This document shows, piece by piece, positions 1-64,000 of a stretch of 64,000 bases of DNA. Origin of the DNA: Bacteroidales bacterium (lineage in GTDB: Bacteria; Bacteroidota; Bacteroidia; Bacteroidales; UBA932); NCBI GenBank assembly GCA_017625725.1, contig JAGAKH010000023.1, forward strand, positions 35,292-99,291, read 5' to 3'. Every line of letters begins with the position of its first letter. Position 1 is the stretch's first letter. A program made the position numbers and the translations under genes. The notes under the pieces were generated by a model. It worked only from the letters and a program-made list of their open reading frames with translations, had not been told where the DNA came from and ran no database searches.

Positions 1-1373
1 TTGCTGATCTTGATGTCCTTAGGGGCAATGTTAATACCTACAAGGTCACCCTTGTCCCAAATGTCGTTGGTGTCTATCCAGATATATGACCCGTGAGTCT
101 TGATGGAAAGATGGTAATGGTCGCCTTTGTATAAGAGGAATGCCACCTCTCCTTCGATGTTGCCGTCCTCTGGATGGTCTATAAGGTCAACCTTTGAGAA
201 ATCCACCTCCACCTTGACCTTCTCTCCTACTGACAGGCCCTGCTGAGGAAGACATTCCCACTCTGCATCAAGAAACTCTACCTTGTCTTCGGCGATGAGT
301 TCTCCTTCAAAGGTGTTGCAGAGCCTTTCCTTATGCATGACCTGGATGTCTGCCGGGCGGATTATAAGACCCACTTCGGATTCCGGTTCGAATGCATTAT
401 AGTCCTGTATCATCAGTTCATAACCCTTGTCGGTGTCGACAAACATCTCATAGTGGACTCCTTTGAAAGTGCAGGACTTCACTTTGGCAGTGAGATGTGC
501 TCCTTCTGTCTTATTCATGATGTAGATGTCTTCTGGTCTTACGACAACATCCACAGCAGTGTTTTCTCCAAAGCCTTCGTCAATGCATTCGAATTCATGT
601 CCCACAAACTCCACATGTCGGTCTTTGATCATCCTTCCGTTGAGGATGTTCGACTCCCCGATGAAATCCGCAACAAAGGAGTTCTGAGGCTCATTGTATA
701 TGTCGGTCGGAGTGCCGATCTGTTTGATGTCACCATCGTCAATGACCACGATTGTGTCTGACAGAGTAAGAGCTTCCTCCTGGTCGTGAGTCACATAGAT
801 GAATGTGATGCCTAGCTTCTTATGCATTTCCTTGAGTTCGATCTGCATGTCTTTACGCATCTTAAGGTCGAGTGCGGAAAGTGGTTCGTCCAGAAGGAGA
901 ACCTGTGGCTGGTTCACTATTGCTCGGGCTATGGCAACCCTCTGCTGCTGACCTCCGGAAAGAGAATCCACATCCCTGTCCTCATAATCGGTCATGCTCA
1001 CCATCTTGAGGACCTTGCGTACGCGTCTGTCGATTTCGTCCACAGGAACCTTCTGCAGCTTCAGGCCGAAGGCAATGTTCTCGTATACGTCGAGATGAGG
1101 AAAGAGGGCATATCTCTGGAACACCGTATTGACCGGACGCTCGTGAGGAGGCACGTTTGTAATGTCCTTTCCGTTGATCAGAATCTCACCGGAATCAGCC
1201 GTTCCAAAACCTGCAAGAATGCGTAGAAGTGTGGTCTTTCCACATCCGGAAGGGCCAAGGAGGGTTAGAAATTCTCCTTTCTTTACAGAAATACTGACAT
1301 TGTTAAGGATGCATTTGTCTCCGAATTTTTTGGATACATTCCTTATCTCAATGATATTTTCGTTGTTGTTCAT
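1..1373 (-). CDS. potA: Polyamine-type ABC transporter ATP-binding protein PotA (3' end outside window)
   Basis: ATPase subunit of a spermidine/putrescine-type ABC importer, acting at the inner face of the cytoplasmic membrane. The reading frame starts at the ATG at 1373 and stays open to the window edge (457 codons seen). It shows Walker [10 protein letters not shown] (residues 40-48), the signature [14 protein letters not shown], Walker [13 protein letters not shown] and the switch THDQEEAL. After about residue 240 a long C-terminal region of at least 215 residues carries what look like TOBE-type repeats; this makes it longer than the roughly 370-residue enterobacterial PotA. It begins 9 bases after the stop of the porin-like gene, so the two probably share a transcript. 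The permease and binding-protein genes expected next would lie beyond base 1. Family call is firm; polyamine specificity is inferred from overall resemblance. Confidence 0.9.
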
Positions 1374-1382
1374 TTGGTCTGT

Positions 1383-2411
1383 TTATAGGTTCTTTCCACT
1401 TTTGGATAATATGTTCTTTACGGTCTTTGTGATTCCGAACTTCCACGTGAGTCCGATATTCAGCATGTGCATGTCGAGGTTGTTCGAAGACCATGCGGCA
1501 TGAAGCCTCACATCTTGATTCTCCTTGAGAGGAAAATATTCGAATCCGGCACCATAGAAAGTGTATTCGCCGCCGTATGAAAGCTCATAGGCAAGATCGT
1601 CGGCTGTCTTTTCGTATCCGATTTTAGCAAATGCCCGGCCCCAGTCTCCAATCATTACAGAAGGAGCAATGATGGTGGTGAAGTCGCTGAAGTCCAGTCC
1701 GTTCCACTTATCTCCCCTAATCATCAATTCATAGTCCAGAGTGAAAGGACCGAAGGTGAAGCTGTTGCCGAGGTTTATAGCCTTTACGAATTCACCCTTG
1801 CTGTGCTCCCAGAGATTCAGGCTCCAGTAGGATTCATAGAAATCCGCGGTTCCCCTCCACGCAAGATTATATGCATACATGCCCGGACGTCCCGCTGCCA
1901 AAGGAGAATTCGCAACCTGGAAGGCCAGGGAATGGTCTTCTGCCGGGTACCACGTCGCCGACACACCCCACTGCCAGCATTCGAGGGTGTTATAGAATCC
2001 GGAATTCATGCTGTAATACGAATCCAGGTCGTATGCATCGTATTCGAAACTGCCCACAAGAAGAGCGTCCTTACCTGCAGTAATGCAGAAGGCATCTCTT
2101 TCGTAGGAGAGGGTCAGCCAGTTGGTTGCACCGAAACCTGTTATCTCGTCACCATAATAGGATGACGCCAGTCTGTGGTTGAGACTATAGGAAAAATGTG
2201 GACTTATGTAACCGTTTATATCCAGATAAAGGCCGTCCCCAAGAAAACTACCGGCCTTGTCGGTAAAATTATGATCATATCCGAACCTTGTGTCTAAAGA
2301 GATGTCCGGAATATAATCAATCGCTTGATCTGTTTTTGTTGTTTCCTGTGCTTTTGCAGCAGAACCGACCGCCATCAGAGCGGTCACCAAAAAGAGAACG
2401 TTTTTCTTCAT
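1383..2411 (-). CDS. Porin-like outer-membrane beta-barrel protein
   Basis: A 342-residue protein with a Sec signal peptide (MKKNVLFLVTALMAVGSAAKAQ) followed by alternating aromatic/polar strands (for example LTLSYERDAFCITAGKD and WQWGVSATWYPAEDHS) and a C-terminus rich in barrel-like strands, as expected of an outer-membrane porin of the phosphate-selective/OprO-like or outer-membrane beta-barrel class. No catalytic motif is visible. It lies directly upstream of potA with a 9-base gap, suggesting it supplies the outer-membrane passage for the same solute; that role is inferred from position only. A TACTTTTG promoter box and a structured leader precede it. Confidence 0.7.
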   Translation of the reverse strand: MKKNVLFLVTALMAVGSAAKAQETTKTDQAIDYIPDISLDTRFGYDHNFTDKAGSFLGDGLYLDINGYISPHFSYSLNHRLASSYYGDEITGFGATNWLTLSYERDAFCITAGKDALLVGSFEYDAYDLDSYYSMNSGFYNTLECWQWGVSATWYPAEDHSLAFQVANSPLAAGRPGMYAYNLAWRGTADFYESYWSLNLWEHSKGEFVKAINLGNSFTFGPFTLDYELMIRGDKWNGLDFSDFTTIIAPSVMIGDWGRAFAKIGYEKTADDLAYELSYGGEYTFYGAGFEYFPLKENQDVRLHAAWSSNNLDMHMLNIGLTWKFGITKTVKNILSKSGKNL

Positions 2412-2478
2412 CTATGTACAACTAATAAACGGTGAAATCCATAAAATATTGTAAAAGTTAGACTTGTCGTTTTACGTG

Positions 2479-2520
2479 AAAAAGCGGTCATAAGTCCAAT
2501 CCGGACTCACAATCGCTTTT
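2479..2520 (-). promoter_or_regulatory. Stem-loop in the leader of the porin-potA operon
   Basis: Read on the minus strand, the leader has an outer stem AAAAGCG/CGCTTTTT enclosing an inner stem AGTCC/GGACT, ending in a run of five T. It lies between the promoter box at 2529-2536 and the porin start at 2411, so it would be transcribed as 5' leader RNA. It has the form of an intrinsic terminator, hence a possible attenuator. No known riboswitch family is recognised. Confidence 0.45.
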
Positions 2521-2528
2521 ATCGGAAA

Positions 2529-2536
2529 CAAAAGTA
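2529..2536 (-). promoter_or_regulatory. Promoter -7 box for porin-potA
   Basis: Minus-strand TACTTTTG matches the Bacteroidota -7 consensus TAnnTTTG, about 115 bases upstream of the porin start. A TTTG lies upstream at shorter spacing than usual, so the -33 element is uncertain. Confidence 0.5.
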
Positions 2537-2582
2537 TGAAAAAAAATCAAACTTTATGATATTTTCATGATTTTTTTGATTT

Positions 2583-3041
2583 TTACTCTCTTTTGAAGTA
2601 CATGGTCTCGACAACCTTTGAATTCTTGGGGGAGGAATATTCTTCGGAATGCTGCAATATCAATTGCGAAGCATCCATGGAAACTACGTCTAAGATAATG
2701 CTCAAACCCTCTATATAGGTAAGTGTAAGTCTGTTTCCGTCATGTTTCCATACGATAGGAATGACATCGGATCCCTTGCCGACCACTTCCGCTATAAAGC
2801 CTGTTCCGTCCTCAAGAAGTTCGATTGTCTGATACCCGCCCTCAAAAATCAGTGTCTCTTCCTCAATGAGTCTGTCTCCCACATATGTCTGCATCTGCAC
2901 GGAAACTGATACCCATTTTCCAAGTATGGTGGCTTCGCCTTTTGAATCAGGTGCAGTGTCATCCGTCTTTTTGCAGGACACGGAAGACAACACCAGCATC
3001 GTGGTCAGGAGACCTGTAAATAATCTGAACATTCGTTTCAT
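2583..3041 (-). CDS. Small lipoprotein with lipocalin-like domain
   Basis: The likely start is the ATG at 3041, giving MKRMFRLFTGLLTTMLVLSSVSC, a clean lipoprotein signal with the lipid cysteine followed by KKTDD. An ATG 51 bases further upstream would overlap the preceding gene and add a non-signal tail, so it is rejected. The mature part (ATILGKWVSVSVQM, an LLEDGTGFI turn, LTLTYIEG, ending MYFKRE) has the short beta-strand pattern of Bacteroidota lipocalin-like lipoproteins. No catalytic residues are visible and ligand is unknown. It follows the FISUMP lipoprotein gene after 35 bases and is probably co-transcribed with it. Confidence 0.6.
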   Translation of the reverse strand: MKRMFRLFTGLLTTMLVLSSVSCKKTDDTAPDSKGEATILGKWVSVSVQMQTYVGDRLIEEETLIFEGGYQTIELLEDGTGFIAEVVGKGSDVIPIVWKHDGNRLTLTYIEGLSIILDVVSMDASQLILQHSEEYSSPKNSKVVETMYFKRE

Positions 3042-3076
3042 ACCATCAATCTTTAAAGTTATTACTCTGTGTGCAA

Positions 3077-4147
3077 CTATTCCTTCATGCAACGCACTGA
3101 GCGTCCGGCTGCACGGCTGCTGCTCAAGTGGCTGACACGACCATCGCCGTTGATATGCAGATAGCAGGCTCCGCCTCCGTTCTCAGCCGGGGTGACTGAC
3201 CAATAGTGACCGTTGTTTCCGGTATTGTCCAGCTGACCGTTACTCTGGTTGCGGAAGCCGGCACCGGGATAGCTGATTATTTCTTCTCCACCAAAGACTC
3301 CGCTGAAGTTCATGCCACTTATAATGTCGTAGGTCCCGGTAAGTGTCTTGGAAGATCCGGTAGCCTTAGCCCAGATGCCGTTGTCTCCACCGTCCGGAAC
3401 TTTCCAACCGGCTGGACACGGATCGTAGATTGACTTCTGAGACTTCCACAGATCATTGTTTCTTGATTTGTAGTGCCAGTCATCCAGCGAGTTAGGATTG
3501 CCAAGGATAAAAGTCGTAGGATTCTTCGTTGCGAAATCCACACAGCCGTCATTCAGCTTGACTCCGACAGGAAATGACCAGGTTCCGGTTGATACAGCCT
3601 CTTTTGGCATAAGGGTGGATGCGGTACCTAAAAACGGGTCCTTGCGTCCCCATTGGTATAGAAGTCCGTTATTATTACCTTTTATAGAGATGGCTCCTAA
3701 ATTGCGGTCCATCATTATTCCGGCACCATTGTTATAGGTCTGTTCCTGCGGCTGCTCTGTAAGCCAGATGTGCCAGGACCAAAGAACTGTTCCGGATGCA
3801 TCTTTCGCGGCTATGAGTGCATTTCCTGTTCTGAAAGGAGATGGAACACTATATGTTATCTTTCCGTCAGCATAAGATACGGAACTGATCAGTTCGCCGG
3901 TATCCGGCATCTCGACCGTTCCGAAGCTTTCCCAAAGGACCTCGGCGTAGGCGACATTTCCGACGGATTCATTGCTGTTGCCTTTTACTGTCAGAAGTTC
4001 GTAGGTGCCTTCCGATGAAACAATATAGCAATTGGCTGTCTTGCCCCATCCTGTTTCATCAACTCCGTCGCAAGACGAAAGCATCAGTGCTGAACATGCC
4101 GTTAACGCATAAAGCACAACATTAATACGGTTAGAGAAAAATTTCAT
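3077..4147 (-). CDS. FISUMP-domain lipoprotein
   Basis: A 356-residue lipoprotein (signal ending LMLSSC). The C-terminal two thirds carry the Fibrobacter-succinogenes-major-paralogous (FISUMP) pattern: GIMMDRNLGA, GLLYQWGRKDPF, YDPCPAGWKVPDGG, then GHYWSV and the terminal RAAGRSVRCMKE. The family is common on the surface of gut Bacteroidota, sometimes next to fimbrillins or SusC/D genes, with no settled biochemical role. The N-terminal part (about residues 27-130) is unassigned. A second FISUMP protein is encoded at 16251-17513 with different N-terminal domains. Surface location is inferred from the lipobox. Confidence 0.75.
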   Translation of the reverse strand: MKFFSNRINVVLYALTACSALMLSSCDGVDETGWGKTANCYIVSSEGTYELLTVKGNSNESVGNVAYAEVLWESFGTVEMPDTGELISSVSYADGKITYSVPSPFRTGNALIAAKDASGTVLWSWHIWLTEQPQEQTYNNGAGIMMDRNLGAISIKGNNNGLLYQWGRKDPFLGTASTLMPKEAVSTGTWSFPVGVKLNDGCVDFATKNPTTFILGNPNSLDDWHYKSRNNDLWKSQKSIYDPCPAGWKVPDGGDNGIWAKATGSSKTLTGTYDIISGMNFSGVFGGEEIISYPGAGFRNQSNGQLDNTGNNGHYWSVTPAENGGGACYLHINGDGRVSHLSSSRAAGRSVRCMKE

Positions 4148-4340
4148 GGTCAGATGATTTAGAATTGTCCACGTTGTAAATATAGTAATTTTCGTACAGA
4201 AATCAAGGGGCTATCTAAAAAAAAGATTATCAATGGTTTAGGGCGAGGTATCGGGGGGGGGAAGGCTAAAAAATCGGGAAATTTTTGTATATATTTATAT
4301 TTATATTTATAGCCGTATTATAGTATAACTCTTAAATTGT
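4148..4340. repeat. Low-complexity intergenic stretch: G9 tract and ATATTT repeats
   Basis: Between a minus-strand and a plus-strand gene. It holds a run of nine G (4253-4261), a segment TAAAAAATCGGGAAATTTTT (4267-4286) resembling the spaced motif at 63635-63724, and three tandem ATATTT units (4291-4308). No convincing TAnnTTTG promoter is seen for the gene at 4341. Confidence 0.5.
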
Positions 4341-4877
4341 ATGATTATGAAACGGTTTTATTTTCTTGCCGGCATCATTGTACTGATGCTTTCCTGCACA
4401 AAAGGAAATGACGAAAAGTCGTTTGAGAATCCTTACGGATATTTTACAATAGAAGAGGTTGAGGGAGAGTATGTGGTTGTTCCGGAGACAGTTGTCGATG
4501 CGTCTGTTTTTGAGCAGTTTGCCCATAATGGCGGCTGGGCTCAGGGATCTCCGATGAGGGTGACGACGGAGGCTGTGGATGAAAAGCCGCTTCTCGGAAG
4601 TGCGTATGTCATCTGGTCCTTTGAAGAGGATGGCAAGGTGCTGGTAATCAGCGAGCCGCAGGACCCGTCAGAGCCAGTTAATCATAGAGAATGTACTTAT
4701 TCTCTCCAGGGAAACAGGCTCTTTATGGGCAATGAGGATATGGGTATAATCTGCTATATGGATTCACAGAAGCTGGTGCGTGTAGATCGGCGAAATTCAG
4801 GGGGATGGCGTCTGTATATCCATGGCAATGTCTCTGACGAAAAGGTCGATGAGTACAGACAGAAGTGCGGACTATAA
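4341..4877 (+). CDS. Hypothetical lipoprotein
   Basis: A 178-residue protein with lipoprotein signal MIMKRFYFLAGIIVLMLSC followed by TKGNDEKS; an equally good start is the second ATG at 4347. The mature region is acidic and contains YGYFTIEEVEGEYVVVPE and VIWSFEEDGKVLVIS, consistent with a small beta-rich domain of the lipocalin-like sort, but I do not recognise a family. It converges on the LacI-type gene (6-base gap) and is bounded upstream by low-complexity DNA, so it may be a single-gene unit. Confidence 0.55.
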   Translation: MIMKRFYFLAGIIVLMLSCTKGNDEKSFENPYGYFTIEEVEGEYVVVPETVVDASVFEQFAHNGGWAQGSPMRVTTEAVDEKPLLGSAYVIWSFEEDGKVLVISEPQDPSEPVNHRECTYSLQGNRLFMGNEDMGIICYMDSQKLVRVDRRNSGGWRLYIHGNVSDEKVDEYRQKCGL

Positions 4878-4883
4878 CTTTTT

Positions 4884-5894
4884 CTATTCCAGATTCTTTA
4901 CGGACTCCCGTGAAATGAAGTCGGGGGCAAGTTCCAGTTTGGTGTTGACCCTGTTGTGACTTTCTATGCTTTCGAAGAGCAGCTTTACGGCGAGTTTTGC
5001 CATATCTTCTACAGGCTGACTGATCCTGCTTATAGGAGGGGTCAGGTAATCCATATAGATGTTATTGTCAAAGGCTATCAGCGAGATGTCATCAGGAATC
5101 TTCATTCCGGCCTCTCTGATGGCCTTTATTGCACCCAGGGCGATGGTATTGCTCAAGGTGAATATGGCAGTAGGACGAGGATTGCGGTTGAGCAGCAGCT
5201 TTGTCTCAAGATAGCCGTTCTGCAAGGAAAATTCGTTTCCGACTACCAGGATGTTATCTTCCAGGCCGGCATCGGCCATGGCAGCCTTGTAGCCGGCTAT
5301 CCTTTTCTTGTTCGGAGCCGATGTCTTCACTCCCTGGATGCAGGCTATGTTCCTGTGTCCGTTCCTTATCAGCGAATTGATGGCTTCCACTCCTCCTGAG
5401 TAGTTGTTTGTGGTGACGTATGGCAGGTCAGACTCTTCGTAGAACCTGTCAACAAGAATCACAGGGACATGTTTTTTATTTATTTCCTCGAATATGGCCG
5501 GATCTGTTCCGCATGGAGCCACGATTATTCCGTCAACCCTTCTTGCCATCAAGGTCGCGATGCATGCTTCCTGGTTGCTCTCGCTTTCCATAGAGTCCAG
5601 GACGATTGTCGTGTACTTGCGGCTGTTTGCTTCAGCGATTATGACGCTCGAAAGATCTGCAAAATAAGGGTTTGATACAGAGGGGAGTATGAGTCCTATC
5701 GTATTGGTCTTGTTTGTGCGGAGATTGCGGGCTATGATGTTCGGAGAGTAATTGCATCTTTCGGCTTCTTCAAGCACAATCTTCCTTGCTCTTTCGCTGA
5801 TTCTGTATTTTTCAGCCTGTCCGCTGAGTACTCTGGAAACAGTCGTGACGGAAAAACCGGTCTTCTGTGAAATTGTCGATAATGTCTCTTTCAT
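4884..5894 (-). CDS. LacI-family regulator, likely ribose/nucleoside locus repressor
   Basis: A 336-residue LacI/GalR protein. N-terminal helix-turn-helix STISQKTGFSVTTVSRVLSG and hinge SPNIIARNLRTNKTNTIGL (about residues 3-65) are followed by a periplasmic-binding-protein-like sugar domain (SNPYFADLSSVI, RRVDGIIVAPCG, LTPPISRISQPVEDMAKLAV). It is transcribed away from ribokinase and the long ribose operon, and perfect inverted repeats lie in the shared 175-base promoter region, including over its own -7 box, pointing to autoregulation. Ligand is probably a ribose-type sugar or its phosphate, by context. In B. thetaiotaomicron the analogous locus regulator is called RusR; I do not claim orthology. 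Confidence 0.85.
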   Translation of the reverse strand: MKETLSTISQKTGFSVTTVSRVLSGQAEKYRISERARKIVLEEAERCNYSPNIIARNLRTNKTNTIGLILPSVSNPYFADLSSVIIAEANSRKYTTIVLDSMESESNQEACIATLMARRVDGIIVAPCGTDPAIFEEINKKHVPVILVDRFYEESDLPYVTTNNYSGGVEAINSLIRNGHRNIACIQGVKTSAPNKKRIAGYKAAMADAGLEDNILVVGNEFSLQNGYLETKLLLNRNPRPTAIFTLSNTIALGAIKAIREAGMKIPDDISLIAFDNNIYMDYLTPPISRISQPVEDMAKLAVKLLFESIESHNRVNTKLELAPDFISRESVKNLE

Positions 5895-5909
5895 GGGTCA
5901 TGTGGTCAG

Positions 5910-5959
5910 TTGTGCAAAATTATACAAAATTTGCACAAAAAACGGCATTTTTGTGCAAA
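5910..5959. promoter_or_regulatory. Overlapping inverted repeats, likely LacI-family operators
   Basis: TTGTGCAAA (5910-5918) faces TTTGCACAA (5930-5938) with perfect 9-base arms; TTTGCACAAAAA (5930-5941) in turn faces TTTTTGTGCAAA (5948-5959) with perfect 12-base arms. The repeats overlap the minus-strand -7 box of the regulator gene, so binding would repress it. Confidence 0.6.
5915..5922 (-). promoter_or_regulatory. Promoter -7 box of the LacI-type gene
   Basis: Minus-strand TAATTTTG fits TAnnTTTG about 20 bases from the ATG at 5894, embedded in the inverted repeats listed at 5910-5959. No -33 element at ideal spacing is evident. Confidence 0.45.
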
Positions 5960-6020
5960 AATATCACCTAAAACAGCTGAAATAATTGCAGTTATTTAAA
6001 TATTTCTTATAAAATCAGTC

Positions 6021-6044
6021 TACTTTTGCTCAAACGATTGTGCA
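6021..6044 (+). promoter_or_regulatory. Promoter of the ribose operon with LacI-type operator
   Basis: TACTTTTG (6021-6028) fits the Bacteroidota -7 box. It overlaps an 18-base dyad TGCTCAAACGATTGTGCA (6027-6044) with the CG centre and outward-pairing TGC/GCA and CAA/TTG arms typical of LacI-family operators. Placement at the expected transcription start fits direct repression of the operon that begins at 6070. Confidence 0.65.
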
Positions 6045-6069
6045 TAATTAATAACTAATAACCGGAAAT

Positions 6070-6963
6070 ATGAGCAAGATTGTAATCATTGGAAGCTCCA
6101 ATGTGGATCTGACTGTAAGGACGTGCCGTATCCCGTCCAAGGGTGAAACCATATTCGGAAACGACCTCCAGATGGCTTTCGGAGGTAAGGGAGCCAATCA
6201 GGCTGTTGCGGCAAAACGTCTTGGTGGCGATGTGTCATTCATCACGAAAGTAGGTAATGATGCCTATGCTGAAATGATGATGGAAAATTTCGTCAAAGAA
6301 GGGATAGGCACAGAAACCGTCATAACTGATGGAGGCATCCAGTCGGGACTTGCATGGATATGCGTGGATGAGAGAGGAGATAATTCCATTATCGTCATGC
6401 CTGGAGCCAATGGCACCCTGACGACCGAAGATATGAAACCTTTCCTGGACAAGATAGCTGAAGCCGAATACCTTCTGATGCAGCTGGAGGTGCCTCTTGA
6501 TGTCATCTGCTATGCCGCAGACTATGCCTTTTCACATGGCGTGAAAGTCATTCTGAATCCGGCACCGGCTCAGCCTCTTCCTGACGGTCTTCTGTCAAAG
6601 CTGTATATCCTTGCACCAAATGAAAAGGAATGCAGACTGCTTTGCGGTGATGATGCTACAGAAGATATGCCGGCCAACGCCCGTCTTCTCCTTAAGAAGG
6701 GTGTCGGGAATGTCATCGTGACCCTCGGTGAAGAGGGCTCGCTTCTTTGCAACGGAGAGGGCAGCGTGAAGATTGATGCCGTAAAGGTGGAAGCGGTAGA
6801 TACGGTAGCGGCAGGCGATACCTATTGTGGAGCTCTTACTGTGGCATTGTCAGAGGGTAAGACCATTCCGCAGGCTATGGAGTTCGCGACAAAGGCATCC
6901 GCTATTGCCGTGACACGTTGCGGAGCCCAGCCTTCTGTTCCTTATAGGGATGAAATCAAATAG
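6070..6963 (+). CDS. rbsK: Ribokinase
   Basis: Cytosolic PfkB-family kinase of 297 residues that phosphorylates ribose to ribose 5-phosphate using ATP. The N-terminal substrate motif GGKGANQAVAAKRLGG (about residues 38-53) and the C-terminal VDTVAAGDTYCGAL with the catalytic Asp (about residue 250) are typical of ribokinases rather than fructokinases. It is the first gene of the operon, 26 bases behind the LacI-type operator and 25 bases before the permease gene. Compared with the B. thetaiotaomicron rus locus, which has two kinases, only one is present here. Regulation is expected through the operators at 5910-6044. Confidence 0.92.
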   Translation: MSKIVIIGSSNVDLTVRTCRIPSKGETIFGNDLQMAFGGKGANQAVAAKRLGGDVSFITKVGNDAYAEMMMENFVKEGIGTETVITDGGIQSGLAWICVDERGDNSIIVMPGANGTLTTEDMKPFLDKIAEAEYLLMQLEVPLDVICYAADYAFSHGVKVILNPAPAQPLPDGLLSKLYILAPNEKECRLLCGDDATEDMPANARLLLKKGVGNVIVTLGEEGSLLCNGEGSVKIDAVKVEAVDTVAAGDTYCGALTVALSEGKTIPQAMEFATKASAIAVTRCGAQPSVPYRDEIK

Positions 6964-6988
6964 TATTAACCATATAAAACACTGAACT

Positions 6989-7990
6989 ATGTTTATAGTA
7001 AGCAATTATCTGTTGGCAGTAGTATTCTGCTTCATCACCATGCTTTGCTGGGGTTCATGGGGCAATACCCAGAAGATGGCGGCAAAGAGCTGGAGATACG
7101 AACTCTTCTACTGGGACTATGTGATCGGAATGCTTGTATTCGCACTTCTGATAGCTTTCACAATGGGAAGTTTCGGTACAGAAGGTCGTCCGTTCCTTCA
7201 GGACATCGCCCAGGTATCAGCTAAGAACGTGGGAAGCATCATCCTTGGCGGTGTGATCTTCAATGCTTCCAATATTCTTCTTTCAGCATCGACTTCAATC
7301 GCAGGAATGGCTGTTGCCTTTCCTCTCGGTGTCGGTATCTCTCTTGTTCTCGGAACAATCGTCAACTATATCGGTGCACCGAAGGGTGATCCTGTTACTC
7401 TGTTCATCGGTGTGGCCCTGATCGTGGTTGCCATCATCTGCAACGGTATCGCATCCGGTAAGCTTCAGAAGGATGAGAAGGCAGGAGCCAACAAGGGAAT
7501 CATCCTGGCAGTTGTGGCAGGAACTCTGATGGCATTCTTCTACAGATTCGTGGCAGCAGCCATGGACCTTGACAATTTTGCAGCACCGGCTGCAGGCAAG
7601 GCTACTCCTTACACTGCAATCGTCATCTTCTCACTTGGCGTTCTTGCCAGCAACTTCATATTCAACACATTCGTGATGAAGAAGCCGTTTGTGGGCGAGC
7701 CGGTTTCTTACAGCGAGTATTTCAAAGGCAACGCCAAGACCCATCTTGTAGGTATGCTCGGCGGTGCAATCTGGTGTCTCGGAACAGCATTCAGCTACAT
7801 CGCATCCGGAAAGGCCGGTGCAGCCATCAGCTATGCTCTCGGTCAGGGAGCTCCTATGATAGCAGCGATCTGGGGAGTATTCATCTGGAAGGAGTTCAAG
7901 GGTGCATCCAAAGGTGTATATGGCCTTCTCGGAGTGATGTTCTGCCTCTTTGTTGCAGGTCTGGCATTCATAATCATTTCAGGAAATTAA
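6989..7990 (+). CDS. Sugar permease of the DMT/GRP (RbsU-RhaT-like) type, likely ribose importer
   Basis: A 333-residue inner-membrane protein with about ten hydrophobic segments (for example VFCFITMLCWGSWGN at the N-terminus, IAGMAVAFPLGVGISLVLG, PVTLFIGVALIVVAIICN and FCLFVAGLAFIII at the C-terminus). The early WGSWGNTQK motif and overall layout match glucose/ribose porters of the drug/metabolite superfamily, often annotated as DMT permeases. Sitting between ribokinase and a surface glycosidase gene, it most likely imports free ribose from the periplasm (RusT role). The substrate is inferred from context; the fold assignment is firm. Confidence 0.8.
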   Translation: MFIVSNYLLAVVFCFITMLCWGSWGNTQKMAAKSWRYELFYWDYVIGMLVFALLIAFTMGSFGTEGRPFLQDIAQVSAKNVGSIILGGVIFNASNILLSASTSIAGMAVAFPLGVGISLVLGTIVNYIGAPKGDPVTLFIGVALIVVAIICNGIASGKLQKDEKAGANKGIILAVVAGTLMAFFYRFVAAAMDLDNFAAPAAGKATPYTAIVIFSLGVLASNFIFNTFVMKKPFVGEPVSYSEYFKGNAKTHLVGMLGGAIWCLGTAFSYIASGKAGAAISYALGQGAPMIAAIWGVFIWKEFKGASKGVYGLLGVMFCLFVAGLAFIIISGN

Positions 7991-7996
7991 GATATA

Positions 7997-9556
7997 ATGA
8001 AGATATTAGGACTATTATTGATGTCTTCTCTGCTTCTGTCTTCCATGGGATGCACAGCGGAAGATATCCAGCAGGAAGGAGGTTATGAGCTTACTGACCT
8101 GGAGCCGATAACTGTCAGCAGGATAGCGAAGACAGAAGAGGGCAAGCCATATCTGGAAGTGGATGGAAAACCTTTCCCTGTGTATGGAGCTCAGATCAGA
8201 GTGGATATCTTCAAGTCTGTGGACAAGCTGAGCAGGCAGGAGATAGAAAGCTATTTCGCCACAGCACAGGATCTGGGTATCAATTCTGTCCAGGTCTCAT
8301 ATCCTTGGGCTTTTCTTGAGCCAAAGAAGGACCAGTGGCAGTTTGAGGAAATCGATATGATCCTTGAATTCGCCAATAAATATGACCTTAAGGTCGAACT
8401 TCTCTGGTTCAGTACGAATATGATCGGTGATACATATTCATGGCTTGTTCCTTTATACATTCTTCAGGAGCCTTCGATCCGTCTCAAACGAGAGGGTGAT
8501 GCCGGCTGGCACGGACTCTACGGTTATACCTATTCGCTTCAGATGCATGATGCATGGGTGCTTGAACGTGAAGTGAATGCCGTGTCGGTTCTCTTCTCGC
8601 ACATCCGCGAATGGGACAATGCCAACGGCAACCGTCATCCTGTCATAACCTGTCAGGTCCATAATGAGCCTGATGCTCTTGTGAGATGGAGACTTGATGA
8701 AAAGAAGATCTCGCACAAGGACAGAACGATGCTGACCAAGAAGGAAGCCTGGGACATGACCCTTGAGCCGCTTACTACTGTAGGAATAGCAATTCAGAAC
8801 AGTCACTACAAGGTGGCTACCAGAACGAATGTCATTTCCGGTGACGGCGTGAACGACTTCCCTCAGACTCCGGGAATTTCACCGAAGGATGTATATGCCC
8901 TCCAGGGTATAGACTTCGTCAGCTTCGACCCATATAAGGAGCATGTGAATGAAATCGCCTACGAGGTAAGTCAGTATGCGTCGCTTCCGGGCAACTATCC
9001 GTTGATAGCAGAGAATCGAGGTAATTTCGCCAATACGGCGAGCCTGATGCTTGTGGCATCTGCTCTCGGCGGAGGTTATGACATCTATGACCTTGCTACC
9101 AGCCGTTACATCACATCCAACAGCAAGCCTCCTTTTGACTCAGAAGGTATCTACTATCAGGATCTCACACCGAAGCCTCATGTGCCTCAGGTAAAGATGC
9201 TTCTGAAGGGACTTGTGGGTGCGGCTGAAGACGTCGCCCTGACCTCGACGGATAATTTCGCGGCCTTCAACATCAGGACCGACTATCCGGAAAAGGAACT
9301 CTCCCAGACCATAAGGACAACAGGGGCGGAACTCGCATTCAGGACATCAAAGGGAGCATTGGCCTTCGTGCTTGACAGAGGTGACGAACTGGTTGCTTAT
9401 GCCACCGAGGACTCTGAACTGACTGTCGGAAACGGAACAGTGACAGGAGGCAACAGCATAACGCTCAAGGCTGGTCAGATCTATCGTCTGGAGTTCAGGT
9501 CTTCAGGCAGACTGACAAGCACTGTGAAAAATAACATTGGAACTATATTTAACTAA
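7997..9556 (+). CDS. Lipoprotein glycosidase-like protein (GH42/GH35-like TIM barrel, DUF4978-type)
   Basis: A 519-residue lipoprotein (signal ending LLSSMGC, then TAEDIQQEGG). It has the look of a retaining clan-A glycosidase: YLEVDGKPFPVYGAQ opening, the likely acid/base in QVHNEPD and the likely nucleophile in PLIAENRGN, followed by a C-terminal beta domain (VAYATEDSELTVGN). The family occurs in Bacteroidota loci as a predicted glycoside hydrolase; the B. thetaiotaomicron ribose locus carries one (RusGH). A second related gene lies at 14752-16230. Substrate is unknown; a ribosyl or ribonucleoside-linked glycan is a guess from context. Six bases separate it from the permease gene and three from susC. 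Confidence 0.7.
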   Translation: MKILGLLLMSSLLLSSMGCTAEDIQQEGGYELTDLEPITVSRIAKTEEGKPYLEVDGKPFPVYGAQIRVDIFKSVDKLSRQEIESYFATAQDLGINSVQVSYPWAFLEPKKDQWQFEEIDMILEFANKYDLKVELLWFSTNMIGDTYSWLVPLYILQEPSIRLKREGDAGWHGLYGYTYSLQMHDAWVLEREVNAVSVLFSHIREWDNANGNRHPVITCQVHNEPDALVRWRLDEKKISHKDRTMLTKKEAWDMTLEPLTTVGIAIQNSHYKVATRTNVISGDGVNDFPQTPGISPKDVYALQGIDFVSFDPYKEHVNEIAYEVSQYASLPGNYPLIAENRGNFANTASLMLVASALGGGYDIYDLATSRYITSNSKPPFDSEGIYYQDLTPKPHVPQVKMLLKGLVGAAEDVALTSTDNFAAFNIRTDYPEKELSQTIRTTGAELAFRTSKGALAFVLDRGDELVAYATEDSELTVGNGTVTGGNSITLKAGQIYRLEFRSSGRLTSTVKNNIGTIFN

Positions 9557-9559
9557 CTT

Positions 9560-12500
9560 ATGAGACATTCTGGCAAATCAATTGTCATGGTTCTTGCTGC
9601 CATCTTTTTGTGCATCAATTCGTTTGCACAGCAGAGGGTTTCAGGAACGGTGACAGATCTTCAGGGGGCCGGGCTTCCTGGAGTTTCAGTGGTAGGAACA
9701 CTGAATGGCAGTACGACAGGTGCAGTTACGGATAACAATGGAAAATATACCGTATCGGTAGATCCGGGTTCTTCTATTGTCTTCAGCTGCATCGGTTATG
9801 ATACGCTGACTGAAGCAGTGGGCAGCAGGGCTGTTATCAATGTATCCCTTACGGAAGACATTGAAATGGTGGAGGAGTCTGTTGTTGTCGGATTCGCGAC
9901 GCAGAAAAAGATCAACCTCACCGGTTCGGTAACTACTGTGGATTCCGATCAGATTGAAAACGTACCTGTAAGAAATGCGGTTCTTGCCCTTCAGGGACAG
10001 GTTCCCGGATTGAACATCAAGCAGACCAGCGGTCAGATGGGACACAATCCTTCCATCAATCTGCGAGGTGTGGGTACTATCGGTGAAGGCTCTTCAGGAG
10101 CTGTTCTCGTTCTGATCGACGGTATGGAAGGCGACCTCTTCAGCCTTAACCCTCAGGACATCGAGAGCATCTCCGTCCTTAAGGATGCCGCAGCTTCTTC
10201 CATCTATGGATCAAGGGCACCTTTCGGAGTGATACTCGTGACAACCAAGAAGGGTAAGGAAGGAAAGATGCAGGTCAACTACAACAACAATTTCCGCTTC
10301 AACTCCCCTCTGAATCTTCCTTCATCGGCAGATTCTTATTCATGGGCACTCTATTTCAATGAGGCTGCAAACAATGACGGAAATGCGGATGACATTTCTC
10401 CGGCACGTCTGCAGAGAATCAAGGATTATCAGGACGGAGTCATTTCCTATAATACTATACCTGTCGGAAACCAGTGGGGAACGGCCTACACCGAGGGAAA
10501 TGACAACATCGACTATTATGATGTGTTCTTCAAGGATCTGACTACTGCCCAGGAGCACAATCTCAGCATCTCTGGAGGAAACAAGACCATTAATTACTAC
10601 ATTTCCGGCAACTACATGAAGGAAGACGGACTCTTCTCCTTCGAGGATGTCAATCTTGACGGAATGTCGAGGATGAATGTGGCAGGAAAGGTCGAGGCAC
10701 GTCCTAAGGACTGGCTCACAGTAAGCTACAGCTCAAGGTTCATCAAGGAAGATTATTTCGAGCCTTCTGCACTTTCTTATGCCGGCGATAATGAGGGACG
10801 TAACATCCTGTGGTACTTCGGACAGTATCTATGGCCGGTTGCTCCGCTTTATGACCCTAACGGAATCCTCTTCAATGACCTCGCCCTGAGATTCAGCCGC
10901 GGTGGTACCAGATCGACTTCCAACATTTCATCAATCCACCAGTTCAATTTTGTTCTGGAGCCAGTGAAGGGATGGAGGATCGTAGGAGATGCCAACTACC
11001 GTTATCGTTCATATTATAACACAGTGGTTGACAAGACAGTATGGCAGACATGTATCGACGGTGTATCCAAAGGCTCTGTGTGGGATGACCATTCAGGTGT
11101 TTCAAACAGCGTGGGCAGAAACCAGTATACCAACCTCAATCTCTACACAGACTACGAAAAGAATCTCTCCGGTCACTATTTCAAGGTAATGGCTGGTGCT
11201 CAGGCTGAGATGTATCATGTGGACAACACCTATGCAAGGAAGGAAGGTCTCATCGTACCTTCAATCCCTACTATCGACACTTCATCAGGCCTCTACAATG
11301 GTGAGGAAGTGTCTCCGATTGTAGGAGGTGGTTCAAGCTCATGGAGGACCCTCGGATTCTTCGGCCGTATCAACTATAACTACAAGGAGCGTTACCTTCT
11401 CGAGGCCAACCTCAGATATGACGGTTCCTCACGTTTTGCGGCTGATAAGCGTTGGGGTCTTTTCCCTTCTGTATCAGTTGGTTACAACATCGCAAAGGAG
11501 CCTTACTTCGAGCCTCTTGCAGATTATGTAAGCGTGTTGAAACTCAGGGCTTCATACGGATCCCTCGGTAACCAGAACACACATTCTTATTATCCGACCT
11601 TCGAACTAATGGGCTTCGCCAATTCTGCAGGCAACTGGCTTATCAACGGCAGCAAGCCTAACATCGCATGGCCGGCAAGCCTTATAAGCAAGCTTCTGAC
11701 CTGGGAGAAGATCAAGTCATGGAATGTCGGACTCGACTTCGCCGCTTTCCAGAACAGACTCACCGGATCGGTTGAAGGCTTTGTCCGCAGGACAGAAGAC
11801 ATGATCGGACCTGCAGATGAACTTCCAGTAATCCTCGGTACATCGGTTCCTAAGACCAATAACACTGACCTTGTCTCAAAGGGATTCGAACTTGAAATCG
11901 CATGGAATGACAGGGCATTCGGAGAACTTGACTACGGTGTACGCTTCGTCCTTTCAGATGCAGTGACCACAGTGACAAAATACTCAAATCCGTCAAAGAC
12001 CCTCGGAACATATTACGAAGGCATGACCCTGGGTGACTTCTACGGATACGAGTCAATCGGTATCGCCAGGACAGATGACGAGATGCTCGAACACCTCATC
12101 ACCATTCCTAACGGCGGTCAGAATGCAATCGGACAGAATTGGCAGGCGGGTGACATCATGTACAGAGATCTCAACGGTGACGGAAAGATCGACTCAGGTT
12201 CATGGACTACAGATGACCACGGTGACCTCAGAATCATCGGTAACAGCACTCCAAGATATAACTTCGGTCTCGACCTGAATCTTGCTTGGAGAGGAATCGA
12301 TTTGAGAGTCTTCCTGCAGGGTGTCGGAAAACGCGACTTCTTCCAGCATGGTAAATACTTCTTCGGAAGCTGCGGATGGAGCAAATGGGGAACAATGGTT
12401 CTCGACCAGCATCTTGATTACTTCCGTAATGATGAGGACAATCCTCTCGGACTTAACCTTGACAGCTACTATCCGAGACCTTACCTTGATACAGAAAAGA

Positions 12501-12760
12501 ACGTCCAGTGGCAGACCCTTTATGTTCAGGATGCCTCTTATATAAGACTCAAGAACCTGCAGATCGGTTATACCTTCCCTGACAAGTGGATGAACAAGGT
12601 GGGAATCCAGAATCTCAGAGTATATCTGTCTGGAGAGAACCTTCTTACATTTACAAGGATGTCGGATCTTTTCGATCCTGAGACAATCGGTGAGAACGAG
12701 ACCGGTAATGTTTATCCTCTTCACAGGACATGTTCGTTCGGTCTGAGTGTTACATTCTAA
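9560..12760 (+). CDS. SusC-family TonB-dependent outer-membrane transporter
   Basis: A 1066-residue SusC-like protein: signal peptide ending NSFAQ, a carboxypeptidase-regulatory-like domain (VSGTVTDLQGAGLPGVSVVG, about residues 26-105), a TonB-box-like EESVVVGFATQKK, a plug domain (about 120-240, ISVLKDAAASSIYGSRAPFGVILVTTKKG) and a 22-strand barrel ending in a SusC-type LSVTF. Unlike the SusC at 41185 it has no STN domain, in keeping with control by the LacI protein rather than an anti-sigma factor. Paired with SusD (12778), it should carry ribose-containing ligands such as nucleosides or oligomers across the outer membrane; ligand inferred from neighbours. Confidence 0.93.
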   Translation: MRHSGKSIVMVLAAIFLCINSFAQQRVSGTVTDLQGAGLPGVSVVGTLNGSTTGAVTDNNGKYTVSVDPGSSIVFSCIGYDTLTEAVGSRAVINVSLTEDIEMVEESVVVGFATQKKINLTGSVTTVDSDQIENVPVRNAVLALQGQVPGLNIKQTSGQMGHNPSINLRGVGTIGEGSSGAVLVLIDGMEGDLFSLNPQDIESISVLKDAAASSIYGSRAPFGVILVTTKKGKEGKMQVNYNNNFRFNSPLNLPSSADSYSWALYFNEAANNDGNADDISPARLQRIKDYQDGVISYNTIPVGNQWGTAYTEGNDNIDYYDVFFKDLTTAQEHNLSISGGNKTINYYISGNYMKEDGLFSFEDVNLDGMSRMNVAGKVEARPKDWLTVSYSSRFIKEDYFEPSALSYAGDNEGRNILWYFGQYLWPVAPLYDPNGILFNDLALRFSRGGTRSTSNISSIHQFNFVLEPVKGWRIVGDANYRYRSYYNTVVDKTVWQTCIDGVSKGSVWDDHSGVSNSVGRNQYTNLNLYTDYEKNLSGHYFKVMAGAQAEMYHVDNTYARKEGLIVPSIPTIDTSSGLYNGEEVSPIVGGGSSSWRTLGFFGRINYNYKERYLLEANLRYDGSSRFAADKRWGLFPSVSVGYNIAKEPYFEPLADYVSVLKLRASYGSLGNQNTHSYYPTFELMGFANSAGNWLINGSKPNIAWPASLISKLLTWEKIKSWNVGLDFAAFQNRLTGSVEGFVRRTEDMIGPADELPVILGTSVPKTNNTDLVSKGFELEIAWNDRAFGELDYGVRFVLSDAVTTVTKYSNPSKTLGTYYEGMTLGDFYGYESIGIARTDDEMLEHLITIPNGGQNAIGQNWQAGDIMYRDLNGDGKIDSGSWTTDDHGDLRIIGNSTPRYNFGLDLNLAWRGIDLRVFLQGVGKRDFFQHGKYFFGSCGWSKWGTMVLDQHLDYFRNDEDNPLGLNLDSYYPRPYLDTEKNVQWQTLYVQDASYIRLKNLQIGYTFPDKWMNKVGIQNLRVYLSGENLLTFTRMSDLFDPETIGENETGNVYPLHRTCSFGLSVTF

Positions 12761-12777
12761 GAAAGATTGAAAAGAGT

Positions 12778-14748
12778 ATGAAAAAGATATTGAAATATAT
12801 TCTTGGCATTTCCGCAGCCTCTGTCATGGCTATGGGATGCGATGCGTTCCTGGATCTGGAACCGGAATCAGCTCTCTCTCCTGAGCAGTATCTTACTACC
12901 GAGGATAATGTGGCTGCCTACGTGACGGATCTATACAATACGATGGGAGTTCATGGAACTACCAGCTGGGGAACATGGAAGAATGATGCCCACACCGACA
13001 ATATGGCCTATGCCAACCCTAGCGATGCATTCGCACCAGGTTATTGGAAGGTGGGACAGACCGGCGGAAGCTACGGCTTTACCGAAATCTACCGCTGCAA
13101 CTATTTCTTTGACAATGTCCTCGAACAGTTTGAGGCCGGGAAGATCACCGGTATTGCAGCCAATGTCCGTCATTATATCGGTGAGGTGTATTTCTTCAGG
13201 GCATGGTGCTATTTCCAGAAACTTCAGTCTCTCGGAGATTTCCCTATAGTGAAGAATATCCTTCCGGATGATCTTGAGACACTCAAGGCTGCCAGTGTTC
13301 GTCAGCCAAGAAATGAGGTTGCAAGATTCATTCTTGAGGACCTTGACACAGCAATCGAGTATATGCTTGACAACGCCCCTCGAGGAGGTCGTAACAGGGT
13401 GTCAAAGGATGCGGCAAGAATGCTCAAGTCAAGGGTTGCCCTTTATGAAGGAACCTGGCTCAAGTATTTCAAGGGAACGGCAATGGTACCGGGATCAGCA
13501 GACTGGCCAGGAAAGGCAAGTCATCCAGATTATGTATTCCCTGCCGGAAGCATTGATGCGGAAATCGAGTTCTTCCTTGACGAATGCATGAAGGAGTCTA
13601 AGATCATCGCCGACAAATATCCGCTTGTTCAGAACACAGGCGTATTCCAGAGCTCGGCATCTGAACCATCCAATCCTTATTTCGACATGTTCGGAGCATC
13701 GGATATGTCTCCATACAAGGAAGTGATCCTTTGGAAGTCATACAGCGTGTCTGAAGGTGTGACCAACTCAGTAGTGGAGTTTGCATCGGCTTCCAATCAG
13801 GGTTACGGCCTGACAAAGAGTATGGTGGAGGCTTTTGTGATGAAGAACGGACTCCCTATCTATGCAAGTGGAAGCGGATATCCTGGTGATGCCGACCTTC
13901 TCAGAATTACAGAGGGACGTGATCCGCGTGCCGAGATATTCATAAAGAAGCCGGGCGATGTGAACCTCCACAGCGAAGGTGGTCCGGAGTCGTTTATGGT
14001 TGAACCATGGCCGTATGTTACAAGCGGTACAGCTTCCATGAAGTATACTACAGGATACACAAGCAGAAAGGGACTTAACTTCGACGGAGCTCAGTCTGTA
14101 AGGGACAAGAGTGTCGTAGGTTCCATCATCTTCAGAGCTACGGAGGCTTATCTCAATTACATGGAGGCTTGCTACGAGAAGACAGGAGCTATAGACTCTG
14201 ATGCTCAGAAATATTGGAATGCGATCAGAGACCGTTCCGGCCTTCCAAGCTATCAGATCACCATCGACAACACCGATATGGACATTGAAAAGGAAAACGA
14301 CTGGGGTGCATGGTCAGCAGGACAGGTTGTGGATCCGGTGCTTTTCAACATCCGTCGTGAGCGTCGTTGCGAACTTATGGCAGAAGGTTTCCGTCCAGCC
14401 GATGTACGCAGATGGAGGGCTATGGATCAGATGATAGACACCCCATGGCATCCTCTCGGAGTGAATCTCTGGGACAATCTTGCAACAAATCCTGACTTCC
14501 TTGCAAGAAACAACAACTCGCTTAAAGAGAACGAGAACATCTCCCCAAGGGATTTCAGCAAATATCTTGCACCATATCATGTGCTTTCAAACAACAGGGT
14601 ATATGACGGATATCGTTGGAAGATGGCTCATTATCTGGATCCTATAGCAGTTCAGCACTTCCTCATTACCGGAAACGGTGAAGTTACTGAATCATCTCTA
14701 TATCAGAATCCGGGATGGCCTCAGCAGGCAGGAATGGGAGCTGAATAA
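12778..14748 (+). CDS. SusD-family outer-membrane ligand-binding lipoprotein
   Basis: A 656-residue RagB/SusD protein. The start at 12778 gives a lipoprotein signal (MKKILKYILGISAASVMAMGC, then DAFLDLEPE); an upstream ATG at 12730 would overlap susC and lacks a signal, so it is not used. The body has the TPR-rich SusD pattern, with GEVYFFRAWCYFQKLQSLGDFP, KDAARMLKSRVALYEGTW, EAYLNYMEACYE and the C-terminal NIRRERRCELMAEGFRPADVRRWR. It caps the SusC at 9560 on the cell surface and binds the imported ligand. Confidence 0.93.
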   Translation: MKKILKYILGISAASVMAMGCDAFLDLEPESALSPEQYLTTEDNVAAYVTDLYNTMGVHGTTSWGTWKNDAHTDNMAYANPSDAFAPGYWKVGQTGGSYGFTEIYRCNYFFDNVLEQFEAGKITGIAANVRHYIGEVYFFRAWCYFQKLQSLGDFPIVKNILPDDLETLKAASVRQPRNEVARFILEDLDTAIEYMLDNAPRGGRNRVSKDAARMLKSRVALYEGTWLKYFKGTAMVPGSADWPGKASHPDYVFPAGSIDAEIEFFLDECMKESKIIADKYPLVQNTGVFQSSASEPSNPYFDMFGASDMSPYKEVILWKSYSVSEGVTNSVVEFASASNQGYGLTKSMVEAFVMKNGLPIYASGSGYPGDADLLRITEGRDPRAEIFIKKPGDVNLHSEGGPESFMVEPWPYVTSGTASMKYTTGYTSRKGLNFDGAQSVRDKSVVGSIIFRATEAYLNYMEACYEKTGAIDSDAQKYWNAIRDRSGLPSYQITIDNTDMDIEKENDWGAWSAGQVVDPVLFNIRRERRCELMAEGFRPADVRRWRAMDQMIDTPWHPLGVNLWDNLATNPDFLARNNNSLKENENISPRDFSKYLAPYHVLSNNRVYDGYRWKMAHYLDPIAVQHFLITGNGEVTESSLYQNPGWPQQAGMGAE

Positions 14749-14751
14749 TAA

Positions 14752-16230
14752 ATGAAGGAAATGAAAAGATTATACACTCTTCTTGCAGTTCTCGCCTTGA
14801 TGTTCGCATGTTCATCTGCCGAACATCCGGAAAATGAGGGCACTTCTCCAGAGGAAAGACCATATCGTCTTACAGTGGACGGCAAGCCGTTCCTCATGTT
14901 GGGAGCTCAGTTGCGTACAGACTTCTTCCGTCAGCTTGACGGAAGAAGACTGGACCAGCTGGACGACTACTTCTCTCTTGCGGCAGGACTGAACATCACC
15001 TGTGTTCAGGTCCCTGTCGGCTGGAGCGATGTGGAAACCGACTACGACGTCTACTCGGATGAGGTGATAAGGGCATTCATCGACTACTGCGAGAAATATG
15101 AAATGAAGCTGGAAATCCTCTGGTTCGGAAGCTATATGTGCGGATACTCGGTAGAAGGTCATCTTCCTGCCTATGTCGTGGCAGATACAAAGACCTATAC
15201 TGAACTTAATCCTTCTGCAGCCTATAAAGGATGGCAGGGAAAGCAGTTCTATCTGACTCCTGGCAACAAGAAGCTGGTTGAGCGTGAAACCAAGGCCGTG
15301 TCGAAGATGATGGAGTTCATCTATGAATATGACAAGGAACTCGGTAATCCTCATACGGTGATAGGCATTCAGGTTGAGAATGAGCCGGATATGCTTGCAA
15401 CCCGTCATAACGGAGCACATGGCTATTCTCCTACAGACCTTTGGCCTGGCCTCCTTTATCACATTGATGAGGTGGGAAAGGCTGTCAAGAATGGTCCTTA
15501 TGATTGCTATACCCGTGTCAATCAGACTTGTACATATGACGACTGGGTGTATTGGAGCAAGAAGGTGGCAGAAAGGGATGGAATCGACTATGTCGGCTTC
15601 GACCCTTATGTGAACGATATTGAGACTGTTGCTGACTGGCTCAGGCAGATTCAGGATATTCCGGGTAACTTCTCTCATATAGCAGAGAACGGAGGAGAGT
15701 TCAATAATAATGACCTCCTTACACTCAAGGCCCTGATCATGGGCTGTGGATATGAGGTGTTCGAGGTCATCACGACTCCTCATCCAAATCTTGTGGACTG
15801 GACACTCAGGGGTGTGTATAACCCTGATTTCACTCCAAAGGGACATACACAGCGCCTTATAGATGCCTATAAGGTCTTCAAGGATGCCTGGTATGACTTT
15901 GCTACGGCACCGGTCGGCGACATGCTCGGTTTCAATCTCCAGAACAGTCAGGGAAAAGCTGTGGCAGAAGAGATTCAGACAGCTTCATCACGTAAGGTGA
16001 AATGGGCAACCACGGACAGAGGAGTAGCCTTTGCTATTGTGGCCAAGGAATATATGACCGTGGGTTCTACCAAGCATGACAAGATAACTCTTGACTTCAC
16101 TCCGTCCAGAGTCGAAGCCGGACATTATGACCAGGACGGCAACTGGGTGGTTACTGCAGATGCTGCGTCACGTTTCGGCAACTCCCTTCTGATGATGCAG
16201 CCATGCACCGTATATAGATTATATTTTTAA
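14752..16230 (+). CDS. Second lipoprotein glycosidase-like protein, paralogous to 7997-9556
   Basis: A 492-residue lipoprotein; the start may be 14752 or the ATG at 14761 (MKRLYTLLAVLALMFAC). It opens with YRLTVDGKPFLMLGAQLRTDF, close to the VDGKPFPVYGAQIRVDIF of the earlier paralogue, and keeps the predicted acid/base (QVENEPD) and nucleophile (HIAENGGEF). It also shares the VGFDPYVNDIET/VSFDPYKEHVNE segment. Two such genes flanking one SusC/D pair suggests either two linkages of one substrate or divergence after duplication. Activity is unknown. Confidence 0.7.
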   Translation: MKEMKRLYTLLAVLALMFACSSAEHPENEGTSPEERPYRLTVDGKPFLMLGAQLRTDFFRQLDGRRLDQLDDYFSLAAGLNITCVQVPVGWSDVETDYDVYSDEVIRAFIDYCEKYEMKLEILWFGSYMCGYSVEGHLPAYVVADTKTYTELNPSAAYKGWQGKQFYLTPGNKKLVERETKAVSKMMEFIYEYDKELGNPHTVIGIQVENEPDMLATRHNGAHGYSPTDLWPGLLYHIDEVGKAVKNGPYDCYTRVNQTCTYDDWVYWSKKVAERDGIDYVGFDPYVNDIETVADWLRQIQDIPGNFSHIAENGGEFNNNDLLTLKALIMGCGYEVFEVITTPHPNLVDWTLRGVYNPDFTPKGHTQRLIDAYKVFKDAWYDFATAPVGDMLGFNLQNSQGKAVAEEIQTASSRKVKWATTDRGVAFAIVAKEYMTVGSTKHDKITLDFTPSRVEAGHYDQDGNWVVTADAASRFGNSLLMMQPCTVYRLYF

Positions 16231-16250
16231 CACCAAACAATAATATCATT

Positions 16251-17513
16251 ATGAAAAAAACACTTTTTGCATGCCTTGCATGCGTTGGAATCCTTCTTTC
16301 TTGTACAAAGGAGAACGAGACTCCGTCAAATCCGACATTGACAACGGATATGGAGGCTATCAATGTTGATTCTGAAGGCGGTTCTGTGAACTTAAAGGTT
16401 ACAGCAAACGTCGGAACCACTACCACCATCACTTATGATTCTGGTGACGGCTGGATCACTCTCATGCCTAAGGTTCTCAAGGGCGACGGTGTTCTTGCAT
16501 TCACATTCTCAAAGTTCCTTGACTATGATGCTACACGTACAGCTAAGGCAACCATCAAGGGAGATGGCGTAGAAAAGGTGATTCCTATCACTCAGACAGG
16601 ACGTCCTAAGCCTGTTGCTACTGAGCTTGATCTGGACAAGTACAATGTCTATGCTGACGTTATCGGAGGTTCATTCGATATCGCTGTCGCTACAGCCGGT
16701 GAGTGGACTGCAACTTCAGATGCTGACTGGTGTACAGTCGAGAACGGTACAGCTCTTGGTGTTGGCACATTTACAATCAAGGTTGCCAAGTCTGAGGACT
16801 ATCAGTACAGGACTGCTAACGTGAAGGTAACTTCAGGTTCTCTCGAGCGTACAGTATTCGTTCAGCACGTAGGAACAAAGATCGGTGACATCGTCTGGGC
16901 TAATGCCAACGTTGACCAGCCTGATACATTCGGTGAGACTTGTGAGACTCTCGGACTTCTCTATCAGTGGAATACAAAGAAGGGTTATCCTTCATACACT
17001 GTTCAGAATACAAATGATACCGGATGCAGCGGAGACACAGGAACTGTAGTGCCTGGTTTTGAAGGCGGAGCAGTAGATGCAATGGCAGAGAAATGGGCCG
17101 AGGAGAACGACCCATGTCCTGACGGATGGAGAGTTCCTACTCATGAAGAACTGAAGAAGCTCATCGGTGATGATGCTCCTCCTGCAAACAAGTTTACTGT
17201 TGACTTCTGGAAACTGCAGGGAATGACTGTTTCAGGAGCTTTCTGCGGACTTGACAGAGAGATCATGAAGGCTGAGTGTACAAGAGGAAACCTTAACGGA
17301 GCCATCTTCATTCCGATTGCAGGTAAGGTCAACCGTGACACCGGCACACAGGACGAGTGGTGGAATGTCATGCTTTGGTCTTCTGAATGTGTAGGACAGA
17401 CTTGGGATATGTTCGGAATCTGGATGTGTTCTGCAAATGACAGCGACGCATATGGTACCGGCGTATGGTATGGTTCAAAAACAGCCATGTCAGTTCGTTG
17501 CGTAAAGAAATAA
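16251..17513 (+). CDS. BACON-BACON-FISUMP surface lipoprotein
   Basis: A 420-residue lipoprotein (ILLSC, then TKENETP). Two BACON-like domains (about residues 30-115, ending VIPITQTGRPKP, and about 120-210, with WTATSDADWCTVENG, ending VFVQHVG) precede a FISUMP domain (GDIVWANANVDQP, GLLYQWNTKKGYP, ENDPCPDGWRVPTHEEL, MSVRCVKK). It occupies the place where SusE/F-like or surface glycan-binding proteins usually sit after susD. BACON domains are thought to extend enzymes from the surface or bind glycans; FISUMP function is unsettled. A role as surface binding protein is inferred. Confidence 0.72.
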   Translation: MKKTLFACLACVGILLSCTKENETPSNPTLTTDMEAINVDSEGGSVNLKVTANVGTTTTITYDSGDGWITLMPKVLKGDGVLAFTFSKFLDYDATRTAKATIKGDGVEKVIPITQTGRPKPVATELDLDKYNVYADVIGGSFDIAVATAGEWTATSDADWCTVENGTALGVGTFTIKVAKSEDYQYRTANVKVTSGSLERTVFVQHVGTKIGDIVWANANVDQPDTFGETCETLGLLYQWNTKKGYPSYTVQNTNDTGCSGDTGTVVPGFEGGAVDAMAEKWAEENDPCPDGWRVPTHEELKKLIGDDAPPANKFTVDFWKLQGMTVSGAFCGLDREIMKAECTRGNLNGAIFIPIAGKVNRDTGTQDEWWNVMLWSSECVGQTWDMFGIWMCSANDSDAYGTGVWYGSKTAMSVRCVKK

Positions 17514-17519
17514 CCCGAC

Positions 17520-18539
17520 ATGAAGAAGATCCTTTCAATGCTTGCCATCGCTGTTGCAGCTGCCGCTTGCGGTCAGCCTGCACAGCAGGATGAGCAGGAG
17601 CCGTTGACTGTAATCTTTGATACAGACCTCGGCAATGATGTGGACGACGCCATTGCTATGGATCTCCTCTATAAATATGCGGACGAGGGCAAGATATCCA
17701 TCCTTGCTGAGGGCATCACCAAGGATGGCCTTGCTCCGGCCGAATTCATGGATGTCCTCAACAATTGGTACGGCCACCCTGATATTCCTTTCGGAATAAT
17801 TCTCAATGGTGTGGATTGCGAGACTGATGCAGTCAATTATGCCAAGGCCGTAAACGCCTTGACAGATGCAGAAGGCAAGCCACTTTTCAAGAGGACCGAA
17901 GGAATGGACTATTCGAAGCTCCCTCAGACTCATCTTATGTACAGACAGCTTCTGTCTGAGGCGGCCGACAAGTCTGTGACCCTCGTTGTAGTCGGTTTCT
18001 CGACCAATATCTTCCGTCTTCTCGAAAGTCCTGCAGACGAAATCTCTCCGCTTACAGGAAAGGAACTCATTGCAGCAAAGGTCAGGAACCTTGTCATGAT
18101 GGCAGGCTGCTTTGACGGAAGCAATCCGAGCGAGTATAATGTCTGGAAGGATATCCCTGCAGCACAGAAGATTGTTGCTGAGTGGCCTACAGACCTTGTT
18201 TTCGCCCCTTTCGAGCTTGGTGTACAGGTGTGCTACCCTGCAACAAGCATAGAGAACGACTTCACATGGGCTGAGGCTCATCCTATGGTCGAGGCTTACA
18301 AGGCATATTTACCAATGCCGTATGACCGTCCATGCTGGGATCCGGCAGCTCTTGTGTATGCAGTCGAGGGAGACAGGTGGTTCGGTGTTTCCGAGCCGGG
18401 TAAGATCTCTATTTCGGATGGAGGAACAACGACATTCGAAGTCTGTGAAAACGGAAGACATCGCTATCTTACCGTAACACCTGAGCAGGCGGTTGCACTC
18501 ACAGACCACATTGTGGAGGTTGTTTCAAGACCATTATAA
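17520..18539 (+). CDS. Lipoprotein nucleoside hydrolase (inosine-uridine-preferring type)
   Basis: A 339-residue protein that should hydrolyse ribonucleosides to ribose and free base. A lipoprotein signal (lipid Cys17) is followed by the hallmark calcium/ribose-binding motif VIFDTDLGNDVDDAIA (residues 31-46) with its four aspartates; further family features are LVVVGFSTNIFRLLES, the VRNLVMMAGCF core and WDPAALVYAVEGDRWF near the C-terminus. The export signal places it outside the cytoplasm, unlike most characterised members. Six bases separate it from the FISUMP gene. In the B. thetaiotaomicron ribose locus the counterpart is RusNH. Confidence 0.9.
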   Translation: MKKILSMLAIAVAAAACGQPAQQDEQEPLTVIFDTDLGNDVDDAIAMDLLYKYADEGKISILAEGITKDGLAPAEFMDVLNNWYGHPDIPFGIILNGVDCETDAVNYAKAVNALTDAEGKPLFKRTEGMDYSKLPQTHLMYRQLLSEAADKSVTLVVVGFSTNIFRLLESPADEISPLTGKELIAAKVRNLVMMAGCFDGSNPSEYNVWKDIPAAQKIVAEWPTDLVFAPFELGVQVCYPATSIENDFTWAEAHPMVEAYKAYLPMPYDRPCWDPAALVYAVEGDRWFGVSEPGKISISDGGTTTFEVCENGRHRYLTVTPEQAVALTDHIVEVVSRPL

Positions 18540-18554
18540 TTGATTCAATACAGG

Positions 18555-18591
18555 GAGCGGCTCTTGGTCATGGCCAAGGTCGCTCTCATTT
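18555..18591 (+). terminator. Stem-loop between nucleoside hydrolase and CotH genes
   Basis: GAGCG and CTTGG pair with CCAAG and CGCTC around a short loop, followed by a modest T-rich stretch. It may end or weaken transcription before the CotH gene, which starts at 18598. Confidence 0.5.
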
Positions 18592-18597
18592 TATCTT

Positions 18598-20583
18598 ATG
18601 AAAAGGTTTCATTTTTTCGGGGTTTTATTGCTCGCGATTTCGACTGTAGGATGCGATCTGCAGGAGAAGGATATTGATGTCAAGGAAGTCATGACCCTTG
18701 ACGTCAGTGAAGCTGAGCTTAACCATACTTCACAGGTTCTGGAAGTTACGGCATCCGGTTCCGGTCACTGGTATCTGGAGGAATCATGTGATTGGATCAC
18801 TCCTTCTGTTACGGAAGGTGCTGAATCAGGCAAGGTGGAGTTCAATGTGTCGAAAAATTCAAATGAAACCGAAAGATCGGCAATCGTCATCTTCCGCTGC
18901 GGAGAGACCACTGCTTTGCTGACGATTGTCCAGAAAGGCTGGGACGGGACTTTGCAGATATCTGACAGATTGTCCGGTACCGTCATCGGAACGAAGTATT
19001 CGATTGATTATGCCGGAGGTAATCTGAAATCAATGACCGTGAACACAAAAGACAAGGTGTTCGACGGCAATTTCTATACTTTTTTCGCATCCTATGATGC
19101 CGATCATGCCTGGGTCGGCCTGGACCTTGGCAGGAAACACATCATCACCAAGGTCGGATGGTCTCCACGTGTGAATTTTCCTGACCAGGTCGAACTTGCC
19201 CTGATTGAAGGTGCCAACAGGGCTGATTTTACCGATGCCCTTCCGTTATGCATTGTCAAGAAATCCGGAGAAAATGCAGTCATGCATTATGCTGACATCT
19301 CATGCTCACGTGGATTCCGCTATGTCCGTTATGTGACTCCGGGCAACAGGCGATGCACCCTTTCTGAACTTGAGTTCCAGGGCTATCCCGGTGAGGGAGA
19401 TGATTCGCGGCTCTGCCAGCTCACCAATCTTCCGACTGTCGTAATCCACACTCCCGGTCGTGAAGAAATCACATCGAAGGAATATGAACTTTCCAGCGAT
19501 GTCTACATCATATCAGAAAACGGTACGGACTTTCTTGCTACCACAGGGACTGGGGTCAGAGGACGCGGAAACTCGACTTGGAATCTGCCGAAGAAACCGT
19601 ACAGACTGAAATTTGCCTCCAAGCAAAGTCCTCTCGGGGCACCGGCTTCTGCAAAGAAATGGACCCTATTGAGCAATTATGGCGACAAGTCTCTGTTGAG
19701 GAACATGACCGCCTTTGAGGTGAGCCGTAGGGTGGGACTCAGCTACACCCCATTCAGCCATCCGGTTGACCTTATAATAAACAGCGAATACCGTGGCAAT
19801 TATCTGCTCTGCGACCAGGTGGAGGCCGCTTCCGGCAGGGTTGAGGCCAAGGATGGATATCTTATAGAGATAGACGCCTATGCATATAGCGAGGATGTCT
19901 GGTTCCAGACATCGAACGGAACACCTGTGACAATCAAGCATCCGGATGAGGATGACATCACGCAGCAGCAGAGAGAATTCATAGCGGATTATTTCTCCCG
20001 CATGGAGGATGCAGTCTTGTCCGCCAACTATACGGATCCTGTTTCCGGCTACCGTAAATACCTTGATCTGGATAGTTTCCTGCGTAACTTCATAGTGGGT
20101 GAGTTCTGCGGAAATGTGGATGCTTTCTGGAGTGTCTATATGTATAAGGATGCCTCCGACGGCAAGCTTTACACGGGTCCGACCTGGGACCATGACCTGT
20201 CTCTGGAAAATGACCACAGGCTTTATCCGACCAACGATCTTCCGGATTTTGTCTATGCTTGCCGTGGTTCTGTTGCAAGCAGTGCAGTGCGTAAGATGGT
20301 GACAAGAATCGTCAAGGAAGACCCTCAGGCCAAGGCTCGTCTTCTGGAAATCTGGGACGGAGTGAAGGGGAAAGGAGGACTTTCAGACCTGAGCGATGTA
20401 ATTGACGAAAAGGCTGCTTTGCTTCAGGAATCACAGCAGCTCAACTTCAAGAGATGGAAGATACTTGACAAGATAGTTCACCAGAATTTCCAGGCCCTTG
20501 GCTCCTATGATGCGGAAGTCGGGACTGTAAGGAACTATGTGACAGAACGCGTGGAAACCCTCGACGCCCTTTTAAGACGATAA
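18598..20583 (+). CDS. CotH-kinase lipoprotein with BACON and discoidin-like domains
   Basis: A 661-residue lipoprotein (STVGC, then DLQEKDIDV). Order: BACON-like domain (about 30-115, with WITPSVTEGAESGKVEFNV), discoidin/F5-8C-like domain (about 125-265, VFDGNFYTFFASYDADHAWVGL and RYVRYVTPGN), then a CotH-kinase domain (about 285-620) with VRGRGNSTWNLPKKPYRLKF, LSNYGDKSLLRN, GNYLLCDQVEA and GPTWDHDLSLEN, the last holding the predicted metal-binding Asp residues. CotH proteins are atypical protein kinases first known from Bacillus spores; related domains occur in many secreted bacterial proteins. Here it closes the ribose operon, possibly behind a partial terminator. Its substrate and whether it phosphorylates sugar or protein are unknown. 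Confidence 0.82.
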   Translation: MKRFHFFGVLLLAISTVGCDLQEKDIDVKEVMTLDVSEAELNHTSQVLEVTASGSGHWYLEESCDWITPSVTEGAESGKVEFNVSKNSNETERSAIVIFRCGETTALLTIVQKGWDGTLQISDRLSGTVIGTKYSIDYAGGNLKSMTVNTKDKVFDGNFYTFFASYDADHAWVGLDLGRKHIITKVGWSPRVNFPDQVELALIEGANRADFTDALPLCIVKKSGENAVMHYADISCSRGFRYVRYVTPGNRRCTLSELEFQGYPGEGDDSRLCQLTNLPTVVIHTPGREEITSKEYELSSDVYIISENGTDFLATTGTGVRGRGNSTWNLPKKPYRLKFASKQSPLGAPASAKKWTLLSNYGDKSLLRNMTAFEVSRRVGLSYTPFSHPVDLIINSEYRGNYLLCDQVEAASGRVEAKDGYLIEIDAYAYSEDVWFQTSNGTPVTIKHPDEDDITQQQREFIADYFSRMEDAVLSANYTDPVSGYRKYLDLDSFLRNFIVGEFCGNVDAFWSVYMYKDASDGKLYTGPTWDHDLSLENDHRLYPTNDLPDFVYACRGSVASSAVRKMVTRIVKEDPQAKARLLEIWDGVKGKGGLSDLSDVIDEKAALLQESQQLNFKRWKILDKIVHQNFQALGSYDAEVGTVRNYVTERVETLDALLRR

Positions 20584-20599
20584 ACCTTTCCGGTCATAG

Positions 20600-20630
20600 T
20601 TTGCATTCTCGTTGAAAAATGTTAGTTTTG
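20600..20630 (+). promoter_or_regulatory. Promoter for aminopeptidase P gene
   Basis: TTTG (20600-20603), exactly 19 bases, then TAGTTTTG (20623-20630): a complete Bacteroidota promoter 17 bases upstream of the ATG at 20647. Confidence 0.7.
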
Positions 20631-20646
20631 TGAGGATGTAAAATTT

Positions 20647-22098
20647 ATGACTATGTTTGAAGCGAGTGTATATGTAAACAGACGCAAGGCCTTGGTTGAA
20701 AGGATGGCGTCAATGACCGGAAATGGTTCAAGGGGAATAGCTGTATTCCTGGGAAATGTGGATGCTGCGATGAATTACCGCGGAAATGATTACAAGTTCC
20801 GTCAGGACAGCAGCTTCATGTATTTCTGGGGGATAGATGAGCCTGGTTTTGCAGCCGTTCTTGATCTTGACAGTGCTGAGGAATGTCTCTATGGCAATGA
20901 TGTAGATATTGACGATATCATCTGGATGGGACCTCAGCCGACAGTCGCGTCAAAGGGTACGTCCGTCGGATGTTCTTCTACAAAGCCTCTTTCATATTTT
21001 GATAAAGCCGTTATTGATGCGGTAGCTGCCGGTCGTCCGGTTCACTTCCTTCCTCCTGCAAGATACTACAATCAGATGAAGCTGGCAGAGTTGACCGGCA
21101 TTCCTTCAGCAGATGTCCGCAAGGTGGCACCGATTGCAGCTGACGGCGGCAGACATGCATCAGAGGAACTTGTAAAGGCTGTCGTGGCTCTTCGTCTTAT
21201 CAAGGAGCAGTGCGAAATCGATGCAATCGACCATGCTTGCGAAATCGGCTATCTTATGCACACCGAAGCCAGACGCGGATGCAAGCCGGGTGTCCTTGAG
21301 CAGGAAATCGTCGGACGCATGGAAGGCATAACCCTTTCCAAAGGTTGGGGTGTCTCATTTACAACCATTCTTTCGCAGAACGGAGAAACCCTCCATAATC
21401 ACTCTCACCATCAGATCATTACTCCTGGCCGTCTTCTCGTTGTCGATGCAGGAGCAGAAAGCAATGCCCACTATGCTTCAGATTTCACAAGAACCTATCC
21501 TTGCAGCGGAAAGTTCACGACAAAGCAGCGTGAAATCTATGATATAGTTGAGCAGGCAAATGAAGTTGCGTTCAGCCTGACCAGGCCAGGTACTTCCTAC
21601 TGGGACGTCCATTGTGCGACAGTCCGTTATATGCTCGAGCAGCTCAAGGCTCTGGATTTTGTCCGCGGTGATGTGGATGAGATGGTAGCCTGCGGCATTT
21701 CCGGTCTGTTCATGCCTCATGGACTTGGACATAACATGGGTATGGATGTCCATGATATGGAAGATCTTGGAGAAAACTATGTGGGATACGGTGATGAACG
21801 CCAGCGTTCTCCGCTTTTGGGAATGGGTAATCTGCGTATGGCCCGTGACCTTAAGCCGGGACATGTGGTCACGGACGAGCCGGGCATTTATTTCATACCT
21901 GCCCTTATCGAGCAGTGGAAGAGGGAAGGAACCGACAGAGGATTCGTCAATTATTCAAAGCTTGAAGAGTATTACGATTTCGGAGGCATACGTCTTGAAG
22001 ATGATGTCCTGGTGACGGCGGAAGGAGCCCGCAGACTCGGTTCTCGTCGTCTCCCTATAAAGTCGTCTGAAATAGAAGATATAATGTCACAGGAGTAA
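20647..22098 (+). CDS. pepP: Xaa-Pro aminopeptidase (aminopeptidase P, M24B)
   Basis: A 483-residue cytosolic metallopeptidase releasing N-terminal residues preceding proline. A creatinase-type N-terminal domain (about 1-170) leads into the pita-bread fold. The five metal ligands are visible: Asp in VVDAGAESNAHYASD (two), His in MPHGLGHNMGMDVHD, Glu in TDEPGIYFIPA and Glu in GGIRLEDDVLVT. No export signal. It has its own promoter and is followed after one base by the DUF456 gene. Confidence 0.93.
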   Translation: MTMFEASVYVNRRKALVERMASMTGNGSRGIAVFLGNVDAAMNYRGNDYKFRQDSSFMYFWGIDEPGFAAVLDLDSAEECLYGNDVDIDDIIWMGPQPTVASKGTSVGCSSTKPLSYFDKAVIDAVAAGRPVHFLPPARYYNQMKLAELTGIPSADVRKVAPIAADGGRHASEELVKAVVALRLIKEQCEIDAIDHACEIGYLMHTEARRGCKPGVLEQEIVGRMEGITLSKGWGVSFTTILSQNGETLHNHSHHQIITPGRLLVVDAGAESNAHYASDFTRTYPCSGKFTTKQREIYDIVEQANEVAFSLTRPGTSYWDVHCATVRYMLEQLKALDFVRGDVDEMVACGISGLFMPHGLGHNMGMDVHDMEDLGENYVGYGDERQRSPLLGMGNLRMARDLKPGHVVTDEPGIYFIPALIEQWKREGTDRGFVNYSKLEEYYDFGGIRLEDDVLVTAEGARRLGSRRLPIKSSEIEDIMSQE

Positions 22099-22099
22099 T

Positions 22100-22594
22100 A
22101 TGGAAACCGTCATTTCAATCCTGGCCATTCTGGCCGGTATAATCGGCATTGCCGGCAGTATTCTTCCGGGACTTCCGGGTACCCCGATAAGCTGGGTGGG
22201 CATGCTCATGCTATATCTGTGGGGAAACGGGACAAATGCAGCCGGGGATCCTATGTCCCTTAAGGCTCTGATCATTTGGGGAGTGATAGTCGTTGTCGTG
22301 TCCGTCATAGACTATATCGTTCCTATGTATTTCACAAAGATCACCGGTGGCAGCAGGTACGCAGAGAGAGGTGCTATGGCTGGACTCATCCTTGGTATCA
22401 TCTTTACCCCTATAGGCATGATCCTGGGATCTTTTCTCGGTGCATTCCTGTCGGAGCTGTATTGGGGTAAAAAAGATGCCGGCAGAGCTTTAAAAGCTGC
22501 TGTCGGCTCATTTCTAGGATTCATCACAGGCACAGGTCTCAAGACTATCGTTGCCTGCATGATGATGTGGAAGATTATCGTCTTCGCTTTCTGA
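22100..22594 (+). CDS. DUF456 membrane protein
   Basis: A 164-residue integral membrane protein with about four hydrophobic segments. Glycine-rich helices such as IAGIIGIAGSILPGLPGTPISWVG (22 residues spanning about 9-32; core LPGLPGTP) and GLILGIIFTPIGMILGSFLG are characteristic of the DUF456 family, whose function is not established. It starts two bases after the aminopeptidase stop, so the two are probably translated from one transcript. Its stop abuts the convergent GH109-like gene. Confidence 0.8.
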   Translation: METVISILAILAGIIGIAGSILPGLPGTPISWVGMLMLYLWGNGTNAAGDPMSLKALIIWGVIVVVVSVIDYIVPMYFTKITGGSRYAERGAMAGLILGIIFTPIGMILGSFLGAFLSELYWGKKDAGRALKAAVGSFLGFITGTGLKTIVACMMMWKIIVFAF

Positions 22595-24016
22595 TCACTC
22601 CTTGATTGCGAGTTTAAGTCCGTCTGTCTTGTTCCAGTCTCCGCGTGTGAAGTCTGGCATCACGACAGGAATGTTGCCATTTTCGATTGAAACCCTTGTG
22701 AGTTCACCGAGGCATGACCACTCTGCTGCGTCGTAAACGTCCTGGTCGAGCGGAAGGCCGTTCTGGAGACAGTAGATGAGGCGGTAGTCCATGATGAAGT
22801 CCATTCCACCGTGTCCTCCGACCTGCTTTGCCTTCTCTTCGATGTCTCGTGCTATAGGGTGCTTGTACTGCTCCATAAGTGCGTCGCGTACTTCGTTGCT
22901 GAGATAAGCTTCACCGTCGCTTGCTGAGCCGCTGAGATCATCGACCGCCTTGCTGCCATCGATCTGACGGCCTTCTGTGCGGATGGAGTAACCTTCGTTA
23001 GGATACTTGTTTGCGAATCCTTCAGTTCCCTCGACCTGATACATGCGGTTGTATGGGCGTGGAGTGACAACGTTGTGCTGAATCTCGATGATCTTGCCCT
23101 TCTCTGTCTGGATGAGTGTGATGGTGTGGTCTCCGTTTGCATATTCGGTCTCACCGAACTGCTCAGCAACCTTCAATCCGTTGAACGCCTTGGTATCCAT
23201 TGAAATGAGGGTGTTCATCTTGTCTCCTCTATGGATGTTGAGTACCTGACATGCTGGGCCGAGGCCGTGGGTAGGATATACGTCACCGCGGTGCTTCTTG
23301 TTGAATTCATATCTCCAGGACCTGTAGTAATCCTTCCAGTATGGATCGAGATTGTGGATATAAGCACCTTCTGCGTGGATGATCTCACCGAAGAGACCCT
23401 GCTGGGCCATATTGAGAGTTGTGAGTTCGAAGAAGTCGTAGACGCAGTTCTCGAGCATCATGCAGTGACGGCGGGTCTTTTCTGCTGTGTTCACGAGCTG
23501 CCAGCACTCGTCGATGCTTGTAGCTGCAGGAACCTCGATGGCAACATGCTTGCCCTGCTCCATTGCGTATACAGCCATAGGAGTATGCATCTTCCAGTCT
23601 GTCACGATGTAGACGAGGTCAAGGTCCTCTCTCTGGCAGAGCTCTTTCCATGCTTCTTCGCTTCCGAAATATGCATCAGCGGCAGGTCTTCCACGCTCGG
23701 CGAGAAGTTGCTGAATCTCGTTTACCCTGTCTTCCTCGATGTCGCAGAGAGCAACGATTTCCACTCCGTCGATGTATGTGAAACGATCGACAGCACCGTC
23801 ACCTCTCATTCCAAGTCCGATGAATCCGACTCTAACGGTGTCAATAGGGTCTACGGAGAAACCGATCATTGAAATCTGGTCGGCAGGACGCTCAGGAGTG
23901 TTGTAGACAGCAACTCCGTCCTTGATTTCATATCCGTAGCCGCAGTCGTTGCAGCAGGATACGGCGCAAAGCAATGCAGCTGTTGCAGCCAAAATGGATG
24001 TTAAGATCTTTTTCAT
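22595..24016 (-). CDS. GH109-like oxidoreductase-fold glycosidase (predicted alpha-N-acetylgalactosaminidase)
   Basis: A 473-residue lipoprotein (AVSC) of the Gfo/Idh/MocA fold. The NAD site VGFIGLGMRGDGAVDR (about residues 63-78) is followed by the GH109 pattern: VAIEVPAATSIDECWQLVNTAE core (residues about 148-168), MLENCVYDFFELTTLNMA, and YPTHGLGPACQVLNI with the conserved Tyr/His. GH109 enzymes cleave alpha-GalNAc by transient NAD-dependent oxidation of C3, as in blood-group A removal. It is last in the minus-strand operon after PfkB kinase and GH36-like genes, which supports an alpha-GalNAc target. Some GH109-like proteins act on other sugars, so specificity is provisional. Confidence 0.82.
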   Translation of the reverse strand: MKKILTSILAATAALLCAVSCCNDCGYGYEIKDGVAVYNTPERPADQISMIGFSVDPIDTVRVGFIGLGMRGDGAVDRFTYIDGVEIVALCDIEEDRVNEIQQLLAERGRPAADAYFGSEEAWKELCQREDLDLVYIVTDWKMHTPMAVYAMEQGKHVAIEVPAATSIDECWQLVNTAEKTRRHCMMLENCVYDFFELTTLNMAQQGLFGEIIHAEGAYIHNLDPYWKDYYRSWRYEFNKKHRGDVYPTHGLGPACQVLNIHRGDKMNTLISMDTKAFNGLKVAEQFGETEYANGDHTITLIQTEKGKIIEIQHNVVTPRPYNRMYQVEGTEGFANKYPNEGYSIRTEGRQIDGSKAVDDLSGSASDGEAYLSNEVRDALMEQYKHPIARDIEEKAKQVGGHGGMDFIMDYRLIYCLQNGLPLDQDVYDAAEWSCLGELTRVSIENGNIPVVMPDFTRGDWNKTDGLKLAIKE

Positions 24017-24041
24017 GTGAATTATGTGTTTTAATTATCTG

Positions 24042-26078
24042 CTATTCTTCTGCGGCAGGTTTTACCTCAATAAGATAATTTCTTTCAAAGGTAGGGAAAA
24101 TATATGGATTGTCACCGTCAACCGTGTATGAATGTCTGTTGTCGGATGCATACTCGGTCACAATGTATTCCTTGCCGGCATCAAGTCCTCTCAGTTCTAT
24201 CTGGCCTCCATCCCAGTTGTCAGCATAGAATGCATAGTAGAGGGCTCCGTCCTTGGATATGGTGTGTGTCTCAGGAACATCGAATCTGATGTCATAAAGA
24301 TTGAGGTATTCTCCCTTTGAAAGCATCTTTTCATTATAGATGCTGACCCATTTCTTCAATGCTGCCTCTTTCTCCGGTGTGAGGAGGTATCCGTCACCCC
24401 TTACATTAGGATTAGGCTTAGGCCATGTGAACTTGGAGCCGATGACTCCACCGATACCGATCTGGGTGCCGTAGTCGTTACCCTCGTCGCTCAATTCGAC
24501 ATGGTCGGCATAATATGCCATCTCAGGACACATTGCACCGTAAACCTTTCTCTTCATACGTATCTGGGCACTTGAGGTAGGGTCGGAAGCGACAGCCTGA
24601 TTCATGTGAGGGGTAAGGAAGAAGTTCATTGCACATCCGCAAGGGCAGATCTGCACCACAGAATACGGCTTGATCTCGCGTGCCTTGTTGAATATGTCTT
24701 CGAAGAATTCAGGAAGTCTTTCCACGGCCTCTTCCGGATACTCCAGACCGCTGTGATGATTGTGGTCCGGCAGACAGCAGTTGAGGTGCTGTCCGTCAAG
24801 CTTAAGGCCGTCGAACCCCCATTCTCCTATGAATCTTTCGACAAGGTCTATTGTATATTTTCTTGTTGTCTTGTTTACTGGGGACAGATACCAGCTGTCC
24901 CACCATGTGATATATTCAGGAGCTCCCTGTGCATCCATCAGAAGCATGTCAGGATTCTCTCTGAGTGCTCTTGTTCCGGGATCTGCTGCAAGAGGAGCCC
25001 ACCACAGCTTGGCTTTCAGACCATGAGAATGGATGGCATCCGTGATGCGTCTCATGTCCTTGGCTCCGTTGAACCTCTCGTTGGTCTCCCAGTCGCCTTC
25101 AGCTATCTGGAATCCGTCATCTACGTCAACCCACTTGAATCCCAGTTCCTTGACCTTAGGAAGTGTACCGAGGACTTCATCAACAGTGAATTTCCTTTCA
25201 TATCCCCATGCACACCAGACAGCTTCGAAAGCTTCTGGTTCTGAAGCCTGAGGCTGCCAACCCTGATGAGCCTGCATGAACTTGGCAAACTGGCTGAGAG
25301 GACCGAAGAAGTCACCCTTTCCCACAGAAATGAACTGTCTCCAGGTCTTCAGTGTGTCTCCCTTGTGCATGAGCACCGGCTCTTCGAATTCCTGCAGAAG
25401 AGACATGGTTGTGAAATCATCATAACGAACCTTCTTCACCGGCATCGATATGAGCTTGAGGTCCGGCTCCACAAGACCTGTGGAAATGTTTGCGTCCCTT
25501 CTCCAGAGTGTGACCATAGGGATTCCTCCGCCGTAGTCTGTGTTGTTCATTCCGAGGAAGTTCTTCTGGTAGAAACTTTCTTCTACAGGAAGGATCCAGT
25601 CGTCACGCCTAGCAGTCGAGGTAGGCTGGAAAGACCAGATCACTTCGTCGGATTTTACGCTGAGTTTATTTGATTCCAGAGCCTTTACGGTCAGGATCTT
25701 GTCTGAATGGTTGACATAACTGCTGCTGATAAGCACCATATCTTCGAAATCCGGCAGTGTCCGGACGGTAAGGATCTTTTCGATCTCATATCCGTCTTCC
25801 TTCCATGTTCCGTAGAGGGTGTATGTCTTTCCTTCCTCACAGCCGCATTCCTTTACTTCACGAAGTTTCCAGCTGTCTATAAGGGCTTCGTCGGCAATGA
25901 TGGCATCAGCTGCCTGAAAATCAGAGTGATATACGTCTGCACCTTCAGCTGATGAGATCACCTTGTAATGCATGTCATCATTGACAGAAAGTGTGATGTT
26001 CCCGTTGGTTACTGATGTGTATGAGCAAGCTGCCGTCATAAGGGCAGCTCCGATGATTGCAGAAAGTTTGGTTTTCAT
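24042..26078 (-). CDS. GH36-like alpha-galactosidase/alpha-N-acetylgalactosaminidase lipoprotein
   Basis: A 678-residue lipoprotein (signal MKTKLSAIIGAALMTAAC). A beta-sandwich N-terminal region (to about 280) precedes a TIM barrel with WVDVDDGFQIAEGDW, LKAKLWWAPLAADPG, the nucleophile in DGLKLDGQHLN (Asp428) and the likely acid/base in ASDPTSSAQ (Asp499), as in clan-D (GH27/GH36) enzymes. Between them sits CCLPDHNHHSG, and a CPCGC segment lies near 478-482, both less usual. It lies between the PfkB kinase gene (9-base gap) and the GH109 gene (25-base gap). Galactoside versus GalNAc preference cannot be read directly. Confidence 0.82.
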   Translation of the reverse strand: MKTKLSAIIGAALMTAACSYTSVTNGNITLSVNDDMHYKVISSAEGADVYHSDFQAADAIIADEALIDSWKLREVKECGCEEGKTYTLYGTWKEDGYEIEKILTVRTLPDFEDMVLISSSYVNHSDKILTVKALESNKLSVKSDEVIWSFQPTSTARRDDWILPVEESFYQKNFLGMNNTDYGGGIPMVTLWRRDANISTGLVEPDLKLISMPVKKVRYDDFTTMSLLQEFEEPVLMHKGDTLKTWRQFISVGKGDFFGPLSQFAKFMQAHQGWQPQASEPEAFEAVWCAWGYERKFTVDEVLGTLPKVKELGFKWVDVDDGFQIAEGDWETNERFNGAKDMRRITDAIHSHGLKAKLWWAPLAADPGTRALRENPDMLLMDAQGAPEYITWWDSWYLSPVNKTTRKYTIDLVERFIGEWGFDGLKLDGQHLNCCLPDHNHHSGLEYPEEAVERLPEFFEDIFNKAREIKPYSVVQICPCGCAMNFFLTPHMNQAVASDPTSSAQIRMKRKVYGAMCPEMAYYADHVELSDEGNDYGTQIGIGGVIGSKFTWPKPNPNVRGDGYLLTPEKEAALKKWVSIYNEKMLSKGEYLNLYDIRFDVPETHTISKDGALYYAFYADNWDGGQIELRGLDAGKEYIVTEYASDNRHSYTVDGDNPYIFPTFERNYLIEVKPAAEE

Positions 26079-26087
26079 AGTATCGGA

Positions 26088-27041
26088 TTAAAGGAGTTCA
26101 GTCTTGAATTTTTCAATTGCACAGGTTTCCGCTGCCTTACGTGATGAGAATGCACCTGTTCCTCCGGCTGCGGTGGTGTTGATGGCTCCTGTAAGGTTAC
26201 CGTTTCTCTGGCAGTTTTCCAGGCTGTGTCCTGCAACGAATGCACTGATGAATCCTGAGTTGAAGCTGTCTCCGGCTCCGATTGCGTCAACGACCTCTTT
26301 ATTAAGGAAGGATGCCAGGAAATTGCGGCTTCCGTCCTTCTTTACCAGAAGAGAACCCTTTGAACCCATCTTCACTACCATTGCCTTTCCGATATAAGGC
26401 TCGACAGCTGCAATTGCACTCTCGATGTCTTCTGTTCCTGTGAGGGCCATGAGCTCCTTTTCGTTGGGCAGGAATACTGTAACCTTCGGCAGGACCTTCT
26501 TCCAGTCCATTTCCCATTTTTCAACAGGGTCCCACTGTGTGTCAAGAGACACGGTCACTCCGTTCTCTTCCGCCTTGGCAAGCACCTTGTCCAGGTCTCT
26601 CAGAAGAGCAGACTGCATGAAAAGCGAAGATAGGTGGATATGTCTGGTGTTTTCAAATACACTGAGGTCGATGTCATCGTAGCCCATGATGTCCATCGCT
26701 CCCTGATAGGTCAGATTTGCCCTATCCTCTCCATAATTCATGACAATTGTAGCTCCGGTAGCAACTTTTCCGCTTCTGATCAGATAACCGGTATCTACGC
26801 CCTTTGCACCAAGAGAGTCGCAGACAAGGTCTCCGAACACATCTTTGCCTATCATTCCCACAAAACAGACCTTGCTGCCAAGCGATGCTGCATTGGCGGC
26901 GAAGATTGCTGTGCTGCTTCCAAGGGTGAGCGTCATGTCGGCGGCGAATTTTTCCTTGCCGATTTCCGGTTCTGATTCTATTCCGTTCAAGATCAGGTCT
27001 ACGTTTAGTTCGCCGATTGCGGCGATGTCGAATGGTTTCAT
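26088..27041 (-). CDS. PfkB-family sugar kinase
   Basis: A 317-residue cytosolic kinase. N-terminal IGELNVDLIL and GSSTAIFAANAASLG, and C-terminal VVDAIGAGDSFNSGF with the catalytic Asp of GAGDS, define the PfkB family. It is the first gene of the minus-strand operon with GH36 and GH109 genes, and it diverges from the DeoR-type regulator, so it probably phosphorylates a sugar released by those enzymes (for example a tagatose/galactosamine-derived intermediate). That substrate is inferred only from neighbours; ribose, fructose or sulfosugar kinases look similar at this level. Confidence 0.82.
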   Translation of the reverse strand: MKPFDIAAIGELNVDLILNGIESEPEIGKEKFAADMTLTLGSSTAIFAANAASLGSKVCFVGMIGKDVFGDLVCDSLGAKGVDTGYLIRSGKVATGATIVMNYGEDRANLTYQGAMDIMGYDDIDLSVFENTRHIHLSSLFMQSALLRDLDKVLAKAEENGVTVSLDTQWDPVEKWEMDWKKVLPKVTVFLPNEKELMALTGTEDIESAIAAVEPYIGKAMVVKMGSKGSLLVKKDGSRNFLASFLNKEVVDAIGAGDSFNSGFISAFVAGHSLENCQRNGNLTGAINTTAAGGTGAFSSRKAAETCAIEKFKTELL

Positions 27042-27060
27042 TTCAGTGCGGTTTTATGTG

Positions 27061-27100
27061 TTTCGCAAATATAATTTTATAATTTCAATTGTTTCGTTTG
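27061..27100 (-). promoter_or_regulatory. Promoter and TTTCG sites for the PfkB-GH36-GH109 operon
   Basis: Minus-strand TATATTTG (plus positions 27066-27073) matches the -7 box, 25 bases from the ATG at 27041. TTTCGCAAA (27061-27069) overlaps it and TTGTTTCGTTTG (27089-27100) lies just upstream; both resemble the TTTCGAAA sites of the GH31 promoter. Confidence 0.5.
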
Positions 27101-27119
27101 TCGTGGATATATTTTCGTA

Positions 27120-27127
27120 GGGGGGGG
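27120..27127. repeat. G8 homopolymer between divergent genes
   Basis: A run of eight G in an otherwise AT-rich divergent promoter region between the PfkB kinase and DeoR-type genes. It lies about 47 bases upstream of the kinase -7 box. Confidence 0.6.
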
Positions 27128-27204
27128 TAGAATATATAAATCTATACAGTGGTTACTTTACAGATTATCAGCTTTTTACATATTTTATAACATCTTTGAG
27201 AATA

Positions 27205-27248
27205 TGTTTCGAAGTATTTTGAAAATATGATTTAAAGCTGTATCTTTG
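27205..27248 (+). promoter_or_regulatory. Promoter of the DeoR-type gene with adjoining operator-like site
   Basis: TTTG (27218-27221), 19 bases, then TATCTTTG (27241-27248) is a full consensus promoter. TGTTTCGAAGTA (27205-27216) abuts the -33 element and matches the site motif of this cluster, suggesting autoregulation. Confidence 0.68.
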
Positions 27249-27280
27249 TGAATAGATAAAAACTTTTAAACCAAATAATC

Positions 27281-28078
27281 ATGGAGGTGGGTATAGTGTC
27301 TTCTCAAGGAAGAAGAAGTGCGATCCTGCAGATCTTAAAGGAAAATTCTACTGTATCTGTTTTGGAACTCAGCAAGATGTTCGAGGTGTCGGAAGTGACA
27401 ATCCGTAAAGACCTTAATATGCTGAAAGAGAGGAATTTGCTTGTCAGGACCAGAGGTGGTGCCATTGTGAACAGCACCGGGCCTCAGGAGGATGAGAAAA
27501 GCATCCGTTACAAGAGACTAGCAAATTATCGCGAGAAACAGGCTATAGGACGTGCGGCTGCAGAACTGATTGAGGAAGGAGATACGGTAATCATTGATTC
27601 CGGCACGACTGCATTCCAGGTAGCATGCAATCTGCATAGGTTTCAAAATCTTACGATTCTTACAAATGCTCTTAATGTAGCCCAGGAGGTTCTTTCATAT
27701 AATCGTTTCAATGTTATCCTCTTGGGAGGAAATATCAGAAATTCCAGCGAATCTGTAGTCGGTGCTCTTGCCGAGTCCAATCTGAAGATGTTCTATTGCG
27801 ACAAGCTCTTCCTCGGAGTTGATTCATTCAGTCTTGACAACGGGCTCTCCACTCCAAGTGTTGAGGAGGCGAATATCAATCAGATCATGATCCAGAGATC
27901 GCGAAAAGTGATCACTGTCTTTGATTCAAGCAAGGTGAACAAGCGTGCTCTGGCTTTCATAACTTCTCTAGATAACATTGATACCATCGTTACTGATGAC
28001 GGTATGGAGAAGTCATTCATATCCCAGCTGAAAGCCAGAAATATTGAAGTGGTTACAGTAAGACCGGACGGTCTTTGA
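27281..28078 (+). CDS. DeoR/GlpR-family transcriptional regulator
   Basis: A 265-residue regulator with an N-terminal winged helix (RRSAILQILKENSTVSVLELSK, core VSEVTIRKDLNMLKERNLL, then RTRGGAIVN; about residues 11-68) and a C-terminal ribose-phosphate-isomerase-like sensor domain (VIIDSGTTAFQVACNL, LTNALNVAQEV, VILLGGNIR, FLGVDSF, ITVFDSSKVNKRA). Such proteins sense sugar phosphates; AgaR is the member that governs N-acetylgalactosamine genes. Its neighbours and the repeated TTTCGAAA-like sites upstream of PfkB, GH31, agaS-remnant and itself make it the likely local repressor. Confidence 0.88.
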   Translation: MEVGIVSSQGRRSAILQILKENSTVSVLELSKMFEVSEVTIRKDLNMLKERNLLVRTRGGAIVNSTGPQEDEKSIRYKRLANYREKQAIGRAAAELIEEGDTVIIDSGTTAFQVACNLHRFQNLTILTNALNVAQEVLSYNRFNVILLGGNIRNSSESVVGALAESNLKMFYCDKLFLGVDSFSLDNGLSTPSVEEANINQIMIQRSRKVITVFDSSKVNKRALAFITSLDNIDTIVTDDGMEKSFISQLKARNIEVVTVRPDGL

Positions 28079-28079
28079 T

Positions 28080-28508
28080 TCAGACAGTCATACGGAAAAC
28101 GCCGGTATCATATTCATCGAATCCTTCAGACCGATATAGTGCTCTTGCTGCTGTTCTTGACGGGTTTGAAGTGAGGTATATTGTTGATCGGCAGCCATTT
28201 TCCCTTACATATTCTACTGCAGCCTGCACGAGTTGTCGTCCTATGCCCCTGCCCCTGTATCTTTGGTCTACGACGACGTCTTCAATCCAAAACTTGTCTC
28301 TTGCCAATGTGCTGCAACGTATAAGTGTCAACATTCCGGAGATTACTCCGTCCTCTTCACTGATAAAAAGCGTAAAATATTGATCGTCAACAAGAAACTT
28401 TAGTCTTTCTTCGTCAACGATCGGAGAAGAAGGGTCGAGCTTCTTGAGCAGAAGCCCGACCTGTTCCGTAATGTTTTCGTCAATGTCTTTCAGTATGTAT
28501 GTCTTCAT
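28080..28508 (-). CDS. GNAT-family N-acetyltransferase
   Basis: A 142-residue protein with the acetyl-CoA-binding motif A, VVDQRYRGRGIGRQLVQAA (about residues 80-98), and the C-terminal ARALYRSEGFDEYDTGVFRM pattern of GNAT enzymes. Substrate unknown. It is convergent with the DeoR-type gene (stops one base apart) and 9 bases downstream of the GH31 gene's start side is not shared, so it may be read from the GH31 transcript, whose stop at 28518 lies 9 bases from this gene's ATG at 28508. Confidence 0.85.
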   Translation of the reverse strand: MKTYILKDIDENITEQVGLLLKKLDPSSPIVDEERLKFLVDDQYFTLFISEEDGVISGMLTLIRCSTLARDKFWIEDVVVDQRYRGRGIGRQLVQAAVEYVRENGCRSTIYLTSNPSRTAARALYRSEGFDEYDTGVFRMTV

Positions 28509-28517
28509 ACCGTAAAG

Positions 28518-30116
28518 TTACTTGATTTTTGTGAATCTTGGAAGACGTGAAAGAGGAACATCGATCGTATAAGTCTTTCCTCCCTTGAATTTGCGTCCTT
28601 CCTCGTCAATCCATCTTCCTTTCGGTAGCTTGACACTACGGTTTGTGCCAGAGTCCATTACAGGTGCGACAAGATAGGTGTCACCCAGCATATACTGGTC
28701 ATTGCAGTCTTCGAAACCTTCTCCAGGGAACATGTAGTCCATGCAGCGAACAATCGGTTCTCCTGTCTGTGCGGAATATTCTGCCTGTTCGAGTATATAT
28801 GCTCCCATTTCCTTGTGGAGGAGGGCGTACTTCTGGCATATTTCAAGATTCTCCTTGCTGAGGATTCTCCAAGGTGCCACAGAGAACTGCATCATAGGCA
28901 TCATAGAGTGAATCTGGCATGAACGTACGATCAGTGCCTGGTCGAATTTGTCCTCGTCTATGTCAATGAAGCTGCCGAACTGTCCTCCTCCGATCATGTC
29001 CGGACATGTGTAAGGATGTCCAAGAAGACCGGCTGCAATCATAGAAGGAACAAGTCTTGCCACTCCGTCCCAAGAATACTCCTTGTCTCCAAGCCTCTGT
29101 ACAAGAGCTTCGCCGCCCATCTTCCAGCAGGCACGGAACTCATTGTAAGGGAAGAGAAGTCCAAGTTTTGCCCAAAGCTCAGTCTGCTCAGTATCAAAGG
29201 ATTTGCCATCAAAAGGACTTATGTTCTCCTTAAGATATCTTTCAGGATCTCCTGCGTCGAATTTGAAACCGTCAATTCCAAACTCTTCCTGCATCTGGGC
29301 GAGTGTCTTCCTGAAATGTTCGAATGCTTCAGGATTGCTGAGGTCATAGCAAGCACTCAGTCCGTTCCACCAGTCAAGAATTGCAGGTCTTGTGCCTTCT
29401 GCATTCATGACAAGATAGCCTTTGTCACGCAGCCAACGGTATTCCTGGCTGTCTGGGGACACGAATGGTGAAACCCAGAGCATCACTTTGAATCCTAAAG
29501 CGTGGAGTTCGTCCACCATGCCTTTCGGATCAGGGAATCTGTCCGGACGGAATTCGAAATTACCGTAATATTTCTGCCAGTTGTCGTCAATCATCAGGAT
29601 TCCTGTAGGGAAACCTTTGTCCACAATGCTGTGGGCATATTTCAAGACATCCGCCTGATTCTGATTGTAGACCAGCTCAATCCATGTATTATACTGTGGC
29701 ACGGAGAAGAAAAGGTCTGGAGGAACTGTTCCCGATGCTGGGAAATGGGTCTTGGCCGCTGCTTTGAAAGCATCTCTGAGAGTCGTTCCGGCCTTGACGC
29801 ACTCTATTTCTCCTCTTGCTGCTTCAAGCTTTATCTTACCTCCGCTGATTTCAGCCTTGAAAGGACTGTTGCTCCAGATATATCTTCCTTTGTTTGAGAC
29901 AAGAAGAGGATTTGTCTGGTTGTTGAAATTCTGGGTCTGATGATTGAATTTCACCTCTGTGACATCGTCAAAAGGCATTATATTGCCAAGATCTGTGACT
30001 GATCCCCACCATTTTTCCCCTTCCAGCATTTCTATTTCACGGTTGTTCTGTGCATTCGCACCAGTAAAGACTGCCAGTATAAAGAGCAGTGCTACGATCA
30101 GATTCTGTAATCTCAT
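28518..30116 (-). CDS. GH31-family alpha-glycosidase
   Basis: An exported 532-residue enzyme. The ATG at 30116 gives a Sec signal (MRLQNLIVALLFILAVFTGANAQ); an upstream start at 30185 lies beyond the promoter and is rejected. GH31 marks: GILMIDDNWQKYYGNFEFR, FKVMLWVSPFVSPDS, the nucleophile in DGFKFDAGDPERY (Asp287), PYTCPDMIGGGQFGSF, and a proximal C-terminal sheet (DTYLVAPVMDSG). The PDMIGGG form differs from the SHDIGGF of classic alpha-glucosidases and recalls alpha-galactosidase/alpha-GalNAc-active branches. Together with GH36- and GH109-like genes under one regulator this supports alpha-Gal/GalNAc linkages, but glucosidase activity is not excluded. Confidence 0.82.
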   Translation of the reverse strand: MRLQNLIVALLFILAVFTGANAQNNREIEMLEGEKWWGSVTDLGNIMPFDDVTEVKFNHQTQNFNNQTNPLLVSNKGRYIWSNSPFKAEISGGKIKLEAARGEIECVKAGTTLRDAFKAAAKTHFPASGTVPPDLFFSVPQYNTWIELVYNQNQADVLKYAHSIVDKGFPTGILMIDDNWQKYYGNFEFRPDRFPDPKGMVDELHALGFKVMLWVSPFVSPDSQEYRWLRDKGYLVMNAEGTRPAILDWWNGLSACYDLSNPEAFEHFRKTLAQMQEEFGIDGFKFDAGDPERYLKENISPFDGKSFDTEQTELWAKLGLLFPYNEFRACWKMGGEALVQRLGDKEYSWDGVARLVPSMIAAGLLGHPYTCPDMIGGGQFGSFIDIDEDKFDQALIVRSCQIHSMMPMMQFSVAPWRILSKENLEICQKYALLHKEMGAYILEQAEYSAQTGEPIVRCMDYMFPGEGFEDCNDQYMLGDTYLVAPVMDSGTNRSVKLPKGRWIDEEGRKFKGGKTYTIDVPLSRLPRFTKIK

Positions 30117-30143
30117 ATAAGTTTGTTTTAGTGAGTGTTTGTG

Positions 30144-30174
30144 CAAAAGTATAAATTCTTTGTTTCGAAACAAA
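30144..30174 (-). promoter_or_regulatory. GH31 promoter containing a 16-base palindromic operator
   Basis: On the minus strand, TTTG (plus 30171-30174), 19 bases, then TACTTTTG (plus 30144-30151). The perfect palindrome TTTGTTTCGAAACAAA (30159-30174) covers the -33 element, an ideal place for a repressor. Confidence 0.75.
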
Positions 30175-30203
30175 ATCAAAAACATAGGTTTCGGTTGTTT
30201 GTG

Positions 30204-30364
30204 ATGTATCGAAACATTGCGAAATGTATTTTTTGTTTAGTTAAATAGTATATAAACCGCTTATTATTAATGATTTGAGTTGAATTAAAAGGAGGGTGAT
30301 AAATGGTTATGATTTAAAAAATCGAAAGATTAATCGAAATGTTTGATATGAAACGATAAATTTG
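30204..30364 (+). promoter_or_regulatory. Divergent control region before the agaS remnant
   Basis: Contains ATGTATCGAAACAT (30204-30217), AATCGAAAGATT (30320-30331), AATCGAAATGTTTGAT (30332-30347), GAAACGAT (30350-30357) and a -7-like TAAATTTG (30357-30364). The sites match those at the PfkB, DeoR and GH31 promoters, so the lost agaS-led transcript probably belonged to the same regulon. AT-rich; no gene seen. Confidence 0.5.
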
Positions 30365-30412
30365 TGGACCGCAAATTATGAAATAGCTAAAATACCTATA
30401 ACCCAAGATCGT

Positions 30413-30745
30413 ATGTGTAGAGAATACAATACATGGAAGGAAATCCATCAGCAGCCGGAAATGTGGCTTAAGACTTATGGTATAATTAAAGATCTTAAAG
30501 ATCAGATATCTTCTTTTGTCAAGAAATATGTAAATGAAGGTTATGATATCATCCTTACCGGTGCTGGAACATCTGCCTATATCGGAGATGCTCTCCAGTG
30601 TGTGTTGGCAGGAACTCTGCTTGATGGAGCAAAGGCCGTTGCGACGACGGATATAATCACAGAGGCAGATATGCTTTTCAATAAGGAAAGCAAGGTGCTG
30701 TTGATTTCCTTTGCCCGTTTGCTGACCATGCGACTGGAGGGATGA
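30413..30745 (+). pseudogene. agaS: 5' fragment of agaS-like SIS-domain gene
   Basis: The ATG at 30413 opens a frame with the N-terminus of AgaS-type proteins (galactosamine-6-phosphate deaminase/isomerase or tagatose-6-phosphate ketose isomerase, SIS fold): EIHQQPEMWLKTYGIIK, then IILTGAGTSAYIGDALQ, AVATTDIITEAD and KVLLISFAR. Intact members are about 370-390 residues and continue with an SGNSPES-type loop straight after SFAR. Here homology stops at that point (about residue 102) and the frame ends in eight unrelated residues at 30745. The first SIS domain is cut within its phosphosugar site, so the product should be inactive. It joins an alkaline phosphatase fragment. Confidence 0.82.
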
Positions 30746-30915
30746 CGATTCTTGAAGGCAGTGTTCAGCAGAATGGTGTTGCAGTTAATTTCTCAAGTCG
30801 TGGCCACAACGGTGTGGCGATTCCGGTCTTTGCCTGGGGACCTCATTCAGAGGACTTCGTCGGCACCTACGAAAACACCGAATTGTCTGATAAGATCAGA
30901 CGCTTGATCAGATAG
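30721..30915 (+). pseudogene. 3' fragment of alkaline phosphatase gene
   Basis: From 30721, in a different frame from the agaS fragment, 64 codons read ADHATGGMTILEG, then FSSRGHNGVAIPVFAWGP and a terminal ENTELSDKIRRLIR before TAG at 30913-30915. This is the C-terminal end of an alkaline-phosphatase superfamily protein: the DHATGG metal-ligand motif, the GHNG histidine and the PVFAWGP loop are all present. Everything upstream, including the catalytic Ser/Thr, is missing, and no start codon serves this frame. It is the right side of a deletion or rearrangement joint. Confidence 0.8.
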
Positions 30916-31016
30916 GCAGACCAAGTGCGGAAACCATACGAAATTGCCCGCGGTACCCTCAATTTCAGGGGTACCGCGGGCGATTTTCCTACAAAACTGC
31001 ACTCGGTCTGCTTTTT
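30916..31016 (+). terminator. Large nested palindrome ending in T5
   Basis: A 96-base imperfect palindrome directly after the phosphatase stop. Outer 13-base arms (30916-30928 against 30999-31011) have one mismatch; the inner arm GCCCGCGGTACCC (30946-30958) pairs perfectly with 30969-30981, with AT-rich extension. TTTTT follows at 31012-31016. It works as an intrinsic terminator on the plus strand and separates the scar from the convergent asd gene. Confidence 0.8.
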
Positions 31017-31020
31017 AATG

Positions 31021-32022
31021 CTAACGGAGGAAGCCCTTTTCAATCAACTTTTCTGCAATCTGCACTGCGTTGGTTGCAGCACCCTTGCGGAGATTGTCGG
31101 CAACGCACCAGAAGTTCAGACCATATCTGACTGAAGGGTCGCGGCGGATACGTCCTACGAATACATCGTTCTTGCCCCATGCATAAAGCGGCATAGGATA
31201 GACATTGTTTGCCGGGTCATCCTGAAGTATAACTCCTGGGGTCTCTTCCATGATTCTGCGGACATCTTCGAGGGTGAAATCCTTCTCGAATTCGAGGTTG
31301 ATGGATTCAGAGTGACCACCCTGCACCGGTACGCGGACTGTTGTAGGTGACACTCCGATACTGTCGTCTGCGAAGATTTTATGTGTCTCGTTGACCATCT
31401 TCATCTCCTCCTTTGTGTATCCTGTTTCAAGGAAAGAGTCAATATGAGGTAGGATGTTCTGATCGATAGGGTGAGGGTAGACTGCAGGGTATTCGCCCCA
31501 TTTGCCTCCGGCTCTTTCTGCAGTCATCTGGTCCATGGCCTTGTAACCTGTTCCTGTAACAGACTGATAGGTAGACACAACAATACGCTTGATGCCGTAT
31601 GCCTTGTGGAGTGGCCACAGAGGGAGGAGCATCTGGATTGTCGAGCAGTTTGGATTTGCGATAATGTAGTCCGATTCTTCAAGGACATCTCCATTGATTT
31701 CCGGAATGACCAGTTTCTTGGTGGGGTCCATTCTCCAGTGGGATGAATTGTCTACCACTCTTGTGCCGACTGCAGCGAACTTCGGTGCAAGTTCTGCTGA
31801 TGTGCTGCCGCCTGCAGAGAATAGGGCCAGGTCCGGACGTGCAGCAATCGCGTCTTCAGCACTGACTACTGTCCATTCCTTTCCCTGGAAATTGATCTTA
31901 CGTCCTACGGACTTTGTCGAAGCTACCGGAAGGAGCTCCGTAACAGGGAAGTTTCTCTCTTCGAGTACTTCCAGCATTCTGGTGCCGACCAGTCCTGTGG
32001 CACCCACTACAGCTACTTTCAT
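31021..32022 (-). CDS. asd: Aspartate-semialdehyde dehydrogenase
   Basis: A 333-residue cytosolic enzyme reducing aspartyl phosphate to aspartate semialdehyde with NADPH, the branch point to lysine, threonine and methionine. Seen: nucleotide site VAVVGATGLVGTRMLEVLEE (residues 3-22), catalytic Cys in IIANPNCSTIQ, substrate-binding VPVQGGHSESINLEF with the catalytic His, and GRIRRDPSVRYGLNFW near the end. It lies 122 bases downstream of metY on the same strand, with a REP-like palindrome between, so it may be read through or have its own weak promoter. Confidence 0.95.
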   Translation of the reverse strand: MKVAVVGATGLVGTRMLEVLEERNFPVTELLPVASTKSVGRKINFQGKEWTVVSAEDAIAARPDLALFSAGGSTSAELAPKFAAVGTRVVDNSSHWRMDPTKKLVIPEINGDVLEESDYIIANPNCSTIQMLLPLWPLHKAYGIKRIVVSTYQSVTGTGYKAMDQMTAERAGGKWGEYPAVYPHPIDQNILPHIDSFLETGYTKEEMKMVNETHKIFADDSIGVSPTTVRVPVQGGHSESINLEFEKDFTLEDVRRIMEETPGVILQDDPANNVYPMPLYAWGKNDVFVGRIRRDPSVRYGLNFWCVADNLRKGAATNAVQIAEKLIEKGFLR

Positions 32023-32087
32023 ATTTTCAACCTTATATCTATATTGTTTTACACTTAACTTGTTTCGTTTGGGAAGTTTTTTCCTTT

Positions 32088-32124
32088 TGTCATTTCGACC
32101 GAACGAAGTGAGTGGGAAATGACA
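32088..32124. repeat. REP-like palindrome (TGTCATTTC...GAAATGACA)
   Basis: A 37-base element with perfect 9-base arms TGTCATTTC and GAAATGACA around a GACCGAACGAAGTGAGTG core. Closely similar CATTTCGACCGAA-type palindromes are scattered between genes in many Bacteroidota. It lies between metY and asd. Confidence 0.6.
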
Positions 32125-32144
32125 GGCCGGAACTGCTGCTTGGG

Positions 32145-33419
32145 CTAAAGGGCAGCGGCGAGGTCGGCGATCAGGTCGTCAACGTTCTCGATGCCGACTG
32201 AGAGTCGGAGCATATTAGGATATACTCCTGCGGCAACCTGCTCTTCAGGACTGAGCTGAGAGTGGGTTGTCGAAGCCGGATGAACGATAAGCGACTTTGC
32301 ATCCCCGACACTTCCTACGTGAAGGATAAGTTCAAGACGGGTAACCAGAGCGGCTGCAGCCTCAAAACCACCTTTGACGCGGAATGTCAGTACACCACCG
32401 AATCCGTTCTTGAGGTATTTGCATCCTAATTCATGATATGGATTGCTCTTGAGACCAGGGTAGTTGACGCTTTCAACTGCCGGATGTTTCTCAAGGAATT
32501 CAGCCACTGCAAGAGTGTTGGCACAGCAACGTTCTGCCCTGAGAGACAGAGTCTCCAGCCCCTGGAGCATCAGGAAGGAATTGAAAGGTGATGGTGCCGG
32601 TCCTATGTTGCGGAGACCGTCCACGCGTACGCGTCCGGCAAAGGCAGCAGGTCCGAATACGTCTTTATATACAAGACCATGGTAGCTCTCTGAAGGGGCA
32701 GCAAGAAGAGGATATTTTTCTGCAGTCCAGTCAAAGTTACCACTGTCAACGACCACTCCTCCAAGAGCGGTTCCGTGTCCGCATATCCATTTGGTTGCCG
32801 AGTGGACAGATACGTGTGCTCCCCATTCAAAAGGACGGAAGAGATAACCTCCCATGCCGAATGTGTTGTCCACCATTACACAGATTCCCTTACGTTGAGC
32901 AAGCTCTGCAATAGGCTCATAATCAGGAATGTTGAAGGCGGGGTTACCGAGGTTTTCCAGATATATGGCTTTTGTACGTGAGTCGATCAGAGGTTCGATA
33001 TCTTCAACCTTGTCGCTTTTTGCAAAGCGGACTTCGATACCCATGTCACGCAGGGTGATGGCAAACATTGTGAAGGTTCCTCCATAGAGGAAAGGCTGTG
33101 CCACGATGTTGTCCCCGGGACCGCAGATGTTGGTGATGGAAAGGAATACGGCAGACTGGCCTGATGCTGTAGCAGTCGCTGCCACTCCGCCTTCAAGTGC
33201 CGCCATCCTCTTTTCAAACACTTCTGTGGTCGTGTTGGTGATACGGGTATAAATGTTTCCGGGACGCTTGAGCTCGAAAAGCTCAGCACCATATTCCATG
33301 CTGTCAAATGTGTATGCCGTGCTCTGATAGATAGGCACAGCGGTACCTTTGGAAACAGGATCGATTTCCTGTCCTGCCCTGACCTGCAGGGTCTCGAATC
33401 TATATTGTTTGTCTTTCAT
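32145..33419 (-). CDS. metY: O-acetylhomoserine sulfhydrylase (aminocarboxypropyltransferase)
   Basis: A 424-residue PLP enzyme of the Cys/Met metabolism family that makes homocysteine from O-acetylhomoserine and sulfide. N-terminal TLQVRAGQEIDPVSKGTAVPIYQST, the PLP-contact ATASGQSAVFLSI, the DNTFGMGGYLFRPFEWGAH strand and the Schiff-base Lys in VHSATKWICGHGTALGG are clear, as is the C-terminal HPASTTHSQLSPEEQ. Length suits MetY (about 425) rather than MetB (about 380). It follows thrA by 15 bases and works with metX two genes upstream. Confidence 0.94.
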   Translation of the reverse strand: MKDKQYRFETLQVRAGQEIDPVSKGTAVPIYQSTAYTFDSMEYGAELFELKRPGNIYTRITNTTTEVFEKRMAALEGGVAATATASGQSAVFLSITNICGPGDNIVAQPFLYGGTFTMFAITLRDMGIEVRFAKSDKVEDIEPLIDSRTKAIYLENLGNPAFNIPDYEPIAELAQRKGICVMVDNTFGMGGYLFRPFEWGAHVSVHSATKWICGHGTALGGVVVDSGNFDWTAEKYPLLAAPSESYHGLVYKDVFGPAAFAGRVRVDGLRNIGPAPSPFNSFLMLQGLETLSLRAERCCANTLAVAEFLEKHPAVESVNYPGLKSNPYHELGCKYLKNGFGGVLTFRVKGGFEAAAALVTRLELILHVGSVGDAKSLIVHPASTTHSQLSPEEQVAAGVYPNMLRLSVGIENVDDLIADLAAAL

Positions 33420-33434
33420 ATAGTTATATCCGTT

Positions 33435-35897
33435 TTATACTATGATGTCGTTCAATACTCCGGAAGCTGTCTGGTAAGCTCCCGCTCCTGCACCCTGCAC
33501 TACCAGCGGTGATGGATAGAATTCAGTCTTGATGATTGCCGAGTTGTCCGTGCCGCAGAGGTTGAACAGAGGGTGGGACTCGTCAATGTTCTCCAGACCG
33601 ATTCTGGCCTTGTAGCCGAGAGGAGAACTTTCGTCCTTTACAAGGGATGCTACAAATCTTTGTCTGAGACCCTTGTCGGCAGCTTCATGGTAGCGGGCTG
33701 CGAACATCTCTTCGTTTTCTGCCAGCATCTGATAGAATGCAGGCACCTTGCCTTCAAAGAACTCAGGTCCGAGGATAGGAGAAATCTCCACGTCAGCCTC
33801 GTCAAGCGGAACGCCGGCCTCGCGTGAGAGGATTATAAGCTTTCTGAGGACATCTCTTCCGCTCAGGTCAAGCCTTGGGTCCGGCTCTGTGTATCCGGCA
33901 TCCTGAGCCCTCTTTACGACTTCTGCAAATGTGCCGCCCTCTCCTCCACGGTAGGTGCTGAATATGTAATTCAATGTACCGCTGAGGACAGCTTCTATAC
34001 GAAGGATTTCATCTCCGCTGTTGACGCTGCGTGAGATTGACTCGAGGATCGGAAGTGCAGCTCCGACAGTCGTTTCGTACTTTAGCGAAGCTCCGTTGGC
34101 CAGGGCTGTCGCCTTAAGTTCCGCGTACTGTCTGTAAGGGGATGAGAACGTAATCTTGTTGCATGCTACGACTGAATATCCGTTCTTGAACAGATTCATG
34201 TATTTGTAGGCAATGTCTGATGAAGCCGTGCAGTCGACGAATACCGAATTCTCCAATGATGTCTTTGCAAGGGCTTCGAAATAAGCTTCGTCTGAAGAAC
34301 TGAGGCCGTTCTGCAGTGCCTCTTCCGCTTTGGAGAGGTCCAGGCCGTCGGGATCGATCACATATTTACGGCTGTTGGAAAGTCCGCAGATGTTGATCTT
34401 CTTTCCTGTCCTTGCTGCAATCTTTTCTCCGTTCTTGCGGATTATGTCGACAAGTGCCCTGCCCACTGTGCCGAATCCGGCGATAAAGACGTTGATGTCA
34501 CGAAGGGTGCTCTTTCCGAAGAACTCTTCATGTATATGCCTGATTGCTCCGTTGACCTCCTTTGAAGAAACGATCACCGAAATGTTTCGTTCCGAAGAAC
34601 CCTGTGCCGTAGCCCTGACAGTGATGCCATGTCTTCCCAACGCGGCGAGCATGCGGCCTGTGGCTCCGGTGTGGTTGAGGATGTCATCGCCCACAAGGCA
34701 GACGATGGAGAATCCTTTCTCCACCTTGAGAGGATTGAGCTTGCCGAGAGTTATCTCGTAGGCAAAGCATTTGTCAGCAGCCTCTCTGGCCTTTTCCGCA
34801 TCCTTTTCCGATACGGCGATACACATGGTATGCACGGATGAGGCCTGGGTGATGAGTATGATGTTTATATCGTTCTGGCTGAGAGTCTCGAAAAGACGGC
34901 TGGAGAAGCCTGGGATGCCTACCATTCCGCTGCCCTCAAGAGAAAGCAGGGCGATGTTGTCGGAGTTCGATATTCCGATGAGCTTGCTCTTGCTTCTTGG
35001 AGGATTCTTCTCGATGAGGGTTCCGAATGCTTCAGGGTCGAAGGTGTTCTTTACATAGATAGGAATGCCCTCGGCGACAACCGGTTGGATTGTAGGAGGG
35101 TAGATGACCTTGGCTCCGAAGTGTGAAAGTTCGAGTGCAGCCTTGTATGAGATATTGCTGATGGTACGAGCTGATGGTACAATCTTAGGATTTGATGTCA
35201 TCATTCCCGGAACATCTGTCCAGATTTCCATCACACGTGCCTTGCATCCGACTGCAAAGAGAGAAGCTGTGTAGTCTGAGCCTCCTCTTCCGAGGGTAGT
35301 CGTACGTCCGAGTTTGTCGGAAGCGATGAATCCTGGAACTACGAACAGCTGTGTGATGGCATTGTCTTCCACCATCTTGTTGACCTTGAAATATGTCTTC
35401 TGTATGTCCACCACATTCTTTCCGCTCTTTTCCACAGTGCGGATTATCTCTCTGGAGTCCATCCATTTCACTGCGATACCGATGGAAGCAAGCTTGGTCG
35501 CCAGAATCTTTGTAGACCACAGTTCTCCAAATCCCTGGATTGCATCAAGGCTGGCAGGGGAGAGCTCGCCAAGCAGACAGACTCCCTGGGCGATACCTCT
35601 GAGTGAATTGAAAAGTGAATCGCAGACCTCAATGGATTCCTCATGCTTCTCCAAAGGGAGGATTTCCCTTATGATCTGGTGGTGTTTCTTCTGAAGTTCG
35701 TCGATGAGGACCTTGTAGCTTTCGTCGCGGCTGGCAGCCAGATTTCCTATCTCGATGAGTGTGTCTGTGCATCCGCTTATGGCTGATGACACCAGGATTG
35801 TCCTGTCGCGGTCAACAGCCTTTGCCACGATGTCGACAACCTTGGACATATTGAGGGTATTGGCAACTGAAGTGCCTCCGAATTTAAGTACTTGCAT
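33435..35897 (-). CDS. thrA: Bifunctional aspartokinase/homoserine dehydrogenase
   Basis: An 820-residue fusion. The aspartokinase half (MQVLKFGGTSVANTLNM; TTLGRGGSDYTASLFA at about 200-215) phosphorylates aspartate; a middle ACT-type regulatory region (about 310-460, with LLSLEGSGMVGIPGFSSRLF) normally senses threonine; the homoserine dehydrogenase half begins at about 463 (VFIAGFGTVGRALVDII) and includes VVACNKITFSS, YETTVGAALPI and the LSGTLNYIFSTY/DPRLDLSGRDVLRKL substrate region. With asd it makes homoserine. Gap of 19 bases to metX and 15 to metY indicates one operon. Confidence 0.96.
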   Translation of the reverse strand: MQVLKFGGTSVANTLNMSKVVDIVAKAVDRDRTILVSSAISGCTDTLIEIGNLAASRDESYKVLIDELQKKHHQIIREILPLEKHEESIEVCDSLFNSLRGIAQGVCLLGELSPASLDAIQGFGELWSTKILATKLASIGIAVKWMDSREIIRTVEKSGKNVVDIQKTYFKVNKMVEDNAITQLFVVPGFIASDKLGRTTTLGRGGSDYTASLFAVGCKARVMEIWTDVPGMMTSNPKIVPSARTISNISYKAALELSHFGAKVIYPPTIQPVVAEGIPIYVKNTFDPEAFGTLIEKNPPRSKSKLIGISNSDNIALLSLEGSGMVGIPGFSSRLFETLSQNDINIILITQASSVHTMCIAVSEKDAEKAREAADKCFAYEITLGKLNPLKVEKGFSIVCLVGDDILNHTGATGRMLAALGRHGITVRATAQGSSERNISVIVSSKEVNGAIRHIHEEFFGKSTLRDINVFIAGFGTVGRALVDIIRKNGEKIAARTGKKINICGLSNSRKYVIDPDGLDLSKAEEALQNGLSSSDEAYFEALAKTSLENSVFVDCTASSDIAYKYMNLFKNGYSVVACNKITFSSPYRQYAELKATALANGASLKYETTVGAALPILESISRSVNSGDEILRIEAVLSGTLNYIFSTYRGGEGGTFAEVVKRAQDAGYTEPDPRLDLSGRDVLRKLIILSREAGVPLDEADVEISPILGPEFFEGKVPAFYQMLAENEEMFAARYHEAADKGLRQRFVASLVKDESSPLGYKARIGLENIDESHPLFNLCGTDNSAIIKTEFYPSPLVVQGAGAGAYQTASGVLNDIIV

Positions 35898-35916
35898 ATT
35901 GTGTGTCCGTTTTATT

Positions 35917-36939
35917 TCAAGGTAACAATGGTTCTATGATTGCTGTAAGCTGGTCATATTCAAGCAGGAAGCCGTCATGCCCGAATTTTGACGTCAGTTC
36001 GTGGTAGGTCGCTCCCGGAATATGTGAGGCTATCATCTTCTGCTCCTCGACAGGAAAAAGTCTGTCGCTGTCGATTCCTACGACCCTGGTGTTGCTCCTG
36101 ATTGTGCCGAGTGCAGCCTCAACTCCTCCACGTCCTCTTCCTACATTATTGCTGTCAGCTGAGCCGCAGAGATAATAATATGAATATGCGTCGAATCTGT
36201 CCGCCAGTTTTTTGCCCTGGTATCTCTGGTATGATGCGGCCCTGTCTGCAAACAGGCAGTCGACGTCCTGTTCGTATTGTGTGAGGTTATATCCTTCGTA
36301 GCTTCTGTATGAGATCAAGGCGATGCTTCTTGCACATTTGAGTCCGGCTTCTCCTCCTTTCAGACTTGCACATTCTCGGAAAGTAGGGTCAGCTTCAAGT
36401 GCAAGCCTCATTGATTCGTTGTACGCTGTCAGCCAAGGTGTTGTCCTGACTCCGCATGCTATCAGTACCAGCTTGTCTATCAGGTCCGGCTCCATAATGG
36501 CCCATTCTGCGGACTGGAATCCTCCTATCGAACCTCCGATCATAAGGTCGATCCTTTCAATTCCGAGGTGTCTGCGGACAAGGTCGTTGGCCCTGACAAT
36601 ATCCCTGACGGTAATCATCGGAAAGTCCAGATAATATGGCTTTCCTGTCTCAGGATTTATGCTTGACGGACCGGAAGATCCATATGGAGAGCCCAGCATG
36701 TTGGCACAGACCACAAAATATCTTTCTGTGTCAAAGAGCTTTCCTGGTCCGACAAGCTGTGGCCACCAGTCTTCTGCGTCTGAATTGGCCGTCAGTGCAT
36801 GGCAGATCCAGATGACTTTTCTCTCGTCATCCTTCTGCCAGCATCTTTCAGAAGTGTGGTAAGCAACCTTAAGCTCGCTTACACAGCCGCCGGCTTCAAA
36901 GTGAAAAGGTCCGTTATGTATGTATTCGTGTATGATCAT
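35917..36939 (-). CDS. metX: Homoserine O-acetyltransferase
   Basis: A 340-residue alpha/beta-hydrolase-fold enzyme that acetylates homoserine with acetyl-CoA for methionine synthesis. The ATG at 36939 gives MIIHEYIHNGPFHFEAGG, the expected N-terminus; upstream in-frame starts run through the -7 box and are rejected. Catalytic triad: Ser in MIGGSIGGFQSAEW (the usual GGSMGG here reads GGSIGG), Asp in VVGIDSDRLFPVEEQ, His in KFGHDGFLLEY. LGSPYGSSGPSSINPETG is typical of the family. First gene of metX-thrA-metY, preceded by a structured leader. Succinyl specificity is possible in some relatives. Confidence 0.93.
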   Translation of the reverse strand: MIIHEYIHNGPFHFEAGGCVSELKVAYHTSERCWQKDDERKVIWICHALTANSDAEDWWPQLVGPGKLFDTERYFVVCANMLGSPYGSSGPSSINPETGKPYYLDFPMITVRDIVRANDLVRRHLGIERIDLMIGGSIGGFQSAEWAIMEPDLIDKLVLIACGVRTTPWLTAYNESMRLALEADPTFRECASLKGGEAGLKCARSIALISYRSYEGYNLTQYEQDVDCLFADRAASYQRYQGKKLADRFDAYSYYYLCGSADSNNVGRGRGGVEAALGTIRSNTRVVGIDSDRLFPVEEQKMIASHIPGATYHELTSKFGHDGFLLEYDQLTAIIEPLLP

Positions 36940-36963
36940 CCTATACCTTTCTGAAAAAACGTG

Positions 36964-36971
36964 CAAAGATA
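36964..36971 (-). promoter_or_regulatory. metX: -7 box close to metX
   Basis: Minus-strand TATCTTTG matches TAnnTTTG, 25 bases before the metX ATG. No TTG at the usual spacing, so it may be a secondary promoter to the one implied upstream of the leader hairpins. Confidence 0.5.
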
Positions 36972-36994
36972 CGTAATATATTGATAATCTGATT

Positions 36995-37054
36995 AAAAAA
37001 ATGCACTCATTCATATCCCCTGAAACAAGTGCATTGATTTTGCAGGGATGCAAA
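36995..37054 (-). promoter_or_regulatory. Tandem stem-loops and U7 in the metX leader (attenuator-like)
   Basis: On the minus strand, TTTGCA/TGCAAA arms (37039-37054) precede AATGCACT/AGTGCATT arms (37000-37035), followed at once by seven T (plus 36995-37001). A near-consensus promoter (TTG, 20 bases, CAACTTTG) lies just upstream. The order hairpin, hairpin, U-run before a methionine operon resembles transcription attenuation; it does not match SAM riboswitch patterns I know. Confidence 0.4.
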
Positions 37055-37084
37055 GTTGTAATTTTTGATCATGATGTACAATAG

Positions 37085-37117
37085 TTTGGAGAAATTCGGA
37101 AAAATATTCTATTTTTG
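37085..37117 (+). promoter_or_regulatory. Promoter of the Lrp-type gene
   Basis: TTTG (37085-37088) and TATTTTTG (37110-37117) with 21 bases between; slightly wide spacing. The ATG at 37172 lies 54 bases downstream. Confidence 0.5.
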
Positions 37118-37171
37118 TTAAAATTACCACATAATAAAGAAAAATATTCTATAAAAAACGCAAATTACAGA

Positions 37172-37645
37172 ATGGTTGATTTTTTAGATCATATAGATGT
37201 CCTTATTCTTAAGGAACTTCAGAAGGATGCCAAGCTTACGACAAAGGAACTTGCGGCGAAAGTGAATCTTTCTCCTTCTCCGACATTCGAAAGACAGAAA
37301 CGTCTTGAAAGGGAGGGCTACATCAAGAGATATGTGGCAGTCGTGGACCCGATAAAGACAGGAAACGGCATCATGGTGCTATGCAACGTGAGCCTCAAGC
37401 ACCATAGCAAGGAATACAGTCGTCAGTTCACATCGGTCATAGCTGATATTGACGAGGTTGTGGAATGTTTCAACACATCGGGAGACTATGATTATATGCT
37501 TAAGATATATGCCCGTGACATGAGGCATTATCAGGATCTTGTCCTCGGTACCTTCGGCGAATTGGACTGTATCGGATCTCTGCACAGTATCTTTGTGATC
37601 GGAGAGGTGAAGAACACTGGTGAAATATGTATCTTTGCATCCTGA
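37172..37645 (+). CDS. Lrp/AsnC-family transcriptional regulator
   Basis: A 157-residue regulator. Start at 37172 (MVDFLDHIDVLILKELQ) is where family homology begins; a start at 37115 would lie within the -7 box. An N-terminal helix-turn-helix (KLTTKELAAKVNLSPSPTF then ERQKRLEREGYIKRY) is followed by the RAM effector domain (VVECFNTSGDYDYMLKIYA). It is divergent from metX, so control of the methionine/homoserine genes by an amino acid is plausible. It is followed after 18 bases by the SLC13 permease gene. Confidence 0.9.
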   Translation: MVDFLDHIDVLILKELQKDAKLTTKELAAKVNLSPSPTFERQKRLEREGYIKRYVAVVDPIKTGNGIMVLCNVSLKHHSKEYSRQFTSVIADIDEVVECFNTSGDYDYMLKIYARDMRHYQDLVLGTFGELDCIGSLHSIFVIGEVKNTGEICIFAS

Positions 37646-37663
37646 TAAACCGGATTTTTGAAT

Positions 37664-39523
37664 ATGATTGCAACACTTATAATACTTATTGTTTCCGCAA
37701 TCCTTTTTGTAAGCGGAAAGGTAAGGTCTGATCTGGTCGCTATATGTGCCTTGCTGGCACTGCTGCTCTGTCAGGTCCTTACACCGGAAGAAGGTCTTTC
37801 TGGTTTTTCCAATACTACCGTCATAATGATGATCGGCCTTTTCGTCGTCGGAGGTGGTATTTTCCAGACTGGACTTGCCAAGATGATAGGCAGCAAGGTG
37901 ATGACGCTGGCAGGAGACAGCGAGACGCGTATGTTCCTTCTGGTCATGCTTGTTACAGGTACGATAGGGGCATTTGTCAGCAACACAGGTACGGTTGCCC
38001 TTATGCTCCCGATTGTGGTGAGCATGGTGGCAAGTGCAGGACGTTCACCAAGACGTTTCCTCATGCCGCTTGCCTTCGCAAGCAGCATGGGAGGAATGAT
38101 GACTCTTATCGGTACCCCTCCCAACCTTATAGTCAGCGACACTCTTCAAAGTGCCGGATATGAGCCACTCTCATTCTTCTCCTTTCTGCCGGTAGGCCTT
38201 ATAATCCTGACGGTTGGCATAATTGTTCTGCTTCCTTTGACGAAGCTTCTCGCACCGAAAGAAAAGACAGAGGACAAGAAGAAGACAGGCAAGTCCCTCA
38301 AGGACCTGGTGAAGGAATATGGCATTGCTTCTTCTCTGTTCAGGGTGCATATAAATGATGAAAAATCACCAGCTATAGGTAAGACGGTTGTGGACCTTGA
38401 TGTTTATAGGAAATACGGAATCAATGTTCTGGAGCTGCGTCGCAGTGTCGGCCCGAACCGTTTTGTCAGGACAGTTAACCAGAAGCTGGCTTCTTCGGAT
38501 GCCGTGCTGTCAGCCGGTGACGTGCTTTATCTTTCGGGAGATCCGGAGATGATAGAGAAGTTTGCAGTGGATTATGATCTGCGTCTTCTGGATGTTCATA
38601 CTGATGAGATCACAGGAAGTTCTTCCAATGCATCACTTGACTTTTTTGACATAGGAGTAGCCGAAATACTTATAATGCCGACATCCTCGATGATAAACAG
38701 GAAGATAAAGGACCTGGAGTTCAGAAGCAAGTTCAATGTTAATGTGTTGGGTGTCAGGAGGAAAAACGATTATATCCTTCAGGACCTTGGCCAGGTGAAG
38801 GTAAATGAGGGGGATGTGCTTCTGGTTCAGGGTGCATGGTCCGACATTGCTCTTATGAAGAAGGAGTCCTCCAACTGGGTGGTTCTGGGAGAGCCTCTTC
38901 AGGAAGCATCAAAGGTGACTCTTGATTATAAGGCACCGGTGGCAGCGGCAATCATGATAGCCATGATTGTAATGATGGTGGTCGAGTCCATTCCTGTTGC
39001 TCCGGTGACTTCCGTTCTTCTTGCTGCGATCCTGATGGTAATGACTGGATGTGTCAGAAGCATGGAGGCTGCCTACAAGACCATAAACTGGCAGACCATT
39101 GTCCTGTTTGCCGCCATGCTGCCTATGTCGATCGCTTTGGAAAAGACGGGTGTGTCTGCTATGATTTCCCAAAGCATAGTGGGAGTCCTCGGTGACAGCG
39201 GCCCTAGAGTCCTTCTTGCCGGAATCTATGCTGTGACATCCCTCATGACAATCTTCATCAGCAACACAGTTACGGCTGTCCTTATGGCTCCTATCGCCCT
39301 TCAGTGTGCCCTGCAGATAGGTGTTAGCCCTGTACCTTTTATGTTTGCAGTGACTGTCGCGGCGAGTATGTGTCTTGCCTCGCCTTTCTCCACTCCGCCT
39401 AATGCCCTGGTGATGTCGGCCGGACAGTATACCTTCATGGATTATATAAAGGTGGGACTTCCGCTTCAGATTTTATATGGAGTGGTGATGGTCATTGTCC
39501 TTCCTATGCTGTTCCCTTTTTAG
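37664..39523 (+). CDS. SLC13/DASS-type anion permease with two RCK (TrkA-C) domains
   Basis: A 619-residue inner-membrane transporter. Start at ATG 37664 (MIATLIILIVSAILFVSGK); a TTG six bases upstream is less likely. Two membrane halves, each with the divalent-anion/sodium symporter signature (GAFVSNTGTVALMLPIVV and GTPPNLIVSD; then IFISNTVTAVLMAPIAL and PFSTPPNALVMSAG), flank a soluble insert (about 200-390) with two TrkA-C-like domains. This layout is common for putative sulfate/carboxylate carriers. Adjacent sulfur amino acid genes make sulfate or a sulfur compound attractive, but this is inference. Confidence 0.85.
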   Translation: MIATLIILIVSAILFVSGKVRSDLVAICALLALLLCQVLTPEEGLSGFSNTTVIMMIGLFVVGGGIFQTGLAKMIGSKVMTLAGDSETRMFLLVMLVTGTIGAFVSNTGTVALMLPIVVSMVASAGRSPRRFLMPLAFASSMGGMMTLIGTPPNLIVSDTLQSAGYEPLSFFSFLPVGLIILTVGIIVLLPLTKLLAPKEKTEDKKKTGKSLKDLVKEYGIASSLFRVHINDEKSPAIGKTVVDLDVYRKYGINVLELRRSVGPNRFVRTVNQKLASSDAVLSAGDVLYLSGDPEMIEKFAVDYDLRLLDVHTDEITGSSSNASLDFFDIGVAEILIMPTSSMINRKIKDLEFRSKFNVNVLGVRRKNDYILQDLGQVKVNEGDVLLVQGAWSDIALMKKESSNWVVLGEPLQEASKVTLDYKAPVAAAIMIAMIVMMVVESIPVAPVTSVLLAAILMVMTGCVRSMEAAYKTINWQTIVLFAAMLPMSIALEKTGVSAMISQSIVGVLGDSGPRVLLAGIYAVTSLMTIFISNTVTAVLMAPIALQCALQIGVSPVPFMFAVTVAASMCLASPFSTPPNALVMSAGQYTFMDYIKVGLPLQILYGVVMVIVLPMLFPF

Positions 39524-39549
39524 GAGATGGTAAGCTGTGAATGACTTAT

Positions 39550-39584
39550 ACCTCTTGAATATCATTCTGTTCAAGAGGTTTTTT
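39550..39584 (+). terminator. Intrinsic terminator after SLC13 gene
   Basis: Perfect 10-base arms ACCTCTTGAA (39550-39559) and TTCAAGAGGT (39570-39579) with a 10-base loop, followed by a run of T to 39584. Confidence 0.92.
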
Positions 39585-39635
39585 CTATTCCGAGGTAGGG
39601 GAGGTGGAAAGAAATACGTTCTTAATATGTGACAT

Positions 39636-40187
39636 ATGCTTAATAAGCCGGAAATGAATATATCAACCTTGAATGAGACGACCTTTGAAGACTTGTTCTA
39701 TGAATATTCTCCAAGACTTGTCAACTATGCCAGGCATTTTCTTCAGGATGAATATGCGGCAGAGGAACTGGTTCAGGAGACATTCATAAAACTCTGGGAA
39801 AAATACCGGGGACGCACATCTTCAACATGGCCATCGCTGATCTTTACCATGCTACGTAACGGTTGCATGGACAGGCTTCGCAGTCTCAGTGCAAGAAAAG
39901 GACTGACATTTTCGGAATCTATCGGGGACCTTTGTGATGAAGGTCTGTACCGCTTGGAGTTTTTAGCCGGCTCTACATCCGATGGAAAGACTCTCTACGA
40001 TGAGCTGATGCGGAATCTTAACGAAAAGGTTGACTCCTTGCCTCCTCGATGTCGCGAGGTCTTCATCATGAGCCGTCAGGAAGGAAAGACCAACAGGGAA
40101 ATATCCAAGGCCCTGGGCATATCGGAAAAAGCAGTGGAGAAGCATATTACAAAGGCACTCAAGGTTATGGACGAAATTACAAGATGA
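39636..40187 (+). CDS. ECF sigma-70 factor (Bacteroides expansion family type)
   Basis: A 183-residue extracytoplasmic-function sigma factor: region 2 (FEDLFYEYSPRLVNYARHFL, AAEELVQETFIKLWEKY) and region 4 (VDSLPPRCREVFIMSRQEGK, NREISKALGISEKAVEKHI). A second ATG at 39654 is an alternative start. Its stop overlaps the FecR start (ATGA at 40184-40187), so the two are translationally coupled. Together with FecR and the STN-bearing SusC it forms the trans-envelope switch used in Bacteroides mainly for host-glycan loci; it should direct transcription of the susC operon. Confidence 0.92.
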   Translation: MLNKPEMNISTLNETTFEDLFYEYSPRLVNYARHFLQDEYAAEELVQETFIKLWEKYRGRTSSTWPSLIFTMLRNGCMDRLRSLSARKGLTFSESIGDLCDEGLYRLEFLAGSTSDGKTLYDELMRNLNEKVDSLPPRCREVFIMSRQEGKTNREISKALGISEKAVEKHITKALKVMDEITR

Positions 40188-41146
40188 ATATGAATGATAT
40201 AAAAGATCTTTGTTTCAAGTATTTAGGCGGAACTTCGGAGGTTGAAGAGGAGAGGGTTGTCCTGACTTTCATAAAGGAATCTGAAGGCAACAGACTTCTT
40301 TTTGAGGAATGGAAGAGGGAGTGGAAGCAGCAGACTCCGGAATATTCCCAGGTCTTCTCCTTTGGAAAGGTGAAGAATGAAATCCGCAGACGTGAAAAAG
40401 CGAGAAACAGAAAGCTGATGTTATGCTCTGCAGCTGCAGCCGCAGCAATGCTTCTGATTGGAGGACTGGCTGTGCTTTCCATCAATAGAGAGGTCGAGGT
40501 GCCGGAAAACTGTATAGTAAGGACAGGGTACAACGAGAAGACCCAGGTCACTCTTCCGGACAATTCCGTAGTCTGGCTGAATGCCGGATCTTCCTTGAGC
40601 TATTGTGAGGACTTCATAGCCGACACCAGGGAGGTGAGTCTTGTCGGGGAGGCATATTTCGATGTTGTGAAGATGCCGGATTCCCCATTCATTGTCCATA
40701 TCTCAGGAAGTGACATCACGGTCAAGGGAACCAGATTCAATGTGACAGCCTACAGCAATGAAGCCGAGGTTTCGACTTCGCTGATCGAAGGATCCATAGT
40801 CTTTGCTTCCGAAAAGGTTTCTGTTGAGATGATACCTGGAGAACAGCTTGTATATAATGTGTATACGGAGGATATCACAAAGACAAAGACCGACACCCGG
40901 CCGAGCATATCTTGGGTGAACGGCAAGCTTGACTATGCATCGATTTCCCTTCAGAAACTTCTTGAAAGGCTGTCTTCGCTCTATGGCGTAGAATTCCGCT
41001 ACACACCTATCAAATACAAGAACCGTGAGTTCCGTATAAAACTGAATGACAGTGAGCCTATAGATGACATCCTGAATGCGATTTCTGTGATTCTTCCAAT
41101 CGATTATGTGATAGAAGGCAACGTCATAACTGTCACAGAATCCTGA
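40184..41146 (+). CDS. FecR-type anti-sigma factor
   Basis: A 320-residue single-span membrane protein. The start at 40184 (MNMNDIKDLCFKYLGG) overlaps the sigma stop by four bases. A cytosolic N-terminal region (1-75), one membrane helix (LMLCSAAAAAAMLLIGGLAVL, 21 residues at about 75-95; core AAAAMLLIGG) and a periplasmic FecR domain (VTLPDNSVVWLNAGSSLSY, VSLVGEAYFDVVK, ITVKGTRFNVTAYS) and a C-terminal STN-contacting domain (LLERLSSLYGVEFRYTP, ILNAISVILPIDYVIEGNVI) are seen. It should hold the ECF factor until SusC signals substrate arrival. Confidence 0.92.
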   Translation: MNMNDIKDLCFKYLGGTSEVEEERVVLTFIKESEGNRLLFEEWKREWKQQTPEYSQVFSFGKVKNEIRRREKARNRKLMLCSAAAAAAMLLIGGLAVLSINREVEVPENCIVRTGYNEKTQVTLPDNSVVWLNAGSSLSYCEDFIADTREVSLVGEAYFDVVKMPDSPFIVHISGSDITVKGTRFNVTAYSNEAEVSTSLIEGSIVFASEKVSVEMIPGEQLVYNVYTEDITKTKTDTRPSISWVNGKLDYASISLQKLLERLSSLYGVEFRYTPIKYKNREFRIKLNDSEPIDDILNAISVILPIDYVIEGNVITVTES

Positions 41147-41184
41147 GTTACCTGAAATAACCATATTAATTAATAATACAACTG

Positions 41185-44100
41185 ATGAATATGTCTCTGA
41201 TTATGAAACGCCTGTCTCTGGCGGTGTCAGTCTTGCTGATCTGTCTTGGAGCAGGGGCACAGAATATCAGTCTGAGCTTTTCAGGGGCGTCTCTTTCTGA
41301 CGTCCTTCATGCAATGGAGGAACAGACGGACTGCTCCTTCATCTATGAGACAGCAGATCTGAACAAGGCTTCAAGCATAACGATTGAAGCGAAGAACAGG
41401 TCTCTGGTCTCTGTACTTAATGAAATCATCAAGGCACCTTTGAGCTATGAGATGAAAGGAAAGATAGTGATCATCTCATCGGCAAAACAAAGTGTACAGC
41501 CGCAGCCCTCGACAGAGATCCGCGTCAGCGGAACAGTAATGGATGCAGCAAACCATGATCCTCTTGTGGGACTCATGGTGATGATAAAGGGAACAACTGT
41601 CGGCACTACAACAGATCTTGACGGCCATTTTTCCATAACGGTACCGGACAGGGATGCCGTTCTTGTATTCGATTACATCGGATTCAAGCAGGAAGAGATA
41701 ACAGTAGGGTCGCATACCAAGCTCAATGTGGTCATGCATGAGGAACTTTCCGAGCTGGACGAGGTCGTTGTCGTGGGATATGGAACCCAGAAGAGACTGA
41801 CTGTCGTAGGAGCAGTTGACGGAGTGGCTCCGAAACAGCTTCAGCAAGGTACCACAAGGTCTCTGTCTAACAATCTTGCCGGTCAGCTTGCCGGTGTCAT
41901 TGCAGTGCAGAGGACAGGTGAGCCGGGCAAGGACAACTCGGACTTCTGGATTCGAGGCATAAGTACATTTTCAGGCAGTTCTTCACCTCTTGTGCTTGTC
42001 GATGGAGTTGAACGCTCTCTGAATGACATGGACCCTGCTGAAATAGAGTCCTTCTCCATCCTTAAGGATGCTGCTGCGAGTGCGGTATATGGTGTGCGGG
42101 GAGCCAACGGTGTCATCATCATCAACACCAAGCGTGGTGAGGTAGGAGCTCCGAAGGTCTCTGTCCGCTATGAAGCTGCCATGAGTGAACCTACTCAGCT
42201 TCCGGACTTCATCGGGGCTGCCGATTATATGGAGGTCATGAACGGCATCGCTTCTGATTCCGGCATCACTCTTCCTTATGGAAAGGAGCAGATAAGACTG
42301 ACAAGGACACAATACGACCCGGATCTTTATCCGGATGTCGACTGGATTGATGCAATCACCAACGATTATGCATATAACCAGCGTGTAAATGTCAATGTAA
42401 ACGGAGGTTCTCCTGTCCTGCGTTATAACATCACGACATCCATCTTCGATGAAAAGGGAATCATGGCTACGGATGATACCCAGTCATGGGACGGCAGCAC
42501 AGCTCTTACGAGGTATAATATCCGTTCAAATGTGGATGTGGACATCACAAGCACCACTCTGCTCAAGATCAACATCGGTGGCTATATCCAGCAGCAGAAT
42601 ACGTGCAACCATGACATCGAGGATCTTTTCAACATAGCCTTCAACACTCCGCCTGATGTACATCCGACAATATATTCAAACGGTCTTCTTGCCATCAAGG
42701 ACGGTAACCAGAATCCATGGGCTTCGGCTACTCAGAAGGGATTCAAGAGGATATCACGCTCAAAGATAGAGAGCCAGGCCACATTGGAGCAGGACTTCAA
42801 GTTCATCACACCTGGCCTCAAGGCACGAGTGACATTTGCCTTCGACAGCTCGAACCAGAGCACAGTGACCAGAGGCAAGACGCCGGACCTTTACAACGTT
42901 GCAAAATCACGTGATGACGATGGTAACCTGATCATGAACATCTACAGCTACGGTCAGGAATTCCTTTCACATTCAAGCAGCGGAACATACGGAGCCCAGT
43001 CCACCTACTTTGAAACCGCATTGTCATATAACAGGGATTTCGGCAAGAATTACCTTGATTTCATGCTCCTCTACAATCAGAGAAGCTATGACACAGGTGA
43101 TGTCCTTCCTTTCCGTGACCAGGGATTTGCAGGAAGATTCTCATATTCCTATGACAGAAGATATGTTGCCGAATTCAATTTCGGATACAATGGTTCCGAG
43201 AACTTTGCAAAGGGTCACCGTTTCGGATTCTTTCCTTCTGTAGCCCTCGGATGGCTTGCATCGGAAGAACCTTGGATGCAGTCCGTCAAACATATCATTT
43301 CAAAGCTAAAGCTCAGGGGTTCTTATGGAATAGTGGGAAATGATGACATTCAGGGACGCCGTTTCGCGTATATAACCACTCTCGGCACCAATGACGGATA
43401 TTCATGGGGAGCAGGCGGCAGCGGCGGTCATCATACTGTCGGAAATGATGCCCACATCGGCCGTTGGGAAGGTAATCAAGGTGTTGCAGACCTTACATGG
43501 GAGAAATCCGCAAAGCTTGATGTCGGATTTGAACTGGGTCTGTGGCACAGCTTCAATCTTCAGGTGGATTATTTCTATGAAAGAAGAAGCAATATCTTCA
43601 TGCAGAGAAACACCATCCCGGGTTCTGCCGGATTCATCAATGCTCCTTATGCCAACTACGGTATAGTGGACAATCATGGTGTGGACCTTTCCATGGAATT
43701 CAACAGGCAGTTCAACGAAGACTGGTTCCTCTCCATGAAGGGTACATTCACATATGCCCATAATACGATCATCGAAAAGGATGAAGCCCCTTCAGTGATC
43801 GGAACCTACCGTTCATTCACAGGTCAGTCCGTGTCTACACTGTATGGACTCACGGCAATAGGCCTGTTCACCGATGACGATTTTGTCGATCCGGCAACGG
43901 GCGAACTGAAGCCGGGCATTCCTCTTCAGTCCTATGGAAATGTACGTCCGGGAGACATCAGATATATGGATATGAACGGAGACAACATCATCAACGATGA
44001 GGACAAGGGTCCTATCGGAGGAACAGAAACTCCTGAAATCGTCTTCGGTCTGGGAGCCAGCCTCAGATGGAAGAACTGGGACCTGAGTGCCTTCTTCCAG

Positions 44101-44487
44101 GGTACTGCAAACACTTACAGGGTGATCGGAAGCGATCTCTTCCTGCCGGGAAGCGGCTCCGGTGTGCTGGGAAACATCCACTCCAACTACACTGACAGCT
44201 GGAGTGTGGATAATCCTCGCCAGGATGTATTCTATCCGAGATTCACCTATGGAACAAGCCAGAACAACAAGCAGGCTTCCACATGGTGGAAGAAGGATAT
44301 GAGCTTCATTCGTCTGAAGACACTTGAACTTGGCTATTCGTTCGATAAATTCAGAGTCTTCTTCAGCGGAAACAACCTCTTCTGTCTGTCAGGCTTCAAG
44401 CTTTGGGATCCGGAGATCGGAGCGAATGACGGTCTGATCTATCCGACGATGAGGACATTCTCCATAGGAGCTACGATTAACTTCTAA
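41185..44487 (+). CDS. SusC-family TonB-dependent transporter with STN signalling domain
   Basis: An 1100-residue outer-membrane transporter. Signal peptide ending LGAGAQ (ATGs at 41185, 41191 and 41203 are all possible starts), STN domain (about 27-78: LSDVLHAMEEQTDCSFIYE, SYEMKGKIVIIS), carboxypeptidase-regulatory-like domain (about 100-185), TonB-box region LDEVVVVGYGTQKR, plug (FSILKDAAASAVYGVRGANG) and barrel ending FSIGATINF. The STN domain is what contacts the periplasmic part of FecR encoded just upstream (38-base gap). Paired with SusD at 44500. Confidence 0.95.
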   Translation: MNMSLIMKRLSLAVSVLLICLGAGAQNISLSFSGASLSDVLHAMEEQTDCSFIYETADLNKASSITIEAKNRSLVSVLNEIIKAPLSYEMKGKIVIISSAKQSVQPQPSTEIRVSGTVMDAANHDPLVGLMVMIKGTTVGTTTDLDGHFSITVPDRDAVLVFDYIGFKQEEITVGSHTKLNVVMHEELSELDEVVVVGYGTQKRLTVVGAVDGVAPKQLQQGTTRSLSNNLAGQLAGVIAVQRTGEPGKDNSDFWIRGISTFSGSSSPLVLVDGVERSLNDMDPAEIESFSILKDAAASAVYGVRGANGVIIINTKRGEVGAPKVSVRYEAAMSEPTQLPDFIGAADYMEVMNGIASDSGITLPYGKEQIRLTRTQYDPDLYPDVDWIDAITNDYAYNQRVNVNVNGGSPVLRYNITTSIFDEKGIMATDDTQSWDGSTALTRYNIRSNVDVDITSTTLLKINIGGYIQQQNTCNHDIEDLFNIAFNTPPDVHPTIYSNGLLAIKDGNQNPWASATQKGFKRISRSKIESQATLEQDFKFITPGLKARVTFAFDSSNQSTVTRGKTPDLYNVAKSRDDDGNLIMNIYSYGQEFLSHSSSGTYGAQSTYFETALSYNRDFGKNYLDFMLLYNQRSYDTGDVLPFRDQGFAGRFSYSYDRRYVAEFNFGYNGSENFAKGHRFGFFPSVALGWLASEEPWMQSVKHIISKLKLRGSYGIVGNDDIQGRRFAYITTLGTNDGYSWGAGGSGGHHTVGNDAHIGRWEGNQGVADLTWEKSAKLDVGFELGLWHSFNLQVDYFYERRSNIFMQRNTIPGSAGFINAPYANYGIVDNHGVDLSMEFNRQFNEDWFLSMKGTFTYAHNTIIEKDEAPSVIGTYRSFTGQSVSTLYGLTAIGLFTDDDFVDPATGELKPGIPLQSYGNVRPGDIRYMDMNGDNIINDEDKGPIGGTETPEIVFGLGASLRWKNWDLSAFFQGTANTYRVIGSDLFLPGSGSGVLGNIHSNYTDSWSVDNPRQDVFYPRFTYGTSQNNKQASTWWKKDMSFIRLKTLELGYSFDKFRVFFSGNNLFCLSGFKLWDPEIGANDGLIYPTMRTFSIGATINF

Positions 44488-44499
44488 AATGACTGAAAC

Positions 44500-46371
44500 A
44501 TGAAGAACATCTTTAAATATATATTGATAGCATCCTCAATTCTTTGTGCCGCATCTTCATGCAACTGGCTTGATCAGGTTCCGGAAGATGAACTGACCTT
44601 GGAGATGGTGTTCAATGACAAGACCAGGACAGAAGACTGGCTTGCCGGTGTGTATGCCGGAATTGCCGATCCTTACTGGGACCACATGAAGTTTGCCGGC
44701 TATGATGCCATGAGTGATGACTGCACCCTGCCTCAGGCATGGACTACATTCGGATGGAATATCCTCAATATGGTGGCGGGAAACTGGTCTCCGGCTTCAG
44801 AATGGCAGATGAACTACTGGACGGAACTGCCTAAATACATTCGTTCCGCCTATATATTCATGGAAAACGTGAAGCCGCTTCCTAGTGCAGGCGTTCCTGC
44901 ATCGGAGGTCGAGCTCATGAAGAATGAGGCACGTTTCCTCATCGCCTATTATTATTGGCTGCTTCTGGAGTCCTACGGCCCGATTCCTTTCAGTCCTGGC
45001 CTGGTGTCTTCGGATGCCAGCTATGACGAGCTGATGCTCGAGCAGACTCCGTTCGACACCATCGTAGACTGGATCGACAACGAGCTGATAGAGACAGCAA
45101 AGAATCTCCCGGCATTCTATATAAACAACAACAAGTTCGGAAGGGCGACTTCAGTAATGTGCCATGCCGTGCGTGCCAGAATGCTTCTCTTCGCTGCTTC
45201 TCCTCTGGTCAACGGCAACAGCGACTATGCAGACTACAGGAACAAGTCAGGTGAGAACCTCTTCAGCACTGCTCCGTCTGAAGAAAAATGGAAAAGAGCG
45301 GCAGATGCCTGCAAGGAGCTTATAGAACTGGCCGAGTCAAACGGTTACGGACTTTATTATGAAATGAATGCTGCCGGTCAGATCGATCCCTTCCTTTCTT
45401 ACCAGAACATGATGTTTACAAGATGGAGTGACGGCAACAAGGAAATCCTTTTCCCACGTCCGGGAGGTTGCGACCTTTGGGATTATGAAAAGCATGCACA
45501 GCCTAGAGGAAGTGGAGGAAACGGTGCATTGGGTGTGAGCCAGTCACTTGTGGATGCCTTCTTCATGAAGAACGGTCTGCCGATTGACAACCCTATGTCA
45601 GGCTATAGTGAGACAGGATTCTCGACATCTTCTGACCTTAGGACCAATACATCCTGGAGCCTCGGCTCACCGACTGCAACTCCTGGTGAAATCACCACTG
45701 CAGGGACATATAACATGTATTGCAACAGGGAACCTCGCTTCTATGTAAGTGTACTTTATAACGATGCATGGTACAGACAGTCATCCCGCAGGACAGAATT
45801 CCATAATCACTCCATGGACGGCGGAGGATATGATTCTCCTCAGGCCGGTTATCTGATCAGAAAGAAGGTAAGCCCGGATGTGCATGTGATGAACAATACA
45901 TATGTCTATCGCCCAGGCATCCTTTATCGTCTCGGTGAGGTCTACCTGAACTATGCCGAGGCATTGAATGAATATGATCCCGGAAATCCTGATGTCCTGA
46001 TTTATCTGAACAAGATAAGGGAGAGAGCCGGAGTTCCGATGTATAATGATGGAAATGACCGTATTACAGTCAATGCTTCCGATAAGGAACTGATGCGTGA
46101 GCTCATCAGAAAGGAGAGAAGGGTGGAACTTTGTGTAGAGGGAATAAGATATAACGACCTTCGCCGCTGGAAAGAGGCAGAGGCCGTGCTTACCGGTCAG
46201 GTTGAAGGAATGAATGTCAATGCCACCGTAAAGGATGAATATTTCAGGCGAACCAAGCTGGACATTGTGCGAAGCTATAAGAAGGCCTTCTATTTCCAGC
46301 CGGTTCCGGCATCCGAAATGGACAAGAATCCTAATCTGGTCCAGAATCCTTATTGGCTGTCAAACGAATAA
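44500..46371 (+). CDS. SusD-family surface lipoprotein
   Basis: A 623-residue RagB/SusD lipoprotein (signal MKNIFKYILIASSILCAASSC, then NWLDQVPEDELT). Family features: NEARFLIAYYYWLLLESYGPIPF, YRLGEVYLNYAEALNE and the C-terminal RKERRVELCVEGIRYNDLRRW. It binds the substrate for the SusC at 41185, from which it is separated by 12 bases. Sequence alone does not reveal the ligand. Confidence 0.94.
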   Translation: MKNIFKYILIASSILCAASSCNWLDQVPEDELTLEMVFNDKTRTEDWLAGVYAGIADPYWDHMKFAGYDAMSDDCTLPQAWTTFGWNILNMVAGNWSPASEWQMNYWTELPKYIRSAYIFMENVKPLPSAGVPASEVELMKNEARFLIAYYYWLLLESYGPIPFSPGLVSSDASYDELMLEQTPFDTIVDWIDNELIETAKNLPAFYINNNKFGRATSVMCHAVRARMLLFAASPLVNGNSDYADYRNKSGENLFSTAPSEEKWKRAADACKELIELAESNGYGLYYEMNAAGQIDPFLSYQNMMFTRWSDGNKEILFPRPGGCDLWDYEKHAQPRGSGGNGALGVSQSLVDAFFMKNGLPIDNPMSGYSETGFSTSSDLRTNTSWSLGSPTATPGEITTAGTYNMYCNREPRFYVSVLYNDAWYRQSSRRTEFHNHSMDGGGYDSPQAGYLIRKKVSPDVHVMNNTYVYRPGILYRLGEVYLNYAEALNEYDPGNPDVLIYLNKIRERAGVPMYNDGNDRITVNASDKELMRELIRKERRVELCVEGIRYNDLRRWKEAEAVLTGQVEGMNVNATVKDEYFRRTKLDIVRSYKKAFYFQPVPASEMDKNPNLVQNPYWLSNE

Positions 46372-46383
46372 AAGGGTAATCAA

Positions 46384-47490
46384 ATGAAAAACAAGATATT
46401 ATCAACAGCAGCTTTGTTGTTCGTCCTGGCAGGATGCAACACTGAAGAGAATCCGTATGCACCGGTCGGGGGTGATCCCATCGCCATACAGTCAAGTGTA
46501 CAGGAAGTGGTTCTCGAGCAGTCCCGTGACAATGAGACAGCGGTGACATTCACCTGGAACAAGGGATTCGAGTACAATGACAATGTCAAGGTCACATATT
46601 GCTTCAAGATAGATGTAGCAGACAATAATTTCGAGACAGCGACCGAGCTGGAAGTGCTCGGAGACGATGTCTTTGAGAAAACTTATACTGTTGAACAGCT
46701 AAATGACCTGTGTCTGGAGCAGTGGAACATCACTCCGGGCGAGCCTGTAAGGCTTGAAGCCAAGGTGATCGCACGCCACACGGCAGACAAGTTCATCATG
46801 CCTCAGGTTGCTACCGTAGCCTTCGATGTCAAGACATATGAACTGACATCTTCTCCTCTATACATCATAGGAGATGCCATAACTGTTGATGGAAGGCCTA
46901 TAGGATGGAATCCTTCGAATGCCTTGAGGATGACCGAGGAGGTGCTTTCCCGCATATACAGCATCAAGTGCGACTTTACTCCGGGTGAATATCTTTTCCT
47001 CAGAAGCAACACTTCTCTTGACCCTGCTTATGGAAAGGGCAATGACAAGGCTATAGAGCTCTATGAGCAGAATGCCGTACGGCTTGTCATGGAACGCGAA
47101 CAGTCGTATACAGTAAGGGTGAATGTCAAGAAGGGAACGCTTGACCTTATATATCATCCTCAATATGATAACATCTACATGGTCGGCGACGCAACGCCTA
47201 ACGGATGGACTATCGAAGATGCTACTCCTCTTGTCTGGACGGAGAATACCGGAGAGTTTGTCTATGAAGGCCCTCTCAAGACCGGGGAACTCAAGTTTGC
47301 GGCTGGTGAGGCCTCATGGGATGTCCCATTCTATATGTCTGTTACTGCGGGACAGGAAGACCTTACCGTGACATCCGTCATGTTCGTTCCGCCGGGAGGT
47401 CCGGATAATAAATGGAAGATCACCGAAGCAGGAAACTACAGGATTACCCTTGATATCGATAAACTGAAGATAAAATTTGAAAAACTATAA
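46384..47490 (+). CDS. SusE/SusF-like surface glycan-binding lipoprotein
   Basis: A 368-residue lipoprotein (FVLAGC, then NTEENPYAP; acidic residues after the cysteine fit surface export). An N-terminal SusE domain (about 30-150, VVLEQSRDNETAVTFTWNKG) precedes two SusE/F-type beta-sandwich modules (LYIIGDAITVDGRPIGWNP and NIYMVGDATPNGWTIEDAT). Such modules bind starch in SusE/SusF but have other ligands elsewhere. Probably holds the glycan for the adjacent SusC/D pair. Confidence 0.85.
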   Translation: MKNKILSTAALLFVLAGCNTEENPYAPVGGDPIAIQSSVQEVVLEQSRDNETAVTFTWNKGFEYNDNVKVTYCFKIDVADNNFETATELEVLGDDVFEKTYTVEQLNDLCLEQWNITPGEPVRLEAKVIARHTADKFIMPQVATVAFDVKTYELTSSPLYIIGDAITVDGRPIGWNPSNALRMTEEVLSRIYSIKCDFTPGEYLFLRSNTSLDPAYGKGNDKAIELYEQNAVRLVMEREQSYTVRVNVKKGTLDLIYHPQYDNIYMVGDATPNGWTIEDATPLVWTENTGEFVYEGPLKTGELKFAAGEASWDVPFYMSVTAGQEDLTVTSVMFVPPGGPDNKWKITEAGNYRITLDIDKLKIKFEKL

Positions 47491-47507
47491 AATAATTAAA
47501 CTGAAAC

Positions 47508-49652
47508 ATGAAAAAGACATTAATCGCATTGCTTTCGATTTTCTCGATTGCCCTTGTTTCATCATGTCAGAAGGACGTGGTGGAAGAAAAGACAAATGAA
47601 CTTAAACCGATTGAAGTCACTGCATCGGAGAATCTTCTCGAGGTGACGTGGACAGACAACAGCGTCTATGCCGATCCTGTGACTTATAACGTGGTGTTCT
47701 CTCTCAAGGGAGGTTCAGACTCCCAGGTCTATGAACAGGCATCTGTAACAAGTCCGTTGACACATACCTCTGCAGCCGTACAGGCTCTGTTGGTGAATGA
47801 CTGGAAGGTTGCAGAAGGAAGCCAGGTCGCTGTGAATGTGGTTGTAAACGTCCTTCAGGGCGGAAAAGTGATTCACAGCAGTGATGCTGTCGAGGCTAAG
47901 GTTACTGTCGAGGCTTCGATCAAGCCGCTGGCTCTTTCGATTGATCCTCTTACAGTAGTCCTTTCTGAGGATTCATCAGATCAGACCGCTGTGACTTTCT
48001 CTTGGACTGATGAAAACAAATACTCGGATGTCTCTTATCGCCTTATCCTCAAGGCAGGAAGCAAGTCCGAGACTGTTGAGGCATCTGCTAAGGAACTTTC
48101 TTTCACAAATGCTGAATTCAATTCACTTGTAAGGGAAAAGCTCGGAATGGAAGCATCTGTCACAGCTGATGTCGAGGCTGTCGTCGAGGCTTACTCTGCT
48201 TCTGGCGTTCTTGCATCATCTTCAACTGTATTCTTCAGTGTCATGCCTTTCGGAAAGATGACCGAGTACAGTTCTCTTGCCGTAATGGGATCTGCAACTG
48301 CAGCCGGTGACAATGTGGCTTCTGCCATCGAAATGACAAAGGGTGAAGGTGCAGTGTTTACATGGAAAGGTGAGCTCAAGAAGGGCGGCAAGCTCCGTAT
48401 TCTTGTGGAGCCGGACGGAACGGCTGATGCGGACTGTCTCATCCCTTCATCAGATGAAAAGGAAATCGTGTCTGGAACACTTGAGAACATTATCCTTGAC
48501 AGGAAGACAGACGATCCTAGGAAGGAGTACAGCTGGACAGTTCCTGTATGGGGAATCTGGGAAATTACAGTAGATCTTGCTGAAAGAACCCTTCAGTTCG
48601 ACCTTGCTACCAGGAAATACAACAATATAGGAATGGTAGGACCTGCAACTCCTAACGGATGGGATGCAGTCAATCCGACACTCTTCACGACTACAGACAA
48701 GAAAGTCTTCACATGGGAAGGTTCCCTCAAGACAGGTACTATGCGTTTCCTCAATGATCCTTCTTCTGCCGGTTGGGAAGTTGACCAGTACATCGCTACA
48801 GAAGCTGACAAGGAAGTGATTTCAGGCGAGTCGCAGAGGATCGTCCTTGCTGCGGTAGGAGGTCCAAGAGGTGACAATATGTGGAAGGTCACTACTCCTG
48901 GAACATATAAGATCACAATTGATATTGACGAGATGACCATTCTTTATGAGCTCACAGGAAGCCTCATATCTTCTTTCAACAACATCAAGATGGTCGGTCC
49001 TGCTTCACCGGGCGGATGGGATTCGGCTAACATGACTCCTCTTCAGAAGGATGGTCAGGGCTGGAAATGGACAGGTCATCTCAATAATGGCGAAATAAAG
49101 TTCGTATGCAACCAGAACGGCAATGACTGGGGTGAAGCCCAGCTTCTTGCAAAGACTGAAGGTGCCGGAGTATCTGTTGCTGAAGGTACGGAATATACAT
49201 CCAATATAGGTGGTGACGACTGGAAGTGGGTAATCCGTAACAGCGGTAACTATACAGTCTCTATCGACGCATTCGGTAAGATAACCTACACAATCAATTC
49301 TCTTGATGTAGCAGATTCAAACTATCCTTCCCTCGGACTTATCGGTGATGCAGCTCCTAACGGATGGAACCAGTCTTATACAGAGTCTACCCTTCTTCCT
49401 GAAGGTAACGGCGTCTATGTGTGGACCGGTAATCTCAATGCTGGTGGTCTCCACATCATGTGTGATGTGACCAAGACTGACTGGTCAAGCCCTAGATTCA
49501 CAGCACCATACGGAGGTATTACAGCAGAGTCAGGCAAGAAGCTCCCTGTAGTATGGAAGCAGAACGATACGAACTGGAACATTCCTGAGGCAGGAACCTA
49601 TAAGGTTACAGTGAATGTAAACGAAATGACAATCAAATTTGAAAAACAGTAA
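47508..49652 (+). CDS. Multidomain SusE/SusF-like lipoprotein
   Basis: A 714-residue lipoprotein (LVSSC, then QKDVVEEKT). It has two SusE N-terminal-type beta domains (about 30-130 and 140-250; LLEVTWTDNSVYADPVTY and DQTAVTFSWTDENKYSDVSY) and four SusE/F-type modules, each opening with a VMGSAT/MVGPATPNGWD/MVGPASPGGWD/LIGDAAPNGWN signature (starting near 260, 370, 490 and 605). Four repeats is more than in classic SusF (three). The ATG of the next gene follows one base after its stop. Confidence 0.85.
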   Translation: MKKTLIALLSIFSIALVSSCQKDVVEEKTNELKPIEVTASENLLEVTWTDNSVYADPVTYNVVFSLKGGSDSQVYEQASVTSPLTHTSAAVQALLVNDWKVAEGSQVAVNVVVNVLQGGKVIHSSDAVEAKVTVEASIKPLALSIDPLTVVLSEDSSDQTAVTFSWTDENKYSDVSYRLILKAGSKSETVEASAKELSFTNAEFNSLVREKLGMEASVTADVEAVVEAYSASGVLASSSTVFFSVMPFGKMTEYSSLAVMGSATAAGDNVASAIEMTKGEGAVFTWKGELKKGGKLRILVEPDGTADADCLIPSSDEKEIVSGTLENIILDRKTDDPRKEYSWTVPVWGIWEITVDLAERTLQFDLATRKYNNIGMVGPATPNGWDAVNPTLFTTTDKKVFTWEGSLKTGTMRFLNDPSSAGWEVDQYIATEADKEVISGESQRIVLAAVGGPRGDNMWKVTTPGTYKITIDIDEMTILYELTGSLISSFNNIKMVGPASPGGWDSANMTPLQKDGQGWKWTGHLNNGEIKFVCNQNGNDWGEAQLLAKTEGAGVSVAEGTEYTSNIGGDDWKWVIRNSGNYTVSIDAFGKITYTINSLDVADSNYPSLGLIGDAAPNGWNQSYTESTLLPEGNGVYVWTGNLNAGGLHIMCDVTKTDWSSPRFTAPYGGITAESGKKLPVVWKQNDTNWNIPEAGTYKVTVNVNEMTIKFEKQ

Positions 49653-49653
49653 A

Positions 49654-51375
49654 ATGAAATGCTTCATAAGCCTTTTGGCGGTTTCCTGTATCTTCTTTGC
49701 TTCATGCAATTCTGAATTAAAGGAATCAGAAACCTCAAAAGTGGTGACTTCACTGCAGTTGTCCGCGACAGAATGTGTTCTGTCGCAGGACAACAATGTG
49801 GCGGAGGCATTGAAGATAGAGTGGTCCGGAGTAGACGGAAATCCTTCAGCAAAGACTCTCCTGTCTATAAGTGCAGAGGGAAACGATATGGTCTGGAGCA
49901 AGTCCTTTGATGGCGGCATAAGCTCATATGTGTTTTCAAGCTCTGCCTTGAATGCTCTTGTGGTCGACCATCTGAGGATCCAGCAGGAGAATCCGGTCGA
50001 ACTCAAGGTCAAGGTCTATGTCACAGCGTCGAAGGCATGGAAACTCAGCGATGATTCTGACAGTACTTACGTGAAGGTCAAGGCTTTCATACCGGTGTAT
50101 CCGGATCATCAGCATAAGGCACCAAGGTATTGGAGTCCATACGAGTACAACTTCCTGACCAATAAGTCAATGCCGGAGAGCGAGTGGAAAAGGAACATCG
50201 ACTGGGTGGCAGAAAACCTCAAGAACTACGGTTTTACCATGGTTTCTACAGACGGGTGGATGAATGAGACTGATGCCTTTGATGAAGACGGATATCTGGA
50301 CCGTCACTCCCTTCAGTGGGAGCATGATTATGGTTATTGGGCAGAGTATCTCGAGTCTAAGGGCATGATGCTCGGTGTCTATGCCAATCCTCTGTGGGTC
50401 CCATCCGGGGCGGCATCCGCAGGCTTGAAAATCAAGGGGACGGATATCCCGATAGAGGATATCATCAACCGTGGAGAGTATCATAACCATCACAACTATC
50501 TCTGGGTGCAGCTGGACAGGCCTGGTGCCGAGGAGTGGGTTCGTGGTTATGTTGACCACTATGCGGAGATGGGTGTAAGGTACCTCAGGGTAGATTTCAT
50601 GTCCTGGTATGAGGATGGCTATGACAAAGGATTCGGAAAGGTCGGACCGGACCGTCCTGACTGGATGTATCCTACAGCCTTGAGATGGATCCGTGAACAA
50701 TGCGACAAGCATGGAATGATATTCTCTCTTGTAATGCCGCATCTTTACAAAGACGCTGCTGTCGAGAAGAATTACGCCCATATGATCAGGATCGGAAACG
50801 ATACCGGTAAGGGAACCTGGTATATGTTCTCAGACAGGGATAAAGGAATACATTATAAGCACTGGTCTCAATATGCCAATCCTTTTGATGGTTTCATATA
50901 CTTCTCAAGGGTTAGCGGAAGGGGAAAGGTCATGCTTGACGGTGATTTCATCCGTCTGAATACATTTGAAAATGATGATGAATGCCGTTCCGTAGTAAGT
51001 ATAAATGTCATTGCCGGAGGTCCTTTGACAGTGGCGGATCTGTATCAGACAGCTGGAATCAGAGTGAAGTTCTATCAGAACAGGGAACTGCTGGCTCTTA
51101 TGGATGACGGCTTCGTAGGCAAACCGAAGTCAAATGATCCTTTGAGTGAGGACAGCCAGATATGGAACGGAGAAATGACTGATGGTGACGTGATCATTGC
51201 TGTCTTCAACAGGCATGCGGCTCAAAAAGAGTTCACGGTCAATGTAAAGGAATTCTGCTCTTTTACACCTAAGACCGTACGTGACATCTGGGAGCACAAG
51301 AATATCACGGTCCGTGACGAATATACTTTTTCTGTTCCTGCACATGGCTGTGTGGTTTACAGACTGGCAAAATAA
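49654..51375 (+). CDS. Lipoprotein with SusE-type N-terminal domain and GH27/GH36-like catalytic domain
   Basis: A 573-residue lipoprotein. The ATG at 49654 gives MKCFISLLAVSCIFFASC; an in-frame TTG at 49639 inside the previous gene is rejected. Residues about 30-140 (SLQLSATECVLSQDNNVAEA, core EALKIEWSG) match the SusE N-terminal domain of the two preceding proteins. The rest is a clan-D TIM barrel: GFTMVSTDGWM, MLGVYANPLWVP, the likely nucleophile in RYLRVDFMSWYEDG (Asp314), a candidate acid/base in RIGNDTGKGTW, and a C-terminal beta sheet. Alpha-galactosidase activity is the default guess; other alpha-linkages are possible. Confidence 0.75.
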   Translation: MKCFISLLAVSCIFFASCNSELKESETSKVVTSLQLSATECVLSQDNNVAEALKIEWSGVDGNPSAKTLLSISAEGNDMVWSKSFDGGISSYVFSSSALNALVVDHLRIQQENPVELKVKVYVTASKAWKLSDDSDSTYVKVKAFIPVYPDHQHKAPRYWSPYEYNFLTNKSMPESEWKRNIDWVAENLKNYGFTMVSTDGWMNETDAFDEDGYLDRHSLQWEHDYGYWAEYLESKGMMLGVYANPLWVPSGAASAGLKIKGTDIPIEDIINRGEYHNHHNYLWVQLDRPGAEEWVRGYVDHYAEMGVRYLRVDFMSWYEDGYDKGFGKVGPDRPDWMYPTALRWIREQCDKHGMIFSLVMPHLYKDAAVEKNYAHMIRIGNDTGKGTWYMFSDRDKGIHYKHWSQYANPFDGFIYFSRVSGRGKVMLDGDFIRLNTFENDDECRSVVSINVIAGGPLTVADLYQTAGIRVKFYQNRELLALMDDGFVGKPKSNDPLSEDSQIWNGEMTDGDVIIAVFNRHAAQKEFTVNVKEFCSFTPKTVRDIWEHKNITVRDEYTFSVPAHGCVVYRLAK

Positions 51376-51399
51376 TTTTCAGCCTAAACATATTTTTGG

Positions 51400-51407
51400 T
51401 ACTTTTG
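51400..51407 (+). promoter_or_regulatory. -7 box before GH65 gene
   Basis: TACTTTTG, 20 bases upstream of the GH65 ATG at 51428, matches TAnnTTTG. The -33 element is not clear. It suggests the GH65 gene can be transcribed apart from the sigma-controlled operon. Confidence 0.5.
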
Positions 51408-51427
51408 ACTGACTTTAATCAATCAAT

Positions 51428-53446
51428 ATGCTGAAGAAATTACTTTTTTTGACGATTGTTTCTGTCGGGGGACTTCTTCTCCCGACAGATTCATATGCAC
51501 AGGATGGCTGGACCATCACTGCAGAGGGTGAATGCAGGGACTATACAGGTGCTTCGGCTGCAAACGGAACCATGGGTGTCCTGCACTGGAAAGAACCGTT
51601 CTCAGTAAGGCAGCTTGTGTTGAACAATGTATTCGAACTGAATGACAATACCTTGGTCAACTGTGCCGTGCTTGGTCTTAATCCTTTTGATATCATCATG
51701 TCTGTTGACGGGCGTCAGCTGACCTCATATTCGGATTGGCGTCAGACCATCGACATGCGTAATGCAGAGCACAGGACATCATTCAGGGTGGGTAACAAGC
51801 TGAATGTGGACTATGCTCTTATCGCATTGAGGAACCTTCCGCATACGGCCCTGTTCAAGATCACTCTGGAGGCGGAGAAGCCTGTCAGTGTCAGGTTCGA
51901 CAAGGGTATAAGTGTTCCGGATGGAGATTATCGCGAACCGCGTTATTCTCAAAGGGAATATGATGCTGACGGCAGACATATAAGGATGCAGCAGCTGTCC
52001 GCTCAGACAATCCATGGCCGTTATGATGTTTCTGCCGGTTCCACCTTCCTTTTCGATGAAAGCAAGGGTAAATACAGAGTCTCCGGTGAAAGAACTTTTC
52101 TTGACATCAGTCTCAAGGCAGGAGAGAAGACTACACTCTATATCGTCGGTTCAGTCTGCACGACGGCCGAGTATTCCGACCCTTACAGCGAAGTCCGCAG
52201 GGAAATCGTTTATGTAGACAGGAGCGGTGCTGAGACGATCATCGAAGGCCATAGAAGAAAATGGGATGAACTTTGGGAATCCGACATAAGGATTGTCGGC
52301 GACATGGAAGCCCAGCTGGCAGTCAGACTCGGCCTCTACAGCCTTTATTCGTCATGCCGTGAAGGCACAGGCCTGAGTGTCCCTCCAATGGGTCTTTCGT
52401 CTCAGGGATATAACGGACATATCTTCTGGGATACGGAATTATGGATGTATCCTCCTATGCTCCTTCTTAATCAAGGTATTGCACGATCTATGGTAGACTA
52501 TAGGACAGACAGGATGGAAGCGGCAAGGAAAAAGGCCGGTGATTACGGTTATAAGGGCCTGATGTTTCCGTGGGAATCTGATTCATTTGGTCAGGAATCG
52601 ACTCCTGACTGGGCCTTGACCGGACCTATGGAACACCATATAACAGCTGATATCGCTGTCGCTGCGTGGAACTATTACTGTGTGACAAAGGACATAGACT
52701 GGCTTCGTGAGACAGGCTGGGAACTTTTCAAGGGAGTAGCGGAGTTCTGGGTCAGCAGGGTAAGGGAGAATGCAGACGGAACATATTCTATTGTCGGAGT
52801 GGTCGGTGCGGATGAGTATGCTCAGAATGTGACCGACAATGCATTTACCAATGGTGCAGCCAAGGTCGCCTTGAGAAATGCCGTCAAGGCTGCCAGGCTG
52901 TGTGGCCGTAATGCTCCTCAGGAGTGGAGCCGTATCGCGGATGGGCTCCGTATTCTGAAAGGTCCGGATGGAGTAACCTGGGAATTCGAAGGCTATAACG
53001 GTCAGACCATCAAGCAGGCCGACGTGAATCTGCTTGCCTATCCTTTGGGAATCATCAAGGACAAGGAGCAGATGCGTAAGGACCTTGAATACTATGAAAG
53101 CAAGGTTGACCGTGTGAACGGACCTGCAATGACTTTCAGTTCGTTTGCCACTCAGTATGCACGTCTTGGAGAAAGAGAGAAGGCTACACAGATGTTCAGG
53201 AGGGCATATCAGCCGAACAGCCGTCCTCCTTTCGGGGTCTTTGCGGAAACCCCGACATCCAACAATCCGTATTTCACTACAGGAGCCGGCGGAATGCTTC
53301 AGGCTGTCCTTTATGGTTTTGCCGGACTGGAAATCACTGATGATGGCATAAAGCAGCTGGAACCTTGCCTTCCGATAGGTTGGGAAAGCCTTGTTGTGAC
53401 AGGTGTAGGTCCTGAAAAGAAGACATATACCATCACTGCAGATTAA
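51428..53446 (+). CDS. GH65-family glycosidase/phosphorylase, exported
   Basis: A 672-residue protein with a Sec signal (LLPTDSYAQ). An N-terminal beta-sandwich (to about 270) and (alpha/alpha)6 barrel with GH65 marks: GYNGHIFWDTELWMYPPML, ARKKAGDYGYKGLMFPWESD and the general acid in VVGADEYAQNVTDNAFTN (Glu463). GH65 enzymes hydrolyse or phosphorolyse alpha-glucosides such as trehalose, kojibiose or nigerose; the human member removes Glc alpha-1,2-linked to Gal on collagen. Export to the periplasm favours a hydrolase, since phosphate-dependent cleavage is usually cytosolic. Target linkage is not readable here. Confidence 0.86.
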   Translation: MLKKLLFLTIVSVGGLLLPTDSYAQDGWTITAEGECRDYTGASAANGTMGVLHWKEPFSVRQLVLNNVFELNDNTLVNCAVLGLNPFDIIMSVDGRQLTSYSDWRQTIDMRNAEHRTSFRVGNKLNVDYALIALRNLPHTALFKITLEAEKPVSVRFDKGISVPDGDYREPRYSQREYDADGRHIRMQQLSAQTIHGRYDVSAGSTFLFDESKGKYRVSGERTFLDISLKAGEKTTLYIVGSVCTTAEYSDPYSEVRREIVYVDRSGAETIIEGHRRKWDELWESDIRIVGDMEAQLAVRLGLYSLYSSCREGTGLSVPPMGLSSQGYNGHIFWDTELWMYPPMLLLNQGIARSMVDYRTDRMEAARKKAGDYGYKGLMFPWESDSFGQESTPDWALTGPMEHHITADIAVAAWNYYCVTKDIDWLRETGWELFKGVAEFWVSRVRENADGTYSIVGVVGADEYAQNVTDNAFTNGAAKVALRNAVKAARLCGRNAPQEWSRIADGLRILKGPDGVTWEFEGYNGQTIKQADVNLLAYPLGIIKDKEQMRKDLEYYESKVDRVNGPAMTFSSFATQYARLGEREKATQMFRRAYQPNSRPPFGVFAETPTSNNPYFTTGAGGMLQAVLYGFAGLEITDDGIKQLEPCLPIGWESLVVTGVGPEKKTYTITAD

Positions 53447-53506
53447 ATTCATATCTGTACTGTTAACGGTTTTTATAGTTTTTTTCCGGATTAAGGATAA
53501 AAATTG

Positions 53507-53561
53507 TATTTTTGTTTTCCTGCTTGATTATTTCCTTTTCAGGAACTGTCAGGCAGGAAAA
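53507..53561 (+). promoter_or_regulatory. Promoter and leader hairpin of the 3-keto trio
   Basis: TATTTTTG (53507-53514) fits the -7 box. The leader then forms a hairpin with perfect arms TTTTCCTGC (53515-53523) and GCAGGAAAA (53553-53561) before the ATG at 53592. Independent expression of the three following genes is implied. Confidence 0.5.
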
Positions 53562-53591
53562 ACTGTATACGGGGATTAAATATCTGGACAT

Positions 53592-54884
53592 ATGGAAAGA
53601 AGAAGTTTTCTTAAGAAAGCAGGATTAGGAGCTTTAGCATTCACCATTCTTCCGAGACACGTCTTCGGAAAGATGGGAGGTGACAATAATTTTGTCGCTC
53701 CGAGCGATCAGTTGACAAAAGGTATAATCGGTCTAGGCGGTATCGGACGCTCTTCAAATCATTTTACCTCTGATGAAAGATGCCGTCTTGTGGCACTCTG
53801 TGATGTGGATTCCGGACACCTTGCAAAGGCAAGGGAACTGGCAAAATCGAAATTCGGCCAGTCAATGACGGAATACCATGATTTCAGAGACCTTATTCAT
53901 GACCCTAATGTGGATGTAGTACACATTGCTACTCCTCCTCACTGGCATGGAATAATGGCTGTTGAGGCAGCGAATGCAGGTAAGGATATCTTCTGTGAGA
54001 AACCTATGACCAGAACTATCGGAGAAGGCAAGAGGGTCCGTGAGGCTGTAAAGCGTAACGGCCGGATCTTCCGTCTTAACACCTGGTTCCGTTTTGCCGA
54101 CACTTTCTATGGCCTTGGCACTACAGTGGAACCATTGAAGAAGCTTGTCGACAGCGGCCTCCTCGGATGGCCATTGACAGTCCGTATTTCGGGTGCGACA
54201 GGATTTGCCTGGAAATTCTTCTGGACTGGAAAGGAGAATCTTGTCCCGGAACCGGTCCCTGCAGAACTGGATTACGATTTCTGGTTGGGTCCGGCACCAA
54301 ATAAGCCATATAATTCTCACAGGGTTCATCAGACATTCCGTGGATATTGGGATTATGACGGTGGAGGACTCGGTGACATGGGACAGCACTATATTGACCC
54401 TGTACAGTATATCCTTGGTAAAGACAATACTTTCCCTGTAAAAGTTGAGGTTGATGCACCTCAGCAGCATCCTGATGCGATCGGAATCTGGAGAAGCATT
54501 ACCTATACCTATGAGGACGGCTGCAAGATCATCCTTGAGGGTGAGGGCTTTGAGAGTGCCGGAAAGGTACCTTATATCGAAGGACCTCTGGGCAAGGTGT
54601 ACAAGGGCTTCGAGTGTACAATTCCAAATGTTCAGGAAATAATTGCAGAACTTCCTGATCCGGAGCCTCAGAATACAGATTTTATAAATTGTGTTCACAA
54701 CCGCCGGAAATTCGCTCTTAATGAAGATAACGGTTACCATAGCAGTACGATCGTCAATATGGGTATCTGTGCCCACAGACTGGGCAGAACCCTTCATTTC
54801 GATCCCAAGACCCAGCTCTTCATCGGGGATGATGCTGCGAATCAGCTCATAGACCAGCCAATGCGTGGCGACTGGAAAATCTGA
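53592..54884 (+). CDS. Tat-exported Gfo/Idh/MocA-family oxidoreductase
   Basis: A 430-residue NAD(P)-fold enzyme with a twin-arginine signal (MERRSFLKKAGLGALAF). Nucleotide site IGLGGIGRSS (about 46-55), family motif DIFCEKPMTRTIGEG with the conserved EKP, and DYDGGGLGDMGQHYIDPVQYI in the C-terminal domain. Tat export as a folded, cofactor-loaded protein is typical of periplasmic members that oxidise or reduce glycoside hydroxyls. First gene of the trio, followed after 3 bases by the DUF1080 gene. By analogy to the B. thetaiotaomicron pathway it would interconvert glycosides and 3-keto-glycosides. Confidence 0.85.
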   Translation: MERRSFLKKAGLGALAFTILPRHVFGKMGGDNNFVAPSDQLTKGIIGLGGIGRSSNHFTSDERCRLVALCDVDSGHLAKARELAKSKFGQSMTEYHDFRDLIHDPNVDVVHIATPPHWHGIMAVEAANAGKDIFCEKPMTRTIGEGKRVREAVKRNGRIFRLNTWFRFADTFYGLGTTVEPLKKLVDSGLLGWPLTVRISGATGFAWKFFWTGKENLVPEPVPAELDYDFWLGPAPNKPYNSHRVHQTFRGYWDYDGGGLGDMGQHYIDPVQYILGKDNTFPVKVEVDAPQQHPDAIGIWRSITYTYEDGCKIILEGEGFESAGKVPYIEGPLGKVYKGFECTIPNVQEIIAELPDPEPQNTDFINCVHNRRKFALNEDNGYHSSTIVNMGICAHRLGRTLHFDPKTQLFIGDDAANQLIDQPMRGDWKI

Positions 54885-54887
54885 TAA

Positions 54888-57275
54888 ATGACACCAATCA
54901 TGAAAAGGACACTATCATTAATAATATCAATATTCACAATATGTGGAATCCTTTCAGCTCAGGATTCGAGAGAAAGGACACTTGAGACCATCGTTCAGGA
55001 TGTTCTTGCTGCACTCCCGGCTGAAAATCAGACGGAATTCAATACAAACATGCACGATCTGGCCAAGTCGGCTCCGGCTTCGGTCGTATATCTTGCTTCA
55101 AGGCTTCAGCCTGTCGAGGCGGGAGTCAATAATCTTGTGGAATATGCAATCAGCGGTGTAGTCAGATATGCTACGGCTCCGGAGTCTGCAAGCCTCAAGG
55201 ATGGAGTCAGAAGCGGACTTGAAAAGGCTCTTGAGACATGTAAGGATGATAATCACAGACAGTTCCTGGAGTCCCAGCTCAGACTGATGAAGCCTTATTC
55301 TGCAGCACCTGCCGTATTCAATGCAGTTGAGGGCAAAGGTAGCAATGCCCGTTGTGCAGAGTTATGGACTCTGACAGACGGAAAGGGAGAAAAAAGTGAG
55401 AAAAAGATTCTTGCAGCCTTAAGAAGTGATGACCGTGCAGTAAGGACAACAGCCCTTCTTGCCTATGAGGCTTATGCTGATGATGACTTTTATGCCAAGG
55501 TTGCAAAAACATACAGGAAACTTTCTCCTGAGGCTAAAGCCGATGTGATATATTGGATAGGCAAAAAGGATGTACAGTCTCAGATTCCTCTGGTTCTTTC
55601 TGAGCTGGAGGCTGGTGGTGAGATCGGATCCAATGCCATTGAGGCGGCGGGCAGACTTGGGGGCAGTGAAGCCGCAGACAAGCTCGTGGCTATGGTAGGA
55701 GGCCCTCGTTCTTCAGAGGCTCTCGCAGCACTGAAATACATTGATTCAGATATCACTGCACTTGTACAGGATGGCATGAAGAAAGCTGAAGGGGAGAGAT
55801 TGAACGGACTTATGAAACTGGCTTCGGACAAGCACATGTGCGGAGCTGCCCCTGTGGTTCTTGAGTATGCTGCGTCGAAGGATGCAGACCTTGCATCCAA
55901 GGCTGCTGCAGCACTTGCCGGCGTGGTTTCTGCTTCTGATTTTCCAGCAGTGGCAAGTCTGTATGATTCATCGGAATCAGAGAAGGGAACTTTGAAAAAA
56001 GCCATCAATTCATCTCTTGCGACTCTTCCGGCAGATGAAAGGTATGATCTTGTAATGAATCATATAGCAAAGGCTTCACATCCTGAATCATTCTATATCG
56101 TTCTGGCGGAAACAGGTTCTGACAAGGCAACAGACTATCTTCTTGCAAGGCATGCAGAAGGTTCAGGACCAGCATCCGATGCACTTCTGACCATCCGAAG
56201 CATGAAGGTGGCTCCGGTTCTTCTGGAAGCCTCGTCTGACAACCAGACATGCCTCAAGACATTTGCAGATATTGTATCGGAGCAGGTGAGCGAAGACAAC
56301 CGTAAATGTGAGGAATATTCCAAGGCTTTTGACAGGGCTGTCGATCCGGCTGTGAAGAATCATATTCTTGTGCTGCTCGGCAAGATTCCGTCATCCAGGG
56401 CATTCAGCATGGCAGGATCATATCTGGATTTACCGGAGACTTCATATGCTGCAGCTTGGGCAGTGAAGACAATTGCATCCAAGGGTGTTGACGACATTGA
56501 CTATTATGAGCTTACCAAGGTACTTGGAAAGGCAGTTGATGTGTTGAAATCAACCGGAAATGCTGATGACGGTTATGCTGTCGATGAGATAAAGGGAATC
56601 CTGGAAGCGGCAAAACCATATGAATTGTCCAAGCTTACAGAAGAAGAGGCTGCTCAGGGCTTTGAAATGCTTTTTGACGGAAGCGACCTTTCAAAATGGA
56701 CCGGTGACAAGGTTGGTTACAGAGTGGCAAACGGTTGCATCAATGTGACTGCAAGCTATGGAAATTCCGGAAATCTATATACTGAAAAGGAATATTCCGA
56801 TTTCATCTTCCGTTTTGAGTTCTGCTTTACAAGAGGTGGAGTGAACAACGGCGTCGGCATAAGGACTCCTATGGGAGTTGATGCGGCTTATCATGGCATG
56901 GAGATCCAGGTTCTCGATCATGATGATCCGATCTATGCAGATCTTCGTGATTATCAGGTTCATGGCTCGGTCTATGGAATCATTCCGGCAAAGCGTCTGG
57001 TTCATAAGCCTCTCGGCGAATGGAGCTATGAGGAAATCCGCGTGAAGGGAGACAGGGTGACCGTTATTGTGAACGGCGAAGTTATCGTCGACGGCAACAT
57101 AAGAGAAGCTTGCCAGGGACATAATGTCGCTCCGGACGGCAGCAAGAAGAATCCTTATACTGTTGACGGGAAGAATCATCCGGGTCTTTTCAACAAGAAA
57201 GGCCATATCGGTTTTCTCGGTCACGGTGAAGGCTTGAAATACAGGAATGTGAGGGTGTTGGATCTCAGTAAATGA
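54888..57275 (+). CDS. HEAT-repeat protein with C-terminal DUF1080 (3-keto-disaccharide hydrolase-type) domain
   Basis: A 795-residue exported protein (signal ending GILSAQ; the ATG at 54900 is an alternative start). Residues about 25-590 are alanine-rich helical repeats of HEAT type (for example AAGRLGGSEAADKLVAMVG, VVLEYAASKDADLASKAAAA). From about 591 follows a DUF1080 domain: GFEMLFDGSDLSKWTG, FRFEFCFTRGGVNNGVGIRT, YHGMEIQVLDHDD, HIGFLGHGEGLKYRNVRV. DUF1080 proteins act on 3-keto-glycosides, cleaving by elimination/hydration. It sits between two Gfo/Idh oxidoreductases, the expected partners. The long HEAT part may be a docking scaffold. Confidence 0.85.
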   Translation: MTPIMKRTLSLIISIFTICGILSAQDSRERTLETIVQDVLAALPAENQTEFNTNMHDLAKSAPASVVYLASRLQPVEAGVNNLVEYAISGVVRYATAPESASLKDGVRSGLEKALETCKDDNHRQFLESQLRLMKPYSAAPAVFNAVEGKGSNARCAELWTLTDGKGEKSEKKILAALRSDDRAVRTTALLAYEAYADDDFYAKVAKTYRKLSPEAKADVIYWIGKKDVQSQIPLVLSELEAGGEIGSNAIEAAGRLGGSEAADKLVAMVGGPRSSEALAALKYIDSDITALVQDGMKKAEGERLNGLMKLASDKHMCGAAPVVLEYAASKDADLASKAAAALAGVVSASDFPAVASLYDSSESEKGTLKKAINSSLATLPADERYDLVMNHIAKASHPESFYIVLAETGSDKATDYLLARHAEGSGPASDALLTIRSMKVAPVLLEASSDNQTCLKTFADIVSEQVSEDNRKCEEYSKAFDRAVDPAVKNHILVLLGKIPSSRAFSMAGSYLDLPETSYAAAWAVKTIASKGVDDIDYYELTKVLGKAVDVLKSTGNADDGYAVDEIKGILEAAKPYELSKLTEEEAAQGFEMLFDGSDLSKWTGDKVGYRVANGCINVTASYGNSGNLYTEKEYSDFIFRFEFCFTRGGVNNGVGIRTPMGVDAAYHGMEIQVLDHDDPIYADLRDYQVHGSVYGIIPAKRLVHKPLGEWSYEEIRVKGDRVTVIVNGEVIVDGNIREACQGHNVAPDGSKKNPYTVDGKNHPGLFNKKGHIGFLGHGEGLKYRNVRVLDLSK

Positions 57276-58492
57276 TAATGACGGAAAAGACGATAAGAAT
57301 AGCGGCTATAGGGCTGGGAAACAGAACGTGCAAGTATCTGCGTTTTGTCAAGAAGAACCCGTCTATGGCGACATTGACTGCAATTGCAGACAGTGACAGG
57401 CAGAGGCTTCTTGCTGTTCAGGAAAGGTTTGGCCTTGAAGATAATGCATGCTTCACATCTCCTGATGAATTCTTCTCCACTGTGAAGGATGTCGACATCT
57501 GTATTATAGGCACACCGGACAAATATCACTATGACATGACGGTCAGAGCTCTTGCCAATGGCTGGAATGTACTTCTTGAAAAACCGATGGCTCAGGAAGC
57601 AGATGAGTGCAGGAAGATAGCGGAGCTATCACAGCAGACCGGTCTGATGGTCTCTGTATGCTATGTTCTCAGATATCATCCGTATTTTGTCAAGATGAAG
57701 GAGCTCACTACCAGACCTGATCTGGGCAGGATACTTTCTGTAAGGCATGTTGAAAGAGTGGGAATCGACAGGACCACCCATACCTATGTCCGCGGTCCTT
57801 GGACATATAAGGAGATGCACACCTCGATGTTCTTCTCCAAATGCTGTCATGATGTGGATTTTGTCCTCTGGCTCACCGGAAACGATGTCCGCACGGTCTC
57901 TTCTTTCAAGGAGGGGCGTCCGTTCGATCCGTCCCTTGCTCCGAAAGGTGCTGCAAACAGATGCATATGCTGTTCAAAGGAAGGCAACTGCCGTTATTCG
58001 GCAGTTGACCTGTATCTTCGCAGACGCGACTGGATAAAGGGGTTCATTCCTTATCCGGATGAAGAGGAAAGGGATACCATTCTCAGAATGCTCAGTGAGA
58101 GCCGATTCGGAAGGTGTGTATATAACTGCACGGATACCGATGCTGTCGATCGTCAGACGGTCGTCCTTGAGATGGAGTCACGCATACGTTCGGAAATCGT
58201 CATGGAGTGCATCACGGAGGAAGACAACAGGCTTACTGAAATACAGTGTGAGAATGCTGTCATTTCCGGAGATGAAACCACAATTACCGTCCGGTTCAAG
58301 GACGGACGTGAGGATGAATCCTACGATTTCAGCTGGACAAAGGGACTTGGATATCATGCCAATGCCGATTTCCATATAATTGAGGATCTGATTACGGCAG
58401 TTGCTTCGGGAAGAAAAGAGCTCAGGACTTCTGCCGCTGATGCTGTTGTAAGTCATATCGTATGTCTGAAGGCAGATAATCATCCCGCTTGA
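57272..58492 (+). CDS. Cytosolic Gfo/Idh/MocA-family oxidoreductase
   Basis: A 406-residue enzyme without export signal. Nucleotide site IAAIGLGNRTCKYL (about 10-23), NVLLEKPMAQEADE, and a mid-protein RCICCSKEGNCRYSAVDLYL segment, a Cys-bearing loop seen in one subgroup of the family. Overlaps the DUF1080 gene by four bases (ATGA), so coupled translation is likely. In the 3-keto scheme it could reduce the imported 3-keto-sugar to a hexose; alternatively inositol- or other polyol-type dehydrogenase activity is possible. Confidence 0.82.
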   Translation: MIMTEKTIRIAAIGLGNRTCKYLRFVKKNPSMATLTAIADSDRQRLLAVQERFGLEDNACFTSPDEFFSTVKDVDICIIGTPDKYHYDMTVRALANGWNVLLEKPMAQEADECRKIAELSQQTGLMVSVCYVLRYHPYFVKMKELTTRPDLGRILSVRHVERVGIDRTTHTYVRGPWTYKEMHTSMFFSKCCHDVDFVLWLTGNDVRTVSSFKEGRPFDPSLAPKGAANRCICCSKEGNCRYSAVDLYLRRRDWIKGFIPYPDEEERDTILRMLSESRFGRCVYNCTDTDAVDRQTVVLEMESRIRSEIVMECITEEDNRLTEIQCENAVISGDETTITVRFKDGREDESYDFSWTKGLGYHANADFHIIEDLITAVASGRKELRTSAADAVVSHIVCLKADNHPA

Positions 58493-58704
58493 ACTCAGTC
58501 TTCGAAGTAATCTTACGTACGATAGGGATGATGGCTTTCCTGCAGATAAGGTCAGTCATGAACAGCAAGGCTGACATTTCGAGGAGTAAATCCTTTTTCG
58601 CCAACAGGTAATCATATTCCCGATGTGACAATCAGAGGGTTTATTGTACTTTGGTCTTATTTGATTATATTTGCTACAAATGGTCATGTTAATCATCAGG
58701 TATT
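58493..58704 (+). promoter_or_regulatory. Intergenic region with NYN gene promoter
   Basis: TTG (58644-58646), 19 bases, TATATTTG (58666-58673): a complete Bacteroidota promoter 31 bases before the NYN ATG. The rest of the 212 bases shows no gene or hairpin I can support. Confidence 0.65.
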
Positions 58705-59310
58705 ATGGCACACGAGGAAAATCTATCGATCGGAGTCTTTATTGACGGAGGATACTATGCTAAGATCAATGAAGGATTTGGAGATGCCAGGGAGGTAAAT
58801 CTCAAGGCTCTTCTGAATTTCATCACCAGAAAGATCGCTCAGGACAACAAGATAGAAACCAGACGCCTTTATTTGACGGAATGTCATTACTACAGAGGAC
58901 GTTACAGAGCAGATGATGCAAAGTCCAGAAATCTTCTTTATGCTGAGCGTCGGTTTGAAGATATGCTTATCGAGAATGATGTGATCTTCCACTACAAGCA
59001 TCTGCGTACTAATCCTAAAGGAGGAGTCATTGAGAAAGGTGTAGACACCTGGTTTGCTCTGGATACATATGAAATGACTCTTTACAGAGAGTTCGATTTT
59101 GTCGTCCTTATCAGCGGTGACGCTGACCATGAGATGCTTGCCCGCAAGCTCAAAGCCTTGAAAACCCATGTGATACTCCTCACCTGGGATCCTGCCGACA
59201 CCGCCTCCACCTCCCGTTTTCTTAAGGAGGAAGTATGTACCCATATGGATATGAACGCCTTGATATCTGCAGACCACTCGCTGCTCCAGACGCTGACAAT
59301 TACTGCCTGA
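58705..59310 (+). CDS. NYN-domain (LabA/DUF88-like) predicted ribonuclease
   Basis: A 201-residue protein of the PIN-like NYN fold: SIGVFIDGGYYAKINEGFG with the first catalytic Asp, KGVDTWFALDTYEM (middle acidic residue), DFVVLISGDADHEMLARKLKAL (GDxDF-type motif reading GDADHE) and VILLTWDPAD. NYN proteins are metal-dependent nucleases acting on RNA in many contexts. It has its own promoter and no evident operon partner. Confidence 0.86.
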   Translation: MAHEENLSIGVFIDGGYYAKINEGFGDAREVNLKALLNFITRKIAQDNKIETRRLYLTECHYYRGRYRADDAKSRNLLYAERRFEDMLIENDVIFHYKHLRTNPKGGVIEKGVDTWFALDTYEMTLYREFDFVVLISGDADHEMLARKLKALKTHVILLTWDPADTASTSRFLKEEVCTHMDMNALISADHSLLQTLTITA

Positions 59311-59339
59311 AGAGGGTTAGGTGCAGTTTTCCGGATTGC

Positions 59340-60653
59340 CTATTCTTCCTTGATCCGGATAACCATATTTGAGATGATAGCTGCGAGACCACCTGTTGTG
59401 ATGCCTGAAGAGAATATGTTCTTTATAGTCTCTGGGAATTGAGACAGGATCTCAGGATAAAGCTCAACTCCGAGTCCCATGCTGAAACTTATTGCAATAA
59501 CTAAGGTTGCCTTACGGTCAATCTTCTGAGATGCTATTATCTTGACTCCAGCAGAAGCTACTGTACCGAACATAAGGAGAGTGGCACCTCCAAGCACCGG
59601 ATCTGGCATAAAGGAGAATATGACGCCAACTATAGGAAAGAATCCCAGCAGCACAAGGAACAAGGCTATGAAATATCCGACGTATCGGCTTGCTACTCCT
59701 GTCAGCTGAATCATACCGTTATTCTGAGCGAAGATGGAATTAGGGAAGGAATTGAGCATACCCGCCAGAAGTGAATTCACTCCGTCAGCAAGAATTCCTC
59801 CCTGAGCCCTCTTGAGGAACTTCTCTCCTTCAACGGGCTCTCCGGAGATAAGTGAATTTGCAGTTATGTCTCCGTAAGCTTCAATAGCTGTGATTATATA
59901 TACAAGGGCAAACGCCAGAATTGCTGAAAAGTTGAATGACACTTCATATTTGAAAGGCATCGGAACATTGAAGATCGAATACTCTGGCATATCACTGAAA
60001 TCGACCATTCCACAGAAATATGACACAATATAACCGATGGTTATACCTGTTATGATCGATCCCATTCTCAGATACCTGTTGGAACTCCTGTTGAACAGTA
60101 CTATGAGCACTAATACCAGAGCAGCGATTCCAAGGTTCTGAAAGGAACCGAAAGTTCCGTTCTCGAGGGCTGCCGTACCGCCTCCGCAAGAGGTGATTCC
60201 CACTTTGATGAGACTCATGCCGATAAGAGTGACAACAATGCCGGACACCAGAGGTGTTATTATCTTCATGGCATATTTGAGTATCCTGCTGATGAATACC
60301 TCGGCAAGAGCTCCGATCATCGTAGCACCGAAAATTGCCGGCAGACCGCCTATGGTCCCTGCCATTATGATCGGACTGATGAATGAAAAGCTTGTACCCT
60401 GGACACAGAGAAGACCGCAGCCTGCCGGTCCGACTTTCCTGCATTGAATGAACGTCGCGATACCGGATACGAAAAGTGACATCGAGACAAGGTAGCTCGT
60501 GGTCTGTATATCAAGACCAAGTGCTCCGGCAATAATTAAAGGCGGGGTGATGATGGCCACAAAAATGGCAAGAAGATGCTGCAGTGCTGCAAACAGAGTA
60601 TCTTTCAAAGGAGGCCTTTCTTCCAGACCGTATATGAGTCCGTTATTGTTCAT
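59340..60653 (-). CDS. Xanthine/urate-type nucleobase permease (NCS2)
   Basis: A 437-residue inner-membrane nucleobase:cation symporter with about 12-14 helices. Signature segments are LCVQGTSFSFISPIIMAG (TM3), YIITAIEAYGDITANS (TM8, with the conserved Glu and GD) and LNSFPNSIFAQNNGMIQLTGVASRYVG core NSIFAQNNGMIQLTGV (TM10), as in XanQ/PbuX/UacT rather than uracil carriers. It is three bases downstream of the xanthine phosphoribosyltransferase gene, which strongly supports xanthine as substrate. Confidence 0.9.
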   Translation of the reverse strand: MNNNGLIYGLEERPPLKDTLFAALQHLLAIFVAIITPPLIIAGALGLDIQTTSYLVSMSLFVSGIATFIQCRKVGPAGCGLLCVQGTSFSFISPIIMAGTIGGLPAIFGATMIGALAEVFISRILKYAMKIITPLVSGIVVTLIGMSLIKVGITSCGGGTAALENGTFGSFQNLGIAALVLVLIVLFNRSSNRYLRMGSIITGITIGYIVSYFCGMVDFSDMPEYSIFNVPMPFKYEVSFNFSAILAFALVYIITAIEAYGDITANSLISGEPVEGEKFLKRAQGGILADGVNSLLAGMLNSFPNSIFAQNNGMIQLTGVASRYVGYFIALFLVLLGFFPIVGVIFSFMPDPVLGGATLLMFGTVASAGVKIIASQKIDRKATLVIAISFSMGLGVELYPEILSQFPETIKNIFSSGITTGGLAAIISNMVIRIKEE

Positions 60654-60656
60654 GGC

Positions 60657-61223
60657 TTATCTCAGCTTAATGGTGCAATTGTCAAGACTGTCGATTATAG
60701 CCAGGGATTCAATATGGATTCCACGGCCTCGAAGCTCGTCTCCACCGGTCTGGAATCCTTTTTCAATGAGGAATCCCATTCCTTCCAACGAAGCGCCGGC
60801 CTGATTTACAAGGTCAATGATACCTTTGGCAGCATTGCCGTTGGCCAGAAAATCATCTATGAAAAGAACTTTATCATCCTTGTGAAGATAGTCTCCGCTT
60901 ACACATACGGAATATGAACGTCCTTTGGTGAAGGAAAACACCTCGGTCACCAGCATGTTCTCCATTGTGCTTGGCACTTTCTTCTTGGCGAACAGAACCG
61001 GAACCTTAAGGATTGCTCCAACCATGATTGCCGGTGCTATACCGCTGGCCTCGATCGTGATCACTTTGTTGATCTGATGGTTCGAAAACCTTTTCACAAG
61101 CTCTTTGGCCATCTCATGCATAAGGATAGGGTCCATCTGATGATTGATGAAGTTATCAACCTTCAATATGCCTCCAGGAAAACATTTTCCGTCGCTCAAT
61201 ATACGTTCTTTAAGCTGTTTCAT
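60657..61223 (-). CDS. xpt: Xanthine phosphoribosyltransferase
   Basis: A 188-residue cytosolic enzyme converting xanthine and PRPP to XMP. N-terminal [20 protein letters not shown], the [19 protein letters not shown] strand, [14 protein letters not shown] and the PRPP loop [15 protein letters not shown] match the Bacillus-type Xpt. It precedes the permease gene in a two-gene unit, with the PurF-like gene 46 bases upstream on the same strand. Confidence 0.94.
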
Positions 61224-61269
61224 TGCTTTATGTCAGTTGTTGCTGTTTTCAACTCAAACTATCGACACG

Positions 61270-62691
61270 CTACTCCATATAACTGCTGCAATCCCAGCAA
61301 TGTGTACACAGATCACATTTTGGGAGTCCGATTGCGGCCACAAGGTCTTCCAGACGCTGGAACTTTAACGATGTGAGCTGAAGATGCCTCCTCATGATCT
61401 CCACCATTTCCTTGTGCTTCGGACTGTCCGGATCCACATACTGCATGCATATCTCATCAGTAAGATTGTCCGTACCTTCCATATCTCTGATGACCCTTCT
61501 TGTGTAAAGGTCATATGTGCTTCGTGACGTAGAGAAGTTTAGAAATCTGCAAGGGAAGATGAGCGGAGGACAGGCAATCCTCATATGCACTTCCTTGATG
61601 CCTGCGTCATGCAATTTCACAATGTTGTCCTTCAGCTGCGTGCCTCTCACTATAGAGTCATCCATGAACACGACCCTCTGGCCGCGTGTCAGCATCTCGT
61701 TAGGCAGCAGTTTCATCTTTGCTACAAGATCCCTCATCTTCTGGTTCTGAGGCATGAAGCTTCGCGGCCAGGTCGGGGTATATTTTACGAAAGGTCTCTT
61801 ATATGGAACTCCTTTTTCATTAGCATAGCCGATGGCGTGACCGATTCCTGAATCCGGTATGCCGGATGCATAATCTATATCGACATCAGTATCCCTTCTT
61901 GCCATTGCCGCACCGTTTTCATATCGGGCATTTTCGACGTTGACACCTTCATACCAGGCAGACGGATAGCCATAATATACCCAGAGGAAGGAGCATACCT
62001 GCTTGCGGCATCCCGGCGGAGTGACCTCACGGACGCCATCAGCACTCATCTGAACTACTTCTCCCGGCCCAAGGTCCCTGACATATGAATATCCGAGATT
62101 CGTATAGCTCGAACTCTCACTTGCACACACATACCCCATATCATTTTTGCCTATCGAAATCGGAGTCCTTCCGAACTTGTCACGGGCTGCATATATAGCG
62201 TAGTCCGTAAGGACAAGCATAGAACATGAGCCCTTGATCTGGCTCTGAGCGTATTCGATGCCCTCCTTGATGGTGTTGCCCATGCCGATGAGCATAGCTA
62301 CAATTTCTGTTGCGTTGATGTCGGAACCCGATAGCTCTGCGAAATGCATCTTCTGCTGCAGGAGACTCTCCGTCAGTTCCTTTATATTGTCGATTCTTGC
62401 CACTGTCACCACCGAATAACGCCCAAGGTGGGACGTTATTGTTATGGGTTGTGATTCATTGTCGGAAATTACTCCCACACCCATCTTCGATTCTCCGAAT
62501 CGTGGCAGTTCGTCTTCGAATTTATTCCTGAAATATCCGTTTTCCAACGAATGGATGGAACGAACGAACTTCGTTCCGTCGTAGAATGCCATACCGGCAC
62601 GCTTGGTCCCCAGATGTGAATGATAGTCTGTGCCGTAGAAGACATCGCTGACACATTCCCTGCGGGAAATACAACCAAAAAATCCTGACAT
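61270..62691 (-). CDS. PurF-like amidophosphoribosyltransferase with Ser instead of catalytic Cys
   Basis: A 473-residue class-II glutamine amidotransferase/phosphoribosyltransferase homologue. The N-terminal Ntn domain starts MSGFFGCISRREC where classic PurF starts MCGI-G, so the nucleophilic Cys is Ser. Other features: YHSHLGTKRAGMAFYD, ALARDKFGRTPIS-like AARDKFGRTPIS, the PRPP loop RVVFMDDSIVRGTQ (about 345-358) and a Cys-rich end, CDLCTHCWDCSSYME. Related Bacteroidota proteins lacking the Cys exist beside a normal PurF. Either it is glutamine-independent or uses Ser as nucleophile; other purine-linked roles are possible. Upstream of xpt and permease. Confidence 0.85.
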   Translation of the reverse strand: MSGFFGCISRRECVSDVFYGTDYHSHLGTKRAGMAFYDGTKFVRSIHSLENGYFRNKFEDELPRFGESKMGVGVISDNESQPITITSHLGRYSVVTVARIDNIKELTESLLQQKMHFAELSGSDINATEIVAMLIGMGNTIKEGIEYAQSQIKGSCSMLVLTDYAIYAARDKFGRTPISIGKNDMGYVCASESSSYTNLGYSYVRDLGPGEVVQMSADGVREVTPPGCRKQVCSFLWVYYGYPSAWYEGVNVENARYENGAAMARRDTDVDIDYASGIPDSGIGHAIGYANEKGVPYKRPFVKYTPTWPRSFMPQNQKMRDLVAKMKLLPNEMLTRGQRVVFMDDSIVRGTQLKDNIVKLHDAGIKEVHMRIACPPLIFPCRFLNFSTSRSTYDLYTRRVIRDMEGTDNLTDEICMQYVDPDSPKHKEMVEIMRRHLQLTSLKFQRLEDLVAAIGLPKCDLCTHCWDCSSYME

Positions 62692-62715
62692 AAGATATTA
62701 GAATATTATAGCTTG

Positions 62716-62744
62716 CAAAAATACATTTTTTGAGTCAAATACAA
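62716..62744 (-). promoter_or_regulatory. Promoter of the PurF-like gene
   Basis: Minus-strand TTG (plus 62742-62744), 18 bases, TATTTTTG (plus 62716-62723), 24 bases before the ATG at 62691. Confidence 0.6.
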
Positions 62745-62752
62745 TATAAACG

Positions 62753-62851
62753 ATGGATAATAATAAGGTGGTTTTAAACAATGAGACTGTATCCGGACCT
62801 TATTATGATTGGAAGGATCTTCGCGGATATTTTATCAATCTTTTGAAATAA
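62753..62851 (+). CDS. Possible 32-residue peptide or gene remnant
   Basis: An ATG at 62753 opens 32 codons (MDNNKVVLNNETVSGPYYDW, then KDLRGYFINLLK) to TAA. The composition looks protein-like, but no family is recognised and it could be a decayed fragment. It is followed by two small stem-loops: GCTGTC/GACAGC (62885-62905) and GCGGA/TCCGC with TTTT (62922-62943), which would terminate a plus-strand transcript. Confidence 0.25.
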   Translation: MDNNKVVLNNETVSGPYYDWKDLRGYFINLLK

Positions 62852-62921
62852 ATTCACTACCATTCAGTACCACATAGGTAAAGTGCTGTCAAGATTAAAG
62901 ACAGCGATTAAATAAGATATG

Positions 62922-62943
62922 GCGGAGAACTCAATCCGCTTTT
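62922..62943 (+). terminator. Short intrinsic terminator-like hairpin
   Basis: GCGGA (62922-62926) and TCCGC (62935-62939) around an 8-base loop, then TTTT. Only five paired bases, so weak. Confidence 0.35.
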
Positions 62944-62986
62944 GGGCAGGACTGCTGGCAATTTTCTTTGCCTGAGAAACTGTCAA

Positions 62987-63508
62987 TCAATACGGTGTCT
63001 TGTCTTGCTTCTCATCCCATTTGCGGAATGCCTTCAAGGCATCGGAACGCATAAAATGTTCGCATTTTATAGAACGGTCCTCGTAATTGAGCTCCAGCTG
63101 ATCATATATGAAGGAGTCATCAAAGTCAATTGCCTTTGCATCATCTTTGGTGTTTCCATAGCATATCCTGCTTACACCGGCCCAATACAAGGCACTCAGG
63201 CACATAGGACAAGGCTCGCAGGAACTGTATACCGTGCATCCTTTCAGTTGAAATGTGCCGAGAGCAGCACAGGCGTTGCGGATGGCCATGACTTCAGCGT
63301 GAGCTGTGGGATCTGCATTCGGAACTACTCTGTTGGTGCCGGTTGCAATCACTTCACCATCCCGCACTATTACAGCCCCGAAAGGACCTCCGCCGGAATC
63401 AATATTGTCTTCTGACAGCTTAATAGCCATCATCATAAACTTCGCATCTTCCTCCGAATAGTTCACGGTCTCGGCAAGACACTTCCTCTTATCTTTTTCC
63501 ATAACCAT
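62987..63508 (-). CDS. guaD: Guanine deaminase (cytidine-deaminase fold)
   Basis: A 173-residue zinc deaminase; start at 63508 or at the ATG at 63502. Zinc motif TAHAEVMAIRNA (His and catalytic Glu) and SSCEPCPMCLSAL (two Cys). The C-terminal YDQLELNYEDRS, then WDEKQDKTPY tail resembles Bacillus GuaD, where the C-terminus swaps into the partner's active site, and is longer than in tRNA adenosine deaminases (TadA). The product, xanthine, is the substrate of the neighbouring phosphoribosyltransferase. A related role on other nucleobases or nucleosides is possible. Confidence 0.85.
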   Translation of the reverse strand: MVMEKDKRKCLAETVNYSEEDAKFMMMAIKLSEDNIDSGGGPFGAVIVRDGEVIATGTNRVVPNADPTAHAEVMAIRNACAALGTFQLKGCTVYSSCEPCPMCLSALYWAGVSRICYGNTKDDAKAIDFDDSFIYDQLELNYEDRSIKCEHFMRSDALKAFRKWDEKQDKTPY

Positions 63509-63566
63509 TATTATATCTGCAGTTCAACGATTGAAAAGTCCACCGTCACTCTCAGGTGAACTTCTA

Positions 63567-63574
63567 CAAAGATA
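63567..63574 (-). promoter_or_regulatory. -7 box of the guanine deaminase gene
   Basis: Minus-strand TATCTTTG, 59 bases before the ATG at 63508, fits TAnnTTTG. No -33 at standard spacing. Confidence 0.5.
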
Positions 63575-63634
63575 GCAAATTAGTGGAAGAAATAATATTG
63601 CAGGAATAGGGAATGAATTGAAATCGGAAATCCT

Positions 63635-63724
63635 AAAATCTCGGGGAAACCGGGGATTTTGATGGAAAAAATCTTGGGGAAATCGGGGATTTGAGTGTAT
63701 AAAATCTCGGGGGAATCGGGAAAT
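63635..63724. repeat. Three spaced copies of an AAAATCTCGGGGAAA.CGGGGATTT motif
   Basis: Copies start at 63635, 63667 and 63701 (spacing 32 and 34 bases), each about 24-26 bases with a shared TCGGGGAAACCGGGGATTT-like core; a degenerate fragment lies near 63621. They lie between guaD and the AAA ATPase gene, just before the latter's promoter. They are direct rather than inverted repeats and do not fold into a hairpin. Confidence 0.7.
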
Positions 63725-63738
63725 GTTTTTGTTAGTTG

Positions 63739-63768
63739 TTGATTATCTGTAATTTATCATTATATTTG
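63739..63768 (+). promoter_or_regulatory. Promoter of the AAA ATPase gene
   Basis: TTG (63739-63741), exactly 19 bases, TATATTTG (63761-63768), then only 9 bases to the ATG at 63778, so the mRNA would have almost no leader. Confidence 0.65.
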
Positions 63769-63777
63769 CTAGCAAAT

Positions 63778-64000
63778 ATGAGCGATATGAAAAAAAGAGT
63801 ATTTAAACGTAAGATTTATAATGCCATCGGAGAGTGGAAACGTAAGAGCAATGGCCAGACTGCGCTTTTGATTGAAGGCGCTCGTCGTATTGGTAAATCT
63901 ACTATAGTTGAAAAGTTTGCGCAGGAAGAATATCGCTCATATATCCTTATTGACTTTAACAAGGCAAGTCAGGAGGTGAAGTCTTTGTTCAATGACTTGA
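63778..64000 (+). CDS. AAA-type ATP-binding protein, N-terminal part (continues beyond window)
   Basis: From the ATG at 63778, 74 codons are seen: a basic N-terminus (MSDMKKRVFKRKIYNAIGEW), then TALLIEGARRIGKSTIVEKFA with the Walker A form GARRIGKST (about 29-37) and YILIDFNKASQE. This start is typical of the orphan AAA ATPases with a C-terminal DUF4143 domain that are numerous in Bacteroidota and archaea; their role is unclear. The C-terminal domain cannot be seen, so the subfamily is inferred. Confidence 0.75.
   Translation, partial: MSDMKKRVFKRKIYNAIGEWKRKSNGQTALLIEGARRIGKSTIVEKFAQEEYRSYILIDFNKASQEVKSLFNDL

Follow-up and report, generated by a model that had tools for sequence, protein, structure and literature searches.

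Nonhydrolytic cleavage of sugars through 3-keto intermediates has only lately been worked out in gut bacteria. The pathway of Bacteroides thetaiotaomicron is encoded by BT2156–BT2159 and includes an exported Gfo/Idh protein, a PF06439 (DUF1080) protein, and a sugar isomerase/epimerase. Our account of it draws in part on PMC9007349, PMC11501099, PMC10434189, PMC11300592, PMC10628242, and PMC13273386. The BT2158-type pathway acts on palatinose, an alpha-1,6 disaccharide, and a laboratory strain deleted for BT2158 failed to grow on trehalose, leucrose, and palatinose (PMC11300592). Growth on raffinose-family oligosaccharides was unimpaired when BT2157 or BT2158 was deleted singly (PMC11501099), and an H275N variant of the lyase was hydration deficient (PMC13273386). 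A lactose route in Caulobacter and Pedobacter, as described in PMC9007349, combines LacABC, a three-component membrane-bound dehydrogenase, with a PF06439 protein that is proposed there to act after periplasmic C3 oxidation. The DgpA/PuCGE and Agrobacterium tumefaciens AtOGE-AtHYD-Gfo systems (PMC10628242 and PMC13273386) proceed by oxidation, beta-elimination, hydration, and reduction, and the lyases named there are of the CGE or sugar phosphate isomerase/epimerase type and not PF06439 proteins.

Here we analyze three consecutive genes (the trio) within a 64,000-nucleotide stretch of Bacteroidales DNA (the window). An earlier note had proposed that their products oxidize C3 of a glycoside, cleave it by DUF1080-type elimination, and reduce the product, in the manner of the B. 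thetaiotaomicron module. Like BT2156–BT2159, the trio has an exported Gfo/Idh protein with a PF19051 region adjoining a PF06439 protein, the two PF06439 proteins share residues, and the Gfo/Idh clades are sisters. Unlike in B. thetaiotaomicron, the PF06439 domain is fused to a long HEAT-like region and a TIM-barrel gene is absent, and the clades of the two systems are separate. The order of events would follow that of the LacABC route, with a Tat-type Gfo/Idh protein instead of LacABC, and the four reactions would be those of the DgpA/PuCGE and AtOGE-AtHYD-Gfo systems.

Results

All three genes lie on the plus strand. The first encodes GfoA (53592–54884), a Tat-type Gfo/Idh oxidoreductase with PF01408 and C-terminal PF19051 (462 bits, Pfam profiles), predicted to be a periplasmic glycoside C3 dehydrogenase; the second encodes a secreted HEAT-PF06439 protein (54888–57275), a predicted 3-keto-glycoside lyase and/or hydratase; and the third encodes GfoB (57272–58492), a Gfo/Idh oxidoreductase with PF01408 and PF22725 (Pfam profiles) and a putative 3-keto-sugar reductase. 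The tight packing described in the earlier note is visible in the open reading frames and the sequence: the first junction reads TGA-TAA-ATG, leaving a 3-base gap, and the second and third genes share an ATGA overlap. Since full-length relatives keep the identical order in many genomes, the arrangement exceeds chance.

Export of GfoA through the Tat system, also claimed in the note, is predicted here from a twin-arginine motif (RRSFLK), in which R3, R4, and F6 are invariant in 25/25 aligned sequences, and from a TatC gene found in the genome. A Sec-type signal was read by eye at the start of the HEAT-PF06439 protein, and because M5 of this protein is nearly invariant in its relatives, the true start of the gene may be 54900. 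Both proteins thus bear export signals and would carry out cleavage in the periplasm; no signal sequence was seen by eye in GfoB, in agreement with the cytosolic location suggested before. The PF06439 domain (residues 591–790; 56658–57257, plus strand) scores 128 bits against a gathering cutoff of 26.8, which places the protein in that family, annotated as 3-keto-disaccharide hydrolase. HEAT_2 reaches 32.0 bits (cutoff, 27.7) with no stretch significant by itself and exceeds the cutoff in five of eight scanned relatives; for the window copy, the label HEAT is fair but weak.

Residues K137, D262, and H266 of GfoA are conserved. Its closest curated family is the BT_2158 glycoside 3-dehydrogenase (NF058561), at 134 bits compared with 72 for the next family and with a curated cutoff for membership of 750. 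Among solved chains, 8tdf and 8tdh match best (E values of 2.7e-24 and 1.3e-22 with the single sequence and of 5.3e-33 and 3.9e-30 by profile); 8tdf belongs to the B. thetaiotaomicron 3-keto-glycoside pathway. DgpA (7xr9), which oxidizes C-glucosides at C3, is also among the nearest solved relatives (rank 3 by profile and rank 4 by single sequence). In a tree of 23 Gfo/Idh proteins, built without solved outgroups such as inositol dehydrogenases, GfoA and the BT2158 family grouped with support of 1.0, apart from GfoB, one GH109 protein, and one further Gfo/Idh protein, and the GfoA clade itself had support of 0.85. In this small tree, the sister group of GfoA is thus the BT2158 family of glycoside 3-dehydrogenases, and identity to the four BT_2158-family members compared was 26 to 28%.

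GfoA and GH109 proteins belong to the same superfamily, and GfoA could accordingly be pictured as a complete NAD-dependent glycosidase similar to GH109 or GH188, performing oxidation, elimination, hydration, and reduction in one active site with the HEAT-PF06439 protein as a mere binding partner. Pfam profiles detected the GH109 C-terminal domain, PF21252, in neither GfoA nor GfoB, and a genuine GH109 gene elsewhere in the window (22595–24016) carries it. Furthermore, the EKP lysine is present in GfoA and missing from the window's GH109 protein in the alignment used. On these two features and the grouping with the BT2158 family, assignment of GfoA to GH109 was rejected; as the PF06439 partner also retains the residues that it shares with lyases, the one-enzyme explanation is very doubtful.

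A separate operon resembling BT2158-2157-2156 (Gfo/Idh, PF06439, and TIM-barrel genes) is present on contig C76 of the genome. Its Gfo/Idh protein scores 824 bits against NF058561 (cutoff, 750), and its lyase-type PF06439 protein matches chains 3osd and 8rr2, from B. thetaiotaomicron, with E values of about 1e-120. With the canonical operon located there and the trio scoring far under the BT_2158 and BT_2159 cutoffs, we rejected identification of the trio with BT2157–BT2159. Thus, the sequence of reactions that had been proposed survives as the best-supported reading of the trio, whereas its equation with the described B. thetaiotaomicron module does not.

In the alignment, the HEAT-PF06439 protein and the C76 lyase-type protein have N653, G655, E672, Q674, Y696, W712, and H779 in common. 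The last five are shared with the lyase clade, and H779 is probably equivalent to His275 of the B. thetaiotaomicron lyase, judging from the residue count after H779. The earlier note had named the lack of DUF1080 active-site residues as evidence against its proposal; because the residues shared with the lyases are intact, the proposal withstands this comparison. Neither the window protein nor any of 58 relatives departs from E672, Q674, Y696, or H779. By comparison, the E, Q, and Y positions are substituted in the second domain of all four two-domain PF06439 proteins aligned, indicating that such positions can vary when dispensable; the His position of these second domains is kept in one alignment and lies opposite Asn for one protein in another.

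The HEAT-type PF06439 domains nevertheless fall outside the lyase clade, in a separate clade with support of 1.0 in the domain tree, and R659, H692, and H764 are invariant in this clade and absent from lyases. The closest solved structures, 4jqt, 3hbk, 3s5q, and 3imm (57.5 to 42.9 bits), are all uncharacterized, and the lyase-type chains 8tda and 8rr2 score 39 bits. Given these clade-specific residues and the nearer, uncharacterized structures, the substrate or the step catalyzed may differ from those of the lyases. A different interpretation would make the HEAT-PF06439 protein a carbohydrate-binding or structural protein and have both Gfo/Idh enzymes interconvert or oxidize free sugars or inositols. 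The jelly-roll fold of PF06439, the usual role of HEAT solenoids as scaffolds, the uncharacterized nearest structures, a clade without reported activity, and the inositol dehydrogenases nearest to GfoB all favor it; the invariance of E672, Q674, Y696, and H779, set against replacement of E, Q, and Y in the two-domain proteins, argues against it, and we regard it as quite improbable.

Neighboring genes were counted from stop-to-stop frames, not annotated genes, in the best 80 of at least 592 confirmed GfoA relatives, which are hence the closest ones. The GfoA and HEAT-PF06439 genes are adjacent in 79 of these 80 (78 by script and L115, with overlapping stop-to-stop frames, by inspection), and the remaining locus stops at a contig end. 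Among the 79, the contig ends ahead of the PF06439 domain in five, and the gene of L089 is split over two frames. Two of the best 80 (of at least 592), titled Akkermansia (L102) and Clostridiales (L127), are probably mislabeled bins. A two-domain PF06439 protein is encoded directly upstream of the pair in 17 of the best 80 of at least 592 (15 by script and L112 and L114 by inspection). In L119, L124, and L092, BT_2158-family genes (769, 775, and 839 bits; cutoff, 750) and PF06439 genes lie beside the pair or one gene from it.

Of 13 loci outside the order, 12 have a PF06439 gene paired with GfoA; L217 lacks a partner, and that of L223 is closer to the two-domain protein. GfoA occurs in a minority of genomes sampled, 29 of 295 from the order and 15 of 395 from the phylum. 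In the order sample, 24 of the 29 GfoA genomes encode a PF06439 domain on the strand of GfoA and no farther than about 3 kb from it, and a partner was recognized by its N-terminal part in two more; most matches are to the PF06439 domain only, with the long region before it matching weakly. The GfoA loci of G023 and G136 are cut by contig ends, no partner was detected beside GfoA of G199, and the second GfoA copy of G289 (contig C4) had none in a 1.5-kb flank. In several rumen genomes, the pair is found near ribosomal-protein genes and uvrC, as named by eye.

GfoB follows the pair in 20 of the best 80 of at least 592 GfoA relatives; 67 of these 80 have at least 1.3 kb of sequence downstream. 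C231, C234, and C240 of GfoB are invariant, and among solved structures, inositol dehydrogenases come closest to it. Its score against the BT_2159 disaccharide 3-dehydrogenase model (NF058563) was 30 bits, with a cutoff of 650, and no gene in the genome (80% complete, in 129 contigs) exceeded that cutoff. The putative function of GfoB as a 3-keto-sugar reductase is the weakest of our assignments.

Upstream of the trio, also on the plus strand, an ECF sigma factor gene (39636–40187) and a FecR anti-sigma gene (40049–41146) occupy 39636–41146 ahead of SusC, which agrees with the ECF-regulated SusC/D locus of the earlier note. They are followed by genes with profile matches for a SusC-like TonB-dependent transporter (41185–44487), a SusD-like protein (44500–46371), a SusE/SusF-like protein (46384–47490), and a SusF/SusE-like protein (47508–49652). 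The neighbors listed before as GH27-like and GH65 could be identified more closely. The former (49639–51375) is a SusE-fused GH27 protein of the isomaltodextranase type, with SusE and Melibiase_C matches, homology to 5awo over residues 160 to 576 (E value of 1.8e-96), and a lipoprotein-like N terminus by eye; the latter (51428–53446) is of the kojibiose hydrolase type (821 bits against NF053734, over the cutoff of 800, and an E value of 6.5e-178 to solved chain 7fe3). From the GH65, GH27, and SusC/D/E genes, the set running from the ECF/FecR genes to GH65 is predicted to be a branched-dextran locus. FjDexUL, the branched-dextran locus of Flavobacterium johnsoniae (PMC10316084), likewise has a GH65 kojibiose hydrolase, the same type of transporter, and sugar-binding proteins, and it adds GH66, GH31, and GH97 enzymes. 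Unlike FjDexUL, the present locus has a GH27 enzyme of the isomaltodextranase type, no GH31 or GH97 gene inside it, and the trio behind it.

A promoter of its own, which the earlier note had assigned to the trio, was not confirmed. The 145-base gap between GH65 and GfoA (53447–53591, plus strand) contains a -7-like TATTTTTG at 53507–53514, but the window as a whole has 34 copies of TANNTTTG with 28.8 expected, and none of the five full -33/-7 matches in the window falls inside the gap. A known mobile element as carrier of the trio was rejected on the lack of a plasmid match (near mode) or a viral-contig relative and on the even GC. The genome carries three GH97 and three GH31 genes that could hydrolyze isomaltose, and the trio was thus rejected as the sole possible isomaltose cutter.

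Embedding of the trio in a SusC/D locus holds for the present genome and was not seen elsewhere. Within the flanks examined, a GH65 or GH27 isomaltodextranase neighbor was found for 0/80 and a SusC relative for only 3/80 of the best 80 of at least 592 GfoA relatives, and no trio gene was found near GH65 in 11 relatives' GH65 loci. At GH65 locus L180, about 3.4 kb separates the end of GH65 from a lyase-type PF06439 gene (51%). None of GfoA, the HEAT-PF06439 protein, GfoB, and GH65 was detected in one same-genus and two same-family genomes at the cutoffs used. On the flanks of the 80 GfoA and 11 GH65 loci, the trio as a fixed part of dextran loci was rejected, and among the compared loci the association is confined to the present genome.

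This distribution, the strong conservation of GfoA across differing neighborhoods (mean column identity of 76% in 25 sequences), and the placement near ribosomal-protein genes and uvrC in several rumen genomes favor a view of the pair as a widespread module for scavenging or housekeeping, with a substrate unrelated to dextran (e.g., aryl glucosides, inositols, or envelope or anhydro sugars), brought to its location in the present genome by an accident of rearrangement. Weighing against that view, the trio is codirectional with the dextran locus, GC is even across the junction (0.45 to 0.49), and the palatinose used by the sister pathway (PMC11300592) resembles isomaltose in its alpha-1,6 linkage. 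We put its chance slightly under even; it contests the substrate only and leaves the chemistry untouched.

Discussion

Gene order, domains, export-signal sequences, kept residues, wide conservation of the pair, and sisterhood with BT2158 form the basis for interpreting the trio. Because of this sisterhood, the intact shared residues, and the BT_2158-family neighbors in three relatives, the trio is best read as a second module for 3-keto-glycoside cleavage that runs parallel to the first, a reading to which we give about an even chance. In the open-license literature, available in part and with most subscription papers lying outside it, we found neither an earlier report on the GfoA/HEAT-PF06439 pair nor a characterized member of either clade.

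For such a module, we infer the following reactions, cofactor cycle, substrate, and role of GfoB. GfoA would be exported folded through the Tat system with its nicotinamide cofactor bound and, once in the periplasm, would oxidize a di- or oligosaccharide at C3 of its nonreducing glucosyl unit. Abstraction of the C2 proton by the PF06439 domain would then lead to elimination, breaking the glycosidic bond and releasing 2-hydroxy-3-keto-glucal, and addition of water by the HEAT-PF06439 protein, or by a two-domain PF06439 protein encoded elsewhere in the genome, would yield 3-keto-glucose. The keto sugar may be reduced by the NADH bound to GfoA, in a redox-neutral periplasmic cycle; alternatively, it may be taken up and reduced by cytosolic GfoB. 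In the present genome, likely substrates would be isomaltose and kojibiose-type products from the upstream dextran locus.

A bolder version, which we consider unlikely, is a phylum-wide second 3-keto-glycoside system in which the HEAT solenoid would dock the dehydrogenase onto the lyase and pass along the reactive keto intermediate, and which would in this lineage have been recruited behind a branched-dextran locus for alpha-1,6 (isomaltose) cleavage, substituting for the GH31/GH97 enzymes that FjDexUL uses.

In sum, the conserved pair appears to be a second branch of 3-keto-glycoside cleavage that has a fused scaffold and partners of its own. If this is true, such chemistry may replace a glycosidase behind a polysaccharide locus, and a function for the pair would extend to at least 592 relatives that are annotated merely as "Gfo/Idh" and "DUF1080."

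Architecture of the trio

The three genes, whose coordinates and spacing in the earlier note were confirmed in sequence, lie on the plus strand of contig C3 (the window being its positions 35292–99291) in a 2.3-Mb genome of 129 contigs, estimated to be 80% complete. GfoA (53592–54884) is a Gfo/Idh protein with a twin-arginine motif and a very strong PF19051 match in domain searches (462 bits). Judged by eye, the HEAT-PF06439 protein (54888–57275) starts with a secretion signal and GfoB (P0003; 57272–58492) has none. In domain searches, the HEAT-PF06439 protein shows a long stretch with weak HEAT matches and ends in a PF06439 domain. The nearest solved relatives of GfoB are inositol dehydrogenases; its C231, C234, and C240, and also C282, are invariant in 30 of 30 aligned relatives, and residues 231–240 likely form a metal site. 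GC content is even across the region (0.45–0.49), and the separate promoter proposed for the trio is an unproven candidate. A NYN-domain gene (58705–59310) lies directly 3' of the trio.

Relation to the BT2156–BT2159 pathway

The trio had been proposed to be the published Bacteroides thetaiotaomicron pathway. This identity was rejected: the curated BT2158 and BT2159 models score GfoA and GfoB far below their cutoffs (750 and 650 bits), and the pathway set is found separately, on contig C76 of the same genome. There, an operon resembling BT2158-2157-2156 (L154:6328–9656, minus strand) encodes a BT_2158-family Gfo/Idh protein (824 bits), a PF06439 protein matching the lyase-type chains 3osd and 8rr2 (E of about 1e-120), and a xylose isomerase-like TIM barrel, the gene content stated for BT2156-2158 in PMC10434189. 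In a 23-protein Gfo/Idh tree, from which solved outgroups were left out, GfoA relatives grouped as sister to the BT2158 family (support of 1.0 for the two together and 0.85 for the GfoA clade), with GfoB, the window's GH109 protein, and one further Gfo/Idh protein outside this grouping. The nearest solved relatives of GfoA are 8tdf and 8tdh; DgpA ranks third in the profile search and fourth in the single-sequence search. PMC11300592 describes BT2158 as a glycoside 3-dehydrogenase of the periplasm, without which the bacterium no longer grows on trehalose, leucrose, or palatinose.

The two families also meet in relatives. Two loci (L119 and L124) have the trio, preceded by a two-domain PF06439 protein, followed directly by a BT_2158-family gene (769 and 775 bits, above the cutoff) with a PF06439 gene, and at L092 such genes (839 bits, above the cutoff) precede the GfoA/HEAT-PF06439 pair, about one gene away. 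L119:17764–19464 encodes a fusion of a xylose isomerase-like TIM barrel with a PF06439 domain, a single protein uniting the types of BT2156 and BT2157; L124 has a mate of this fusion by clustering only.

A tree built from 26 PF06439 domains united the HEAT type in a single clade (support, 1.0), including two short proteins; the lyases grouped with the first domains of the two-domain protein (0.93). By alignment, the HEAT type shares N653, G655, E672, Q674, Y696, W712, and H779 with the lyases; the two-domain protein has other residues at the E, Q, and Y positions of its second domain. H779 aligns with a histidine that we infer to be His275 of the B. thetaiotaomicron lyase, from the residue count after it and the identity of 3osd, which we take to be that lyase. 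The HEAT clade has its own invariants (R659, H692, and H764; 59 of 59 sequences); L221 has Thr at the position of H692. Two longer members (L112 and L118; 1,141 and 1,129 amino acids) have two PF06439 stretches, and the window protein has one. According to PMC13273386, a His275-to-Asn variant of the B. thetaiotaomicron lyase is deficient in hydrating 2-hydroxy-3-keto-glucal. Alternatively, the HEAT-PF06439 protein may have a binding or structural role. Uncharacterised structures (4jqt, 3hbk, 3s5q, and 3imm) outscore the lyase-type chains against its domain, and counting these matches slightly raised the probability of this alternative, which we still consider unlikely beside the residues shared with lyases. 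Characterised enzymes lie at a large distance from the GfoA and HEAT-PF06439 clades, within which no characterised member was found.

Conservation of the pair

Among the best 80 of 592 confirmed GfoA relatives, the HEAT-PF06439 gene lies directly 3' of GfoA in 78 by script, with L115 added by inspection; at L133 the contig ends at GfoA. In five of these 79 paired loci (L122, L140, L141, L144, and L148) the contig stops before the PF06439 domain, and at L089:9560–11858 the gene is split into two overlapping frames, by frameshift or assembly error. GfoB follows in 20 of the 80 loci, 67 of the 80 having the at least 1.3 kb of sequence able to show it; at L115, a 1.2-kb gap precedes GfoB. A two-domain PF06439 protein lies directly upstream of GfoA in 17 of the 80, of which a script identified 15 and inspection two (L112 and L114); at L102 this protein lies downstream. 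The full four-gene string (two-domain PF06439, GfoA, HEAT-PF06439, and GfoB) occurs in 13 loci (L104, L106, L109, L112 to L115, L118 to L121, L124, and L127, with the gap at L115). In the window's own genome, a two-domain protein, lipoprotein-like by eye, is encoded on another contig, C4 (L153:219–1535). In five rumen Bacteroidales loci (L094, L096, L098, L101, and L110), the pair is placed between ribosomal protein genes on its upstream side and uvrC on its downstream side (gene names judged by eye), with no recognised sugar locus nearby.

GfoA occurs in 29 of 295 genomes sampled across the order, 24 of which have both genes on one strand within about 3 kb; of the rest, two show the partner's N-terminal part, contig ends truncate another two, and in G199 no partner was detected beside GfoA. 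No partner was detected for a second GfoA copy in G289. Strong HEAT-PF06439 matches, mostly to the PF06439 domain alone, occur in 25 genomes. GfoB relatives occur in 12 of the 295 and were not linked to GfoA outside the window's own copy. Since GfoB accompanies only some pair loci, it is an optional third gene. At the cutoffs used, the trio and GH65 are absent from one same-genus and two same-family genomes. In the phylum sample, GfoA occurs in 15 of 395 genomes; outside the order, 12 of 13 GfoA loci have an adjoining PF06439 gene (516 to 1,172 residues), best matching the HEAT type in 11 and the two-domain type in one (L223), and L217 has no such partner beside GfoA.

The adjacent predicted dextran locus

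Ahead of the trio lie genes for an ECF sigma factor, FecR, SusC, SusD, two SusE/F-like proteins, a SusE-GH27 fusion, and GH65. The GH27 catalytic domain matches isomaltodextranase (PDB 5awo; E, 1.8e-96), and GH65 exceeds the curated kojibiose hydrolase cutoff (821 versus 800 bits; PDB 7fe3, E 6.5e-178). A Flavobacterium johnsoniae locus for dextran with alpha-1,2 and alpha-1,3 branches also includes a GH65 of this kind (PMC10316084). Branched dextran is therefore the predicted substrate, and isomaltose and an alpha-1,2 side glucose are the predicted products; isomaltose, like the BT2158 substrate palatinose, is an alpha-1,6 disaccharide. Domain searches found no GH31 or GH97 inside the locus; the genome has three of each, including one GH31-type glycosidase elsewhere in the window (28518–30185, minus strand).

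The earlier note placed the trio within this SusC/D locus, which holds in this genome; the association was absent from the other loci compared. Flanks of the best 80 of 592 GfoA loci contain no GH65 or isomaltodextranase relatives and a SusC relative in just three, and 11 GH65 loci, including L182, L183, L184, and L186 with ECF/FecR/SusC genes, contain no trio genes. The trio-dextran link thus rests on one genome, and dextran as the trio's substrate is a testable guess.

Elsewhere in the window, a GH109-type gene (22595–24016, minus strand; PF21252) adjoins genes for a melibiase-like protein and a PfkB sugar kinase. Positions 4884–20583 encode a LacI regulator, a PfkB kinase, a sugar/ureide-type permease, and a second SusC/D locus with DUF4978, BACON, Fib_succ_major, and CotH proteins and a nucleoside hydrolase, possibly for nucleoside or ribose scavenging.

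In sum, adjacency of GfoA and HEAT-PF06439 both among relatives in the order and outside it points to an old, widespread pair, though one that a minority of genomes carry. Judged from sequence, the evidence favors reading the trio as a parallel, conserved sister module of the published pathway, for which 3-keto chemistry is predicted and likely.
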